Shown: one piece after another, positions 1 through 64,000 of the stretch | How the letters are laid out: the number at the start of each line of letters is the position of its first letter | How positions within the stretch are numbered: the stretch's first letter is position 1 | Made by a program: the position numbers and the translations under genes | NCBI GenBank assembly: GCA_031761875.1 | Contig: CP134492.1 | Location: forward strand, 372,001 to 436,000 | DNA length: 64,000 nucleotides | Source: Bacillaceae bacterium IKA-2 | GTDB lineage: Bacteria > Bacillota > Bacilli > Bacillales > Anaerobacillaceae | Direction: 5' to 3' | Notes under the pieces: generated by a model | Databases searched by the model: none | What the model was told of the DNA's origin: nothing | Seen by the model: the letters and a program-made list of their open reading frames with translations, nothing else

Positions 1-44
1 ATGCAGATTGGTGTGGCTAGTCTTTGGTATTATGAAATTCATTC
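1..44 (+). mobile_element. MITE-like element, right end (copy A)
   Basis: The window opens inside a copy of the short inverted-repeat element seen complete at 19427, 29681 and 31215. What remains is the GTGGCTA core and the right terminal repeat GGTATTATGAAATTCATTC, ending at 44 and followed by ATTT. The left end lies outside the window, so its target duplication cannot be tested. Confidence 0.7.
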
Positions 45-180
45 ATTTAAAAAAAGTTTCCTTATTTAGTAGAAAACAATAGAAAGAAAATTAAAAATAT
101 TGTAAAATGAAATTACCAGGTACTGCCTAACAAGTAGTACCCCCAATTTAGTTGAGATAGTTTAGTTATTTATGCCTACT

Positions 181-201
181 AACCGAGCGAGCGTTCAATC
201 G
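181..201. promoter_or_regulatory. candidate TetR-family operator upstream of the acyl-CoA cluster
   Basis: A dyad GAGCGAGCGTTC at 185-196 fits GA-N-CG-NN-CG-N-TC, the symmetry of operators bound by several TetR-family regulators of acyl-CoA degradation. It lies about 35 bp before the first thiolase codon, and a TetR gene is in the same cluster (5209). The link between the two is inference. No convincing -35/-10 pair was found here. Confidence 0.4.
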
Positions 202-231
202 AAGGGCTAAAATATAAAGGAGGAAAAAAGG

Positions 232-1410
232 ATGACAAAAACAGTAATTGTAAGTGGAGCAAGGACACCATTTGGTAAATTTGGAGGCAGTCTTAGTCAG
301 CTAAAGGCAGTAGAACTAGGCGGTATAGCAATTAAAGAAGCTTTATCACGCGGAAATGTAAACCCTGCAGATGTTGATGAGTGTATTTTAGGTATGGTAC
401 TTCAAGGTGGTCAAGGACAAATCCCATCACGACAAGCAGCTAGCCTAGGTGGATTACCGTGGAGTGTTGCTACTGAAACCATTAACAAAGTTTGCGCATC
501 AGGAATGAGAAGTATCACTTTAGGGGACCAATTAATTCGCGTTGGGGATGCCGAAGTAGTTGTCGCAGGTGGGATGGAATCAATGAGCACAGCTCCTTAT
601 TTTATTGCAAAAGCAAGGTTTGGGTTACGAATGGGTGATGGGAAAATCAATGATTTAATGGTTCACGATGGCCTAACATGCTCATTCAATGGTGTACATA
701 TGGGCTCGTACGGCAACAGTGTCGCTACTGAATTGGAAATTTCGAGAGAAGAGCAAGATAGTTGGGCGGCGCGAAGCCATCAGAAGGTAGTGGCAGCTCA
801 AGACGCAGGACTACTTTCAGAAGAGATCGTCGCTGTGACGGTTCCAGTTAGAAAAGGTGATCCAATTGTTGTTTCAAAAGACGAGTCACCGCGAAAAGAC
901 ACGACAGTTGAAAAATTAGCGAGTCTCAGATCGGCATTTGACGCAACTGGAACTATTACGGCAGGAAATGCACCGGGAATTAATGATGGAGCTGGAGCTG
1001 TCGTACTTATGTCAGAAGAGCGAGCAAAGAAGGAAGGCAAAGATGTGCTAGCAACAATCGTTGCCCACACAACTTTAGCAATTGAACCAGAACAATTCCC
1101 AAAAACACCGGGACTTGTTATTAATAAACTTTTAGAGAAAACAGGTAAATCAATTGATGAAATCGACTTATTTGAAATCAATGAGGCATTTTCAGCTGTA
1201 GCCTTAGCGAGTAATAAAATCTCCGGCCTTGATCCAGAAAAAGTAAATGTAAATGGTGGAGCAGTCGCATTAGGACACCCTATTGGAGCAAGTGGCACAA
1301 GAATTATTTTAACATTAGCTTATGAATTAAAACGTCGTGGCGGCGGTATCGGGATTGCAGCTATTTGCAGCGGTGGTGGCCAAGGCGATGCGGTCATGAT
1401 TCAAGTATAA
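232..1410 (+). CDS. mmgA: acetyl-CoA C-acetyltransferase (thiolase)
   Basis: A 392-residue thiolase that cleaves or condenses acetoacetyl-CoA/3-ketoacyl-CoA in the cytoplasm. Cys88 in the NKVCASGM context is the acyl-accepting nucleophile, and the C-terminal GHPIGASG and CSGGGQGDA motifs supply the other catalytic His and Cys. Length is normal for the family. The ATG at 232 follows AAAGGAGG with good spacing. It is the first gene of an acyl-CoA oxidation cluster with hydroxyacyl-CoA dehydrogenase, two acyl-CoA dehydrogenases, a TetR regulator and IcmF, an arrangement resembling B. subtilis mmgABC plus a B12 mutase. Whether the in vivo substrate is acetoacetyl-CoA or a longer ketoacyl-CoA cannot be read from the sequence. 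Confidence 0.93.
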
Positions 1411-1523
1411 AAAATCAGTGAACAGACTTTTCTTCACATATCAAGAACATTAGTTAGACAAATATCGGGTGGCCGGGTGGTGATAAGCTCCACCCCCACA
1501 GGCACCCAAAAGGGGAATGAACA

Positions 1524-2375
1524 ATGGAAATCAAAAAAATTATGGTCATTGGTGCAGGTCAAATGGGATCAGGGATTGCTCAAGTTTGTGCTCAAGCAGG
1601 TTATCAGGTTTTACTGAATGATTTAAAGCCTGAGTTTGTTGAGCGTGGATTAGGAATCATTAATAAAAATTTAAACCGTCAAGTTGAAAAAGGACGCTTA
1701 GAAGAAGGCGTTCGTGATGAAACGGTCAGTCGTATTACAGCATCTACTCAATTAGCGGATGCAAGTAATGTTGATTTAGTGATTGAAGCAGCAGTAGAGA
1801 ATATGGCGATTAAGGCAAAGATTTTTGCCCAACTAGATGAAATTGCGCCAGCACATGCTATTTTAGCGACAAATACGTCGTCACTCCCAATTACTGAAAT
1901 TGCCGCACATACAAAACGACCAACACAAGTGATCGGCATGCATTTTATGAATCCAGTTCCAGTTATGAAGTTAATTGAAGTTATCCGTGGCTTAGCGACT
2001 TCAGATGAAGTTTATCAACTCATTGAGGAGATGACTCATAAATTAAATAAAACACCAGTAGAAGTAAATGATTTTCCAGGTTTTGTTGCAAACCGGATCT
2101 TAATGCCGATGATTAATGAAGCGATTTACACAGTTTTTGAAGGCGTTGCGACAGTTGAATCAGTCGATGAAGTGATGAAGTTAGGGATGAACCATCCAAT
2201 GGGTCCTTTAACACTTGCTGATTTTATTGGCTTAGATACTTGTCTTTCAATTATGGAAACACTACAAGAAGGATTTGGTGATGATAAATACCGTCCCTGC
2301 CCATTACTTAGAAAATACGTAAAAGCAGGCTGGCTCGGAAAAAAATCAGGCAGAGGATTTTATCAATATAACTAA
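1524..2375 (+). CDS. mmgB: 3-hydroxybutyryl-CoA dehydrogenase
   Basis: A 283-residue NAD(P)-dependent 3-hydroxyacyl-CoA dehydrogenase acting one step before the thiolase. The N-terminal Rossmann motif is [13 protein letters not shown] (residues 8-20); the [15 protein letters not shown] block carries the catalytic His, and the C-terminal domain ends with the usual GRGFYQY. The ATG follows AAAAGGGG. The gap to the thiolase gene is 113 bp and holds a short GGGTGG/CCACCC hairpin but no T-tract, so cotranscription is plausible. Equivalent to B. subtilis MmgB; the exact chain-length preference is unknown. Confidence 0.93.
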
Positions 2376-2378
2376 TTT

Positions 2379-2474
2379 ACTGAATTTTATATTCATCGTG
2401 CCACTAGGTATTACTAGATAATACTAGAGAGCTTGATGTGGCTAATTTATTGGTATGATCAAATTGACTGAATT
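2379..2474 (+). mobile_element. degenerate MITE-like element (copy B)
   Basis: The stretch carries the element core (GTGCCACTAG, then GATGTGGCTAATTTATTGGTAT) in the same order as copies at 19427 and 31215, but both ends have diverged. It is bracketed by the octamer ACTGAATT at 2379-2386 and 2467-2474. It sits between the hydroxyacyl-CoA dehydrogenase and the first acyl-CoA dehydrogenase. Confidence 0.55.
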
Positions 2475-2577
2475 AATTGAACAAAAAAGGAATGCAATAA
2501 TGTTGAAAGATTGAATTGAGTTATGACTAGAAAGTTACCAACTTAACCTTATTCAACATTAAAAAGGGAGTGGCAAA

Positions 2578-3720
2578 ATGGAATTACGTTTTAATGAAGA
2601 ACAAGAAATGATGCGGAAAATGGTACGCGATTTTGCACAAGAACAAATTGCCCCAATTATCGAACATATGGAAGAAACCGATGAATTTCCTATAGATGTC
2701 GTCAAAAAAATGGGAGAACTAGGTTTAATGGGTATTCCTATTTCCGAAGAATACGGCGGATCTGGAATGGACTTCATTTCTTATATAATTGCTATTCATG
2801 AGTTATCAAAAGTAAGTGCCACAGTTGGAGTTATTTTATCAGTACACACTTCAGTAGGTACAAATCCAATTCTTTATTTCGGTACAGAAGCACAAAAACA
2901 AAAATTTGTTCCGAAGCTAGCTTCAGGAGAGTATATCGGCGCTTTCGCGATTACGGAACCTGGAGCAGGTAGTGATGCCGCTAGCATCAAAACGACAGCA
3001 GTTAGAAAAGGTGATCATTACGTACTAAACGGTTCGAAAATTTTCATTACAAATGCCGGAGAAGCAGATACGTATATTGTTTCAACAAAAACAGATCCGA
3101 ATGCTGGGTCAAGAGGGATTACAACATTTATTGTTGAAAAAGATACTCCTGGCTTTTCAGTTGGGAAAAAGGAAAGGAAAATGGGCTTACACGGCTCTAA
3201 TACAAGCGAGTTAATATTTGAAGATGCCCTCGTTCCGGCAGAAAATATCCTCGGGGCCGAAGGAGAAGGTTTTAAGATTGCGATGGCTAATCTTGATGTT
3301 GGCCGGATTGGAATAGCTGCTCAATCACTTGGGATTGCAGAAGCTGCCCTAGAAGCCTCAATCACATATGCAAAAGAAAGAAAGCAATTTGGTAAGCCAA
3401 TCGGTGTACAACAAGGCTTAGGTTTTAAGCTAGCTGATATGGCAACAAAAGTTGAAGCTGCAAAACTTTTAGTTTATCGTGCTGCTCATTTACGAGAACA
3501 AGGATTACCTTGTGGCCAAGAATCTTCGATGGCGAAGTTATTTGCTTCGAAGACTGCGATGGAAGTGTCTACTGAAGCAATTCAAGTATTTGGCGGATAT
3601 GGCTACACGAAAGATTATCCAGTTGAACGCTATTTTAGAGATGCTAAAGTTTGTGAAATTTATGAAGGAACGAGTGAAATTCAAAAAATCGTGCTTAGTA
3701 AGCATCTATTAAAAGACTAG
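2578..3720 (+). CDS. mmgC: acyl-CoA dehydrogenase, first paralogue
   Basis: A 380-residue FAD-dependent acyl-CoA dehydrogenase that makes the 2,3-double bond in acyl-CoA. It has the N-terminal helical domain, the [10 protein letters not shown] flavin/substrate signature (about residue 124), and the C-terminal IYEGTSEIQ block whose Glu363 is the expected catalytic base. ATG follows AAAGGGAG. The next acyl-CoA dehydrogenase (3883) is the same length and clearly related, so the pair probably split by chain length or branching. The likely use is short/branched-chain acyl-CoA, given the IcmF neighbour, but this is inference. Confidence 0.92.
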
Positions 3721-3799
3721 TTAGCAGCCGTAATGATAAAGTGTAAAAGAAGGTTGTTAAAAAAAGACTCATTAACGGAATAAACTGTTTGAGAAGTCT

Positions 3800-3850
3800 G
3801 GTAATCATAGCGAGAAAATCTCATCATAGGCTCTGATTACCTCCCTTTTT
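3800..3850 (+). terminator. inverted repeat with short T-run between the two acyl-CoA dehydrogenases
   Basis: GGTAATCATAG (3800-3810) pairs with CTCTGATTACC (3831-3841), 10 of 11 positions, and encloses a second hairpin GAGAAAATCTC; CTCCCTTTTT follows. It could be an attenuator or partial terminator inside the cluster. Confidence 0.45.
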
Positions 3851-3882
3851 GAACATGCATTGAAACCTAGGGAGGAATTAAA

Positions 3883-5025
3883 ATGAATTTTTCATTAACT
3901 GAAGAACAAGATATGATAAAAAAAATGGTCCGTGATTTTGCAAAAAATGAAGTAGCTCCATCTGCAGCAGAGCGTGATGAGGAAGAACGTTTTGATCGTG
4001 GAATTTTTGATTTGATGGGCGAATTAGGCTTAACAGGAATTCCGTGGCCAGAAGAGTACGGTGGAATCGGTGGCGATTTTGTCTCTTATTGTATCGCTGT
4101 TGAAGAGCTATCTCGTGTTTGTGCGTCGGTTGGGGTAACTTTATCAGCCCATACTTCGTTAGCTGGGTGGCCTGTTTATAAATATGGTACAGAAGAGCAA
4201 AAGCAAAAGTTTTTACGTCCAATGGCTGAAGGTAAGAAGCTAGGCGCTTACGGCTTAACGGAGGCTGGAGCAGGATCAGACGTATCTGCTATGAAAACAA
4301 CAGCGAAAAAAGACGGCGATGACTTTATTTTAGATGGTGCAAAGATCTTTATTACAAACGGTGGCGACGCAGAAATTTATATTGTTTTTGCAGTAACGCA
4401 ACCAGAATTAAAGCATAAAGGGGTAAGTGCATTTATCGTTGAAAAAGGTACTCCTGGTTTCTCTTTTGGTAAAAAAGAAAAGAAATTAGGGATTCGTTCT
4501 TCATCAACTTTGGAGATTATTTTTGATGGTTGCCGTATTCCAAAAGAAAATCTGCTTGGTAAAGAAGGAGAAGGTTTCAAAATTGCGATGACGACGTTAG
4601 ATGGTGGCCGAAATGGGATTGCTGCTCAAGCCGTTGGGATTGCCCAGGGAGCACTAGATGCCGCGATTGACTATGCAAAAGAAAGAAAGCAATTTGGTAA
4701 GCCAATTGGAGTTCAGCAAGGCTTAGGGTTTAAGTTAGCTGATATGGCCGTAAAGGTAGAAGCATCAAGACTATTAACGTATCAAGCTGCTTGGCGTGAA
4801 AGTGAAGGTATTTCATACGGAAAAGAGTCAGCAATGTCAAAATTATTTGCAGGCGATTCTGCAATGGAAGTAACAATTGAAGCGGTTCAAGTCTTCGGTG
4901 GCTATGGCTATACAAAGGATTATCCGGTCGAGCGTTACATGAGAGATGCAAAAATTACCCAAATTTACGAAGGTACAAATGAAATTCAACGCCTCGTAAT
5001 TTCGAAAATGCTTATGGCAGACTGA
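3883..5025 (+). CDS. acdA: acyl-CoA dehydrogenase, second paralogue
   Basis: A 380-residue acyl-CoA dehydrogenase paralogous to the product of the preceding gene. The flavin-binding block reads [17 protein letters not shown], and the C-terminal [10 protein letters not shown] places the catalytic Glu at 363. ATG follows TAGGGAGG. It shares long identical stretches with its neighbour around [25 protein letters not shown], consistent with an old tandem duplication. It is cytoplasmic and needs electron-transfer flavoprotein, which is not in this window. Its substrate range is not readable from the sequence. Confidence 0.92.
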
Positions 5026-5070
5026 CGTAATCGTGTAAATTATTAAAGTAGAAATGGTAAAAAAATTCTA

Positions 5071-5114
5071 GTAGAGTTTCAAAGCTAAGGAATCACTAGC
5101 TTCTGAAGCTCTAC
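5071..5114. repeat. long imperfect hairpin upstream of the TetR gene
   Basis: GTAGAGTTTC at 5071 pairs with GAAGCTCTAC at 5105-5114 (one G-T pair), and AGCTA pairs with TAGCT inside. No T-tract follows, so it is not a standard terminator; it could be a processing or attenuation structure before the regulator gene. Confidence 0.4.
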
Positions 5115-5208
5115 ATGCATAAATAAAGATTGTTAAAAACTAACATGATAGACGATAAGTTAAATTTCATCTTCAAGATTCTACGTTTAAGAGGGGAGTC
5201 ATACACCA

Positions 5209-5841
5209 TTGCAAAAGAAAAAAGTACCCTCGATGGTAAAAGATCAGCAGCTTATAAAAAAAAGACGAGAACAAATGATTAAAGCCGCGGTTAATCTTTT
5301 TAAACAAAAGGGTTTTCATCGAACCACAACAAGGGAAATTGCCAAAGAGTCCGGATTTAGCATTGGAACGTTATATGAGTATATAGGCTCAAAGGAAGAT
5401 ATCCTTTATCTTGTTTGTGACTCTATTTATGACGAAGTTAGCGAAAGACTAAAAAAGCGACTGAAAAATAATATTCATGGTATTGAAAAATTAATATCAG
5501 CGATCTCGGCCCTTTTTCACGTAATTGATGATTTACAAGACGAGGTTCTCGTCATGTATCAAGAATCAAAATCTTTGCCAAAAGAAGCATTGGCATACGT
5601 TTTACAAAAGGAAATGGAGATGACTTCGATGATCGAACAGGTCATTTGCGACTGTGTCGAAGAAGGCCATATCCAATTGTCTAATAAAGAAGTGGAAATC
5701 GCTGCTCATAACATTTTAGTTCAAGCTCATATGTGGACGTTTCGTCGTTGGGCTGTCCAAGGGAAATATACAGTGGACGAGTACATTAATATCCAATCAA
5801 ACTTAATACTTAAGGGATTACTTAAAAATTCTGGGGGATGA
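5209..5841 (+). CDS. TetR/AcrR family transcriptional regulator
   Basis: A 210-residue TetR-type repressor. The N-terminal HTH is in the block [27 protein letters not shown] (about residues 43-69), preceded by the usual helix with [12 protein letters not shown]; the all-helical C-terminal half would bind ligand and dimerise. The TTG start at 5209 follows GAGGGGAG; an ATG at 5233 is an alternative. It lies 4 bp before icmF and after the acyl-CoA dehydrogenases, so it probably controls this cluster in response to an acyl-CoA, perhaps through the dyad at 185-196. It resembles FadR/YsiA-type regulators, but assigning it to that group is tentative. Confidence 0.88.
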
Positions 5842-5845
5842 TCAA

Positions 5846-8800
5846 ATGGAAAAGATCGAAACTTATCGGCCGAAAAACCATGTCCGCTTTTTAACTGCAT
5901 CTAGTTTATTTGATGGACACGATGCATCAATAAATATTATGAGAAGAATGCTACAATCAACTGGTGCAGAAGTCATTCATTTAGGACATAATCGTTCAAC
6001 TGAAGAGCTTGTCAATGCAGCGATTCAAGAAGACGTTCAAGGGATTGCCTTGTCATCATATCAAGGTGGTCATATGGAATATTTTAAATATATGTATGAT
6101 CTGTTAAAGGAACAAGGAGCTTCTCATATCCGCATTTACGGCGGCGGTGGCGGGGTAATTATTCCTGCTGAAATTAAAGAACTTCATGAATATGGAATTG
6201 CTCGAGTTTTTTCACCTGAAGATGGTCGGACACATGGTCTTCAAGGGATGATCAACATGATGATGGAAGAGTGTGATTTCCCAACTGTCAAGTCAGTAAC
6301 TGGCGAAATTGACCAACTTACTGAAAAGAATGCCAAAGCAATCGCTAGGTTAATTACCTTAGCAGAAAAGCAGGAACTTCAAAGTCTGGATGCAACTACA
6401 ACAATAGAAAGTGCCTTTGAAAAAATCAAGTCGCTAGCCCAAAATGTACCAGTTGTTGGAATTACAGGAACCGGTGGAGCTGGTAAAAGCTCGTTAACTG
6501 ATGAGTTAGTCAGACGTTTTTTATATGAATTTGAGGATAAGACGGTAGCCATTCTTTCTATTGATCCGACAAAACAAAAAACGGGTGGAGCTTTACTTGG
6601 TGACCGGATTCGTATGAATGCAATTGATTCACCACGTGTATTTATGCGTTCGTTGGCAACTCGTGGTTCGAAAATGGAAATTTCAAAAGGGATTCGTGAT
6701 GCCATTGAGGTAGTCAAGGCAGCCGCGTATGATCTAGTTATTGTTGAAACAAGTGGAATCGGACAAGGCGATGCGGCAATCGTTGAATTTGTTGACATCT
6801 CTATGTACGTTATGACAAGTGAATTTGGTGCTCCTTCACAGCTTGAAAAAATTGATATGATTGATTACGCTGACTTAATTTGTATTAATAAGTTTGAGCG
6901 AAAAGGCTCTGAAGATGCCCTTAGAGATGTAAAAAAGCAATATCAACGCAGCCGCGAGTTATTTGATCAAAATCCAGATGAAATGCCTGTCTATGGTACA
7001 ATTGCTAGTCAATTTAATGACCAAGGCACAAACACTTTGTTTGTGGCACTACTGAATAGTATTAACGAAAAATTCGCAACGAATTGGACATCTCAACTTG
7101 AGACTACGAATAACGTTTTCAAGCAAAACTTAATTATTCCGCCGGAACGTTCACAATATTTATTTGATATTGTTTCAACAATCCGTGACTACAAAGCATA
7201 TACGGAAGAACAAGTAGCATATGCACGAAAAGTGTACCAAATCAAGGGTACGATCGAGGCTTTAACAACGATGGGTGATGCCCAAACTGAAATGTTTACT
7301 CAGTTAGAAAAAGCTCAGAATTTTTATGAGCAGAAATTAGCTCCGGAAACAAAAACAATTATTGAGAAATGGCCAGCTCTAAAAGAAAGCTATTCTAAAG
7401 ATGAGTTTATTACAAAAAGTCGTGATAAAGAAATTCGTACTGAACTTAGGGTTGAAAGCCTCTCTGGACTGAAAATCCCAAAAGTTTCTTTACCGAATTT
7501 TGAAGATTGGGGCGAAATTGTTCGTTGGTGCCTAAAAGAAAATGTACCTGGAGAATTTCCTTATACAGCGGGTGTGTTTCCGTTCAAACGTAAAGGCGAA
7601 GATCCAAAGCGTCAATTTGCAGGTGAGGGCACCCCAGAAAGAACAAACAGAAGGTTACATTACTTATCAGAAGGCGATGAAGCAAAGCGCTTAAGCACAG
7701 CTTTTGACTCAGTTACTCTTTACGGGGAAGATCCTGATTACCGACCAGATATATATGGAAAAGTCGGTGAAAGTGGTGTAAGTATTTGTACTCTAGCAGA
7801 TATAAAAAAACTTTATGCAGGCTTTGAACTCTGTGCGCCTTCGACTTCTGTTTCGATGACGATTAACGGGCCAGCACCGATCATGCTTGCGATGTTTATG
7901 AATACAGCGATTGATCAACAAATTGAAAAATTTGAAGTTGAGCAAAAGCGTCCTGCAACAGACGACGAAAAGGAAAAATTAAAAGTACAAACTTTAGAAA
8001 ACGTTCGCGGTACAGTTCAAGCTGATATTTTAAAAGAAGATCAAGGCCAAAATACTTGTATCTTCTCAACAGAGTTTGCACTGCGAATGATGGGAGATAT
8101 TCAACAGTACTTTATTGATAATAATGTCCGTAATTACTATTCGGTTTCTATCTCTGGCTATCATATCGCTGAAGCAGGCGCAAACCCAATTAGTCAACTT
8201 GCCTTTACACTGGCTAATGGATTCACGTTTGTAGAGTATTACTTAAGTCGCGGCATGAAGATCGATGATTTTGCACCAAACCTATCATTTTTCTTCTCAA
8301 ATGGACTAGATGCTGAGTACACGGTAATTGGTCGCGTTGCTAGAAAAATTTGGTCAACTGTCATGAAAAATAGATATAAAGCTAATGAACGTAGCCAAAA
8401 ATTAAAATATCATATTCAAACTTCTGGACGTTCACTTCATGCTCAAGAAATAGATTTCAATGATATTCGCACCACACTTCAAGCGCTGATGGCTATTTCC
8501 GACAATTGTAACTCACTTCATACAAATGCTTATGATGAAGCTGTTACAACGCCTACTGAAGAGTCAGTGCGCCGTGCGATGGCAATCCAACTTATTATTA
8601 CAAAAGAGCTTGGTCTTGCTATAAATGAGAACTCCTTACAAGGCTCGTTTGTCATCGATGAACTAACGGATTTAGTTGAGGAAGCGGTGTTAGAACAACT
8701 CCAAAAAATCAATGACCGTGGCGGCGTATTAGGAGCGATGGAAACACAATATCAACGAGGTAAAATTCAAGAAGAGTCAATGTACTATGAAATGAAAAAG

Positions 8801-9109
8801 CATAGTGGTGAACTTCCTATTATTGGGGTTAATACGTATCTAAATCCAAATGCCCCATCTGCGGAAGATTTTGAAATGGAAATTGCACGTGCAACAAAAG
8901 AAGAAAAAGAACAACAAATTAATAATTTACGCTCGTTCCAAGAAGCCAATAAAGATGTTTCTGAGGAAGCTCTTAAGCAGCTTCAACAAATAGCGATGTC
9001 AAATGGTAACATCTTTGCTGAACTTATGAATACGGTAAAAGTAGCAAGTCTTGGTCAAATCACTAATGCCCTATACAAAGTCGGCGGTCAGTACCGTCGG
9101 AATATGTAA
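5846..9109 (+). CDS. icmF: fused isobutyryl-CoA mutase IcmF (B12-dependent)
   Basis: A 1087-residue fusion of three parts. An N-terminal adenosylcobalamin-binding domain (about 12-140) has the [10 protein letters not shown] block and a glycine-rich IYGGGGG segment. A MeaI-type G-protein chaperone (about 195-420) has P-loop [12 protein letters not shown] and SIDPT and NKFERKGS G-motifs. The long C-terminal part (about 550-1087) is the mutase TIM barrel. The protein interconverts isobutyryl-CoA and n-butyryl-CoA (some relatives act on pivalyl-CoA), linking valine-derived branched acyl-CoA to straight-chain oxidation by the upstream enzymes. ATG follows TGGGGGATGA, 4 bp after the TetR stop. Full length and intact; cytoplasmic. 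Confidence 0.95.
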
Positions 9110-9119
9110 ATAATCTTCT

Positions 9120-9165
9120 CGAAGTTAAGACTTACAGATAGTCAGTCTTAACTTCGTTTTTTTTT
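9120..9165 (+). terminator. rho-independent terminator after icmF
   Basis: CGAAGTTAAGACT (9120-9132) pairs perfectly with AGTCTTAACTTCG (9144-9156), loop of 11, followed by nine Ts. It closes the acyl-CoA cluster. Confidence 0.95.
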
Positions 9166-9323
9166 ATTTATTTGATTTTCCCATAGACTAGCATAATGTT
9201 TTCATATATGTTTATAATGTAAGGTGTGATTTCCTTTATAATTAATATGTCTTCAAAAAATAAATCTACATAAATTAAGAAATAAAATTCACTGAACTTA
9301 TGGAATTGAAAGGACGTGTCAAT

Positions 9324-9869
9324 TTGGCGCTAAGTAAGTATAAAAAAGAAGAATTAAAAGAAATGCCAATGATTGAAATTACTTACGAACTTATGAAAAC
9401 TGAAAAACAAACGTTTTTATTTAAGGACTTGATCAAGCGTGTTGCAAAACTTAAGGGAATGAATGAGAGCGAAGTAACGGACCGAATTTCATATCTTTAT
9501 ACAGATTTAAATATTGATGGTCGTTTTATTTCCCTTGGTGAAAATCGTTGGGGTTTAAGGACTTGGTATCCGTATGACGAATCCGATGAAGAAATAACTC
9601 AAACAGTTCGTCGTAAAAAAGCGAAAAAAGCTGCTGATGATAAAGCTGCTCTTGACCTAAATGCAGGTTTTGATGATATTGATGAAGATTTAGAAGATGA
9701 GTTTGAAGATCTTGAAGATGAATTAGATGAGCTTGTTAGTGAAGAAGATGACGATGACGAAGATGTTGATGACAAGGATATTGATTTAGATGATGTAGTA
9801 GCCGGTGTCGACACTGATAAAGATGACGATGAAGATGACGATGAAGATGAGGATGACAAAAAGCTCTAG
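9324..9869 (+). CDS. rpoE: DNA-directed RNA polymerase delta subunit
   Basis: The delta subunit of Gram-positive RNA polymerase; it raises transcriptional specificity and recycling. The first 90 or so residues are the folded HARE-HTH domain (SKYKKEELKEMPMIEI...WGLRTWYP) and the rest is an unstructured, almost entirely Asp/Glu tail, as in the family. I place the start at TTG 9324 (181 residues), because AAAGGACG lies 7-8 bp upstream of it and the protein then begins like B. subtilis RpoE; an in-frame ATG at 9300 would put that ribosome site inside the gene. The stop codon lies in an 18-bp tandem repeat. Confidence 0.93.
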   Translation: MALSKYKKEELKEMPMIEITYELMKTEKQTFLFKDLIKRVAKLKGMNESEVTDRISYLYTDLNIDGRFISLGENRWGLRTWYPYDESDEEITQTVRRKKAKKAADDKAALDLNAGFDDIDEDLEDEFEDLEDELDELVSEEDDDDEDVDDKDIDLDDVVAGVDTDKDDDEDDDEDEDDKKL

Positions 9870-9923
9870 GTAACACAAAGCTCTTAGGTAACACAAAGCT
9901 CTTAGGTAACACAAAGCTCTTAG
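9860..9923 (+). repeat. 18-bp tandem repeat spanning the rpoE stop codon
   Basis: The unit AAAGCTCTTAGGTAACAC occurs about 3.6 times: 9860-9876 (one T short, containing the rpoE TAG), 9877-9894, 9895-9912 and a partial copy at 9913-9923. The array begins in the last rpoE codons. Confidence 0.9.
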
Positions 9924-10005
9924 TAATGATTTTATTGAGGTTTTCTCGAAGGATATTATTTAGCCTAGTTTCTAGTAAACAAGAAGATTTCGATAAATTG
10001 TTGGC

Positions 10006-10046
10006 TTGACAATTGTTGTGTTAGTAGGATAAAATCATTTTTGGGC
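10006..10046 (+). promoter_or_regulatory. sigma-A promoter and GGGC transcript start of pyrG
   Basis: TTGACA (10006-10011), an 18-bp spacer and TAAAAT (10030-10035), followed 7 bp later by GGGC (10043-10046). B. subtilis pyrG transcripts begin with this GGGC, where low CTP makes polymerase stutter and add extra Gs. Confidence 0.85.
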
Positions 10047-10090
10047 TTTTCTTATAAGCAAAAATAATGTCAATAGAACTTTAGATGATT

Positions 10091-10140
10091 AAAACAAAAG
10101 TTCGCCCCTGCTAAAATTGGGGTAGTGGCTTTTGTTTTTT
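10091..10140 (+). terminator. pyrG leader attenuator (CTP-sensing)
   Basis: AAAACAAAAG (10091-10100) pairs with CTTTTGTTTT at 10129-10138, with an inner CCCC/GGGG pairing, and a T-run follows; the hairpin sits 60 bp before pyrG. The CGCCCC on its 5' side can pair with the extra Gs added at the GGGC start when CTP is low, preventing termination. The mechanism is established for B. subtilis; its parts are visible here. Confidence 0.88.
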
Positions 10141-10190
10141 ATATTTAGTAGAGCTTAAAAATGAAAATACAAAAATCACCATAAAAGTGA

Positions 10191-11822
<1,632 letters not shown>

Positions 11823-11992
11823 ATAAGGTAAGCAGACAAGCAGAAAAAAAGAAAAATGACGAAATTTGTCTTAACTTTGAATTATCTATAATAAGTAAAA
11901 TATTTCAAAAAAAAGCAGGGATTGAAACGAAAAAAAGAGAACTTATCTTTAATGAAAAAAATAGAGGTAAAAGTAGATTTTGGAAGGGTACG

Positions 11993-12361
11993 GTGAAGAG
12001 TTTGAAAAAGAAAATTTTAATAGTCGATGACCAGTATGGAATACGAATTCTTTTAACTGAAATTTTTCAAAAAGATGGCTATAAAACATTTCAAGCCGGA
12101 AGTGGTGTACAAGCATTAGCGATTGTCGAGGAAACTCTTCCTGACTTAGTGATCTTAGACATGAAAATTCCAGGGATGGATGGATTAGAAATTTTAAAGC
12201 GTTTAAAAGAGTATAATTCAGATATCAAGGTTATTATGATGACAGCATATGGTGAGTTAGATATGATTAACAAGGCGATGGATTTAGGAGCGGTTACTCA
12301 CTTTGCAAAACCATTTGATATTGATGAAATAAGAGACGAGATTAAAAAACAGTTACTTTAG
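11993..12361 (+). CDS. spo0F: sporulation phosphorelay response regulator Spo0F
   Basis: A 122-residue single-domain receiver, the intermediate that takes phosphate from sporulation kinases and passes it to Spo0B. Acidic pocket Asp12/Asp13, phosphoacceptor Asp56 ([13 protein letters not shown]; Asp54 in B. subtilis), the MMTAYGE Thr, and Lys in FAKPFD are all present; no output domain. The GTG at 11993 follows GGAAGGG by five bases; TTG 12002 is a weaker alternative. A TATAAT at 11887-11892 and a TGACGAA resembling a Spo0A box (11857-11863) lie upstream, in keeping with Spo0A control, but neither is decisive. Confidence 0.95.
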
Positions 12362-12376
12362 AAAAAGTAATAAATC

Positions 12377-12390
12377 AGAGAGCGCTTACA
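12377..12390 (-). promoter_or_regulatory. candidate catabolite-responsive (cre-like) site upstream of fbaA
   Basis: The minus strand reads TGTAAGCGCTCTCT, matching 12 of 14 positions of the CcpA consensus TGNAARCGNWWWCA. It lies about 55 bp upstream of an extended -10 element (TGTTATAAT, 12441-12449), consistent with control of fbaA. Chance occurrence is possible. Confidence 0.4.
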
Positions 12391-12440
12391 TCGAGAATAT
12401 TTGTTTTGTCAAGATATTTCAATGATTTCTTTGCATGATA

Positions 12441-12449
12441 TGTTATAAT
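12441..12449 (+). promoter_or_regulatory. extended -10 promoter element of fbaA
   Basis: TG-T-TATAAT is a full extended -10 motif in the spo0F-fbaA gap; no good -35 lies at 17 bp. It would give a leader of about 190 nt before fbaA. Confidence 0.5.
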
Positions 12450-12642
12450 AGGTTTGTACATTTTTAATGAGAAATAGATTTAAACTAGTTAGAAATATAC
12501 ATTTACGAAAATGTAATCATTAAGAATAGCTTTATACATAATTTCTATATACTTTTGGTTAAAATGGAGAAGTAAAGCTATGGTTAAACAAAAGCTCGTA
12601 TAATGAAAATTTTGTGTTCTAATTAAAAGGAGGATATTATTA

Positions 12643-13500
12643 ATGCCTTTAGTCTCAATGAAGGAAATGTTAGAGAAAGCAAAAAGGGAAGGGTATGCTG
12701 TTGGTCAGTATAACCTTAATAATTTAGAATTTACACAAGCAATTTTACAAGCTGCTGAAGAAGAGCAGTCACCGGTTATTTTAGGAGTTTCTGAAGGTGC
12801 AGCTCGCTACATGGGCGGCTTCAAAACAATCGTTAAAATAGTTGAAGCTCTAATGGAAGAATACAAAACAACTGTACCTGTTGCGATCCATTTAGATCAT
12901 GGTTCAAGCTACCAAAAATGTGCTGAGGCAATTCATGCTGGTTTCACATCAGTTATGATTGATGCATCACATGGTCCATTTGAAGAAAACATCGCAACAA
13001 CTACAAAAGTTGTTGAGCTTGCTCACTTCCACGGTGTATCTGTTGAGGCAGAGCTAGGTGTGGTTGGTGGACAAGAAGATGATGTCATCGCTGATGGCGT
13101 TATTTATGCAGATCCTGCGGAGTGTAAGGAGTTAGTAGAACGAACAGGTATTGACTGCTTAGCACCTGCTTTAGGTTCTGTTCACGGGCCATATAAAGGT
13201 GAGCCTAACTTAGGATTTAAAGAAATGGAGCAAGTTAGTAAGTCAATAGGTGTTCCGCTAGTACTTCATGGCGGCACAGGAATTCCAATAGCTGATATTA
13301 AAAGAGCAATTTCATTGGGAACAGCGAAAATTAATGTAAATACCGAAAATCAACTTACTTCTGTAAAAACAGTTCGTGAAGTACTCGCTGCAAATCCTGA
13401 TATCTACGATCCACGTAAATATTTAGGACCGGCACGCGAAACAATTAAACAAACGGTTATCGGAAAGATGCGTGAGTTTGGTTCATCTAATAAAGCTTAA
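12643..13500 (+). CDS. fbaA: fructose-bisphosphate aldolase, class II
   Basis: A 285-residue zinc-dependent aldolase, splitting fructose 1,6-bisphosphate to glyceraldehyde-3-phosphate and DHAP in glycolysis and the reverse in gluconeogenesis. Metal and catalytic residues are in [11 protein letters not shown] (about 86) and in the downstream His motifs ([18 protein letters not shown]). ATG follows AAAGGAGG. It shares the spo0F-fbaA-ywjH-murA-ywjI-rho order of B. subtilis. A strong terminator follows. Confidence 0.96.
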
Positions 13501-13517
13501 TTGAACAACATTATATT

Positions 13518-13552
13518 GAAAGTTGGCCATCCTTGGACCGACTTTCTTTTTT
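13518..13552 (+). terminator. terminator after fbaA
   Basis: GAAAGTTGG (13518-13526) pairs with CCGACTTTC (13538-13546, one G-T pair), followed by six Ts. Confidence 0.9.
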
Positions 13553-13591
13553 AAAAATTATTCTAAAAATATTTTACTGAGGTGATCTCTG

Positions 13592-14227
13592 ATGAAGTTC
13601 TTTATTGATACGGCAAACTTAGACGAAATTCGTGAAGCAAACGAGTTAGGAGTTTTAGCAGGCGTAACAACAAATCCAACTTTAGTAGCAAAGGAAGGTG
13701 TCGAGTTCCATGCGAGACTTCGTGAAATTACAGAAATTGTATCTGGTTCTGTAAGTGCCGAAGTTATTGCTCTTGATTTTCAAGGGATGCTTGAAGAAGG
13801 CAAAGAATTAGCGGCAATAGCACCAAACATTACTGTAAAAGTACCGATGACTTCAGAAGGATTAAAGGCCGTTCGAGCGTTTCATGAGTTAGGTATCCGT
13901 ACAAATGTAACGCTTGTTTTTTCAGGGGTGCAAGCTTTACTGGCTGCAAGAGCCGGGGCATCGTACGTTTCTCCATTTTTAGGACGCCTTGATGATATTG
14001 GTCAAAATGGCTTAGATCTGGTAGCGCAAATTGCAGAGATCTTCTTTATTCATAATATTGAAACGGAGATTATTGCCGCATCGATTCGTCACCCTTTGCA
14101 CGTACTTGATGCAGCATTGAAAGGGGCTCATATAGCTACTATTCCCTTTAAAGTTATTAACCAATTAGTTAAACATCCGCTAACTGACAAGGGTATTGAG
14201 CAGTTCTTGCAAGATTGGAACAAATAA
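13592..14227 (+). CDS. fsa: transaldolase-like / fructose-6-phosphate aldolase family protein
   Basis: A 211-residue short transaldolase of the TalC/FSA subfamily, equivalent to B. subtilis YwjH. It is a single TIM barrel with GVTTNPTL near the start, the Schiff-base Lys83 in ITVKVPMT, and [10 protein letters not shown]-type and SPFLGRLDD segments. Members catalyse transaldolase chemistry in the pentose phosphate pathway or aldol cleavage of fructose 6-phosphate; which one applies here needs assay. It lies 91 bp after fbaA, beyond a terminator. ATG follows TGAGGTGAT. Confidence 0.9.
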
Positions 14228-14252
14228 AGTAAACTACCTACTACATCAGATT

Positions 14253-14290
14253 GGATAAATGTATTATCGGCGATGATTATCCTTCTTTTT
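14253..14290 (+). terminator. weak terminator after fsa
   Basis: GGATAA (14253-14258) pairs with TTATCC (14277-14282), with an inner ATCG-G-CGAT hairpin, followed by TTCTTTTT. Confidence 0.6.
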
Positions 14291-14394
14291 GAATATCCTC
14301 TTAAAGTCTAATCATTTAATCTGTGAAGAGTTACCAGAGGAGAAAAGTTTTTGTACACAAGCTTAATTTTGAGACTTATTTAACTTTAACTGGT

Positions 14395-14400
14395 TATAAT
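14395..14400 (+). promoter_or_regulatory. -10 element upstream of murA paralogue
   Basis: A perfect TATAAT preceded by TGGT lies 60 bp before the gene; the nearest -35-like hexamer (TTGAGA, 14369) is 20 bp away, too far for an ideal promoter. Confidence 0.4.
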
Positions 14401-14459
14401 GGTAAAAATAATGAAAAAATATATGAAATGATTGATCAATATAAGGAAAGGGAGCTGTT

Positions 14460-15749
14460 ATGGAAAAGTTATTAATTGAAGGTGGTCATCCTTTAGAGGG
14501 TAGAGTAGAAATAAGTGGAGCAAAAAACAGTGCGGTAGCACTGATTCCAGCTGCTATTTTAGCGGATTCGGAGGTGACAATTGATAATTTACCGAAAATA
14601 TCTGACGTACAGTTGCTTAGTGAGCTTCTTGAACAAATAGGTGGAAAAACCAAGTTGAAAGAAAATTCACTGACTGTATATCCCGAAGATATGTTTGCGA
14701 TGCCATTGCCCAATGGTCAGGTGAAAAAGCTTCGTGCATCATATTATTTAATGGGCGCGATGTTAGGAAAGTTTAAAAAAGCCGTTATTGGTTTACCAGG
14801 AGGCTGTAATTTAGGACCAAGACCAATTGACCAGCATATTAAAGGTTTTCAGGCTTTAGGAGCCCAAGTAACCAACGAGCATGGTGCCATCTATTTGCGA
14901 GCTACAGAACTCCGTGGCGCAAAAATATATTTGGACGTTGTCAGTGTCGGTGCAACAATTAACATTATGCTTGCGGCAGTCAAGGCAAAAGGGAGAACAA
15001 CGATTGAAAATGCAGCAAAAGAACCTGAAATTATTGATGTAGCGACATTACTAACGAGTATGGGTGCTCAAATAAAAGGAGCAGGAACGAATGTTATCCG
15101 TATTGATGGTGTTGATAAACTTCATGGTTGTAGGCATTCGATCATCCCAGACCGAATTGAAGCAGGAACCTATATGATTTTAGCTGCTGCAACGGCTAAA
15201 CAAGTTTTAATAAACAATGTTATTCCTAGTCATCTTGAATCAGTTAGTGCTAAGTTACGAGAAATGGGAGTTCGTGTTGATACAAACGATGAGCAAATTT
15301 TCATATCTGAAACAGAAAATTTAAAAGGTGTCGATATAAAAACATTGGTTTATCCAGGTTTTGCAACTGATTTGCAACAACCTTTTACATCACTTTTAAC
15401 AAAGGCCAGCGGGACAAGTATTGTGACAGATACGATCTATAGTGCCAGGTTTAAGCATATAGATGAATTAAGAAGAATGGGTGCTGACGTCAAGGTCGAA
15501 GGTAGGTCGGCGATTATCAAAGGAGATAATACCAAACTTCAAGGCTCAAAAGTACAAGCAAGTGACCTCCGCGCCGGTGCAGCCCTTGTTATTGCCGGAC
15601 TAATGGCAAAAGGGATCACTGAAATTACTGGTCTTGAACATATTGATCGCGGCTATGAATTATTAGAAGAGAAATTAGTTGGTCTTGGTGCTAAAGTATG
15701 GAGAGAGAAAATGACGAGCGAAGAGATGAAAGAGCTGAAAAACGCTTAG
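14460..15749 (+). CDS. murZ: UDP-N-acetylglucosamine 1-carboxyvinyltransferase, second paralogue (MurZ/MurAB type)
   Basis: A 429-residue EPSP-synthase-like enzyme that transfers enolpyruvate from PEP to UDP-GlcNAc, the first committed step of peptidoglycan synthesis. SGAKNSA (residues 19-25), catalytic Cys116 in [13 protein letters not shown] (the fosfomycin target), and the C-terminal [13 protein letters not shown] and IDRGYE blocks are intact. Position between fsa and glpX matches B. subtilis murAB, the secondary paralogue. The main MurA is at 54078. ATG follows AAAGGGAG. Confidence 0.94.
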
Positions 15750-15787
15750 GCATGTAAAGTACTTTTAAAAATGGGGAGAGATCGAAT

Positions 15788-16750
15788 ATGGAGAGAAGTT
15801 TAACGATGGAACTTGTCCGTGTAACCGAAGCTGCTGCATTATCGTGTGGACGCTGGATGGGCAAAGGCGATAAAGAATCTGCAGATGATGCCGCAACTCA
15901 AGCTATGCGAGGAGTATTTGATACGATACCGATGAAAGGAACAGTCGTTATCGGAGAAGGAGAAATGGACGAAGCGCCAATGCTTTACATCGGAGAAAAG
16001 CTAGGAAATGGCTATGGGCCTCGTTTGGATGTAGCGGTCGATCCTTTAGAGGGAACAAACATACTTGCAGGTGGTGAATGGAATGCCTTGGCAGTCCTTG
16101 CTGTTGCTGACCATGGTAACTTACTACATGCACCAGATATGTATATGGACAAAATTGCCGTTGGTCCAGAATCAGTTGGCAAGGTTAGTTTAGATTTTTC
16201 CGTCCTTGAAAATATCAAAGCGGTAGCAGAAGCAAGAGGAAAAAATATTGAAGATATTGTTGTAGCAGTATTAAAACGTGAGCGCCACCAGCAATTAATT
16301 AGTGATATTCGCGCAACGGGAGCTAGAATTAAGCTGATGCAAGACGGCGATGTTGCGGCCGCTATTAACACCGCTTTTGAAAATACGGGTGTTGATTTAT
16401 TGCTAGGTTCTGGAGGAGCACCAGAAGGAGTCTTAGCGGCGGTTGGTTTAAAGTGCCTTGGTGGGGATTTTCAAGGTAGATTATTGCCAGGTGACGAAGA
16501 TGAAATAGAGCGCTGTAAAAAAATGGGTATTGAAGACGTCAATAAAATCTTAAAAATGGAAGACTTAGTTAAAGGTGATGATTGTATTTTTGCAGCAACA
16601 GGTGTCACAGATGGCGAACTATTAAAAGGTGTTCGCTACAAAGGCGAATATGGTCACACTCAATCTGTGGTCATGCGTGCTAAATCCGGAACAGTTCGTT
16701 TCATTGACGGAAAACATAGTTTAAGCAAAAAACCAGATCTAGTGTTATAA
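15788..16750 (+). CDS. glpX: fructose-1,6-bisphosphatase, class II
   Basis: A 320-residue GlpX-type phosphatase that hydrolyses fructose 1,6-bisphosphate in gluconeogenesis. The metal- and substrate-binding motifs are [15 protein letters not shown] (about 57-71) and VDPLEGTN (about 84); [12 protein letters not shown] and [14 protein letters not shown] are typical of the class. It begins 38 bp after murZ, with AAATGGGGAGA as ribosome site, so the two may be cotranscribed. Equivalent to B. subtilis YwjI. Confidence 0.95.
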
Positions 16751-17185
16751 AGTAAACTGTAAGTGAGAGTTTTGAGTTAGCGTTAAGGGTTATTTTTTGA
16801 TCCATCCTCTAAAAAACTCTTAACTCTTACTTTCAACAAACAGGAACATTTGTTCTTTACTTTTTCTAAAATAAGTGGTAAAGTACTAATATAAATATGG
16901 ATAAAGCTTCGTACTAACGACTATACATTCCATAATGTTATTATTAGTGACTAGAATACAGTTGCATTGTGCCATTCAGATCTTGCCTTCTAGCAAAAAA
17001 AATCTGAACCTCTGTTTTGACTTCATGCAGTTACCCTTTCATACAACGGTTTTTCCGGGACACTAAGAAGAAATTAATCAAAATTTAGCTAGCCATCTTT
17101 TAGTCTCTGTTCAATGTCTAAGAGTTATTTTTATTGTTGTTTATATTAAATTATTAAAAAAACTATTAAAAGAAGTGGTGTCTCC
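16751..17185 (+). other. glpX-rho intergenic region (likely long rho leader)
   Basis: 435 bp without a gene. It holds an imperfect inverted repeat (GTAAGTGAGAGTTTTGAGTTA near 16759 against the AACTCTTAACTCTTAC region near 16818) that may end glpX transcription, and a nested hairpin CAGAT-TTGC-GCAA-ATCTG at 16977-17006. B. subtilis rho is autoregulated through its leader; a comparable mechanism here is inference. Confidence 0.5.
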
Positions 17186-18454
17186 ATGGGAGTAAATTTA
17201 GCAGAATTAGAAAACAAGAAACTGCGTGAGTTATATGAGTTAGCAAAGCAATACAAAGTATCATATTACAGTAAATTAACAAAAAAAGAGTTAGTTTTCG
17301 CTATTTTAAAAGCACAAGCTGAAGAAGACGGGCTTATGTTTATGGAAGGAACGCTAGATATCGTTTCTGCTGATGGCTTCGGATTCTTACGGCCTATTAA
17401 TTACTTGCCTAGCACCGAAGATATTTATATTTCAGCATCACAAATTCGCAGATTTGAGTTAAGAAATGGTGATAAAGTATCGGGTAAGGTTAGGAAACCA
17501 AAAGAGAATGAACGTTATTACGGATTACTCCATGTTGAAGCAGTAAATGGAGAAGAACCAGAAACAGCCAAAAGTCGTCCTCACTTTCCTGCCCTTACAC
17601 CTTTATATCCTGAAGAAAGAATTAAGTTAGAAGCATCTCAAGAAAATGTTTCTACGCGAATCATTGATTTAATTTCCCCTGTCGGTTTTGGTCAGCGTGG
17701 ATTAATTGTTGCACCGCCAAAAGCGGGTAAAACGTTACTCATAAAAGAAATCGCTAACAGTATATCGATAAACCACCCTGATGCAGATTTAATTGTTCTC
17801 TTAATTGACGAGCGTCCTGAGGAAGTTACTGATATTGAGAGGTCTGTTAATGCTGAAGTAGTAAGCTCGACTTTTGATGAAGTACCTGAAAATCACATTA
17901 AAGTTGCCGAGCTTGTTCTTGAAAGAGCTATGCGTCTAGTCGAACACAAGAAAAATGTCATTATTTTAATGGATAGTATTACTCGCTTGGCTCGAGCCTA
18001 TAACTTAGTCGTTCCACCGAGTGGTAGAACGTTATCTGGTGGTATTGATCCAGCTGCATTTCATCGTCCCAAGCGCTTTTTTGGAGCAGCAAGAAATATT
18101 GAAGAAGGCGGAAGCTTAACTATCTTGGCAACGGCGCTAGTTGATACAGGCTCTCGAATGGACGAAGTAATCTACGAAGAGTTTAAAGGAACTGGAAACA
18201 TGGAACTACATCTTGACCGCCGGCTTGCAGAAAGACGTATTTTCCCAGCCATCGATATCTTGCGTTCAGGTACGAGAAGAGAAGAACTACTTTTACCGAA
18301 AGATCAGCTGGAAAACTTATGGGCAATTCGCAAAACGATGAAAGATTCATCAGAATACATCGAACACTTTATTCGTAAAGTTAGATCAACTAAGTCAAAT
18401 GAAGAATTTTTTGCATCGATTGAAGCAGACAAAACGGGTAAAAAAACTCGATAA
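17186..18454 (+). CDS. rho: transcription termination factor Rho
   Basis: A 422-residue hexameric RNA-dependent ATPase that ends transcripts and silences antisense transcription. It has the N-terminal Rho_N helix bundle ([24 protein letters not shown]), a cold-shock-type RNA-binding fold with GFGFLRP (about 64-70), and a P-loop APPKAGKT (176-183) in the RecA-like motor, followed by RLARAYN and the [16 protein letters not shown]-loop region. Complete. ATG 17186 follows GAAGTGGTG, a modest ribosome site. Confidence 0.96.
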
Positions 18455-18570
18455 TTGGCGGAAGTTGGAAAGTTGGAAAGTAAAAGATAGCAAGATCAAG
18501 GCAAAAGGAAACTGGCCTTAACGCCTTTGACCTACCTGCCAACTAAAACCTAACCAACTTTCTAGCTAGA
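18455..18570. repeat. polypurine GGAAAGT tract with downstream pyrimidine complement
   Basis: Right after the rho stop the + strand reads GGAAGTTGGAAAGTTGGAAAG, and about 60 bp later CCTAACCAACTTTC can pair with it. It belongs to the same family as the tracts at 28158, 32170 and 61245. Confidence 0.6.
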
Positions 18571-18723
18571 TTTTTATTGAAGTATTGCTTATCGACAAAA
18601 TTAAAGTTGCAAATAAGTAATTTAGTTGATATAATTTCGTCATGTGTAAAAATGGTGTTTTTAATTCGACACCTAAGTTAACTCTGTTTCGAATAGATTC
18701 AGGGCAAAAAGGAGATGAAAAGA

Positions 18724-18969
18724 ATGAAACCAGAAATTCACCCTAAATATCAACAAGTTGTATTTAAGGATACAAGTACAGGTTTTATGTTCTTAACTGG
18801 TTCAACAAAGTACTCTAATCTCACAGTTGAATGGGAAGATGGCAAAACTTATCCCCTAATTAACGTCGAAATTAGTTCTGAATCACATCCGTTCTATACA
18901 GGCCGTCAGAAGTTTGCTGACGCTGGTGGACGTGTTGACCGCTTTAAGAAAAAGTACAACCTTAAGTAA
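18724..18969 (+). CDS. rpmE2: 50S ribosomal protein L31, type B (zinc-independent)
   Basis: An 81-residue L31 of the C-minus type: it contains no cysteine, whereas the type A protein binds zinc through CxxC pairs. The typical type B sequence [16 protein letters not shown]...STKYSN...FYTGRQKF is present. I choose ATG 18724 because AAAAAGGAG ends 9 bp before it; the ATG at 18715 directly abuts that site. In B. subtilis this rho-tdk position holds the zinc form, with the C-minus form elsewhere under Zur control. Confidence 0.92.
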
Positions 18970-18986
18970 TACAAAAATGAAGAAGG

Positions 18987-19024
18987 CAGGCGAGGATAAG
19001 TACTTGCCTGTTTTTTTTTTTTTT
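18987..19024 (+). terminator. terminator after rpmE2
   Basis: CAGGC (18987-18991) and GCCTG (19006-19010) form a short stem followed by 14 Ts. Confidence 0.85.
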
Positions 19025-19050
19025 AGAAACCCAAAGCGGTTAGGCATTCA

Positions 19051-19408
19051 TTGTCTAGCTCCAGCACTTACAAGCTAGGTCACTTCAGATCTTTGCAGAA
19101 GCCAAAAAGCGGCTTCTGTCAAAGTTCTTCCACCGCCTGACGCTTGTAAACAAGGTGCTGTCGCTTTTCATTGTCTAGCTCCAGCACCTACAAGCTAGGC
19201 CACTTCAGATCTTTGCAGAAGCCAAAAAGCGGCTTCTGTCAAAGTTCTTCCAGCGCCTGACGCTTGTAAACAAGGTGCTGTCGCTTTTCATTGTCTAGCT
19301 CCAGCACCTACAAGCTAGGTCACTTCAGATCTTTGCAGAAGCCAAAAAGCGGCTTCTGTCAAAGTTCTTCCAGCGCCTGACGCTTGTAAACAAGGTGCTG
19401 TCGCTTTT
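19051..19408. repeat. 120-bp unit in three tandem copies
   Basis: Copies start at 19051, 19171 and 19291 (TTGTCTAGCTCCAGCACYTA) with a period of exactly 120 bp and only a few base differences. Each folds well: outer CAGCACCT/AGGTGCTG, then ACAAGC/GCTTGT, then CAGAAGCC/GGCTTCTG around AAAAAGC. Single copies of TGTCTAGCT-CAGCRCC sequences are scattered in many Bacillus genomes. The array fills the rpmE2-tdk gap and has no coding capacity I would support. Confidence 0.93.
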
Positions 19409-19426
19409 CTACTAACACTTTTAGAT

Positions 19427-19504
19427 GAATGGATTTCATAATGGAGATTCAATGCCACTAGGTAGCTTGATGTGGCTAATATATTGGTATTATGAAATTC
19501 ACTC
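19427..19504 (+). mobile_element. MITE-like element, complete (copy C)
   Basis: 78 bp. Left end GAATGGATTTCATAATGG and right end GGTATTATGAAATTCACTC are inverted repeats; inside are GCCACTAG and GATGTGGCTAATA. It is flanked by AGAT at 19423-19426 and 19505-19508, a 4-bp target duplication. The right flank runs straight into the tdk ribosome site, so the element forms the tdk leader. Confidence 0.82.
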
Positions 19505-19520
19505 AGATTGGAGAATTTAA

Positions 19521-20147
19521 ATGCATTTAACAAGAAAAGAAGGCTGGTTAGAAGTCGTCTGCGGAAGTATGTTTTCTGGAAAATCAGAAGAGTTAATTCG
19601 TCGTGTTAGACGTGCTCATTTTGGTAAGCAAAAAGTAGAAGTGTTTAAGCCTGCTCTTGATAATCGATATAGTAGCGAAGAAGTAGTTTCCCACAATGGA
19701 ACAAAAGTAATTGCCAAATCATTAATGAGTTCACTAGAAATTTTAGATATTGTCGACTGCGATACTCAGATCGTTGCTATTGATGAAGTTCAGTTTTTTG
19801 ATGAGCAAGTTATTTCTGTTGTAGAAGCATTAGCTGATCAAGGAGTTCGGGTGATTGTCGCTGGTTTAGACCAAGATTTTCGTGGCGAGCCTTTTGGTCC
19901 AGTACCAAAATTAATGGCTCTGGCAGAATCGACTACAAAGCTTCAGGCCATATGTATGTCATGTGGTTCTCCGGCAAGTCGGACGCAACGTTTAATCGAC
20001 AACGAACCAGCTAATTACAATGATCCAATTATTTTAGTAGGCGCCTCAGAGGCGTATGAAGCAAGATGCAGGCATTGCCATGATGTTCCTGGTAAACCAA
20101 CAGAACTTAAAAAAGAATTAAAAAAATATCAAACCAACCTTAGCTGA
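19521..20147 (+). CDS. tdk: thymidine kinase
   Basis: A 208-residue type II thymidine kinase of the pyrimidine salvage pathway. P-loop GSMFSGKS (15-22), the DEVQFF Walker B/lasso region (about 89-94), [14 protein letters not shown], and a zinc ribbon from CMSCGS and CRHCHD are visible. Normal length. The ATG lies 17 bp downstream of MITE copy C, with TTGGAGA as ribosome site. The terminator overlaps its stop codon. Confidence 0.95.
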
Positions 20148-20159
20148 GGTTGGTTTTTT
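20132..20159 (+). terminator. terminator overlapping the tdk stop codon
   Basis: AACCAACCT (20132-20140) pairs with AGGTTGGTT (20147-20155), followed by Ts; the tdk TGA is at the loop. Confidence 0.93.
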
Positions 20160-20255
20160 GTTACTGGTTCGAAAGCCATGAATAACGGACTTTTTGAAAA
20201 TGCTCTTTAAGAAATTTTTTTAATTAATTGGGCACCCTAGTGGTAGGAGGTGTTA

Positions 20256-20705
20256 ATGATCAAAAAAGCATTTATGTTAGTTTTCGTTTTCATGATTAGT
20301 GCATGCTCACCAATAAATCCCCCAGAAGCAGGAACTGAAAACTCACCTGATGGAAATCGAATTGCTTTTGGATTATTAGGCCCTGGGCCGATTAATTATG
20401 GTGTCATTAGAGATGATGCAGATGAATATCGCTATGACGGTTTTATTAATCATGGTACTAGCTTTCGGACATTAGACAGTCACCGCCATGATTTGGGGGA
20501 TGACGAAGAGATCATTCGCGAGATCTTAAGCGAAGAACAAGGGGTCCAGCCTGGGACAATCTTTATAATTGGTAAAGACATTTGGGTAACAGCTAAATTA
20601 GACGTTGAAGATCAAAAAGAGCGGAAACAATTGCAAGCAGATTTACAAAAACTACTAACAAAAGTGATGCAGAAATATGATGTTCATTTACGCATTACCG
20701 ATTAA
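20256..20705 (+). CDS. putative lipoprotein of unknown function
   Basis: 149 residues starting at ATG 20256, chosen because TAGGAGG lies 5 bp upstream; an upstream GTG at 20250 overlaps that site. The first 17 residues form a lipoprotein signal with lipobox ISAC (Cys17), so the protein should be lipid-anchored outside the membrane. The rest is soluble, with a charged middle (DDADEYRYDG) and a C-terminal KL-x-VED...LQKLLTKVMQKYDVH segment vaguely like YhcN/YlaJ-type sporulation lipoproteins. I do not recognise it with confidence. It is flanked by terminators, so monocistronic. Confidence 0.8.
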   Translation: MIKKAFMLVFVFMISACSPINPPEAGTENSPDGNRIAFGLLGPGPINYGVIRDDADEYRYDGFINHGTSFRTLDSHRHDLGDDEEIIREILSEEQGVQPGTIFIIGKDIWVTAKLDVEDQKERKQLQADLQKLLTKVMQKYDVHLRITD

Positions 20706-20737
20706 AAAAAGTGAACTCATCTGGAGTTCACTTTTTT
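20706..20737 (+). terminator. terminator after the lipoprotein gene
   Basis: GTGAACTC (20711-20718) and GAGTTCAC (20724-20731) form a perfect stem with a 5-base loop, flanked by A-run and T-run. Confidence 0.95.
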
Positions 20738-20811
20738 GATTTTTTGGTATTCATTGATCAGATCATCATCGATTATATCACCAAAAAAATTTTGATCATT
20801 AATAATTAATT

Positions 20812-20840
20812 TTGACTATAGACTACAGTTATACTATAAT
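20812..20840 (+). promoter_or_regulatory. sigma-A promoter of prfA-prmC
   Basis: TTGACT (20812-20817), a 17-bp spacer and TATAAT (20835-20840), 35 bp before the prfA start. Confidence 0.85.
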
Positions 20841-20874
20841 TATAATGTTATGCTATAAAAAGAGGTGATTATCC

Positions 20875-21945
20875 GTGTTTGATCGATTACAGTCATTAGA
20901 AGACCGCTATGAAAGATTAAATGAGCTACTTAGTGATCCAGATATTATTAGTGATACAAATAAACTTCGTGAATTTTCAAAAGAACAATCACATTTAACA
21001 GGTACAGTTGAAGCTTATAAAGAATATAAAGAAGTCGTTACTCAATATAGAGACGCAAAGTCGATGCTTGAAGAAAAGCTCGATGACGAAATGTATGAAA
21101 TGGTTAAAATGGAAATGGGCGAACTTGAGGAAAGTAAAGAAGCGCTTGAGCAAAAGCTGAAAATTTTACTTTTACCTAAAGACCCTAACGATGATAAAAA
21201 CGTTATCGTTGAAATTCGCGGTGCTGCCGGTGGCGATGAAGCGGCGTTATTTGCTGGAGACTTATTTAAGATGTATTCTCGCTTTGCGGAGGCCCAAGGC
21301 TGGAAAACCGAAGTAATTGAAGCCAGTTACACAGAGCTCGGCGGATATAAGGAAATTGTCTTTACGGTTAACGGAACAGGTGCTTTTTCAAAGCTTAAGT
21401 ATGAAAATGGCGCACACCGTGTTCAGCGGATTCCCTCAACCGAAAGTGGTGGACGTATTCATACGTCAACAGCGACAGTTGCGATTTTACCAGAAGCAGA
21501 GGAAGTTGAACTAGAACTTCATGACAAAGATATTCGTGTTGATACGTTCTGTTCAAGTGGCCCTGGTGGACAAAGTGTTAATACAACCATGTCAGCAGTT
21601 CGCTTAACCCATATACCGACAGGAACAGTTGTATCATGTCAGGATGGAAAATCTCAAAATAAAAATAAAGATCAAGCAATGAAAGTATTACGAGCGCGTA
21701 TTTTTGATAAAATGCAGCGCGAGCAAAAAGCAGAGTACTCGGAAATAAGAAAATCAGCCGTTGGTACAGGAGATCGTTCGGAACGGATTCGTACGTACAA
21801 CTTCCCACAAAGCCGTGTGACCGATCACAGAATTGGTTTAACCTTACAAAAGTTAGACCAAATTTTACAAGGGAAAATCGATGAAATTATCGATGCATTA
21901 GTTGTTGAAGATCAAGCAAGCCTAATGCAACATGCGGACGATTAA
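20875..21945 (+). CDS. prfA: peptide chain release factor 1
   Basis: A 356-residue class I release factor reading UAA and UAG. The PST codon-recognition tripeptide (187-189, PxT of RF1) and the GGQ motif (231-233, in [10 protein letters not shown]) that triggers peptidyl-tRNA hydrolysis are both present, which separates it from RF2. The GTG start follows AAGAGGTGAT. Its stop overlaps the ATG of prmC (TAATG), so release factor and its modifying enzyme are translationally coupled. Confidence 0.97.
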
Positions 21946-22814
21946 TGAATCAAAAGCCACTGAAAATCTATGAAGCCCTAAGTTGGGCTTCTTCTTTTTT
22001 AACTGAACACGGCCAAGAACAACCAATCGCTGAAATCTTATTAAAACACTATTTAGGTGTAAATCGAACAAAGCTATTACAACAGCTTCAAGATGAACTG
22101 CCAAAAGAAATTGAAGAAAAAATAAAAGAGGCATTAAATAAAGTCGTAAAAGGTGTTCCTGTTCAGTACATTACCGGCCTCGAATATTTTTACGGGAGAC
22201 CTTTTTCTGTGAATCAAGATGTCCTGATTCCGCGCCCGGAAACTGAAGAGCTAGTGGAAGGATTATTAAAACGAATCAACCAGCATTTTTCTCATCTAGA
22301 GATGATCAATGTTGTTGATGTCGGAACAGGTAGTGGTGCAATTGCTATTACGTTGGCCTTAGAGAATCGAAAGCTAAACGTAATGACAATCGATATCTCA
22401 GCTAAGGCTCTCAAAGTAGCTCAACATAATGCTGAGCAATTAGCGGCTGAGCTTTGTTTTTTTGAAGGAGATCTACTAGAACCAATTTTAAAAATCAATA
22501 AAACCGTTGATGTAATTGTCTCAAACCCACCTTATATTTCAGAAGCTGACTTTAAAGTGTTAGCAGAAAATGTTCGCGATCATGAACCGAGTTTAGCCCT
22601 CATAGGTGGTGTTTCAGGGTATGAATTATATGAGCGTTTATTGAGTCAAATCCCTAGCGCAATTAATAAAAGAGCAATCATCGCCTTTGAAGTTGGTGTC
22701 GGTCAAAGTAACCAAGTTGAAAAACTTATAAAATCGCGGTTCCCGGAATCCGTAACTGAAATTGTCCATGATATTAACGGTAAAGATCGAATTGTATTTG
22801 CAACGTTAAGCTAG
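21945..22814 (+). CDS. prmC: peptide chain release factor N5-glutamine methyltransferase
   Basis: A 289-residue SAM-dependent methyltransferase that methylates the Gln of GGQ in release factors. An N-terminal helical domain precedes the Rossmann-like core with VDVGTGSGAIAI and the NPPY motif (VIVSNPPYIS) that holds the glutamine side chain. Start overlaps the prfA stop by one base. Complete length. Confidence 0.95.
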   Translation: MNQKPLKIYEALSWASSFLTEHGQEQPIAEILLKHYLGVNRTKLLQQLQDELPKEIEEKIKEALNKVVKGVPVQYITGLEYFYGRPFSVNQDVLIPRPETEELVEGLLKRINQHFSHLEMINVVDVGTGSGAIAITLALENRKLNVMTIDISAKALKVAQHNAEQLAAELCFFEGDLLEPILKINKTVDVIVSNPPYISEADFKVLAENVRDHEPSLALIGGVSGYELYERLLSQIPSAINKRAIIAFEVGVGQSNQVEKLIKSRFPESVTEIVHDINGKDRIVFATLS

Positions 22815-22929
22815 TTTGTTTATAACAATGGGGACAGACCGGCCGTTGTCGAGCCTGAATTGTCCTCAGTCACCTCCCGCAAACTGCTTTAAAAGCAAAA
22901 AAAATATTTAAAATTCATTCATAAGCCAC

Positions 22930-22959
22930 GTATATTTTCTCCAGCCCTTGTCGACAATG
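22930..22959 (+). promoter_or_regulatory. candidate sigma-F promoter of spoIIR
   Basis: GTATA (22930-22934), 15 bp, then GTCGACAATG (22950-22959) fits GywTA-N15-GgnrAnAnTw except at two positions. B. subtilis spoIIR is transcribed by forespore sigma-F, so the match is where it should be, about 25 bp before the start codon. Confidence 0.55.
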
Positions 22960-22984
22960 TCACTAAGAAGGGGCGGGGGAGAAA

Positions 22985-23569
22985 ATGAATCGAAAAGTAC
23001 TTATCTATATTATTACAAGTTTACTAGTTTTAGTAATGAGCTGGGAGGCTCAGCGCAGCATGACCGTTACGGCAGCAAACATCGTGACAATTCCTGAGGA
23101 AGCAATTCGGCTTAGAATTCTTGCTAACAGCGACTCGCCGAGAGATCAGTGGTTAAAACGAGAAATACGCGATAAAGTAAATGCTGAAATTACGGAGTGG
23201 GTATCCGATTTAAACTCGCTAGAAAACGCTAGAGAAACTATTGTAGCTAATCTAGATCAAATAGAACAAATAGTCAAAGCCGAACTTACTAGAGTTGGTA
23301 TCAATGAAAGTTTTAGTGTCGATTTTGATGAAGTTCAGTTCCCAACAAAGCTTTATGGAAACATGGTTTATTCAGCAGGTAATTATGAAGCGGTACTTAT
23401 TACAATTGGCACGGGTAAAGGCGAAAATTGGTGGTGCGTCTTATTTCCACCGTTATGCTTTATTGACTTTGCTAATGGGGATGCTGTTGAAGGAGAAGAA
23501 GATGGAGAAGTTGAAGTTCGTTTTTTCGTCTTTGAATTGTTCAATAAAGTAAAAAGCATCTTTTCGTAA
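22985..23569 (+). CDS. spoIIR: stage II sporulation protein R
   Basis: A 194-residue secreted forespore signal that triggers SpoIIGA-dependent processing of pro-sigma-E in the mother cell. An N-terminal signal or anchor (about residues 5-30) precedes the conserved core beginning IPEEAIRLRILANSDSPRDQ; FPTKLYGNMVYSAGNYEAVLITIG and ENWWCVLFPPLCFID are family signatures. It is shorter than the B. subtilis protein at the C-terminus. ATG follows GAAGGGGCGGGGG. Confidence 0.95.
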   Translation: MNRKVLIYIITSLLVLVMSWEAQRSMTVTAANIVTIPEEAIRLRILANSDSPRDQWLKREIRDKVNAEITEWVSDLNSLENARETIVANLDQIEQIVKAELTRVGINESFSVDFDEVQFPTKLYGNMVYSAGNYEAVLITIGTGKGENWWCVLFPPLCFIDFANGDAVEGEEDGEVEVRFFVFELFNKVKSIFS

Positions 23570-23687
23570 CAGTCGCTTTCATAAGCGATCAAGGTTCGTT
23601 GACTTAAAAATGATAGATTAAGGTAATATTCTTGCTTCCCCCTACATAGGTTAGTAGTACAAGCCTAATGGGTAAGGAGGAAGATTA

Positions 23688-24131
23688 ATGGGAATTATAA
23701 TACGGATAGCAACAGAAAAAGATTTATTACCAATTCAGCATTTATTGGCAAAGGCAGGTTCGTCCAAACAAGGGATTGAGCAAAATATTGATAACTTTCT
23801 CGTCGCTTGTGCCCCTGATAAAAAAATTATCGGTACAGTTGGTATTGAGCCATTAGGAAAAGATGGGTTGTTACGATCTTTAGTTTTATCGTCAGAAAGC
23901 TGGAATGCCAAAATTGGTTTAAATTTTATTGAACTGGCCGTTGCATTCGGAAAGCAAAAAGGTTTTCAGAAATTATACTTATTAACAAATACGTCATTAC
24001 CATTTTTCGAGTATGTAGGATTTAAGATAATGGATGAAGCAGAAATACCTGAATGCGTAAAGGCATCAAAGCACTTTTCTCAGTATGTTGAAGGTGTTAC
24101 AAAAGTGTTGGTATTATCCACAGAAGATTGA
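23688..24131 (+). CDS. GNAT-family N-acetyltransferase (YwlB-like)
   Basis: A 147-residue GNAT fold protein in the position of B. subtilis ywlB, between spoIIR and ywlC. The N-terminal IRIATEKDLLPIQHLL strand-helix, the VGIEPLGKDGLLRSLVLS strands, and LLTNTSLPFFEYVGFKIMDEAEIPE near the C-terminus match the ArgA-like N-acetyltransferase branch. The substrate is unknown; amino-acid acetylation is only a family suggestion. ATG follows AAGGAGGAAG. A possible weak promoter (TTGACT, 23599) lies upstream. Confidence 0.8.
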   Translation: MGIIIRIATEKDLLPIQHLLAKAGSSKQGIEQNIDNFLVACAPDKKIIGTVGIEPLGKDGLLRSLVLSSESWNAKIGLNFIELAVAFGKQKGFQKLYLLTNTSLPFFEYVGFKIMDEAEIPECVKASKHFSQYVEGVTKVLVLSTED

Positions 24132-24235
24132 TAATTAAAGAAAAAACCATCAACATGTAGACAAACCCTACTGCTTTGAAGTAAATTAATAGTATAGAAG
24201 TAAAAAAAATTAGTTTTCAGTCTTTTTATTAACAA

Positions 24236-24268
24236 GTTATCCACGGTCTGTGGGTAACTATTTTTATA
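24236..24268 (+). terminator. hairpin with T-rich tail upstream of ywlC; also two DnaA-box-like sequences
   Basis: GTTATCCAC (24236-24244) pairs with GTGGGTAAC (24250-24258, one G-T pair), followed by TATTTTTATATTTTT, so it may end transcription from spoIIR-ywlB. The arms read TTATCCACG and, on the other strand, TTACCCACA, each one base from the DnaA box TTATCCACA. Confidence 0.6.
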
Positions 24269-24319
24269 TTTTTCAAACTGTTCAAATCACTTGTAAGTAA
24301 ATGAGTTAGGAGCTGTTAA

Positions 24320-25363
24320 ATGAATACAAAAATCTGGACTGTTGCTAAAATTAATGATATTAACGCTATTTATCCACAAATTAAGGAAGCGGCCCTGTTA
24401 ATAGCAAATAATCAAGTTGTCGCCTTCCCGACGGAAACAGTTTATGGTCTTGGGGCTAACGCATATTCTGAGGAAGCCGTTGCCAAAATTTTTATTGCAA
24501 AAGGCAGGCCTAGCGATAATCCTCTTATCGTCCACATTGCTGAAAAGCGTCAATTGAAGCAGCTCGTAAAAGAGGTCCCGGCACATGCATCCAAACTAAT
24601 CGAAGCATTTTGGCCGGGACCATTAACGCTTGTACTAGAAAAAGGCGTAGGAATTGCTGAAAAAGTTACAGCAGGTCTTGCGACGGTTGCAGTAAGAATG
24701 CCTGACCATCCCGTTGCGCTTGCGTTAATTAAAGCTGCCCAAGTTCCAGTTGCTGCTCCTAGTGCAAATGTTTCTGGCAAGCCAAGTCCAACACTAGCAG
24801 ACCACGTTTATGAAGATCTTTTTGGGAAAATTTCAGGAATTGTTGATAGTGGTGCAACGGGAGTCGGAGTCGAATCAACGGTTGTCGATTGTACAGCAGA
24901 GGTTCCGATAATTCTACGACCTGGTGGAATTACGAGAGAGCAAATTGAAGAAGTAGTCGGTGTTGTTACTGTAGATCCTGCTCTTGAAGAAAACGACCAA
25001 GTTCCTAAATCACCGGGGTTAAAATATAAGCATTATGCACCTGTTGCCAGATTAATTTTAGTGAATGGTAGTCATCAATTTTTACAGCAGCAAGTGGCAA
25101 GAGCGAAACAGCAAGGTAAAAAAGTCGGTGTTCTGACAACTTTTGAAGGTCTTGGTGATTACCAAGCTGATCTTGTTTTACCCTGTGGCACAAACTCAAA
25201 AATCAGCACGACAGCTCATCACCTTTATGGAGTCTTGAGGAAATTTGATCAATTTGACTTAGACGTTATTTATAGTGAAGTATTCCCAGAAGCAGGAGTT
25301 GGTAAAGCAATCATGAATCGACTCATAAAAGCTGCAAACGGTGACGTTATTAGTGAATCTTAA
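24320..25363 (+). CDS. ywlC: L-threonylcarbamoyladenylate synthase (Sua5/YwlC)
   Basis: A 347-residue two-domain Sua5 protein making threonylcarbamoyl-AMP from threonine, bicarbonate and ATP for tRNA t6A37. The N-terminal YrdC-like domain has VAFPTETVYGLGANA, KGRPSDNPLIVHI, and VAAPSANVSGKPSPT; the linker LRPGGITREQIE leads to a C-terminal Sua5 domain starting near SPGLKYKHYAP. Essential in many bacteria. ATG follows TTAGGAG. Confidence 0.95.
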   Translation: MNTKIWTVAKINDINAIYPQIKEAALLIANNQVVAFPTETVYGLGANAYSEEAVAKIFIAKGRPSDNPLIVHIAEKRQLKQLVKEVPAHASKLIEAFWPGPLTLVLEKGVGIAEKVTAGLATVAVRMPDHPVALALIKAAQVPVAAPSANVSGKPSPTLADHVYEDLFGKISGIVDSGATGVGVESTVVDCTAEVPIILRPGGITREQIEEVVGVVTVDPALEENDQVPKSPGLKYKHYAPVARLILVNGSHQFLQQQVARAKQQGKKVGVLTTFEGLGDYQADLVLPCGTNSKISTTAHHLYGVLRKFDQFDLDVIYSEVFPEAGVGKAIMNRLIKAANGDVISES

Positions 25364-25376
25364 ATCGTTTTGGTGA

Positions 25377-25399
25377 TCGGATGAATTTCATTCAATCGG
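25377..25399. mobile_element. 15-bp palindromic remnant flanked by ATCG
   Basis: GATGAATTTCATTCA is bracketed by ATCG on each side (about 25376-25379 and 25395-25398). It matches fused ends of the MITE-like element with no interior. Confidence 0.5.
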
Positions 25400-25419
25400 T
25401 AAAAATAACAAATAAAGTC

Positions 25420-25462
25420 CCTAGTACATGCATAGGTTAGAGTAGCATGTACTAGGGGGGGG
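25420..25462 (+). promoter_or_regulatory. 12-bp perfect hairpin touching the mntP ribosome site
   Basis: CCTAGTACATGC (25420-25431) pairs with GCATGTACTAGG (25445-25456). The last two Gs of the stem are also the first of the poly-G ribosome site (25455-25462) just before the TTG start of mntP, so folding could limit ribosome access. No T-tract follows. Confidence 0.6.
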
Positions 25463-25466
25463 CCAA

Positions 25467-26024
25467 TTGTTAAATGAACTAATAGCTATAAGTATAATGG
25501 CTTTTGCGCTGAGTATGGATGCATTTTCCTTAGCGATTGGAATGGGTATGATCGGTTTACGATATAAACAAATCGTAAACATTGGAATGACAATCGGTTT
25601 ATTTCACGTAATTATGCCTTTTTTAGGAATTATCATTGGCAAGTTCTTATCGCAATATCTTGGGATGGTTACGATCTTTCTTGGTGGTATTTTACTATTA
25701 ATCCTTGGTGGACAAATGGTTAGTTCAGCACTTTTTTCTAACAATCAAGAATCGAAAATTTTAAAGCCAGTTGGTATGGGCCTTCTTTTCTTTTCTTTAA
25801 GTGTAAGTATTGATAGTTTTTCAGTAGGATTGAGCCTAGGGATGATGGGGGCAAAAACGATTGTTACGCTCATTAGTTTTGGATTAATGAGTATGGTGTT
25901 GTCATGGCTTGGCTTATTGATCGGTAAAAAAGTCGAAGGCTATGTTGGCAGATACGGGGAGTTATTGGGTGGTTGTATTTTATTAGCGTTCGGAATAAAG
26001 TTATTGCTCCTAAACATAATTTAG
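25467..26024 (+). CDS. mntP: MntP-family manganese efflux pump
   Basis: A 185-residue inner-membrane protein of the MntP family with about six transmembrane helices in two related halves. The conserved acidic residues sit in SMDAFSLAIGMG and SIDSFSVGLSLG, expected to carry Mn2+ out of the cell. It occupies the ywlD position of B. subtilis. The TTG start follows a run of eight Gs; no in-frame ATG is near. Function as Mn2+ exporter follows from the family and was not tested for this subgroup. Confidence 0.88.
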   Translation: MLNELIAISIMAFALSMDAFSLAIGMGMIGLRYKQIVNIGMTIGLFHVIMPFLGIIIGKFLSQYLGMVTIFLGGILLLILGGQMVSSALFSNNQESKILKPVGMGLLFFSLSVSIDSFSVGLSLGMMGAKTIVTLISFGLMSMVLSWLGLLIGKKVEGYVGRYGELLGGCILLAFGIKLLLLNII

Positions 26025-26188
26025 ACATATAATTTTTAGTTTCAAATTAAAATATGTGATAAAATAAATTCATCAAAAACTGTAATATAATAGTATTGGC
26101 ATTTGTTACAAAAGCGGGACAAGCAGATCGGCTTGCTTGATTACTGGGAGCTTTTGAACGGCCTTTAATTTGGAAGGGAAGTGCAGAG

Positions 26189-26647
26189 ATGGAGAGAATT
26201 CTTTTTGTATGTACAGGAAATACTTGCAGAAGTCCCCTTGCACAAGCTTTATTAAAAGAAAAGCGACCTGATTTTGAAGTCAAGTCAGCAGGAGTTAATG
26301 CATTACCGGGAATGAATGCTTCTGAGGGTACGATTCAAGTATTGGCAAAAAAGGGAATCAAGTTAAACCATGTTTCAAGTCAAGTAAATATTGAGTTGGT
26401 GGGTTGGGCAGACATTATTTTGGCATTAACAGAAGGTCATAAACAACAACTAATTAAAAATTTTCCGGGATTTGAAAATAAAATTTATACATTAAAAGAA
26501 GCTGCTTTTAAAGAAGAAGTAGAAAATTCGGAACAGAAAATATCATCGTTTAGCATTTCAGATCCTTTTGGCGGTTCAATAGAGGTTTATGAAAAGACAG
26601 CTAACGAGATCGAAACTACTATTGATAAGTTCCTTAAAAAACTGTAA
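26189..26647 (+). CDS. ywlE: protein arginine phosphatase (low-molecular-weight PTP family)
   Basis: A 152-residue LMW-PTP fold enzyme, the YwlE orthologue by position and motif. The P-loop CTGNTCRS has nucleophile Cys8, Arg14 and Thr12; that Thr (Thr11 in B. subtilis) favours phospho-arginine over phospho-tyrosine. The general acid is in SDPFGGSIEVYEKT. It counters the McsB arginine kinase that marks proteins for ClpCP. ATG follows GGAAGGGAAG. Confidence 0.93.
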   Translation: MERILFVCTGNTCRSPLAQALLKEKRPDFEVKSAGVNALPGMNASEGTIQVLAKKGIKLNHVSSQVNIELVGWADIILALTEGHKQQLIKNFPGFENKIYTLKEAAFKEEVENSEQKISSFSISDPFGGSIEVYEKTANEIETTIDKFLKKL

Positions 26648-26732
26648 ACCTTAAAAGTTTCTGATCAAAACTTACATGGCTTATTAGCCACCGCGCGAGA
26701 CGAAAACTAAGTCTAAAGTTTTCGTTACTGTA

Positions 26733-26759
26733 TAAAAAAAGGATAATCAGAGCCGAGAA
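26733..26759 (+). promoter_or_regulatory. candidate sigma-D promoter of the chemotaxis receptor gene
   Basis: TAAA (26733-26736), exactly 15 bp, then GCCGAGAA (26752-26759) matches TAAA-N15-GCCGATAT at ten of twelve positions. Sigma-D drives chemoreceptor and flagellar genes in Bacillus, so it fits the gene downstream. Confidence 0.75.
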
Positions 26760-26861
26760 GATTAGGTGCTTATGCTTTTCGCTGCTAGAAACAGTAAATA
26801 ATAGCGTATACATAGTTATCAGGTATGACAACCAATTAATGGAATGCAGGGGGCGCGTCGC

Positions 26862-28157
26862 ATGAGTAAGAAAAAGAGATATAAATTTAGTATTAGAAAG
26901 AAAATGGTAGTAGGTATTGCATCGGTAGCAGCAATTACATATGCAACAAGTGCTTTTTTTATCTTTTATTTAAGTGAAATATTAGGTTCAATGTTTGGGA
27001 TTAATGAAGATGTTTTTACAATAATTACGCTTTCATTAGGGGTGTTCTGGTGCGCACTTCTTGGATTTTTTGCTGCAGCTGTGATTACAAAACCGTTAAA
27101 TAGACTAGAAGCAGCATCGCGGAAAGTAGCAAACGGTGATATAAGCGTTGACGTTGTAGTTAATAAATCTGATGATGAGATTCGTGCCTTAGGTTTGGCC
27201 TATCAGGATATGGTTATAAATTTACGGGAAATGGTTTCAGACATAGGTACGAACTTTCAATTAACAAATGAAAAAGTAGACGAAATAAAAAATGCTTCTT
27301 CAGACGCGGCTATCCAAGCGGAAAAAATTGGACGGACAATAGATGAAATTGCCAGTGGTGCTGAAAGCTCAGCTAGTTCAATCCAATGTACTGCAGAATC
27401 TATGGAAGATGTTTCAAAGCTAGCAGATCAAGTTCAAGATCGTGCAAACGCATCAAGGCAGTTATCAATTGATATGGTAGCGACTTTAGCAGAAAGTAAA
27501 CAAATCATCCACTCACTTGTTACAGGAATAAACCAGTTAGCTAGTGACAATCAAAACTCGTTGACAGCTGTAAGCCGCTTAGAATCTCATGCAAAAAAAG
27601 TTGGTGAAATTATCTCGCTAGTAGGGGATATTGCTGAGCAAACAAATTTACTCGCCTTAAATGCTTCAATTGAAGCGGCACGAGCAGGTGAGCAAGGAAG
27701 AGGTTTTGCGGTGGTTGCTGATGAGGTTCGTAAATTAGCTGATGAAAGTTCAAAAGCTGTCCAAGGTATTTCTAAATTAATCAAAAATATCCAAGACGAA
27801 GTATCTAATGTTGTCACCCAAATCTCAGATCAAGTAAAAGTAGCAAATAAGGAAGCTTTAAAAGGCGCGAGCACAAATGAAGCGATTGCAGAAATGACAA
27901 ACTCAGTGACTGAAGTAGCTACTGCAGTTAAAGATATTACCGAGCTCGTTAATAGCCAGCTTAAGTCAATCAGAGCAACAACAACAGAATCTCAAGAAGT
28001 CGCGGCAATTGCCGAGGAAACATCAGCTGCAACAGTAGAAGTATCATCATCAGTCCAAACGCAAACGGCAGTAATGCAAGAAATTGCCGCTTCAGCAGAA
28101 ATTTTGTCTACTCAAGCAGGAGAACTACAAAAAACAATCGGCAAATTCAGAACATAA
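26862..28157 (+). CDS. methyl-accepting chemotaxis protein with minimal sensor loop
   Basis: A 431-residue chemoreceptor. Two transmembrane helices (about 15-37 and 52-76) are separated by only about 15 residues, so there is no extracellular ligand domain; a HAMP domain (about 73-126) and a full cytoplasmic coiled-coil follow, with the hairpin tip [28 protein letters not shown]. It likely senses a membrane or cytoplasmic state, or transmits from a partner. I start at ATG 26862, with AGGGGG 9 bp upstream; ATG 26844 has no ribosome site. The gene is inserted between ywlE and rpiB, which are adjacent in B. subtilis. Confidence 0.92.
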
Positions 28158-28395
28158 AAAAGTGGATAGTGGGAAAGTGGAAAAGTAGAAAAGTAGAAAG
28201 TGGGAAAGTAGAAAGTTGGAAAGTTGGAAAAGGGAAAGATAAAAGCTGAAAGCCCAGAGCGTAAAGCTGAAGGTCGAAAGCCAAACTGGATCTCCTAAAT
28301 TTTTTGAACTTCCTAACCAACTGTCCAACTAACCAACTTCCTAACAGTTCTTAATTTTTTTGAACTTCCTTTCCAACATTCCAACTTTACATACT
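28158..28395. repeat. polypurine GGAAAGTWGAAAGT tract with pyrimidine-rich partner
   Basis: From the mcp stop, about 75 bp of the + strand is nearly all purine plus T, in heptamers such as GAAAGTA and GAAAGTT; from about 28310 to 28390 the strand is pyrimidine-rich (CCAACTAACCAACTTCC, CCAACATTCCAACTTT), complementary to it. No gene is visible in this 261-bp gap. Confidence 0.8.
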
Positions 28396-28418
28396 ACTTA
28401 CTAACGGAGGTTTACATC

Positions 28419-28856
28419 ATGAAAGTAGCAATAGGATCAGATCACGGTGGAGTAAATATAAAAACAGAAATTAAATCATTAATGGATGAAATGAACATCC
28501 AGTACGAGGATCTAGGCTGCAATAGCGATGAGTCGGTTGATTATCCAGACTATGCCCGACCAGTGGCCTTAAAGGTTGTTAATGGTGAAGTAGATCTAGG
28601 GATTTTAATTTGTGGAACAGGTATTGGTATGAGTATTGCTGCTAATAAAGTAAATGGTATTCGCTGCGCGCTTGCTCATGATGTATTTAGTGCAAAAGCA
28701 ACGAGACTACATAATGACAGTAATATTCTCGCAATGGGTGAACGTGTTATTGGTCCTGGACTTGCAAGAGAAGTAGCGAAAGCATGGCTAGAAACAGAAT
28801 TTGAAGGTGGACGTCACGCTCGCCGTATTGCAAAAATAACTGAATTAGAAAAATAA
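28419..28856 (+). CDS. rpiB: ribose-5-phosphate isomerase B
   Basis: A 145-residue RpiB/LacB-family isomerase interconverting ribose 5-phosphate and ribulose 5-phosphate. AIGSDHGG at the start, the catalytic Cys in ILICGTGIGMSIAANK (about residue 66), and GIRCALAHDVFSAKATRLHNDSN are conserved. It corresponds to B. subtilis ywlF. ATG follows ACGGAGG. Confidence 0.94.
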   Translation: MKVAIGSDHGGVNIKTEIKSLMDEMNIQYEDLGCNSDESVDYPDYARPVALKVVNGEVDLGILICGTGIGMSIAANKVNGIRCALAHDVFSAKATRLHNDSNILAMGERVIGPGLAREVAKAWLETEFEGGRHARRIAKITELEK

Positions 28857-28904
28857 TTAATATCCACCAGCTTGATTATAATCGATCTGGTGGATATTAA
28901 TTAT
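28853..28904. terminator. 18-bp perfect inverted repeat at the rpiB stop codon
   Basis: ATAATTAATATCCACCAG (28853-28870) pairs perfectly with 28887-28904 around a 16-base loop that contains GATTATAATC. It starts on the rpiB stop. No T-run follows beyond the AT-rich stem end, so it could be a bidirectional terminator or an mRNA 3' end. Confidence 0.7.
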
Positions 28905-28943
28905 GTAGGTATCCATATCGTTATTTTTTAAAACATTAGAAAA

Positions 28944-28964
28944 TGAATGAATTTCATTCAAATG
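28944..28964. mobile_element. 15-bp palindromic remnant of the MITE-like element
   Basis: GAATGAATTTCATTC (28946-28960 allowing for the shared edge) is the two element ends fused, flanked on both sides by AAAT, as in copy E. No internal sequence remains. Confidence 0.55.
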
Positions 28965-28994
28965 TAAAATAAAAATTGAAAAGTCGGTGATTTG

Positions 28995-29576
28995 ATGGAT
29001 GCTAGCATAATTGAAAAAGAGATTTTTGAACAAGTTAGTCAAGGATTAGCGGATCTTCAAGAAAATATGTCTTTTCATAAAGATCATATTTTAGTAATCG
29101 GTACAAGTACGAGCGAAGTCATTGGTAAAGATATAGGTACAGCAGGAACAGAGAAAGTAGCCAGTGCTATTTTTCAAGCATTGCAAATTTTTCAGCAGAA
29201 AACAGGTGTACAACTAGCATTTCAATGCTGTGAACATTTAAATCGCGCTTTATTAGTTGAAGAAAACACACAAAGGAAATATAATTTAGAACAAGTGTCA
29301 GTCATTCCTGTTCCCGGGGCCGGGGGCTCAATGGCGGCTTATGCATATAAGCAACTAAAGACACCAGTAGTTGTTGAGTTTATTTCTGCTAATGCGGGTA
29401 TTGATATTGGTGATACACTAATAGGAATGCACCTAAAGCATGTTGCGATTCCTATTAGAAGTCGAGTGAAGCGAGTTGGTCACGCTAATCTTACAATGGC
29501 CACAACCAGACCTAAGCTTATCGGCGGAGGAAGAGCGCATTACATACCAGAAAATCAAGGTGGGAAATGTGAGTAA
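28995..29576 (+). CDS. ywlG: UPF0340 family protein YwlG
   Basis: A 193-residue protein of the YwlG/UPF0340 family (TIGR01440) with no settled function. Conserved segments include VIGTSTSEVIGKDIGTAGT, FQCCEHLNRALLVE, VPVPGAGGSMAAYAY, and HANLTMATTRPKLIGGGRAHY; the glycine-rich loops suggest ligand binding. I use ATG 28995; a TTG directly before it is also in frame. Position between rpiB and glyA matches B. subtilis. Confidence 0.93.
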   Translation: MDASIIEKEIFEQVSQGLADLQENMSFHKDHILVIGTSTSEVIGKDIGTAGTEKVASAIFQALQIFQQKTGVQLAFQCCEHLNRALLVEENTQRKYNLEQVSVIPVPGAGGSMAAYAYKQLKTPVVVEFISANAGIDIGDTLIGMHLKHVAIPIRSRVKRVGHANLTMATTRPKLIGGGRAHYIPENQGGKCE

Positions 29577-29599
29577 GATTAAGGCTGGCAGGAAATCTA

Positions 29600-29623
29600 A
29601 GTAAATGAATTTCATTCAAGTAA
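29600..29623. mobile_element. 15-bp palindromic remnant flanked by AGTA
   Basis: AATGAATTTCATTCA (29604-29618) is bracketed by AGTA on each side. Same interpretation as the remnants at 25377 and 28944. It lies 60 bp before complete copy D. Confidence 0.5.
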
Positions 29624-29680
29624 CAGAAAATTAGTTTTTGTGTTAAAATCTAAAGAAATAACTTTAATGAATTAGTATAC

Positions 29681-29797
29681 GAATGAATTTCATAATACCA
29701 AAACCTAGCCACATAAATCTATATCTAGTTGAAGATGTTTTAATTCAACTAGATATAGCATCCTAGTGGTGTAGAAACTGCATTATGAAATTCATTC
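29681..29797 (-). mobile_element. MITE-like element, complete, reverse orientation (copy D)
   Basis: 117 bp, in the opposite direction to copies C and E. Ends GAATGAATTTCATAATACC and GCATTATGAAATTCATTC; flanked by ATAC at 29677-29680 and 29798-29801. It is longer than the others because it holds an extra hairpin, TATATCTAGTTGAA (29720-29733) against TTCAACTAGATATA (29744-29757). Its edge is 22 bp before the glyA start. Confidence 0.85.
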
Positions 29798-29818
29798 ATA
29801 CGAAAGGGAGATTCTAAA

Positions 29819-31060
29819 ATGGAAAAGCTAAGAGAACAGGATCCACAACTTTATAAGGCAATGCAGGACGAGTTATCAAGGCAACGAGACAAAATTGAAT
29901 TAATTGCCTCAGAAAATTTTGTTAGCGAAGCAGTAATGGAAGCACAAGGGTCAGTACTAACAAATAAATATGCTGAGGGTTATCCTGGCAAGCGTTATTA
30001 TGGCGGTTGTGAACACGTCGATATAGTCGAAGACATTGCAAGAGATCGTGCAAAGCAAATATTTGGTGCAGAGCATGTAAATGTTCAACCACATTCAGGT
30101 GCTCAAGCAAATATGGCTGTCTACTTTACTATTTTAGATCATGGTGACACGGTACTAGGCATGAACCTTTCCCATGGTGGCCACTTAACACACGGTAGCG
30201 CAGTTAACTTTAGTGGGGTTCAGTACAATTTCGTGGAATATGGTGTAAATGAAACCGACCAACTTATTAACTATCAAGATGTTTTAGATAAAGCAAGAGT
30301 ACATAAGCCGAAACTAATTGTAGCAGGAGCAAGCGCTTATCCAAGAGCGATTGACTTCAAAAAATTTCGCGAAATTGCTGATGAAGTAGGCGCATATTTC
30401 ATGGTAGACATGGCTCATATTGCCGGTCTTGTTGCAGCGGGTGAGCACGAAAACCCAGTTCCATATGCTGACTTTGTCACAACAACTACGCACAAAACAC
30501 TTCGTGGCCCTCGTGGCGGAATGATTTTGTGTAAGCAAGAGTGGGCAAAAAAGATTGATAAATCGATCTTCCCTGGTATTCAAGGTGGACCATTAATGCA
30601 CGTCATCGCAGCTAAAGCAGTCGCCTTTGGTGAAGTGCTAGAACCTGAATTTAAGCAATATGGACAACGAGTCCGTGCAAATGCTAGTCGTTTAGCTGCT
30701 AAGCTTATTGCAGAAGGAATTAACCTTGTTTCTGGGGGAACGGACAATCATCTTGTCCTTATTGATCTTCTTAGCTTAGATTTAACAGGAAAAGTCGCTG
30801 AAAAAGCATTAGATGATATTGGTATTACTACAAATAAAAATACGATTCCATTTGATCCACAAAGCCCATTTGTAACGAGCGGAATTCGGATCGGTACAGC
30901 TGCGGTCACTTCACGCGGCTTAGGATTAGACGATATGGATGAAGTCGGTGCGATCATTGCCTTAACCCTAAAAAATAGTAATGATGAGACAAAATTAGCC
31001 GAGGCAAGCGAGCGAGTAACTGCTTTAATGGGAAAACATCCTTTATACGCAAACCTATAA
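29819..31060 (+). CDS. glyA: serine hydroxymethyltransferase
   Basis: A 413-residue PLP enzyme interconverting serine plus tetrahydrofolate and glycine plus methylene-THF, the main one-carbon source. The LIASENFVS folate/PLP block (about 28-36), [11 protein letters not shown] (88-98), and the PLP-binding Lys226 in [14 protein letters not shown] are present. Normal length; ATG follows AAAGGGAG. Its leader is formed by MITE copy D. No PurR box or riboswitch was visible upstream. Confidence 0.97.
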
Positions 31061-31074
31061 GTGTCTGTTTAAAT

Positions 31075-31120
31075 TAATAGCACAAAGAGCGTTTAGATAG
31101 ACCGCTTCTTTGTGCTATTA
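31075..31120 (+). terminator. strong hairpin after glyA
   Basis: TAATAGCACAAAG (31075 on) pairs with CTTTGTGCTATTA (to 31120), with AGCG/CGCT continuing inside after a one-base offset. The tail is AT-rich (TAATGTTATAAATT) rather than a clean T-run, so terminator activity is likely but not certain. Confidence 0.75.
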
Positions 31121-31214
31121 TAATGTTATAAATTACCCCTTGAAGAATCAACCACTTTTATGTAGAATCTTGAAGAGCAAGCATAGCGAGTGGCATTTTA
31201 AGTAAATAGTAAAT

Positions 31215-31300
31215 GAATGAATTTCATAATGCAGATTCTGCGCCACTAGATTAGATTGATGTGTTATGTGGCTAATATAATGGTATTATAAAATTTATTC
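31215..31300 (+). mobile_element. MITE-like element, complete (copy E)
   Basis: 86 bp with ends GAATGAATTTCATAATGC and GGTATTATAAAATTTATTC, core GCGCCACTAG and ATGTGGCTAATATAATGG. Flanked by AAAT at 31211-31214 and 31301-31304. It lies in the upp leader, 44 bp before the start. Confidence 0.85.
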
Positions 31301-31344
31301 AAATAGAGAAAATTTCCATTAGAGAATAGGAGCGTTTACACAAA

Positions 31345-31974
31345 ATGAGTAAAGTATTTGTTTTTGACCATCCATTAATTCAACATAAGTTAACGTACAT
31401 AAGAGACATCAGGACAGGGACAAAAGAATTTCGTGAGCTTGTTGACGAGGTTGCCGCGTTAATGGCTTTTGAAATCACTAGAGATTTACCACTTCAAGAT
31501 GTAATGGTGGAAACACCTGTGGGACCGGCCCCGTCAAAAACGATCGCTGGAAAAAAATTAGGCTTAGTACCAATTTTACGAGCAGGTTTAGGAATGGTAG
31601 ATGGAATTTTAAAATTAATTCCAGCAGCAAAAGTCGGACATGTTGGTTTATATCGTGATCCTGAAACATTAAAACCAGTTGAATATTACGTGAAGCTTCC
31701 TACTGATATAGAAGAGCGTGATTTTATTGTTATTGATCCAATGTTAGCGACAGGTGGATCAGCGACAGAAGCGATCAACTGTTTAAAAAAACGTGGCGCC
31801 AAAAATATTAAGCTTATGTGCTTAATCGCCGCACCAGAAGGAGTAGAGGTTGTCCAAAAAGAACATCCTGATGTTGATATTTACTTAGCTGCTATGGACG
31901 AAAAATTAAATGAAAAAGGCTATATTGTCCCAGGCCTTGGCGATGCCGGTGACCGCCTTTTTGGAACGAAATAA
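31345..31974 (+). CDS. upp: uracil phosphoribosyltransferase
   Basis: A 209-residue UPRT that salvages uracil with PRPP to UMP. The PRPP loop is [13 protein letters not shown] (about 130-142) and the C-terminal uracil-binding [16 protein letters not shown] block is complete. ATG follows ATAGGAGCG. The glyA-upp order with atp downstream matches B. subtilis, except for the protease gene inserted after it. Confidence 0.96.
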
Positions 31975-32118
31975 AAACTAAATAAATCATGACTTTTAAT
32001 TGGATAGCTTGCGCACCTATATTTTCGAATGTTTTAACTGACCATGAAGAGGCAAAAAACGCCTCTTTATGTCAATTTCCAACATACGTGCATCTACCAA
32101 GGTGATTGTGCTCTTCTC

Positions 32119-32152
32119 ACATGCGAACTTTTCTTGTTCGCATGTTTTTTTT
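32119..32152 (+). terminator. terminator downstream of upp
   Basis: ACATGCGAAC (32119-32128) pairs perfectly with GTTCGCATGT (32136-32145), loop of 7, then a run of eight Ts. Confidence 0.95.
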
Positions 32153-32169
32153 ATGTTGTGGCACGATAA

Positions 32170-32360
32170 AGAGAGGGAAAGTAGAAAGTAGAAAGGTGGA
32201 AAGGTGGAAAGGTGGAAAGGTGGAAAGGAAAAATGAAAGTTCACAACTTCACATGGTGCCTGACACCATGTGAAGTTGTGAACAAAAAAGCTGGACGGTA
32301 GTTCTTAAAGCTTTTGACCAATCCTTCCATCCTTCCAACTTTCCCCCATCCAACTATTTA
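32170..32360. repeat. polypurine GGAAAGGT tract with pyrimidine partner
   Basis: GGGAAAGTAGAAAGTAGAAAGG then four repeats of TGGAAAGG (32190-32228); CCTTCCATCCTTCCAACTTTCC near 32325 is the complement. Same family as at 18455, 28158 and 61245. Confidence 0.8.
32239..32283. repeat. REP-like palindrome, 20-bp stem with CCTGA loop
   Basis: GTTCACAACTTCACATGGTG (32239-32258) and its exact complement at 32264-32283 enclose CCTGA. The central GGTGCCTGACACC is shared with copies at 55422, 55631 and 62755; the outer arms differ between copies but remain self-complementary. Confidence 0.92.
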
Positions 32361-32387
32361 TCAACTGGAGGTAGGATTACAGATCTC

Positions 32388-34637
32388 ATGAAAAAAATTT
32401 GTTTTTTTACAATAATACTGACTATTAGCTTTTTTACAACAAGCTTTGCAGCTACATATCCTGAGCGCCCGCCTTTAGATGATGCTGATCAGGAAACGGT
32501 TGTCATTGTTGAAGTAGACGGAAATAACGATGACGTACAAACCGAAATTACGAAAACACTTATCAACGCGAAAGTGCGAAAATCTTTTCAAACACTATTT
32601 TCTGGTTTTTCAATCCAACTGCAAAAAAAAGAATTAGCGATCCTTGAGCAAATTAAGGGAGTAAAGAAAATATATCCTCTTCAAACTTATGAAGTTACCT
32701 TAGATGAAAGTGTTCCTTTTATCGGTGGCGACCATATTCGTGGCAAGCTCGATGCAGATGGGGAAAGACTTACTGGTAAAGGAATAAAAATTGCTGTTAT
32801 TGACACGGGTATTGATTATGATCATCCCGATTTAAGAGGAAATTACAAAGGCGGCTATGACGTTATTGATGACGATAGCGATCCAATGGAAACAACGAAA
32901 GAGCAAGGCGCCTCGACCTTTCATGGCACCCATGTTGCGGGTATTATCGCAGCCAATGGAAAAATAAAAGGAGTAGCTCCCGAAGTAGATATATATGCCT
33001 ACCGGGCTTTAGGTCCGGGTGGGAAAGGAACAACCGAACAAGTGATTGAAGCAATTGAAAAAGCAGTTGCTGATGATGTCGATATCATTAATCTTTCATT
33101 AGGGAACACAGTGAACGGACCAGACTGGCCGACAAGCATTGCCCTAGATAAAGCAGTCGAGCAAGGAGTCATCGCCGTTACGTCTAATGGCAATAGTGGG
33201 CCAAAGATGTGGACGGTCGGTTCGCCAGGCACTTCCACAAACGCTATATCTGTAGGAGCCTCGACACCACCATTAAAAGTTCCTTATTTAATGATAGGAG
33301 GTAAAAAACGAGAAATCGCTTTGCAGATGATGGCTGGTTCAAAGCCGTGGATATTTAAACATGATTATCGTTTAACGGAGGCTGGATTAGGAAGAGTAGA
33401 AGATTTCCAAGATGTAAAAAACAAACTTGTACTTGTCAAAAGAGGAGTGATCCCTTTTGAGGAAAAAGCAAAAGCAGCTATGCAAGCAGGAGCCTCTGGC
33501 GTCATTATTTACAACAACACTCCTGGTGAATTTATGGGCGGGCTAGAGACACCGCTAGATATTCCAGTTGTGTCTATTTCGAAAGAGGAGGGTGAGTGGC
33601 TAAAAGAACAAATTACTTTAAATGAAAAAATATATTTACGCACAATTTATCGAAAAGAAGAAGATAAAGTCGCCTCTTTTAGCTCGCGTGGACCTGTCAC
33701 CTATACGTGGGGAGTTAAACCTGATGTCGTCGCTCCTGGAGTTGCGATAGATAGTACGATTCCAAAAGGGTACTTAGGTTTAAATGGAACGAGCATGTCT
33801 GCACCGCATGTGGCAGGAACTGCAGCTTTAGTGAAACAAGCCCATCCAGACTGGACACCAAAAGAAGTAAAAGCGGCAATTATGAATACGGCCAAACCTA
33901 TCTATGATAAAGATGGCAATCTATATTCACCACACGAACAAGGGACAGGTCGGATTCAAATTGAAGAAGCTGTCAATGCAAAAATGCTCGTATATCCAGG
34001 AACTATGGCTTTTGGAAAATGGACGAGAGAAGATGCTCGTCATACAAAAGAAGTTGAGCTGACGATAAAGAATACTTCAGATAAAAGAAACACGTACCAT
34101 GTAAAGCCACCTTTTGATGTTCCAGACGGAATTCAATGGAAAGTACCGTTTGCAATTCATTTAAAGCCAAACGAAGCGAGAAAAATCCCGATAACCATTG
34201 ATATTCTACCTGCTGTATTTAAATCAGGGATCCATTATGGTGAATTTTTAGTAGAAGCAGGAAAAGATACTGTCAGAATTCCATACATGTTTTTTATTGA
34301 GGAACCTAACTACCCGAGATTAATGGCATTTTCGTTTGAGTTCGGTGATAAAAAAGGTCAGTATCGTTATGAAATTTATTTACCTGGGGGAGCAGAAGAA
34401 GTAGGTATTGCTCTTTATGATCCGGATACGTTCCAATTTATTAGCTATCTTGATGTGAAGCAGAATGTCGACAGAGGGATGCTAGAAGTAGAGTTAGATC
34501 AATTAACTTTAGAAGATGGTATATACAAAGCACTTGTCTATGCTAGTAAAGAAGGCAGAGAAGACCTCATTGAAACAATGATTTATATTGGAGAAGATTT
34601 AGAAGCTAACCCCGGAGCAGAAATGCTCTTTAGATAA
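32388..34637 (+). CDS. secreted subtilisin-family serine protease (Vpr-like)
   Basis: A 749-residue S8 protease. Signal peptide (about 1-21, ending TSFA), an I9-type propeptide (about 35-105), and a catalytic domain with Asp139 (AVIDTGIDYDHPDL), His179 (HGTHVAG), oxyanion Asn269 (SNGNSG) and Ser469 (NGTSMSAPHVAG). A PA domain is inserted at about 325-425 (KRGVIPFEEKAKAAMQAGASGVIIYNN), and the C-terminal 200 residues form beta-sandwich domains. This is the layout of Vpr/lactocepin-type proteases. ATG follows ACTGGAGG. Not part of the B. subtilis upp-atp order, so an insertion or local rearrangement. All catalytic residues are intact. Confidence 0.94.
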   Translation: MKKICFFTIILTISFFTTSFAATYPERPPLDDADQETVVIVEVDGNNDDVQTEITKTLINAKVRKSFQTLFSGFSIQLQKKELAILEQIKGVKKIYPLQTYEVTLDESVPFIGGDHIRGKLDADGERLTGKGIKIAVIDTGIDYDHPDLRGNYKGGYDVIDDDSDPMETTKEQGASTFHGTHVAGIIAANGKIKGVAPEVDIYAYRALGPGGKGTTEQVIEAIEKAVADDVDIINLSLGNTVNGPDWPTSIALDKAVEQGVIAVTSNGNSGPKMWTVGSPGTSTNAISVGASTPPLKVPYLMIGGKKREIALQMMAGSKPWIFKHDYRLTEAGLGRVEDFQDVKNKLVLVKRGVIPFEEKAKAAMQAGASGVIIYNNTPGEFMGGLETPLDIPVVSISKEEGEWLKEQITLNEKIYLRTIYRKEEDKVASFSSRGPVTYTWGVKPDVVAPGVAIDSTIPKGYLGLNGTSMSAPHVAGTAALVKQAHPDWTPKEVKAAIMNTAKPIYDKDGNLYSPHEQGTGRIQIEEAVNAKMLVYPGTMAFGKWTREDARHTKEVELTIKNTSDKRNTYHVKPPFDVPDGIQWKVPFAIHLKPNEARKIPITIDILPAVFKSGIHYGEFLVEAGKDTVRIPYMFFIEEPNYPRLMAFSFEFGDKKGQYRYEIYLPGGAEEVGIALYDPDTFQFISYLDVKQNVDRGMLEVELDQLTLEDGIYKALVYASKEGREDLIETMIYIGEDLEANPGAEMLFR

Positions 34638-34680
34638 AACTGCACAGTGGTTATATTTACCACCTGTAGTTTTATCTAAA
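34629..34680 (+). terminator. hairpin overlapping the protease stop codon
   Basis: TTTAGATAAAACT (34629-34641) pairs with AGTTTTATCTAAA (34668-34680), and ACAGTGGT pairs with ACCACCTGT inside with one mismatch. A second, weaker A/T-flanked hairpin (AAAAACCGC to GCGTTTTT, 34733-34768) follows and looks like a terminator. Confidence 0.8.
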
Positions 34681-34819
34681 AAGGTAAATTATTTAACTGA
34701 TTTTCATGTATATTAAGTCTGTAAAATAAAATAAAAACCGCTTTAGTTAGCGTAAATGAGGCGTTTTTATAACACTACAGAGTCAGTGTTAACTTATTTT
34801 TTTAAATTGTTAAAATTCG

Positions 34820-34848
34820 TTGACAGATGTTGCCCCCTATTGTACGAT
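34820..34848 (+). promoter_or_regulatory. sigma-A promoter of the atp operon
   Basis: TTGACA (34820-34825), a 17-bp spacer and TACGAT (34843-34848), giving a leader of about 95 nt before atpZ. It lies in the 312-bp protease-atpZ gap, which otherwise holds the two hairpins above. Confidence 0.82.
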
Positions 34849-34949
34849 TACAAAGGATATAAAGATACAACGCACTTTTGTTAAGTCATTTTTAAGTCTA
34901 TCTGGATGCAAAATTGTTTGTTACATAACAGTTTTAATAAGGAGTGTTT

Positions 34950-35180
34950 ATGCAAAATCCTAAACGCTTTAAGCAAACAATGCGATCTTTAGCACTTATG
35001 TCAACGATTAGTTCTTACTTATTAGGTTCAATCTTAGTAGGTCTTTTCGGTGGTAAATGGCTTGATAGTTACTATGGTACTAACTCAGTATTTCTGATCA
35101 TTGGATTATTTTTAGGCATTGGGACCGGTACATATGGTGTCATTCAAGTGGTGAAGCTTTTTCTAGGAGAAGATCGGTAA
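34950..35180 (+). CDS. atpZ: AtpZ, small ATP synthase operon membrane protein
   Basis: A 76-residue protein with two transmembrane helices (about 17-38 and 47-68) of the AtpZ/AtpI family. The GTG six bases upstream overlaps the AAGGAG ribosome site, so ATG 34950 is chosen. AtpZ was described in alkaliphilic B. pseudofirmus OF4, where atpZ and atpI precede atpB and together affect Mg2+ uptake and growth. Its stop overlaps the atpI start (TAATG). Confidence 0.82.
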   Translation: MQNPKRFKQTMRSLALMSTISSYLLGSILVGLFGGKWLDSYYGTNSVFLIIGLFLGIGTGTYGVIQVVKLFLGEDR

Positions 35181-35548
35181 TGGAAGACTACATTGTTCTA
35201 ACAAAACGATACACAATTTATTCAGTGCTCTGTATTGCTATCTTTATTCTCTTAGCTTTTCTAACATCGCTTCAATCTATTTTTTTGGGTTTGGCATTAG
35301 GGGCAGTTATTAGTCTTAGTAATCTTGTCACCCTATTTTATCAAGTGAAGCGGATAGGTGAGTCGATAGAAACAGGGCGAGCTAAATTTTCTTTAGGAAC
35401 AATTTTTCGAACTATTTTAATTATTGGGGCTGTGTACATTGCGTACCAATATCCTGATATATTCCACTTAAATAGTGTAATCATAGGTTTAATGCTAACC
35501 TATATCATCATCTATATTAATTCTTTGTTTCAATTAAGACGTCTGTAG
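35180..35548 (+). CDS. atpI: ATP synthase subunit I
   Basis: A 122-residue AtpI/UncI protein with about four hydrophobic helices, proposed to help c-ring assembly and Mg2+/Ca2+ transport. It overlaps atpZ by one base and precedes atpB by 21 bp. Sequence is poorly conserved across species; identification rests on hydrophobic pattern and position. Confidence 0.85.
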   Translation: MEDYIVLTKRYTIYSVLCIAIFILLAFLTSLQSIFLGLALGAVISLSNLVTLFYQVKRIGESIETGRAKFSLGTIFRTILIIGAVYIAYQYPDIFHLNSVIIGLMLTYIIIYINSLFQLRRL

Positions 35549-35563
35549 CAAGAAAAGAGGTGA

Positions 35564-36298
<735 letters not shown>

Positions 36299-36400
36299 TT
36301 TAGGAAAGAATTTTCTAATCGGTTATTAATTTACTCTTTTTTTGAGGGTGTAATTATAAAAAAAAACTAAGTTTTTATATTTTAAAGGAGGATTTATTAC

Positions 36401-36616
36401 ATGGGACTATTAGCAGCAGCAATCGTAGCAAGTGTAGCAGCAATCGCAGGAGCATTCGGGGTGGCAATTATCGTTCGTGCAACATTAGAAGGGGTAACTC
36501 GTCAACCTGAAATGAAGTCTTCATTACAAACAATTATGTTCATCGGCGTACCGCTTGCAGAGGCACTTCCGATCCTAGGAATTGTTATCGCATTCTTAAT
36601 CTTAGGTCAAGCTTAA
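36401..36616 (+). CDS. atpE: ATP synthase subunit c
   Basis: A 71-residue two-helix proteolipid forming the rotor ring. Helix 1 has Ala16-x-Ala18-x-Gly20-x-Ala22 (AGAFGVA), three of four positions of the alkaliphile AxAxAxA motif in place of GxGxGxG. Helix 2 has Pro51-x-x-Glu54-x-x-Pro57 (PLAEALP), the alkaliphile PxxExxP motif around the proton-carrying Glu54. Polar loop RQPE is intact. ATG follows AAAGGAGG. Confidence 0.96.
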
Positions 36617-36640
36617 GTTTAGAATAAGAAGAGTATCACC

Positions 36641-36691
36641 AGAGTCTGTTTCAATACAAGGACAAGTTCCTCGTTTTATTGAACAGACTCT
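36641..36691 (+). promoter_or_regulatory. large hairpin between atpE and atpF
   Basis: AGAGTCTGTTTCAATA (36641-36656) pairs with TATTGAACAGACTCT (36677-36691) with one bulge, and AGGA/TCCT pairs in the loop. No T-tract follows. It lies where subunit c mRNA would gain from extra stability, since the ring needs many more copies than b. Confidence 0.65.
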
Positions 36692-36737
36692 ACTGATGGC
36701 GGGGAACGAAAAGAATGCTCGTCGCCATTCCTTATGA

Positions 36738-37801
<1,064 letters not shown>

Positions 37802-37819
37802 TAGATAGGGGTGAAGTGA

Positions 37820-39328
<1,509 letters not shown>

Positions 39329-39332
39329 ATGA

Positions 39333-40220
<888 letters not shown>

Positions 40221-40247
40221 CCTTATCTCTGCTTGAATGGAAGTTAG

Positions 40248-42150
<1,903 letters not shown>

Positions 42151-42152
<2 letters not shown>

Positions 42153-42174
42153 ACGCCTCGCGCGTCTTTTTTTT
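42151..42174 (+). terminator. terminator of the atp operon
   Basis: AGACGC (42151-42156) pairs with GCGTCT (42162-42167), loop CTCGC, followed by eight Ts; it overlaps the atpC stop. Confidence 0.92.
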
Positions 42175-42595
42175 ACGCGGGTAGCTATCAATAGCAGAAA
42201 TTGGTCACCAAAGTGGAGTTTCCATAACCGCTCGACGAAAAAAGTGAAACGCTCGCGTATTTAGGATGATCTTCTAATTAACGGGGAAATTACTAATGAG
42301 AGCAGACTAAGTCGGTAGCTTTTTTATAGAAGTCTATAATATGAAAAAAATAACAGATTTTCACTTTTATGAAACGACGCCTATTATGTGACAGATTACA
42401 CATGGTGTATAACAGTTTAAAAAAAATCAGTAATACAAAAAAGATTTTTTTGTGAATTTTTCAAAAGAGTTATGAACCTTTTTAAACGGTATTATACGGT
42501 GCAAGGGTATAAAAAAAGCTTTAGTGTCAACAAAATGATAGGTTTTTACTATTGCGAACGTAGTATCAATAATGTGTGAAGTATTAAGAAAATTG
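42175..42595 (+). other. atpC-nuoA intergenic region
   Basis: The 525-bp atp-nuo gap holds the atp terminator, a weak AGC/GCT hairpin with T-run (about 42300-42327), the Fnr/Rex-like dyad and the nuo promoter. No coding potential is convincing. Confidence 0.6.
42387..42402. promoter_or_regulatory. FNR/Rex-like palindrome upstream of nuo
   Basis: TGTGA-CAGATT-ACACA (42387-42402) differs by one base from TGTGA-N6-TCACA, the half-site spacing shared by Fnr and Rex operators. It is about 195 bp upstream of the nuo -35, too far for classic activation, so the role is uncertain. Confidence 0.35.
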
Positions 42596-42625
42596 TGGAC
42601 ATATTTTGAACCCCTTTGTTATAAT
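42596..42625 (+). promoter_or_regulatory. promoter of the nuo operon
   Basis: TGGACA (42596-42601), an 18-bp spacer and TATAAT (42620-42625) with extended -10 TG at 42617-42618; about 45 nt of leader before nuoA. Confidence 0.8.
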
Positions 42626-42677
42626 TTATAAGGGTAGTTGAAATAATAATAAAGCAAAGAATGGAGGGAGAGAGCGC

Positions 42678-43049
42678 ATGGAATTGGATTTATATCTAAA
42701 CAGTTATGTTTATGTCATTATATTTATGCTTTTAGGTATTGCACTTCCAGTTGGAGGATTGACGTTTGGTCGTTTAGTAAGACCACACAACCCATATCCT
42801 GATAAATTAACTACTTATGAAAGTGGAATTTCACCAACTGGAGATGCCCAGGTGCGGTTTAGTGTGGCCTACTACATAGTAGCGCTAGAGTTCGTAATTT
42901 TCGATATTGAAACCGTTTTCTTATATCCTTGGGCAGTTGCACTTGACCAGCTTGGATGGTTTGGGATCAATGCAATGCTTATCTTTATAGTTGTTCTTGG
43001 CTTAGGTCTTGCGTACTCTTGGAAAAAGAAGGTGCTAGAATGGAATTAA
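42678..43049 (+). CDS. nuoA: NADH-quinone oxidoreductase subunit A
   Basis: A 123-residue membrane subunit with three helices. The conserved loop [21 protein letters not shown]-type segment (about 41-61) and [12 protein letters not shown] (about 75-86) are present. First gene of an eleven-gene complex I operon; ATG follows AATGGAGGGAGAG. It overlaps nuoB by 10 bp. Confidence 0.96.
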
Positions 43050-43579
43050 ACAAGCAAGGATTAGAAGAATTTGACCGAGCTGCAGTTGACGAAGTTCAAC
43101 GAAATGTTTTTATTACAAAGGTTGATGAAGTAAAAGCATGGGCGCGTACAAGATCATTTTGGCCGCTATCATTCGGATTAGCCTGTTGTGCGATCGAAAT
43201 GATGGCAACAGGTGCTGCTCGATATGACTTTGACAGATTCGGCGTACTTTTCCGTGCTTCACCACGACATGCAGATTTAATGATCGTTGCAGGAACAGTA
43301 ACAGCCAAAATGGCACCAGTTGTTAAGCGTCTATATGATCAAATGCCTGAACCAAAATGGGTTATTGCAATGGGATCATGCGCTACATGTGGCGGTCCGT
43401 ATCACAAAGCTTATAGTGTTGTTAACGGCGTTGACAAGATTATCCCTGTTGATGTTTACATCCCAGGTTGTCCACCAACTCCACCGGCGCTGTTAGACGG
43501 TGTTGAAAAACTTCGCATCCAGATTAGAGAAGAAGCATCTGGAAAAAGGAAGAAAAGGGCGGTGGGCCAAAGAATATGA
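43040..43579 (+). CDS. nuoB: NADH-quinone oxidoreductase subunit B
   Basis: A 179-residue subunit carrying the terminal [4Fe-4S] cluster N2 next to the quinone site: ligands Cys49, Cys50 (LACCAIEMM), Cys114 (GSCATCGG) and Cys144 (PGCPPTPPA). I start at ATG 43040, which gives the family length; the frame remains open upstream inside nuoA but that part has no NuoB similarity. C-terminal tail is basic ([13 protein letters not shown]). Confidence 0.96.
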
Positions 43580-44055
43580 GTCAACAATTACTAGATTTAG
43601 TGTTGCAGAAGTTTGAGGAATTGTCAGGCCCAGAAGTAGTTGTAGAAAGTAAATTAAATTTCAATGAACCTTTTTTATCAATTAATAGCGATAACTGGAA
43701 GATAGAAACAGCCAAAATGCTATTAGAAGATCCGAAATTAAGGTTCGATTTTTTATGCTGTTTAACAGGTGTAGATTACGAAGAGCATATGGAAGTTATC
43801 TACAATTTTTATTCAATGGAGTTAGATCAGTATCTATGTATTAAAGTTAGTATGCCTCGCTCTAATCCAAAAATAATGTCATTACAACCAGTCTGGAAAA
43901 CAGCAGATTGGCACGAGCGTGAAGCTTATGATTTATTAGGAATTGAGTTTATTGGTCATCCGAATTTAACACGAATTTTATTAGAAGATGATTGGGTAGG
44001 CTATCCGCTTCGCAAAGATTATAAATTTGATAAAGAAGAAATGGGTTTATCGTAG
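43576..44055 (+). CDS. nuoC: NADH-quinone oxidoreductase subunit C
   Basis: A 159-residue separate NuoC (not fused to NuoD). The 30-kDa signature [25 protein letters not shown] is seen here as residues 116-140 with E-R-E-A-Y-D-L-L-G, and [10 protein letters not shown] near the end. Overlaps nuoB by four bases (ATGA). Confidence 0.95.
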
Positions 44056-44068
44056 GGGGTGACTGTTG

Positions 44069-45184
44069 ATGAGTATAAAAACTGAGCAAATGGTATTAAA
44101 CATAGGCCCGCAACACCCTAGTACACACGGTGTATTTCGTATTGAGGTAGTCATGGAAGGTGAAATCATTATAGCGGCGAAACCTGTTATTGGTTACTTG
44201 CATCGAGGATCGGAAAAACTCGCCGAAGATTTTCTTTATTCGCAGTTTATTCCGTATACAGATCGCCTTGACTATATGAATGCTATGACGAACAACTATG
44301 TTTATTGCGCTTCTGTAGAAAAGTTAATGGGAATCGAAACTGAAATCCCAGAACGTGCAGAGTATCTTCGTGTTATTACGATGGAATTAAACCGAGTTGC
44401 TAGTCATCTTGTTTGGTGGGGAACTTACCTGCTAGATATTGGCGCATTAAGTCCATTTATTTACGCCTTCCGTGATCGTGAAACAATTCTTGACCTTTTA
44501 AATGAAATAAGTGGGGCAAGAATGACGTTTAACTACATGCGAATCGGTGGAGTGAAGTGGGATGCACCTGAGGGTTGGGTTACAAAGGTAAAGGAAACAT
44601 TAAAATCACTTCGTGAAAACATTGAAGAGTTTGAGGTTCTTGTGACAGGGAACGAAATTTTCCAAATGAGAACAAAAGGTGTTGGCCATATTTCCAAAGA
44701 AGACGCAATCAATTGGGGACTTTCAGGTCCAATTTTACGTGGTAGTGGCGTCAAGTTTGATTTGCGTAAAGATCAACCATATTCGATCTATGATCGTTTT
44801 GATTTTGATGTTCCAACAAGTGATAGAGGAGACTGCTTCGGTCGTTATGAAGTAAGACTCGAGGAAATGCGTCAAGCATTGCGCATTGTTGAGCAAGCAT
44901 GTGATCAAATTACTGAAGGACCGATCATTCATAAAAAAGGTCAGCGATTGATGATGATTAAACCACCAGCTGGAGAATCATATTTCCGCTGTGAATCTTC
45001 AAAAGGTGAAATCGGAGTTTATGTAATAAGTAACGGTAAAAACAAGCCTTATCGTGTCAAGCTACGTCGGCCATCATTTGTAAATACAGAAATTTTGGCT
45101 AGTTTACTTAAAGGCAGAAATATTGCTGACTTAGTAGCGATATTCGGAAGTCTGGACGTCGTACTCGGGGAGGTCGATGGATAA
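44069..45184 (+). CDS. nuoD: NADH-quinone oxidoreductase subunit D
   Basis: A 371-residue 49-kDa subunit that with NuoB forms the quinone pocket. NIGPQHPSTHGVFR (near the start) holds the quinone-site His, and the C-terminal region KAPSF-type block reads VKLRRPSFVNTEILASLLKG. ATG 44069 follows AGGGGGTGA with better spacing than the TTG directly before it. Overlaps nuoH by one base. Confidence 0.96.
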   Translation: MSIKTEQMVLNIGPQHPSTHGVFRIEVVMEGEIIIAAKPVIGYLHRGSEKLAEDFLYSQFIPYTDRLDYMNAMTNNYVYCASVEKLMGIETEIPERAEYLRVITMELNRVASHLVWWGTYLLDIGALSPFIYAFRDRETILDLLNEISGARMTFNYMRIGGVKWDAPEGWVTKVKETLKSLRENIEEFEVLVTGNEIFQMRTKGVGHISKEDAINWGLSGPILRGSGVKFDLRKDQPYSIYDRFDFDVPTSDRGDCFGRYEVRLEEMRQALRIVEQACDQITEGPIIHKKGQRLMMIKPPAGESYFRCESSKGEIGVYVISNGKNKPYRVKLRRPSFVNTEILASLLKGRNIADLVAIFGSLDVVLGEVDG

Positions 45185-46140
45185 TGGATAGTCTTCTATC
45201 AATCGTTATCTATGGTGTCATGTCATTATCGTTTATGCTCGTTGGGGTAATGTACGCCATTTACTTTGAGCGAAAAGTTATCGGCTATATGCAAGTTCGT
45301 ATTGGTCCAAACCGACACGGTCCCTGGGGTTTATTACAAACGTTAGCAGATGTAATGAAGCTTTTAATGAAAGAAGATATTATTCCAACAAAAGTAGACC
45401 GCCCGATCTTTTTAATTGCTCCGGTCATTGCCTTTGCACCAGCATTTATGATTTTTGCGGCGATTTCTTGGAGTGAAAATATCCCTGGCGCAGACTTAAA
45501 TATTGGGGTTCTTTATATCGTCGGTATTTCTTCAATTACAACAATTGGAGTTTTAATGGGTGGTTGGAGTTCTAATAATAAGTACTCACTTATGGGAGCA
45601 ATGCGTTCGATTGCTCAAATGATTAGTTATGAAATCCCGCTTGTCTTAGCAATTATCGGGGTTGTTCTTTTAGCTGGATCATTAAACTTGCGAGACATTG
45701 TATTTGCTCAACAAGAAGGTCTTTGGTTTATTATTCCACAATTTTTTGGTTTTATTATTTTTATGATTGCTTCTATTGCTGAATTGAACAGGTCTCCTTT
45801 TGACTTGCCTGAAGCAGAAAGTGAACTTGTTAGTGGCTATCATACAGAATATACCGGATTTAGAATGGCGTTTTTCTTCCTTGCAGAATATGTATACGCA
45901 ATTGCAATTTCAGCTATTGCAACGACATTATTCCTTGGCGGTTGGCTAGGACCAGTTTTACCAGGTATTGTATGGTTCTTCCTAAAAATGGCTTTGTTTA
46001 TGTTTGTATGGTTTTGGCTACGTGCAACTTTGCCACGTGTCAGAGTGGACCAGTTAATGGCCTTTGGATGGAAGGTTTTAATACCACTTGCACTTCTTAA
46101 CATTGTCATTACGGCAGTGATAAAAGTATGGATGGGGTGA
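45184..46140 (+). CDS. nuoH: NADH-quinone oxidoreductase subunit H
   Basis: A 318-residue membrane subunit with about eight helices joining the hydrophilic arm to the proton pumps. ERKVIGYMQVRIGPNRHGP (residues 29-47) and ELNRSPFDLPEAESELVSGY (about 200-219) line the quinone channel and E-channel. Complete. Confidence 0.96.
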   Translation: MDSLLSIVIYGVMSLSFMLVGVMYAIYFERKVIGYMQVRIGPNRHGPWGLLQTLADVMKLLMKEDIIPTKVDRPIFLIAPVIAFAPAFMIFAAISWSENIPGADLNIGVLYIVGISSITTIGVLMGGWSSNNKYSLMGAMRSIAQMISYEIPLVLAIIGVVLLAGSLNLRDIVFAQQEGLWFIIPQFFGFIIFMIASIAELNRSPFDLPEAESELVSGYHTEYTGFRMAFFFLAEYVYAIAISAIATTLFLGGWLGPVLPGIVWFFLKMALFMFVWFWLRATLPRVRVDQLMAFGWKVLIPLALLNIVITAVIKVWMG

Positions 46141-46145
46141 TATAG

Positions 46146-46727
46146 ATGTTTAGACTATTAAAAGGTTTCGGTATTACGCTGAAATACTTCGGAAAAGAAA
46201 AGGTAACCATCCAATACCCTGAAGAAAAACCTGACACACCTGATCGTTTTCGAGGGATTCAACGCTTTTTTCCAGATTTATGCATTGTCTGTAACATGTG
46301 TGTCAATGTATGCCCAACAGACGTTATTACGCTCACAGGAAAGCCACATCCTGATAATCCAAAGAAAAAAATCATAGATACGTATAACATTGATTTTCAA
46401 GGTTGTATTTTATGTGATTTTTGTACAGAAGTTTGTCCAACGGATGCAATTGTCATGACAGCGAAGTACGATAATCTTGCTGATTATGTTCGTACTCGTA
46501 ACCCTGATCATGAATTTACCGATGGTCCGATGTTTAAGGACATGGAATGGCTTACAAATAATGAAGTTTATGGAAACTATGTAATCACAGAAGAAGATGA
46601 AAAAATAAAAGTAGAAAAAAAATCAATACAGAAATTGGCAGCAAAACCTGCCGCGAAGGCTGTTGCTAAAGCTGAACCTAAAGTCGAAGCAAAAGCGGAC
46701 GATAAAGAGCGAGGTGAAGAAAAGTGA
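46146..46727 (+). CDS. nuoI: NADH-quinone oxidoreductase subunit I
   Basis: A 193-residue ferredoxin-like subunit with two [4Fe-4S] clusters: Cys46, 49, 52, 56 (LCIVCNMCVNVCP) and Cys87, 90, 93, 97 (GCILCDFCTEVCP). The last 40 residues are a Lys/Ala-rich tail (KLAAKPAAKAVAKAEPKVEA), an unusual extension. With no nuoEFG in the operon this arm is where electrons would enter. Ends overlapping nuoJ. Confidence 0.95.
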   Translation: MFRLLKGFGITLKYFGKEKVTIQYPEEKPDTPDRFRGIQRFFPDLCIVCNMCVNVCPTDVITLTGKPHPDNPKKKIIDTYNIDFQGCILCDFCTEVCPTDAIVMTAKYDNLADYVRTRNPDHEFTDGPMFKDMEWLTNNEVYGNYVITEEDEKIKVEKKSIQKLAAKPAAKAVAKAEPKVEAKADDKERGEEK

Positions 46728-47221
46728 ATATAGAGTTAATTATTTTTCTGATCATCGCGATTATTTCCATCTCTGGTTCTGTTCTTGTGATTATCTTAAA
46801 AAAGATTGCCCATCGAGTGTTAAGTATGGCAGGTGTGTTTTTCGCAGTCGCATGCCTTTACTTTTTACTTCGAGCTGAATTTATTGGGATTGTTCAAATC
46901 ATGGTATACGTTGGCGCACTTTCAATTTTATTCGTCTTCGGTATGATGATGACGGACCATAAATCAGTATCGTTTGGACCTGAAAGATCTAAAGGTCATA
47001 AAATGGTAAGTTTGGTAGGGGTTGCTGTACTACTTTTCTTAATGCTTCGAGGTATTTTCACTTTAGACGTACCTGGAGGACAAGAACACTACATTGGTAG
47101 TGCAGAATTAATCGGCTTGGATCTATACGGAAATTATGTCATCGCGTTCCAAGGTGCAGGTGTTCTATTACTTGCAGCTTTAGTAGGAGCCATTGTATTG
47201 GCACGAAAGGAGGCCGAATAG
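46724..47221 (+). CDS. nuoJ: NADH-quinone oxidoreductase subunit J
   Basis: A 165-residue membrane subunit with about five helices; [20 protein letters not shown] (about 55-74) is the family signature in helix 3. GTG start at 46724 overlaps the nuoI stop, with AGGTGAAGAAAA upstream. Confidence 0.94.
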
Positions 47222-47222
47222 A

Positions 47223-47531
47223 ATGGTACCAATAACGTTATTTCTTGCCTTAGCAGCTGTGCTATTTTGTATCGGCTTGTATGGTGTACTTACGAGAAGG
47301 CATCTAGTAATTGTTCTTGTTTCAGTAGAGTTAATGCTGAACGCGGTCAATATTAACTTAGTAGCATTCTCTAGCATTGGACCATATGCCAATATTACAG
47401 GGCAAGTATTTACTATATTCGTGATAACAGTAGCTGCCGCTGAAGCAGCAGTAGGTTTAGCGATTTTAATTGCTTTGTATCGTAATCGAAAATCAATTGA
47501 TGTCATTAAACAAGACCTTATGCGATGGTAA
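47223..47531 (+). CDS. nuoK: NADH-quinone oxidoreductase subunit K
   Basis: A 102-residue three-helix subunit. Conserved Glu in [17 protein letters not shown] (helix 2) and Glu in [17 protein letters not shown] (helix 3) carry protons. ATG 47223 follows AAAGGAGGCC and gives the family length; the frame is open further upstream but that stretch overlaps nuoJ. Confidence 0.95.
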
Positions 47532-47574
47532 GGGTATATATAGTTAGTTTACTAAAAGAGGAAAAGGTGATGGT

Positions 47575-49464
47575 ATGATACAATTTGCCTGGATAATACC
47601 GGTCTTCCCACTCTTAGCCTTCGTGTTGCTTTTACTTTTTGGAAGAATGCTGAAAGAAAGAGCGGCTTACGTCGGAATTATTGCATTGGCTGCTTCATTC
47701 GGGATGTCAGTTGTCGTCCTATTCGAAAGAATCGGTGGGGAAGGTTATAAGTATGTTGTAAGGTGGCTCACTTTTGGTGAACACACGCTTACAATGGGAT
47801 ACGAAGTAACGGCATTAAATGCAATGATGTTAATTGTTGTTACAACAGTCAGTTTACTCGTTCATTTATTTTCCATGCAATATATGCATGGTGATGATCG
47901 TTTTCCAGTGTTTTACGCTTATTTAGGATTATTCTCATTTTCAATGTTAGGACTTGTTTTGTCGCCTAACATTCTGCAACTCTTTATTTTCTGGGAGTTA
48001 GTTGGTGTATGTTCATTCTTATTAGTTGGTTTCTGGTTCTTCAAGCCCGAAGCAGCAGCTGCTGCAAAAAAGGCATTCTTAACGACGAGAATCGGTGATG
48101 TTGGCTTATTGATTGGTATTATACTAATCTTTATTCACACAGGCTCATTTGAATATGCAACGATTTTTGCTGCAGTTGAAAATGGATTAGTTGAGCAATC
48201 AATGATTACAATAATTGCTCTTGCAGTTTTCTTAGGGGCAGTTGGTAAAAGTGCTCAATTTCCACTTCATGTCTGGTTACCAGATGCGATGGAAGGTCCA
48301 ACACCAGTTTCAGCATTAATCCACGCAGCTACGATGGTAGCAGCAGGGGTGTACTTAGTTGGAGTTATGTATCCTGTATTTTTAGCTTCACCAACAGCCA
48401 TGACAGTGGTTGCCTATACAGGTGCAATTACAGCAATTTTTGCGGCATCAATTGCCTTAGTTCAAACAGATATTAAGCGAGTTCTCGCTTATTCAACAGT
48501 CAGTCAGTTAGGATTTATGATTTTAGCATTAGGTACTCTTGGCTATGTGGCTGGTTTATTCCACTTAATGACTCACGCATTTTTTAAAGCATTGCTCTTC
48601 TTAGGAGCAGGTAGTGTTATTTACGGAATGCACCATCGTCAAGATATGAAGGACATGGGTGGTCTTTGGTGGAAAATGAAAATTACCGCAGTAACATTTT
48701 TAATTGGAACACTAGCAATTGCAGGTGTACCACCATTTGCTGGTTTCTGGAGTAAGGAAATCATTTTAGCTGCAGTTTTTTACAATGGTGATCCATTATT
48801 ATTTGCTATTGTTTCTATTACAGCAGCAATGACGGCATTCTATATGTTCCGTTTGTTCTTCAAAATATTCACTGGTACATATCGTGGCAGTGATAACTTA
48901 GAAGCTGGCGAAAAACATCATGAGCCTCATGAAAGCGCGCTTCCGATGACGATCCCGCTAATCGTATTAGCTGTTCTTGCAATTTTTGCAGGTTTTGTTA
49001 ATACACCAATTTTTGGGTATGGTCTTGAAACGTTCTTAACAGAGGGTTTAAATGTTGGTCAGCAAGCTCACGGTGAAACATGGTTAATTTTTTACTCAAT
49101 CGTCGTTGCCGGGCTAGGTATTTTACTTGCTTACCTAATCTACTTTAAAGGAACGATTTCTGAGAGCTTTTTCCCAAATAAGTTTTCTGGAGTGCATAAA
49201 TTACTACTGAACAAATATTACGTGGATGAACTTTACGCAGTAGTATTTGTACGTCCAGTAGTGAACCTTGGTAAATTCCTTTGGGGGATTGATCGCTTTA
49301 TTATTGATGGTATGGTTAACGTCGTTGGCTACGTTGCTAAAGGAACGGGTTATGTTATTAGCAGAAGGCACACTGGACAATTGCAAACTTACGGTTTAGT
49401 TTCAGTCGTCGGTGGAATTGCAGTAATGGTTCTCGCCTATGCATTAAGGGGGTATTTCGGATGA
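47575..49464 (+). CDS. nuoL: NADH-quinone oxidoreductase subunit L
   Basis: A 629-residue antiporter-like pump subunit, with about 16 helices and the long lateral helix at its C-terminal end. FWELVGVCSFLLVGFWF, WLPDAMEGPTPVSALIHAATMVAAG and the Lys in VQTDIKRVLAYSTVSQLGFM are typical. Complete; overlaps nuoM by four bases. Confidence 0.96.
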   Translation: MIQFAWIIPVFPLLAFVLLLLFGRMLKERAAYVGIIALAASFGMSVVVLFERIGGEGYKYVVRWLTFGEHTLTMGYEVTALNAMMLIVVTTVSLLVHLFSMQYMHGDDRFPVFYAYLGLFSFSMLGLVLSPNILQLFIFWELVGVCSFLLVGFWFFKPEAAAAAKKAFLTTRIGDVGLLIGIILIFIHTGSFEYATIFAAVENGLVEQSMITIIALAVFLGAVGKSAQFPLHVWLPDAMEGPTPVSALIHAATMVAAGVYLVGVMYPVFLASPTAMTVVAYTGAITAIFAASIALVQTDIKRVLAYSTVSQLGFMILALGTLGYVAGLFHLMTHAFFKALLFLGAGSVIYGMHHRQDMKDMGGLWWKMKITAVTFLIGTLAIAGVPPFAGFWSKEIILAAVFYNGDPLLFAIVSITAAMTAFYMFRLFFKIFTGTYRGSDNLEAGEKHHEPHESALPMTIPLIVLAVLAIFAGFVNTPIFGYGLETFLTEGLNVGQQAHGETWLIFYSIVVAGLGILLAYLIYFKGTISESFFPNKFSGVHKLLLNKYYVDELYAVVFVRPVVNLGKFLWGIDRFIIDGMVNVVGYVAKGTGYVISRRHTGQLQTYGLVSVVGGIAVMVLAYALRGYFG

Positions 49465-50984
49465 TCCCAAATATATTAAGTTTACTCGTTTTTTTACCAT
49501 TACTCGGTGCGTTAATTATTCTAACAATACCTAATGAGCACAAAAACGTGATTCGGACAATTGCAAGTGTCGTCTCATTTGCAACGATCATTGTTTCGCT
49601 TTTTGTCTGGAATGGATTTAATCGTGGGTTTACAGGAATGCAATTTTCTGAAAACTACACATGGATTGATTTAGGTTTTGTACAATTTAGTTATGATCTT
49701 GGTGTCGACGGTCTTTCAATGCCACTGCTAGTCTTGACAACAATTGTTACATTTCTAGGAATTATTGCATCAGTGACAATTAAAGAACGTGTCAAAGAAT
49801 ACTTTGTTTGGATACTAATTTTACTAACAGGGATGTTAGGTGTATTTGTAGCACTAGACATGTTCCTATTCTTCTTGTTCTTCGAGCTAACACTTATTCC
49901 AATGTTTTTTGTCATCGGAATATGGGGTGGAAAAGAACGAGAGTACGCCGCTTTCAAGTTTTTACTGTATATGGGACTTGGTAGTGCGGTGATGTTAATT
50001 GGTTTCTTCGCGATGTTCTATCAAGGAGCAGTAGCAGAGGAAGCGACACTTAACTTCATACGGTTAGCTGAGATTTATGCAAATCCAGCAAACGCTGAAG
50101 TAATATCTAACGCCTTTAGAGCAGGTTTATTCCTAACGTTATTTGTTGCTTTTGCGGTAAAATTACCAATTTTTCCTTTCCATACTTGGTTACCAGATGC
50201 TCACGTTCAAGCACCAACTGCAGCTAGTATGATTTTAGCTGGTGTTTTGTTAAAAATGGGTGCATACGGATTACTTCGAGTTGGATTTGGGATATTACCA
50301 GATCAAGCGGCTAACTTTGCATCACTACTTGTTATCTTAGGGGTAGTCAACATCATTTATGGTGCGCTACTTGCCCTTGTTCAAACAGATTTAAAGAAAC
50401 TTGTTGCGTATTCGAGTATTTCTCACATGGGTATCGTCCTACTTGGGGCAGCATCAGTGACAACTCAAGGAATGCAGGGAGCTATCTTCCAATTAGTCTC
50501 TCACGGTTTTATCGCGGCACTGCTATTCTTTATGGTAGGTGCGATATACGAGAGGACGCATACACGAATGATCGCCGACTTAGGTGGGCTTTCAAAAACA
50601 ATTCCGATTTTATCTGGATTTTTACTGGCAGCAGCAATGGCTTCAGTTGGACTCCCGGGTATGTCTGGATTCGTCAGTGAGCTACTCGCGTTTATGGGTA
50701 TTTTTGGAGCACCTCCTGAATTCATTCCAGCGGCTCAAACTATCGCTGTCGTTGGTGCGCTAGGGATTATCCTTACCGCGGCTTATCTATTGTGGGCAAT
50801 GCAAAGAACGATATTTGGTCCACTACATCAGTCGCAAGCGCACTTAGAAGATGCACGTCCAATTGAGTATATTCCAATGGTTTGTTTACTTGGCCTGACG
50901 ATTTTAATTGGGGTTTATCCAGCGATTTTAGGTGACGTTATTAATACTACAGTTATCGACCTTGTGTCGAGGATAGGGGGTTAA
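49461..50984 (+). CDS. nuoM: NADH-quinone oxidoreductase subunit M
   Basis: A 507-residue antiporter-like pump subunit with about 14 helices. FFFELTLIPMFFVIGIWG (key Glu), FHTWLPDAHVQAPTAASMILA and VQTDLKKLVAYSSISHMG are intact. Start ATG overlaps the nuoL stop (ATGA). Confidence 0.96.
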   Translation: MIPNILSLLVFLPLLGALIILTIPNEHKNVIRTIASVVSFATIIVSLFVWNGFNRGFTGMQFSENYTWIDLGFVQFSYDLGVDGLSMPLLVLTTIVTFLGIIASVTIKERVKEYFVWILILLTGMLGVFVALDMFLFFLFFELTLIPMFFVIGIWGGKEREYAAFKFLLYMGLGSAVMLIGFFAMFYQGAVAEEATLNFIRLAEIYANPANAEVISNAFRAGLFLTLFVAFAVKLPIFPFHTWLPDAHVQAPTAASMILAGVLLKMGAYGLLRVGFGILPDQAANFASLLVILGVVNIIYGALLALVQTDLKKLVAYSSISHMGIVLLGAASVTTQGMQGAIFQLVSHGFIAALLFFMVGAIYERTHTRMIADLGGLSKTIPILSGFLLAAAMASVGLPGMSGFVSELLAFMGIFGAPPEFIPAAQTIAVVGALGIILTAAYLLWAMQRTIFGPLHQSQAHLEDARPIEYIPMVCLLGLTILIGVYPAILGDVINTTVIDLVSRIGG

Positions 50985-50989
50985 AGACA

Positions 50990-52444
50990 ATGACAGCATT
51001 TAACGCAGACTGGTCTTTAATGACTCCGGAGATAGTGTTATTAGTTTTAGCATTAACAGTATTTACAATTGATTTTACAACAGGTATTAAAGGTAAAAAG
51101 CCTTTTATTGGGATCCTAAGTGTAATCTCGCTTATCATTACAATTGCCTTAGTGATCATTTTTAATCAAACTTCTGGGCAAATTGGACATACGTTTATCG
51201 TAGATCCATTCGCGATGTTATTTAAGGTTGTTATTTTAATTGGAGTCGCTCTGGTTATTATCAACTCTATGTCTTACATGGATAAGAATGAAGATATGTA
51301 TCAAGGCGAACTATACTCAATGTTACTTTTTGCAGCGCTCGGTGCCATGTTAATGGTATCATCTGCAGATCTAATTACGTTATTTATCGGACTTGAGATC
51401 CTAAGTATTTCATCATACTGTTTAGCAGGTTTCCGTAAATTTCAAGCTAAATCTTCAGAATCGGCACTTAAGTATGTGGTATTAGGGGGAACAGCTTCAG
51501 CGTTCATCCTTTATGGTATGTCATTTTTGTACGGATTAACTGGTTCTACGAGTTTAGTGGAAATTGGCGCGGCAATGGGGCCTTTATATGATCAGTATCC
51601 ATATCTGATTATTATGTCACTATTCTTCATAATCGCCGGTTTTGGTTTCAAAATTTCAATCGTCCCATTTCACATGTGGGCTCCAGACGTTTACGAAGGA
51701 GCACCAACGCCAATTACTGGGTTTTTGGCAACTGTTTCAAAGATTGCTGGATTTGCGATCCTGCTGCGAATTTTATTTGTAGGATTTGGTCCAATTTATC
51801 AAGAGTGGTTCTTCATTATTGCGGTAATCGCAGCGTTAACAATGATTGTAGGTAACGTAGTTGCCCTCGTTCAATCAAATGTAAAACGCCTTATGGCCTA
51901 CTCAGGTATTGCGCAAGCAGGTTACTTGCTAGTGCCAGTTGCAGCATTACTACACATCAATATTACGATGAGCATGATCGTCTATTATGCACTAGCTTAT
52001 GTATTTATGACGCTAGGAGCATTCGCGATTATCTCACACGTAACTGAAGATGCTAAGAATGAAGATTTATCAAGCTTTGCTGGTCTTCATAAACGTTCAC
52101 CGTTTTTAGCTCATACAATGACCGTCTTTTTACTATCAAGTGCCGGTCTACCACTTACCGCTGGTTTCGTAGGTAAGATCTATATTTTCCTTGGTGTTAT
52201 CACAAGTCAAATGTACTGGTTGGGGATAGTGATGATCGTAACAAGCACGATTTCATTCTTCTACTATTTTGCAATCATCAAACAAATGTACATGCGTGAT
52301 CCAAAGGAAGAAAATAGCGAGTTAAAAACACCTACAAGTATTTCAGTAGTCGTGATTATTTCCGTTGTCGGTACGATTGGTTTAGCATTGTTTGCAAACA
52401 TGCTAACAAATTACATGAACGGGTTAACCTGGTTTATCCTTTAG
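50990..52444 (+). CDS. nuoN: NADH-quinone oxidoreductase subunit N
   Basis: A 484-residue antiporter-like pump subunit with about 14 helices and the conserved FHMWAPDVYEGAPTPITGF and VQSNVKRLMAYSGIAQAGY blocks. Last gene of the operon, 5 bp after nuoM; a strong terminator follows. Confidence 0.96.
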   Translation: MTAFNADWSLMTPEIVLLVLALTVFTIDFTTGIKGKKPFIGILSVISLIITIALVIIFNQTSGQIGHTFIVDPFAMLFKVVILIGVALVIINSMSYMDKNEDMYQGELYSMLLFAALGAMLMVSSADLITLFIGLEILSISSYCLAGFRKFQAKSSESALKYVVLGGTASAFILYGMSFLYGLTGSTSLVEIGAAMGPLYDQYPYLIIMSLFFIIAGFGFKISIVPFHMWAPDVYEGAPTPITGFLATVSKIAGFAILLRILFVGFGPIYQEWFFIIAVIAALTMIVGNVVALVQSNVKRLMAYSGIAQAGYLLVPVAALLHINITMSMIVYYALAYVFMTLGAFAIISHVTEDAKNEDLSSFAGLHKRSPFLAHTMTVFLLSSAGLPLTAGFVGKIYIFLGVITSQMYWLGIVMIVTSTISFFYYFAIIKQMYMRDPKEENSELKTPTSISVVVIISVVGTIGLALFANMLTNYMNGLTWFIL

Positions 52445-52463
52445 TTTAACCATTTCAATACAG

Positions 52464-52498
52464 TAAACCTGCTAGGAATAATTCCTAGCAGGTTTTTT
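52464..52498 (+). terminator. terminator of the nuo operon
   Basis: AACCTGCTAGGAAT (52466-52479) pairs with ATTCCTAGCAGGTT (52481-52494), with a tight loop in practice, followed by TTTTTT. Confidence 0.95.
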
Positions 52499-52513
52499 GT
52501 GTTGTCTTTTAAA

Positions 52514-52629
52514 GTGACTGACACCATGTGGAAACTTCACATGGTGTCAGTCACCTTTCATCAAGTTTGTGAAAATAAAAGCGTGTGCTTATCGTATTCT
52601 TGATCGAAATTCACAAGGTGTCAGGCACC
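52514..52629. repeat. REP-like palindrome pair after nuoN
   Basis: GTGACTGACACCATGTG (52514-52530) pairs perfectly with 52538-52554 across a 7-base loop; each arm is itself a CACATGGTGTCAGTCAC copy. A further single core GGTGTCAGGCACC is at 52617-52629. The rest of the 445-bp nuoN-ywzB gap shows no gene. Confidence 0.88.
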
Positions 52630-52889
52630 AAAAGTGGACGCTACTTTACGGCAACGAACCAATCCTACTGAGAAATGGATAGTTATTCCAACAAATTAAA
52701 ATTTAAAGGGATGGATTTTTTCGTTGAGATTCGTTATTATAGAGACTGTGCCCTTTTCTATAAGGAATTATTCAAAAAAGTGGTAAGATCCAAACAATTA
52801 TTTTAAAGAGTTACACGAAAAAGGTGCTGTCATTAGTTTTGGCTACAATTAGCCTACTTAGGGCAACTGGAATAAGGAGATGACTACAT

Positions 52890-53123
52890 ATGCTTGAACC
52901 ATTCGGGCAGCAAGCCCTAGTCTCGATCCTAGTTAATATTATGTTCATCACCATTATTTGGTGGGCCCTTCAAGCGTTTCGTTTTGAAGTCCTTGTAAAA
53001 AATCCAAAAGGACCTCATGGGCTCGTTTTAAAAATCGTTATAACAATTGCTTTAACTCATTTAGTAAGTAGCTTTTTCTTAGATTATTTAAACTGGTCAA
53101 AAATGCTACGCTTTCTTTTTTAA
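52890..53123 (+). CDS. ywzB: DUF1146 family membrane protein YwzB
   Basis: A 77-residue integral membrane protein of the DUF1146 family (YwzB), with two transmembrane helices (about 9-29 and 48-67) and a central WWALQAFRFE motif. Function is unknown; it sits between the respiratory operons and ywmB-murA as in B. subtilis. ATG follows TAAGGAGATGA. Confidence 0.9.
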   Translation: MLEPFGQQALVSILVNIMFITIIWWALQAFRFEVLVKNPKGPHGLVLKIVITIALTHLVSSFFLDYLNWSKMLRFLF

Positions 53124-53261
53124 GCGTAAAAAAAAGTTATCCAATACTTACCACATTTTTTGTCGACTTTTATCTATAACTTCCATGTATTTAAACACCC
53201 TAACTGGTAAAAATGCTAGTAAGAAGAGTTCGATGAATCGGACGTTAGGGGAGATAAAAAA

Positions 53262-54044
53262 ATGGGGAATAGATACAGTAGACAGAAATTACAGATTATT
53301 TTTTACTGCGTGATTATCTTTTTTTTATTCGTTGGATTAAGCACTCGTTCAGAAGCAACGGGTGATGAACCTTTAGCTGAGCTATCAAAAATGACTGAAG
53401 TAATGGGCAAGCAAGGTATCGAGATGACAAATTGGACCATTTACACAAGGGAGCATTTAAATAACTGGGAAAGTTTAGATGCAACTAAAGATGAATTAGC
53501 CTTAATTCAAAACAAGACAACGGATTTTAAATGGGAACTTGAACCGGCGAACGATCAACGTGGTCAAAACAAGACAGTAGCTACAAAAGACCATCTTGAA
53601 CTAGGGATAACAGAAACGCTAACCTACATTGCATACCCTCACAACGACAAATTCCATTCGTATCTTATTTATGAAGTTCAAGGTAATCATTATTCTAAAG
53701 ACATGAATCAGGTTCTTTCCCCAATCATCGTACCTAGGCTTGAAGACTTATTTCTTACTAATTCGACAATTTTCACTTGTACAAAAGGAACTGTCAGTGA
53801 TAAACTAAATCTCGATTTAGAACAACAGTCAGATGAAATATTGGCTCAATTTTCAGCTCAAAAAATCGAGTTTTTAAAAGAAGAAACGTTCATTTCTGTT
53901 TCTGCATACACTAATATATGGAATAATTCAATCATAAGCAGCAATGAAAAAATGAATTTACAAGTTGCGATTAGAGCTAATCAGGATTTGGGCGGTCAAA
54001 CAACCATCACAATTGGAACACCAATAATAACGTCTGAATATTAA
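53262..54044 (+). CDS. ywmB: YwmB family secreted protein
   Basis: A 260-residue protein with an N-terminal signal or anchor (about 9-30), in the YwmB (TATA-box-binding-like fold) family, directly upstream of murA as in B. subtilis. LELGITETLTYIAYPHNDKFHSYLIYEVQG is the most family-like segment (about residues 112-142). Function unknown; expected extracellular. ATG follows TAGGGGAG. Confidence 0.87.
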   Translation: MGNRYSRQKLQIIFYCVIIFFLFVGLSTRSEATGDEPLAELSKMTEVMGKQGIEMTNWTIYTREHLNNWESLDATKDELALIQNKTTDFKWELEPANDQRGQNKTVATKDHLELGITETLTYIAYPHNDKFHSYLIYEVQGNHYSKDMNQVLSPIIVPRLEDLFLTNSTIFTCTKGTVSDKLNLDLEQQSDEILAQFSAQKIEFLKEETFISVSAYTNIWNNSIISSNEKMNLQVAIRANQDLGGQTTITIGTPIITSEY

Positions 54045-54077
54045 TATAATAGAAATTGATTGTCGGAGGGGAATAAT

Positions 54078-55406
54078 TTGGAAAAAATAATTATTCAAGG
54101 AGGAAAACGATTAACTGGTACAGTGAAAGTTGCAGGCGCTAAAAACGCAGTGTTACCAGTAATCACCGCATCTATTTTAGCAAGTCACGGTAGGAGTCAT
54201 ATTTTTGATGTACCTGCTCTTGCAGATGTTTACACGATAAATCAAGTTTTAACGAACTTGAATATTGATGTAGTTTTTGAAAATGGAAAAATTGAAGTTG
54301 ATGCAGATAAAATTTTGAAAACTGAAGCACCTTTTGAATTTGTAAGTAAAATGAGAGCATCGTTTTTAGTGATGGGACCATTATTGGCGAGGGCAGGTCG
54401 TGCTAGGATTGCTTTACCAGGTGGTTGTGCAATTGGCTCAAGACCAATTGATCAGCACTTAAAAGGCTTTGAAGCAATGGGTGCTGTTGTTGAAATTGGC
54501 AATGGTTTCATTGATGCTAAAGTCGACGGACGTCTTAAAGGAGCAAAAATTTATTTAGATTTCCCAAGCGTTGGTGCGACAGAGAATATTATGATGGCGG
54601 CTACCCTTGCTGTAGGAACAACAGTGATCGAAAATGCTGCAGAAGAACCTGAAATCGTCTGTTTAGCGAACTATTTAAATACAATGGGTGCGAAAGTTCG
54701 TGGAGCTGGTACAGGTACGCTTCGTATCGAAGGCGTAGAGCGTTTAATCGGAGCGAGCCATACAATTATTCCTGACCGAATTGAGGCTGGTACTTTTATG
54801 GTAGCGGCAGCTATTACAGGCGGGAACGTTCTAGTAGAAGGAGCTTTATCAGAACACCTTCGTCCTCTTATTGCAAAAATGGAAGAAATGGGCGTCACAA
54901 TTATTGATGAAGAAAACGGTATTCGTGTGATTGGTCCAAAAAAATTAAAAGCAATTGATATTAAAACAATGCCACATCCAGGATTCCCGACAGATTTGCA
55001 GGCACAAATGATGTCCTTACTGTTAAGAGCAGAAGGCACAAGCATGATTACGGAAACAGTTTTTGAAAATCGCTTCATGCATGTCGAAGAATTACGCCGA
55101 ATGAATGCTAATATCAAAATCGAAGGCAGAACAGCGATCATCACAGGACCAGTAAGACTTCAAGGAGCAGAAGTATCAGCTACAGATCTTCGCGCTGGAG
55201 CCGCAGTAATTATCGCCGGACTTGTTGCCGAAGGTCGCACAAGAGTCGACGAATTAAAGCATATCGACCGTGGTTACGTTGATTTCACCCAAAAATTAAA
55301 AAATCTCGGTGCCAACATCGAGCGAATTTATGAAATAGATCGATCGCAACTAGATAACCTCCAGGCTCCATCACCATTACAATTAAACAGAGTATTAGGT
55401 GGCTGA
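54078..55406 (+). CDS. murA: UDP-N-acetylglucosamine 1-carboxyvinyltransferase, main paralogue
   Basis: A 442-residue MurA (MurAA type, by position after ywmB). AGAKNAVLP at the start, catalytic Cys117 in [13 protein letters not shown], and [17 protein letters not shown] near the C-terminus are complete. I start at TTG 54078, since GGAGGGG lies just upstream; a TTG at 54060 would swallow that site. The last codons (GG then TGA) lie inside a GGTGGCTGACACC repeat core, so the C-terminus may have been set by a repeat insertion. Confidence 0.94.
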
Positions 55407-55434
55407 CACCAAACTCAAATTGGTGCCTGACACC
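55398..55434. repeat. REP-like cores overlapping the murA stop codon
   Basis: GGTGGCTGACACC (55398-55410) includes the murA TGA (55404-55406); a second core GGTGCCTGACACC follows at 55422-55434. CACCAAACTCAAATTGGTG between them forms a hairpin. Confidence 0.85.
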
Positions 55435-55460
55435 AAAAGAGAATGTTTGTGAAATTAAAT

Positions 55461-55508
55461 AAAAATCGACTTTCGTGTGAGTATAGATGCACAAAGGTCG
55501 GTTTTTTT
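55461..55508 (+). terminator. terminator after murA
   Basis: AAATCGACTTT with TGTG pairs with CACA and AAAGGTCGGTTT (G-T pairs allowed), followed by seven Ts. Confidence 0.8.
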
Positions 55509-55846
55509 GATTCTAAACGGGTATTAACTAGCTCTACCAAGGGATTAGGCGTTAGATAGATTCCTCCCTGATCATGAAATCCTGCTTGATATTATTCCAT
55601 CTCGCTCCGTCGATTGTGCAAACTTCACATGGTGCCTGACACCAAGTGTAAAAATCGGTTCTATTTTACGACATCTGAAGTTGCTCACGTAGCACCTTAG
55701 ATTATCGAAACTCTCATTTAGTTTTCGAATCTCTCGAAATCAAGGTCTATTTTCTAGCAATATTGCATAAACTGCATAGAGAAAACTGATAATGCGAGTA
55801 TCCTCTACAAATCGAATCAGAAAACAAAAATGGAGGCGTCAACTTT
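55509..55846 (+). other. murA-spoIID intergenic region
   Basis: 338 bp with one REP-like core GGTGCCTGACACC (55631-55643) within TTCACAT-core-AAGTGTAA. A sigma-E promoter is expected for spoIID; CAATATT near 55765 resembles a -35 but I could not find a convincing -10 at the right distance. Confidence 0.6.
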
Positions 55847-56875
55847 ATGCGGCATTTAATAATCATTGGAGCAATCTTATCTAGTGTCATTCTCTTTATT
55901 CCAACGATGCTTGTTCTTGCATTTCAAGGCAATGAAACAGAGGAAATTGTGACTTCTGCAGCTGTTCAAACGGCAAACACTACTTTTACCGAGGTGACTC
56001 AAGAGCCGGAAAATGCGACGGTCGCAGTTTTCCGTACAAAAGCATCGGTAACGGAGGAAACCGACTTTGAAGACTATATCATCGGTGTTATTGCTTCAGA
56101 AATGCCGGCAGACTTTTCCTTGGAAGCACTCAAAGCACAAGCATTGACGGCACGGACGTATATTTTAAAAATGATGTTAAACCCTACAGACACCAATTTA
56201 CCAGAGGGCGCAATCGTGTCTGACACCATCATGCACCAAGTCTACACCAATGATTTAGAACTACGTGAAAAGTGGGGCAATGACTATGACTGGAAAATGG
56301 AAAGAATTTCCGGGGCAGTTCAAGCAACAAGAAATCAAGTAATCACATACGAAGGCGCACCGATTACAGCAACATTTTTTTCGACGAGCAATGGCTATAC
56401 TGAAAACTCAGAGGATTATTGGCCAAATGCAATTCCATACTTACGAAGTGTTGAGAGCCCGTGGGACTTAAATTCACCAAGATATACCGCTGAAAAAACA
56501 ATTTCCGCACAACAATTTTATGAGGCCCTTGGTGTGAAACTTCCAGGTGACGGAACCGTTGGCCAAATATCGGCTCGAACTGATAGTGGTAGAGTTGCAA
56601 CTGTTCAAATAAATGGTCAAACCTTCACAGGTAGACAAATAAGAGAGAAGCTAGATTTAGACTCTAGTGATTTCCAATGGAAACAAAGCGGCAATTCTGT
56701 TGTCATCAAAACGAAAGGTTGGGGTCACGGTGTCGGAATGAGTCAATATGGCGCTGACGGCATGGCGAAAGACGGTAAAAACTACCAAGAAATTATCAAA
56801 CACTATTATAACGGCGTCGAAATCTCCTCTATTGAACCATTTCTAGAAAAACTAACATCAACCGCAAAAAATTAA
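55847..56875 (+). CDS. spoIID: stage II sporulation protein D
   Basis: A 342-residue membrane-anchored peptidoglycan lytic transglycosylase that, with SpoIIM and SpoIIP, drives septal thinning and engulfment. N-terminal anchor (about 5-26), catalytic Glu85 in VIASEMPADF (Glu88 in B. subtilis), then LKAQALTARTYIL, and the C-terminal KGWGHGVGMSQYGADGMAKDG block. ATG follows AATGGAGGCG. Followed by a terminator. Confidence 0.95.
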   Translation: MRHLIIIGAILSSVILFIPTMLVLAFQGNETEEIVTSAAVQTANTTFTEVTQEPENATVAVFRTKASVTEETDFEDYIIGVIASEMPADFSLEALKAQALTARTYILKMMLNPTDTNLPEGAIVSDTIMHQVYTNDLELREKWGNDYDWKMERISGAVQATRNQVITYEGAPITATFFSTSNGYTENSEDYWPNAIPYLRSVESPWDLNSPRYTAEKTISAQQFYEALGVKLPGDGTVGQISARTDSGRVATVQINGQTFTGRQIREKLDLDSSDFQWKQSGNSVVIKTKGWGHGVGMSQYGADGMAKDGKNYQEIIKHYYNGVEISSIEPFLEKLTSTAKN

Positions 56876-56974
56876 TTAGCGATCCAGCTTTATTTTTTCA
56901 CCTATAAATGATTTCCCCACTTACGAGATTGTTGGTGGGGAGTTACTAGTTCAAAGGTATAGTTAGTAGTAAAA

Positions 56975-57012
56975 AAACAAACTGCGGTGTCAGCGGATGC
57001 TGCAGTTTGTTT
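56975..57012 (+). terminator. terminator after spoIID
   Basis: AAACAAACTGC (56975-56985) pairs with GCAGTTTGTTT (57002-57012); an additional CCCCAC/GTGGGG hairpin lies at about 56921-56941. Confidence 0.75.
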
Positions 57013-57129
57013 GTAAGAAAATTTTGACCTTTAAACCAATTCCGTAGTAACCCAAATTACCCAAAAAATACTATGAATAATATCCAACATTTAAACAAAA
57101 AATAATTTAATTTTTTTTTTTGCAATTGT

Positions 57130-57159
57130 GTATATAATTCTATTAATTTGATCACACTG
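57130..57159 (+). promoter_or_regulatory. candidate sigma-F promoter of spoIIQ
   Basis: GTATA (57130-57134), 15 bp, GATCACACTG (57150-57159): fits GywTA-N15-GgnrAnAnTw with three mismatches. spoIIQ is a sigma-F gene in B. subtilis. Confidence 0.5.
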
Positions 57160-57178
57160 TTGCAGAGGTGATGATTAA

Positions 57179-57976
57179 ATGAAAGAAGAAAACCAATCTT
57201 CTAAATTAGAAAAAATGAAAGAAAATCTTCAAAAATTAATGAAAAAACGTTGGGCTTTACCAGCGCTCTACCTTGGCTTAGGGGCACTAGTTTTAAGCGC
57301 AGCAATCTGGCTTCAAGCAACTGAACCTGAAATTGTTCAAGAGGGTCCAGATGTCGATCAAAGCGAAATCCAAGATCGAAACGCTAATTTCGACATAAAT
57401 TATGAGGATGCCTTGCCAGTATCAAAGGTCAGCGAAAACATCAAAATGCCAGTTACAAATGAAGCCAATGTGAAAGTAGTCGGATCTTTCTTTGACTACA
57501 ATTTAACAGAAGAAGAAAACCAAGCGGCACTCGTACTTTACGATAATACTTACCGCCAAAACAAAGGTATCGATATAGCGATGGAAAGTGGAGATACCTT
57601 TGATGTAGCCGCTGCTTTAAGTGGTATAGTAATCAAGGCAGAGAAAGATGCTCTGTTTGGAAATGTTGTTCATATTGAACATGACAATGATCTGGTTACC
57701 GTTTACGAAAGCTTAGAATCTCTAAAAGTAGAAAAAGGTCAATCTTTAAAACAAGGCTCTGTTATCGGCCAAGCTGGAAGAAGTCTTTATAACCAGAGTG
57801 CAGCTATCCATGTTCACTTTGAAATCCGTCAAGATGGCAAGGCGCTAAACCCAATTGACTACTTCAATCAACCAATTACATCATTACCGTCTGATGACGC
57901 TGATGATGAAGATGGTGACAATGAAGAAGACAAAGATGAAAACGCCGAAAATCAAGACCAGTATCAAGAGCGTTAA
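57179..57976 (+). CDS. spoIIQ: stage II sporulation protein Q (degenerate M23 peptidase fold)
   Basis: A 265-residue forespore membrane protein that binds SpoIIIAH across the engulfing membranes. One transmembrane helix (about 28-47), then a LytM/M23 domain (about 125-220). The first zinc ligand is lost: NKGID (Asn128) replaces HxGID, while HVHFE (211-215) is kept, as in Bacillus SpoIIQ, so it should be a scaffold and not an active endopeptidase. The tail is strongly acidic (DDADDEDGDNEEDKDE). ATG follows AGAGGTGAT. Confidence 0.93.
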   Translation: MKEENQSSKLEKMKENLQKLMKKRWALPALYLGLGALVLSAAIWLQATEPEIVQEGPDVDQSEIQDRNANFDINYEDALPVSKVSENIKMPVTNEANVKVVGSFFDYNLTEEENQAALVLYDNTYRQNKGIDIAMESGDTFDVAAALSGIVIKAEKDALFGNVVHIEHDNDLVTVYESLESLKVEKGQSLKQGSVIGQAGRSLYNQSAAIHVHFEIRQDGKALNPIDYFNQPITSLPSDDADDEDGDNEEDKDENAENQDQYQER

Positions 57977-57997
57977 GAGCAAATTTGCTGAAACGAG

Positions 57998-58038
57998 AAT
58001 CAGCCACCAATCTCTAGTGAATTGGTGGCTGATTTTTT
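57998..58038 (+). terminator. terminator after spoIIQ
   Basis: AATCAGCCACCAAT (57998-58011) pairs perfectly with ATTGGTGGCTGATT (58021-58034), followed by TTTTG. Confidence 0.95.
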
Positions 58039-58090
58039 GTCGTTTCGATAACGACTATGCTTTGGTCAAAAGATCTATTAATCCCGCAAC

Positions 58091-58216
58091 TCATTTTTGA
58101 CCACTACAGCTGTTCAAGAAAAATTGAACGTCCTCAATAGATAATCCAATCTTTTTAGCGTAGGTAATTAATTCGATCCAACCATGATCTAACAGCTCAT
58201 CAGTAGTTTTTTTCAT
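58091..58216 (-). CDS. small SinI-family (anti-repressor-like) protein
   Basis: A 41-residue minus-strand gene: it begins MKKTTDELLDHGWIELITYA and continues with KKIGLSIEDVQFFLNS. It matches the SinI/Sin_N dimerisation pattern (LD-x-x-W-x-x-LI-x-x-AK-x-x-GLS-x-E-x-x-x-FL), the fold by which SinI captures the SinR repressor of biofilm genes. GGAGG lies 12 bp before the ATG, rather far. It is one of very few minus-strand genes in the window and no SinR partner is near. An alternative is a standalone SlrA-like anti-repressor. Confidence 0.72.
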   Translation of the reverse strand: MKKTTDELLDHGWIELITYAKKIGLSIEDVQFFLNSCSGQK

Positions 58217-58236
58217 AATATAATACAGCCTCCATA

Positions 58237-58436
58237 TTGTTATTTGATCTATTCTTTTTGAGCTGAAAAATCGTCAGTTACTACAAAAATAGGCCAATAC
58301 GATAGCGAAAATAAACTCTTTGAATTTTCGATACATGTTAGTAAATAGCACCAACTTTAGTAATTGAGACTGCCCTCTATTGTTTTTATGCTGAGGAAAG
58401 TAACTATATGCATCTTTGATATAAACGCTGCTAACT
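58237..58436. other. upstream region of the SinI-like gene, no gene seen
   Basis: AT-rich, about 200 bp between the SinI-like gene and the degenerate frame at 58437. It should contain the minus-strand promoter; none is distinct. Confidence 0.4.
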
Positions 58437-58664
58437 TTGTCGATTCGAACTGAAAATCGGAATAATTACCAAGTGAGATACCAGAATCAGTTTTACTTAA
58501 AGTCGTTTATTTCCCGCCTTCTTCGCTTCTTCCATTTAACTATCACTTGTCCTGATTATATGCACCGCTTATTTACATCCAAAGAGATCGTTAGCCTGGG
58601 GCAACAAAAGCAAAAACTTACTCTCTCAACGATTGTTTTTCAAATTAAAAACCTTGTCTCATAA
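58437..58664 (+). pseudogene. possible transposase remnant (IS5/IS1182-like)
   Basis: A 75-codon open frame without ribosome site. The segment FISRLLRFFHLTITCPDY resembles the N-terminal F-x-x-S-L-F-x-L-x-x-L-x-L-x-x-PDY segment of DDE transposases, but the rest has no catalytic domain and stops early. Codon use is unlike neighbours. It may equally be a chance frame in the unusual 700 bp between the SinI-like gene and spoIIID. Confidence 0.3.
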
Positions 58665-59000
58665 CGTTTTATGCATATATACCCGTCTCCAATAATAAAA
58701 TGTTACAAATCACAAGTTTCACAGGAAGGGTCCAAGGGATAATTGACGATGGCAAGTGCAGAGAGCCCATCTTTACATATAAGAAATGATCAGGAAGTCA
58801 CAATTAAGTAAACGGGGAACCAGAAACTAAAAAAGAGCGCGGAATGAATGGCTTTCTAGGGCTATTAACTCCATCAAACTAGACCCAGTTTATTGAAAAT
58901 TTCGACTTTTTGAACATGAATTATCAGTATCGAGACGGTTTTTTTATTACACAAGTCAACGTTCATCTTCTGGGCGCTCATGAAATAGGAGGCGAGAGGT
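58665..59000 (+). other. region upstream of spoIIID, no gene seen
   Basis: 336 bp without a supportable gene. A sigma-E promoter for spoIIID should be here, but no clear pair of elements was recognised. Confidence 0.4.
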
Positions 59001-59288
59001 GTGCACGATTACATCAAAGAAAGAACGATCAAGATTGGCAGGTACATCGTCGAGACGAGGAAAACCGTACGAACGATCGCAAAAGAGTTTGGGGTTTCCA
59101 AAAGCACAGTTCATAAAGATTTAACAGAACGATTACCAGAGATTAACCAGGAGTTAGCAAACGAAGTAAAAGGGATCCTCGAATACCATAAGTCAATCCG
59201 TCATCTTAGAGGTGGAGAAGCGACCAAAGTAAAGTATCAAAAAACAAATGAACCTGCAAAAAAGAAAGTAGCAGAAGCAAAGCAATAA
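59001..59288 (+). CDS. spoIIID: sporulation transcriptional regulator SpoIIID
   Basis: A 95-residue mother-cell DNA-binding protein that activates and represses sigma-E and sigma-K genes. The N-terminal MHDYIKERTIKIGRYIVETR is nearly identical to B. subtilis; the HTH is VRTIAKEFGVSKSTVHKDL (residues 23-41), and the basic C-terminal segment IRHLRGGEATKVKY is conserved. GTG start at 59001 after AGGAGGCGAGAG. Confidence 0.97.
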   Translation: MHDYIKERTIKIGRYIVETRKTVRTIAKEFGVSKSTVHKDLTERLPEINQELANEVKGILEYHKSIRHLRGGEATKVKYQKTNEPAKKKVAEAKQ

Positions 59289-59397
59289 TCTTTTTAAAAA
59301 TAATATCCCTGCACTTACAAAATATGATAAAATACTACATTAGATACACACTAATAGTGATAGATGAATCGGTTATGATACGCAGGGAGGAAAAAGC

Positions 59398-60402
59398 ATG
59401 TTTGGCAGGGACATTGGAATTGATTTAGGGACAGCAAATGTTCTTATTCACGTAAAAGGAAAAGGGATTGTATTAGATGAACCCGCAGTTGTAGCAATTG
59501 ATGCGAGCACACATAAAGTTTTGGCAGTAGGAGATGAGGCATTTCGTATGGTCGGGCGGACGCCTGGTAATATTATTGCTCTTCGACCAATGAAGGACGG
59601 TGTAATAGCCAATTTTGACCTTACAGAATCAATGCTAAAACATTTTTTAGACAAGGTTAATGGAAGAGGTTTTTTTGCAAAACCGAGAATATTAATTTGT
59701 TGTCCAACAGGTATTACCTCTGTGGAGCAAAAAGCAATTCGTGAAGCAGCGGAAAAAAGTGGCGGTAAAAATGTATATTTAGAAGAAGAACCAAAAGTTG
59801 CAGCAATTGGAGCAGGCATGGATATTTACCAACCGAGCGGTAACATGGTCGTAGACATAGGTGGTGGAACAACAGATGTTGCTGTATTATCTATGGGCGC
59901 GATTGTCACCGCTTCTTCAATAAAAGTTGCTGGCGACCGGTTTGATCATGAAATTTTAAATTATGTAAAAAAACAATATAAATTGCTGATCGGTGAACGT
60001 ACAGCTGAAGCAATAAAAAAACAAGTAGCAACCGCATTCCCAGGCAGTCGAAATGAAGAAATTGACATCCGCGGACGTGACTTAGTAAGTGGTCTTCCAC
60101 GGACGATTACCATATACTCAAAAGAGATCCAAAAAGCTCTTGAAGAGTCAATTTCACATATTGTACAAGCTTCAAAAAGCGTGTTAGAACTAACGCCGCC
60201 AGAGCTTTCGGCAGATATTATCGACCGTGGTGTTATCTTAACAGGTGGAGGAGCTCTACTTCATGGCATTGATTTATTGTTAGCGGAAGAATTGAAAGTG
60301 CCAGTCCTGATTGCCGAAGAACCAATGCATTGCGTCGCCAAAGGCACAGGAATCCTACTAGAAAATTTGGACAAGATCTCCAAAAATATCTATAAAGTTT
60401 AA
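59398..60402 (+). CDS. mbl: MreB-like cell-shape protein Mbl
   Basis: A 334-residue bacterial actin that guides lateral wall synthesis. Actin-fold motifs: phosphate 1 IGIDLGTANV (residues 6-15), phosphate 2 VVDIGGGTTDVAV (about 151-163), and adenosine loop ILTGGGALLHGID (about 280-292). The position after spoIIID matches mbl. ATG follows CAGGGAGG. Confidence 0.96.
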   Translation: MFGRDIGIDLGTANVLIHVKGKGIVLDEPAVVAIDASTHKVLAVGDEAFRMVGRTPGNIIALRPMKDGVIANFDLTESMLKHFLDKVNGRGFFAKPRILICCPTGITSVEQKAIREAAEKSGGKNVYLEEEPKVAAIGAGMDIYQPSGNMVVDIGGGTTDVAVLSMGAIVTASSIKVAGDRFDHEILNYVKKQYKLLIGERTAEAIKKQVATAFPGSRNEEIDIRGRDLVSGLPRTITIYSKEIQKALEESISHIVQASKSVLELTPPELSADIIDRGVILTGGGALLHGIDLLLAEELKVPVLIAEEPMHCVAKGTGILLENLDKISKNIYKV

Positions 60403-60419
60403 TTTTAGGGGGGGAAATA

Positions 60420-61372
<953 letters not shown>

Positions 61373-61420
61373 ATATTCTGCACGAGATCTCCAGACTCTA
61401 CATAAAAAGAGGTGTACCAG

Positions 61421-62257
61421 ATGAATCAGTCGATGATTACGGCTTCAGCGTCAATGGGTCAGTTGCAAAAAAAATTAGATGCGATCTCTAATAACGTTGC
61501 TAATGTCAATACGCATAGTTTTAAACGTCGTGATGTTCAATTTTCGGACTTATTATTTCAACAAGTAAATAATCAGCCAGTTGCTAATCAAGAAACTGGG
61601 CGTAATACAGCGAATGGCCTTCGAATTGGTTCAGGTGCAAAAGTCGCCCAAACTAATGTAAGAATGGAACAAGGTTCTATTATGCACACCGATCGCCCGC
61701 TAGACTTAGCGATGATGGAAAAAAGTATCTTTTTTGAAGTGCTACCAACAGATGACAACAATCAACGCCGTTTTACACGGGATGGGGCTTTTTATTTATC
61801 AGAAAATCCTAACAACTTAAATGAGTTATTTCTTGTCACAAGTGAGGGAGAATTTGTTATGTCTAGGGAGGGCGAAAAGATTGCGATACCAACAGATTAT
61901 GATACGATTAAGGTGTCAGACAATGGAGTAGTTGATATTACGCTAAAAAATGGCAACGTTGTCAATGTTGGAGAGTTGCAAATGATTCATGTAACAAAAC
62001 CACAGTTACTTGAAAGTATCGGCAATAATTTTTTTAGATTTCCTAATCTAGACGAACTAGGGCTACAATTTGCAGACGTGTTAGAGCAAGCTCCTCAAAA
62101 TGAGGGACAATTGATCCAAGGAGCATTAGAAGCTTCCAACGTCGATTTAAGCAAAGAACTTATTGAACTAATGATTGCCCAACGTTCTTACCAATTTAAC
62201 ACGCGCTCGATCTCAATCGCCGATCAAATGATGGGATTAGTCAACAGTGTCAGATGA
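61421..62257 (+). CDS. flhP: flagellar hook-basal body protein FlhP
   Basis: A 278-residue rod protein paralogous to FlhO. NQSMITASASMGQLQKKLDAISNNVANVNT-type N-terminal segment and C-terminal LEASNVDLSKELIELMIAQRSYQFNTR. ATG 61421 follows AGAGGTG by five bases; the GTG at 61412 lies inside that site. Exported distal rod component. Confidence 0.92.
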   Translation: MNQSMITASASMGQLQKKLDAISNNVANVNTHSFKRRDVQFSDLLFQQVNNQPVANQETGRNTANGLRIGSGAKVAQTNVRMEQGSIMHTDRPLDLAMMEKSIFFEVLPTDDNNQRRFTRDGAFYLSENPNNLNELFLVTSEGEFVMSREGEKIAIPTDYDTIKVSDNGVVDITLKNGNVVNVGELQMIHVTKPQLLESIGNNFFRFPNLDELGLQFADVLEQAPQNEGQLIQGALEASNVDLSKELIELMIAQRSYQFNTRSISIADQMMGLVNSVR

Positions 62258-62361
62258 TAAGTTTAGCAAAGTCCTGTGAGTGAGAGTTGTGCGTTACGTT
62301 ATACGTGTTACTTGTACTTTTCGAAGAGAAACTAAATTCATTAAATACAAAGGTGTAAATA

Positions 62362-62682
62362 ATGACAAATGATAACGAAAATCAGCAGAATGAAAAGCAA
62401 CTAAGCGAAAAGCAACAAAAAGTAAATCAACAAAATGAAAATAAAACCAGAGAAGAAGTTCGTAAAGAAAAAGAAGCAAAGAAAGAGAAGAAGCTTCCCA
62501 AACGAATTCGGATGATTCCAATTTGGATTCGAATTATCTTAGTAGCGCTACTTTTTTCCGCTAGCCTCATTGGAGGAGCGATGTTTGGTTACGGCGTTAT
62601 CGGTAAGGGAGATCCTAAAGATGTAATAGATAAAGGCCCATGGCAAAAGATCCATGACATTATCTATAAAGACAGTGATTGA
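62362..62682 (+). CDS. EpuA-type protein (often annotated RNA polymerase subunit beta-like)
   Basis: A 106-residue protein with a highly charged N-terminal 50 residues (Gln/Asn/Lys/Glu), a single transmembrane helix (about 58-80, IRIILVALLFSASLIGGAMFGY), and a short extracellular tail ending GPWQKIHDIIYKD. This is the EpuA family pattern (PF11772), whose members are misannotated as RNA polymerase subunit because of occasional neighbours. Function unknown. ATG follows AAAGGTG. Confidence 0.82.
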   Translation: MTNDNENQQNEKQLSEKQQKVNQQNENKTREEVRKEKEAKKEKKLPKRIRMIPIWIRIILVALLFSASLIGGAMFGYGVIGKGDPKDVIDKGPWQKIHDIIYKDSD

Positions 62683-62719
62683 AAGCTGACAAACTGAAAA
62701 TCGTTTGCCAGCTTTTTTT
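62682..62719 (+). terminator. terminator after the EpuA-type gene
   Basis: AAAGCTG and CAAAC pair with GTTTG and CAGCTTT around a 9-base loop with small mismatch, followed by Ts. Confidence 0.85.
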
Positions 62720-62744
62720 GTTTTGTCCCACACACAATTGGTGC

Positions 62745-62911
62745 CTTTTTGTTTGGTGCCTGACACCAAACAAAAAGTTTGTGAAAATCCATTTCCCATC
62801 ACCAAAGCATTATGGCGCATAATTCACATGGTACCTGACACCGCTCGTGGACAAATTGCCAAAATGTCCGCGTCTCGCGGACGTCACAAACCCAACTTCG
62901 TGTCTGACACC
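62745..62911. repeat. cluster of REP-like elements upstream of fabZ
   Basis: A palindrome CTTTTTGTTTGGTG (62745-62758) with complement 62764-62777 around CCTGA; a second core GGTACCTGACACC (62830-62842); a third GTGTCTGACACC (62900-62911). CCGCGTCTCGCGG at about 62868-62880 is another small hairpin. Confidence 0.88.
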
Positions 62912-62933
62912 CGCGACCTCTTTATGGTACAAT
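62904..62933 (+). promoter_or_regulatory. candidate fabZ promoter built into the last REP-like core
   Basis: CTGACA (62904-62909), an 18-bp spacer and TACAAT (62928-62933); the -35 is the repeat core itself. Transcript would start about 30 bp before the fabZ ATG. Confidence 0.6.
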
Positions 62934-62971
62934 AAATGTATTATCAGTTACTAATAGGAGGTACTAAGCCA

Positions 62972-63406
62972 ATGTTAGACATCCAGCAAATAAAAGAAAT
63001 CATTCCACATCGTTATCCTTTTTTACTAGTAGACCGTATTCTAGAGCTTGAAGAAGGAACGCGGGCGGTTGGAATAAAAAATGTCTCTGCAAACGAAGAG
63101 TTTTTCAACGGTCATTTTCCTGACTATCCGGTCATGCCGGGGGTGCTTATTGTCGAAGCTCTTGCTCAGGTTGGTGCTGTGGCGATACTGAAAAAAGAAG
63201 AAAATCGTGGTCGGCTTGCTTTTTTTGCGGGCATTGATAATTGCCGCTTCAAAGGCCAAGTTAAGCCAGGTGATCAACTCCGCTTAGAAGTTGAGATTAC
63301 GCGCTTAAGAGGTTCTATCGGCAAAGGTAAAGGAGTCGCTTCGGTTGATGGAAAAGTAGTCGCCGAAACTGAACTGATGTTTGCTTTAGGTGAAAAAAAT
63401 AACTAA
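62972..63406 (+). CDS. fabZ: 3-hydroxyacyl-[acyl-carrier-protein] dehydratase FabZ
   Basis: A 144-residue hot-dog-fold dehydratase of type II fatty-acid synthesis. Catalytic His48 ([14 protein letters not shown]) and Glu62 (IVEALAQ) are present. ATG 62972 follows TAGGAGGT; the frame is open to 62936 but without a site there. Equivalent to B. subtilis ywpB. Confidence 0.96.
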
Positions 63407-63486
63407 AGCGACCCGCAGATGTTTGATTAAGACAGCTAAGACAGCTAATAAGATTTCGTTACAGGCAATCTATAAATATCTTACGA

Positions 63487-63518
63487 CAAAAAGGTTACTC
63501 ATTTGGGTAGCCTTTTTT
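63487..63518 (+). terminator. terminator after fabZ
   Basis: AAAGGTTACTC pairs with GGGTAGCCTTT (two G-T pairs, ATTT loop), followed by Ts. Confidence 0.88.
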
Positions 63519-63811
63519 AATTCCCCGAATCATCTATTCTCAGCGATCACTCGCGCCGCATTCCTCTGAAACCCCCAAGCGACCCTCGCATCCCATACAC
63601 TTCCCATAGACTCTCTGCAACCGTCCCAACACACAGACGTCTTCTCCCACAATCGACCCGAACAATAAACCCAATAGCTTACGATAAATTATTTCTTGAT
63701 AAATATCGTCATCAAGAAGGGACTATGGTATTGATTTTGTCTAATGTACTAGACTTTTGTGGAAAAATGTAGTTTATTTGTATATATAATATAATTAATA
63801 GGGGTGATACT
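63519..63811 (+). other. C-rich, G-poor stretch and leader of the SH3 gene
   Basis: From about 63520 to 63675 the + strand is C-rich and G-poor, unlike the rest of the window. Then TTCTTGAT (63693-63700) pairs with ATCAAGAA (63711-63718) while ACGATA (63681) pairs with TATCGT (63704), two overlapping hairpins. A TATATAAT-rich -10 region (63781-63790) precedes the final gene. No gene is seen. Confidence 0.55.
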
Positions 63812-64000
63812 TTGAAAAGATTTTCAGTTGCTTTTTTAGTTGTTTTTCTGACTGTGTTTAGTGTTTTTCAGTTTAATAACCAAGAAAATATAGTGTATGG
63901 CGATAGTAGTAGAGTAGCAGTTGGAGAAGTGACGGCAACAATATTAAATGTCAGAAGTGAACCTAATAGCACTAGCAAAATGATTTCTCGAGTTTCCAAT
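63812..64000 (+). CDS. secreted bacterial SH3-domain protein, N-terminal part (cut by window end)
   Basis: 63 codons run off the window. TTG start at 63812 follows AGGGGTGAT. A signal peptide (KRFSVAFLVVFLTVFSVF, residues 2-19) is followed by VGEVTATILNVRSEPNSTSK, the start of a bacterial SH3 (SH3b) repeat, which binds cell-wall peptides. The full protein is likely a wall hydrolase or wall-bound protein with several SH3 units, but its catalytic part is outside the window. Confidence 0.82.
   Translation, partial: MKRFSVAFLVVFLTVFSVFQFNNQENIVYGDSSRVAVGEVTATILNVRSEPNSTSKMISRVSN

Follow-up and report, generated by a model that had tools for sequence, protein, structure and literature searches.

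Copies of the repeat in the window

Short repeats with inverted ends lie upstream of tdk-like, glyA and upp genes in the 64,000-nucleotide stretch analysed here (hereafter the window), and they raise the question of whether they are transposed elements and, if so, what moved them. The first-pass annotation had described three complete MITE-like copies, each flanked by a different perfect 4-bp repeat, and two partial or decayed copies, A and B. All three complete copies were re-found in the sequence together with their different duplications. Copy B is decayed, as claimed, while copy A proved to be a complete copy cut by the window edge.

1..44, + strand: copy A, right portion of a complete copy of 117 bp starting before the window (genome 371928-372044), ATTT/ATTT
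2379..2474, + strand: copy B, decayed, inner motifs recognisable, ends eroded, duplication unclear (fold z -0.93)
19427..19504, + strand: MITE copy of 78 bp, form without inner hairpin, stopping 16 nt short of the tdk-like ORF (start 19521)
19423..19426 and 19505..19508: AGAT duplication, left and right of the 78-bp copy
29681..29797, - strand: MITE copy of 117 bp with inner palindrome, located in what is presumably the glyA 5' leader (ORF 29819-31060)
29677..29680 and 29798..29801: ATAC duplication, left and right of the 117-bp glyA-leader copy
31215..31300, + strand: MITE copy of 86 bp, located in what is presumably the upp 5' leader (ORF 31345-31974)
31211..31214 and 31301..31304: AAAT duplication, left and right of the 86-bp upp-leader copy

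The motif GAATGAATTTCATAAT was matched 12 times in the window with up to three mismatches, compared with a mean of 2.4 and a maximum of 8 in 100 shuffles.

Genome-wide copies and target duplications

The element is present at no fewer than 166 places in its own genome (G000, 4.42 Mb, genus Anaerobacillus by kin). With up to two mismatches, GAATGAATTTCATAAT was found 182 times in forward and 175 times in reverse orientation, and the reversed pattern 6 and 10 times. Covariance-model matches numbered at least 148 in this genome and at least 150 in G005 (150 candidates scored per genome), and the list for the own genome gave 144 distinct places. Flanks were analysed for 131 copies with both ends recognisable (at most four mismatches per end and six in total), a set that leaves out more decayed copies. 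Copy B was absent from this set and from the covariance-model list of 150 scored candidates.

Perfect 4-bp duplications flanked 63 of the 131 copies, with one mismatch in another 35 and two or more in 33. When left and right flanks were shuffled 500 times, perfect pairs averaged 4.2 and never exceeded 13; the genome-wide tabulation of flanking 4-mers suggested in the first-pass annotation thus placed the duplications far above shuffles. The perfect duplications comprised 26 different 4-mers, constant in length and variable in sequence, and the targets were ANNT-like (A first in 53/63, T last in 50/63). Mismatches in the ends and in the duplications increased jointly (Spearman 0.32, p 1.7e-4), which points to copies decaying with age.

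The copies are short (65-173 bp, mostly 75-80, 115-118 or 143-144 bp), non-coding and bounded by terminal inverted repeats, with a length insufficient for a transposase gene. None of the 131 was located inside an ORF of at least 90 aa, the intergenic share of the window with the same caller being 17%. A search of plasmids and phages with the MITE gave no match, and TTGGTATTATGAAATTCATTC had no match among the genome contigs searched, from which the own and very near genomes may have been left out.

The bcr1-bcr3 repeats of the Bacillus cereus group are likewise short intergenic MITE-like repeats of Bacillales, with up to 130 copies of bcr1 per genome and frequent placement in UTRs, according to the parts of two reports that treat them (PMC6542083, PMC3446304); a stem-loop structure is given in part of a third (PMC2267715). 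A TTTAT motif is linked to their movement, and those portions of the reports (PMC6542083, PMC3446304) name no partner transposase, whereas the present family has other ends and an identified partner insertion sequence. No counterpart of the bcr1 TTTAT was found here, the perfect duplications being variable ANNT-like 4-mers and 5-bp duplications occurring at 1 of the 131 copies.

Empty sites in related genomes

We found the family in all six same-genus genomes, with at least 27 to at least 150 matches each among 150 candidates scored per genome; copies are many, mostly intergenic and variable among relatives. The glyA and upp leaders of Anaerobacillus alkalilacustris (G004) align with those of the own genome minus the element, giving empty sites, and the upp site is also empty in G001. 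The gap preceding tdk was free of the element in the four relatives examined. The comparison of orthologous gaps proposed in the first-pass annotation therefore yielded empty sites for two copies and an element-free gap for the third. Among 44 copies from relatives, which include doubtful members (e.g. L098, L241, L244) and one from Cerasibacillus (L211), duplications were perfect in 16 and had at most one mismatch in 22. None of 34 genomes from other families contained the 21-bp right end.

A probable partner among IS1182-like insertion sequences

The first-pass annotation had noted no transposase with these ends in the window, and tblastn with the partner protein described below gave no window match. 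Its suggestion to look for a full transposon with the same ends led to elements with 4-bp duplications in other genera of Bacillales. These share their terminal 16 bp with the MITE (left end GAATGAATTTCATAATGC, right end GGTATTATGAAATTCATTC), and the agreement is limited to those 16 bp, as is usual for MITEs according to part of one account (PMC3852290). The partner right ends differ, with GATC or GACTC-type tips. Both ends were found in five distinct elements when 33 loci were scanned, eight of which were cut by contig ends. Five elements with the exact 18-bp left end GAATGAATTTCATAATTC measured 1499-1573 bp, with one of 3980 bp that has IS66 genes inside, and their duplications were AAAT, AGTT, ATAT and AAGT (perfect) and AACT/ACCT (imperfect). 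Plasmid elements were observed in Alkalihalophilus pseudofirmus OF4 (1567 bp, ACTT perfect), Priestia megaterium (1557 bp, ACGT perfect), Sporosarcina psychrophila (1566 bp, AACT perfect) and Planococcus lenghuensis (AATT/ATTT). Across 10 partner elements the 4-bp duplication was perfect in seven, with one mismatch in two and two mismatches in one. Partners with matching ends and an equal duplication length thus exist, intact only in other genera.

The partner transposase ORFs encode 447-454 aa with DDE_Tnp_1 and DUF772 domains. NCBIfam IS1182 was the best family for all five transposases tested, with L283 (296 bits) above the cut-off of 270 and P0001 (231), L285 (236), L339 (250) and L337 (252) below it; the Sporosarcina protein carries the RefSeq name 'IS1182 family transposase'. 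No relative of the partner transposase was found among PDB sequences. We take IS1272 to be a member of the IS1182 family. It inserts by replacing an inverted repeat in its target, without any duplication, according to part of a published description (PMC5678879); the partner elements, unlike IS1272, make 4-bp duplications, and the IS1272 trait may not define the whole IS1182 family.

Only two genes of the own genome matched DDE_Tnp_1. L185, an intact IS1182-like gene next to an istB-like ORF, was rejected as a partner since it has no such ends. L190 (genome 492674-493707) is a decayed partner copy. Its two ends can still be made out, with 2 and 4 mismatches in 18 positions, its flanks are AAGT/AAAT, and it shows 45% identity over residues 191-395 with nine stops. 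We had considered L190 to be a different insertion sequence with a chance end match, a reading dropped once the partner protein turned up in L264. No convincing end pair was seen at the 30 transposase loci inspected. Five viral contigs matched GARTGAATTTCATAATRC, none with two ends near each other.

The genome-wide duplications, the empty sites and the partner elements all support the reading of these repeats as MITEs. Very probably they form a non-coding family with two transposase-recognised ends, integrated into ANNT-like intergenic targets, with duplication of 4 bp, by an IS1182-like DDE transposase, and later subject to loss or maintenance of a palindrome and to deletions leaving 15-bp scars. 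We infer that this transposase, acting in trans, is the probable mover: a larger IS1182-like element, now broken in this genome and intact in related bacteria, would once have mobilised the MITEs. The own genome yielded only a decayed copy of this transposase, so that, barring an overlooked intact one, the family has probably ceased to move. A probable transposase can thereby be named for a large set of non-coding repeats that would go unlabelled in annotation, and their ends and duplications allow related MITEs of other Bacillales to be linked to the same enzyme.

Inner palindrome and terminal repeats

In the 113-122 bp form (59 of the 131 own-genome copies aligned), both arms of the inner palindrome change together, with 42 double-change cells compared with 10.2 in shuffles that ignore relatedness, cells that are not a count of independent double changes. 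The same was observed in relatives (45 compared with 13.7 in such shuffles), using 30 of the 44 copies picked by length, one of them reoriented by eye. The terminal repeats showed no such joint change (4 cells vs 2.6), with two of five covariation measures marginally elevated, at 19 and 23 of 500 shuffles, and their outermost base never pairs in relatives. On trees built from other columns, pair types were nearly unstructured in the own genome (17 and 19 changes vs 20.4 and 21.4 shuffled) and clustered in relatives (4 to 8 vs 12.7 to 14.6). Intergenic repeats of Borrelia plasmids also have inverted repeats whose pairing is kept through double transversions, e.g. C-G to A-U, in the part of that study concerned (PMC2674063); duplications, transposase-matched ends and scars are not described in that part (PMC2674063).

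Most of the inner stem is absent in 34 of the 131 copies. The palindrome would have been lost repeatedly from the 113-122 bp form, giving the 75-90 bp forms, and lineages retaining it would keep the pairing while the sequence drifts. Most likely the palindrome persists in propagating copies either because template switching corrects it or because selection retains it.

Such covariation could also mean that the element is mainly a structured regulatory RNA, a leader hairpin of genes such as tdk, glyA and upp that spread and was retained for gene control, with mobility secondary. All three window copies lie directly 5' of ribosome-binding sites, the distance to the next start peaks at 20-40 nt (18/142), and promoter-like sequence conserved in relatives was seen by inspection 5' of the element at glyA and upp. 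The bcr1-bcr3 repeats are frequently transcribed within UTRs, as stated in part of one report (PMC3446304). Rfam covariance models matched only an L31 leader in the window (18682-18714) and nothing at the element, and searches of L048 and L019 at E values as high as 0.5 gave none, a lack compatible with the RNA reading. However, in relatives these sites are empty or the gap carries a copy at a different point, and orientation to the gene is inconsistent (tdk and upp copies +, glyA copy -). The inner stem, largely missing from 34 of the 131 copies, does not favour G-U over A-C (35 vs 29; 10 vs 8 in relatives), and the closest copy pairs differ mostly on one side (18 single changes, one paired double, two other double). 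Promoters and terminators in the element near glyA and upp were not above shuffles; near tdk one terminator-like site lies outside the element. We regard a primary role in gene control as improbable.

Probable 15-bp excision scars

The sequence GAATGAATTTCATTC equals two element tips joined, and we found 45 exact sites in the own genome. The window holds one of them, plus a one-base variant.

28945..28959: scar GAATGAATTTCATTC, 15 bp, between AAAT (28941-28944) and AAAT (28960-28963)
29603..29617: scar AAATGAATTTCATTC, 15 bp, between AAGT (29599-29602) and AAGT (29618-29621)
25379..25393: possible scar differing at one base, GGATGAATTTCATTC, flanked by GATC/AATC

The scars at 28945 and 29603 fall within the 19423..31304 span that the first-pass annotation assigned to the family, and were not listed there.

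Perfect direct 4-bp repeats flank 29 of the 45 exact sites, compared with a mean of 2.4 and a maximum of 9 in shuffles. These sites are probable scars of near-precise excision, judging from their composition and flanks. Most likely the whole element was deleted with 15 bp left, by slippage between 5-bp repeats, ATGAA or TTCAT, that are common to both ends. These are the longest direct repeats that the ends share, and they predict the 15-bp product and its reverse complement exactly.

A perfect 7-bp palindrome about one base, as GAATGAATTTCATTC is, might instead serve as operator for a DNA-binding protein, or it might be some short repeat with no relation to the element. There is no perfect duplication at 16 of the 45 sites or at any of five exact GARTGAATTTCAYTC sites in relatives, and 4 of 31 tested sites lie within stop-free runs of at least 90 codons. 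Operators would need no direct repeats, however, and the inverted-symmetric flanks occur at only 2 of 56 sites, while the scar repeats share the MITE-target bias (A first in 25/32, T last in 27/32); we consider this explanation extremely improbable. Scars made by the transposase itself, through imprecise excision, trimming and end joining in place of replication slippage, have a smaller but appreciable chance of being correct. They are abundant in the own genome only (45 exact sites vs 0-1 per relative). The slippage product predicted from the relatives' ends, TAATGAAWTTCACTC, was found at 15 places, 11 of them in relatives and 4 in G000, that are mostly not scar-like, with a perfect duplication at one (G005) and one mismatch at two, most others resembling right ends of ordinary copies; the 14-bp product expected from a 4-bp repeat was looked for and none was seen. 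Against this, the ATGAA and TTCAT repeats already predict the exact product, and a transposase footprint at the scar position had no precedent among those looked up.

Near-precise excision by slippage and the behaviour of the inner stem may be connected, in a scheme that we put forward tentatively and consider rather doubtful. Two nested palindromes would follow different rules: the outer read as sequence by the transposase, the inner kept as a palindrome, whatever its sequence, by hairpin-templated (template-switch) correction at replication and not by an RNA function. The same fold-back would destroy the element, with the inner hairpin lost and tip slippage then leaving the 15-bp scar. If so, the genome preserves in legible form how MITEs arose, how their palindromes were repaired and how they were lost near-precisely, with roughly one scar per four to five resident copies. 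The inner stem provides a natural setting for testing palindrome correction against selection at the RNA level. Loss of mobile elements from bacterial genomes is usually inferred from absence, whereas these scars individually mark probable loss events by their 4-bp duplications. When Tn10 or Tn5 undergoes nearly precise excision, deletion occurs between short direct repeats near the ends, aided by the inverted repeats, and parts of the ends are left. That is an experimental event, whereas the genome studied here carries dozens of presumed products in fixed form.

Distribution and target duplications of the MITE

The three complete copies with 4-bp duplications reported by the first-pass annotation were verified in the window sequence, both in coordinates and in repeats. 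Two further copies had been called partial or decayed; copy B is decayed, while copy A is complete and is cut by the window edge. The genome is one contig of 4,424,890 bases with the window inside (372001-436000), and in it GAATGAATTTCATAAT at ≤2 mismatches gave 182 forward and 175 reverse matches, compared with 6 and 10 for the reversed control. A covariance model built from 26 MITE copies (E ≤ 0.01, 150 candidates scored) gave at least 148 matches, or at least 144 distinct places once both-strand duplicates were removed, and 22 more copies from paired ends brought the MITE places to at least 166. Full-length pairs adjoining in the same orientation were observed at locus L101 (1483-1721) and at genome 3066553-3066792.

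Length classes of the 131 paired-end copies
Length; copies; perfect 4-bp duplications
72-90 bp; 34; 18
113-122 bp; 59; 26
138-150 bp; 20; 10
other lengths; 18; 9

The genome-wide flanking 4-mers, which the first-pass annotation had proposed tabulating, bore out the duplication: it was perfect in 63 of the 131 copies, with one, two, three and four mismatches in 35, 15, 13 and 5, respectively. When left flanks were shuffled against right ones, perfect cases averaged 4.2 (maximum 13), and other lengths did not rise above shuffles (perfect 3-bp, 5 copies; 5-bp, 1 copy). The perfect duplications were biased in base, with A first in 53 and T last in 50 of the 63. Mean duplication mismatches were 0.5 for copies with 0-1 end mismatches (n=38) and 1.6 for those with ≥4 (n=29); the two measures rise together (Spearman 0.32, p 1.7e-4), which fits insertion followed by decay.

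None of the 131 copies lay within ORFs of ≥90 aa; with the same ORF caller, 17% of the window is intergenic. At glyA and upp, the element lies downstream of a conserved promoter-like sequence and upstream of the ribosome-binding site. With the element and one duplication copy removed, both sequences align with the leaders of Anaerobacillus alkalilacustris, which are thus the empty orthologous sites that the first-pass annotation had suggested seeking. The upp sequence without its element also aligns with the G001 leader; no alignment with the element-free leader was found at upp in G003, and G003 and G002 carry their own elements at other positions within the glyA/upp gaps. By inspection, the gap before tdk held no element in four same-genus genomes (G001-G004). 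Three 120-bp head-to-tail repeats (98% identity) were observed between rpmE and tdk (window 19047-19409).

The covariance model gave from 27 to at least 150 matches in each of six other genus genomes. Among these are A. alkalilacustris DSM 18345 (G004), A. arseniciselenatis DSM 15340 (G005) and an Anaerobacillus MAG (G006), each recognised by sequence identical to that of a named record. The 21-bp right end (≤2 mismatches) was present in five of these six and in none of 34 genomes of other families in the order. The ends in relatives are TAATGAATTTCATAAT and ATTATGAAATTCACTC. We found no description of the family in the literature, a weak absence since only open-licence papers were covered. 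The family is well supported as a new one among MITEs, and the type of its partner has been identified; its covarying inner palindrome and probable 15-bp scars are aspects worth following.

Partner insertion sequence

Scanning with GARTGAATTTCATAATRC (≤1 mismatch) gave matches in 63 of 397 genomes of the order, including 56 of 390 outside the genus, compared with about 11 genomes for the reversed control. A recurrent variant, GAATGAATTTCATAATTC, is one end of an insertion sequence.

Partner elements and their flanking 4-mers
L266; 1564 bp; AAAT/AAAT; both ends found
L283; 1562 bp; AGTT/AGTT; both ends found
L251; 1499 bp; AAGT/AAGT; both ends found
L285; 1573 bp; AACT/ACCT; both ends found
L267; 3980 bp; ATAT/ATAT; both ends found, IS66 genes within
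Alkalihalophilus pseudofirmus OF4 plasmid; ACTT, perfect
Priestia megaterium plasmid; ACGT, perfect
Sporosarcina psychrophila plasmid; AACT, perfect
Planococcus lenghuensis plasmid; AATT/ATTT
E. hirae plasmid; 39% identity; CAAT/AATT

Perfect duplications were observed in seven of these ten elements, all seven of the form A..T. The 18-bp left end was exact in all five of L266, L283, L251, L285 and L267. The 450-aa protein P0001 (L264/L266) matches DDE_Tnp_1, DUF772 and DDE_Tnp_1_6; its best NCBIfam model is IS1182, at a score under the cut-off, which the L283 protein (62% identical to P0001) exceeds. A tblastn search of plasmids gave 282 records, five or six at about 58-60% identity, and in three plasmid elements the ends could be recognised (left 17 bp with 2-3 mismatches) and the duplications were perfect.

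A full transposon with the same end and a transposase, which the first-pass annotation had also suggested looking for, was found in other Bacillales. The single relative in the own genome, L190/L286 (1034 bp at genome 492674-493707), is decayed: 9 stops interrupt its matched region, and its two ends have eroded but can still be recognised. We infer that the MITE was moved by the IS1182-like partner transposase family. The partner and IS66 genes of L267 may move as a single unit, because the whole 3980 bp is flanked by ATAT/ATAT. IS66 genes were observed near the partner's left end in the copies examined from genome G260 (L267-L271, L250). DDE_Tnp_1 matches numbered 130 in G003, where they form many identical groups, versus 2 in the own genome, which is of similar size.

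Nested palindromes

In the inner stem, whose 15 pairs join columns 41-55 to columns 66-83, both sides were changed in 42 cells versus 10.2 in shuffles; observed counts of this kind are raised by shared subfamilies and, even with trees, give no firm number of events. Covariation in this stem was 0.203 versus 0.109, reached by none of 500 shuffles, and sliding the partner strand by 1-3 columns left 7-15 such cells. Thirty copies from relatives gave 45 (13.7 shuffled, 2-13 when slid), and their pair 46-81 was UA in 14, CG in 9 and AU in 7, and never unpaired. The outer arms (16 pairs) had 4 such cells versus 2.6 shuffled, a value reached by 131 of 500 shuffles, with covariation of 0.034 versus 0.029; the relatives' outer pair 1-124 was paired in none of the 30 copies. 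Many both-side changes in the inner stem and few in the outer arms thus indicate that the outer arms are kept as sequence and the inner arms as pairing.

The pairing could be maintained by RNA-level selection in one orientation, and two observations argue against this: G-U and A-C cells were nearly equal (35 versus 29; relatives 10 versus 8), and transversions made up 13 of 39 Watson-Crick double changes (relatives 30 of 45). Differences between the closest copy pairs were mostly one-sided. Hairpin-less copies sharing one common junction each had their own duplication, and therefore the inner stem is not needed for insertion.

Probable scars of 15 bp

We read 15-bp sites joining two MITE tips as probable products of near-precise excision. 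The longest two direct repeats between the MITE ends, ATGAA and TTCAT, predict such a product and its reverse complement. GAATGAATTTCATTC occurred exactly 45 times in the own genome, and RAATGAATTTCATTC at ≤1 mismatch gave 72 and 68 matches, whereas its reversed form gave 3 and 2. Flanks were read at 56 places (45 exact, 9 A-first, 2 GAGTG); a tenth A-first place was left out because a resident copy begins there with its left end, and another, L416, was counted though inside a resident 173-bp copy. Perfect 4-bp direct duplications were observed at 32 of the 56 (shuffled mean 2.7, maximum 9) and one-mismatch duplications at 12, with 29 and 8, respectively, at the exact sites; no 5-bp duplication was found among the 56. 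Counted against excision, relatives have 0-1 such site each, none perfectly duplicated, and their own predicted product, searched at 15 places, gave one perfect case (G005, A. arseniciselenatis). Also against it, 4 of 31 sites tested lay in long stop-free runs, 3 of these without a perfect duplication, and some exact sites are therefore probably chance occurrences.

Other repeats

A 266-bp element (L254 1501-1766, genome G091) with a similar end, GAGTGAATTTCATAATGG, and AATA/AATA flanks is possibly another structured MITE family; the end-variant search gave 6+15 matches in this genome. Ends of this kind and perfect 4-bp duplications were also observed in other short elements, at L255 1501-1657 (AATT), L256 1289-1518 (GATT) and, in Cerasibacillus terrae, L211 971-1091 (CATT). 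Because L256 overlaps an Rfam match to tsr24, an sRNA of Staphylococcus aureus, that scores below threshold (34.8 bits, gathering 50), repeats related to these elements might be among the sRNAs that have been reported. Another palindromic repeat, centred on GGTGYCTGACACC, is also dispersed, with copies at window 32239-32283, 52511-52634, 55395-55648 and 62752-62847, and AAAGTAGAAAGTTGG-like units formed intergenic arrays at 28127-28252, 32154-32240 and 61233-61369.
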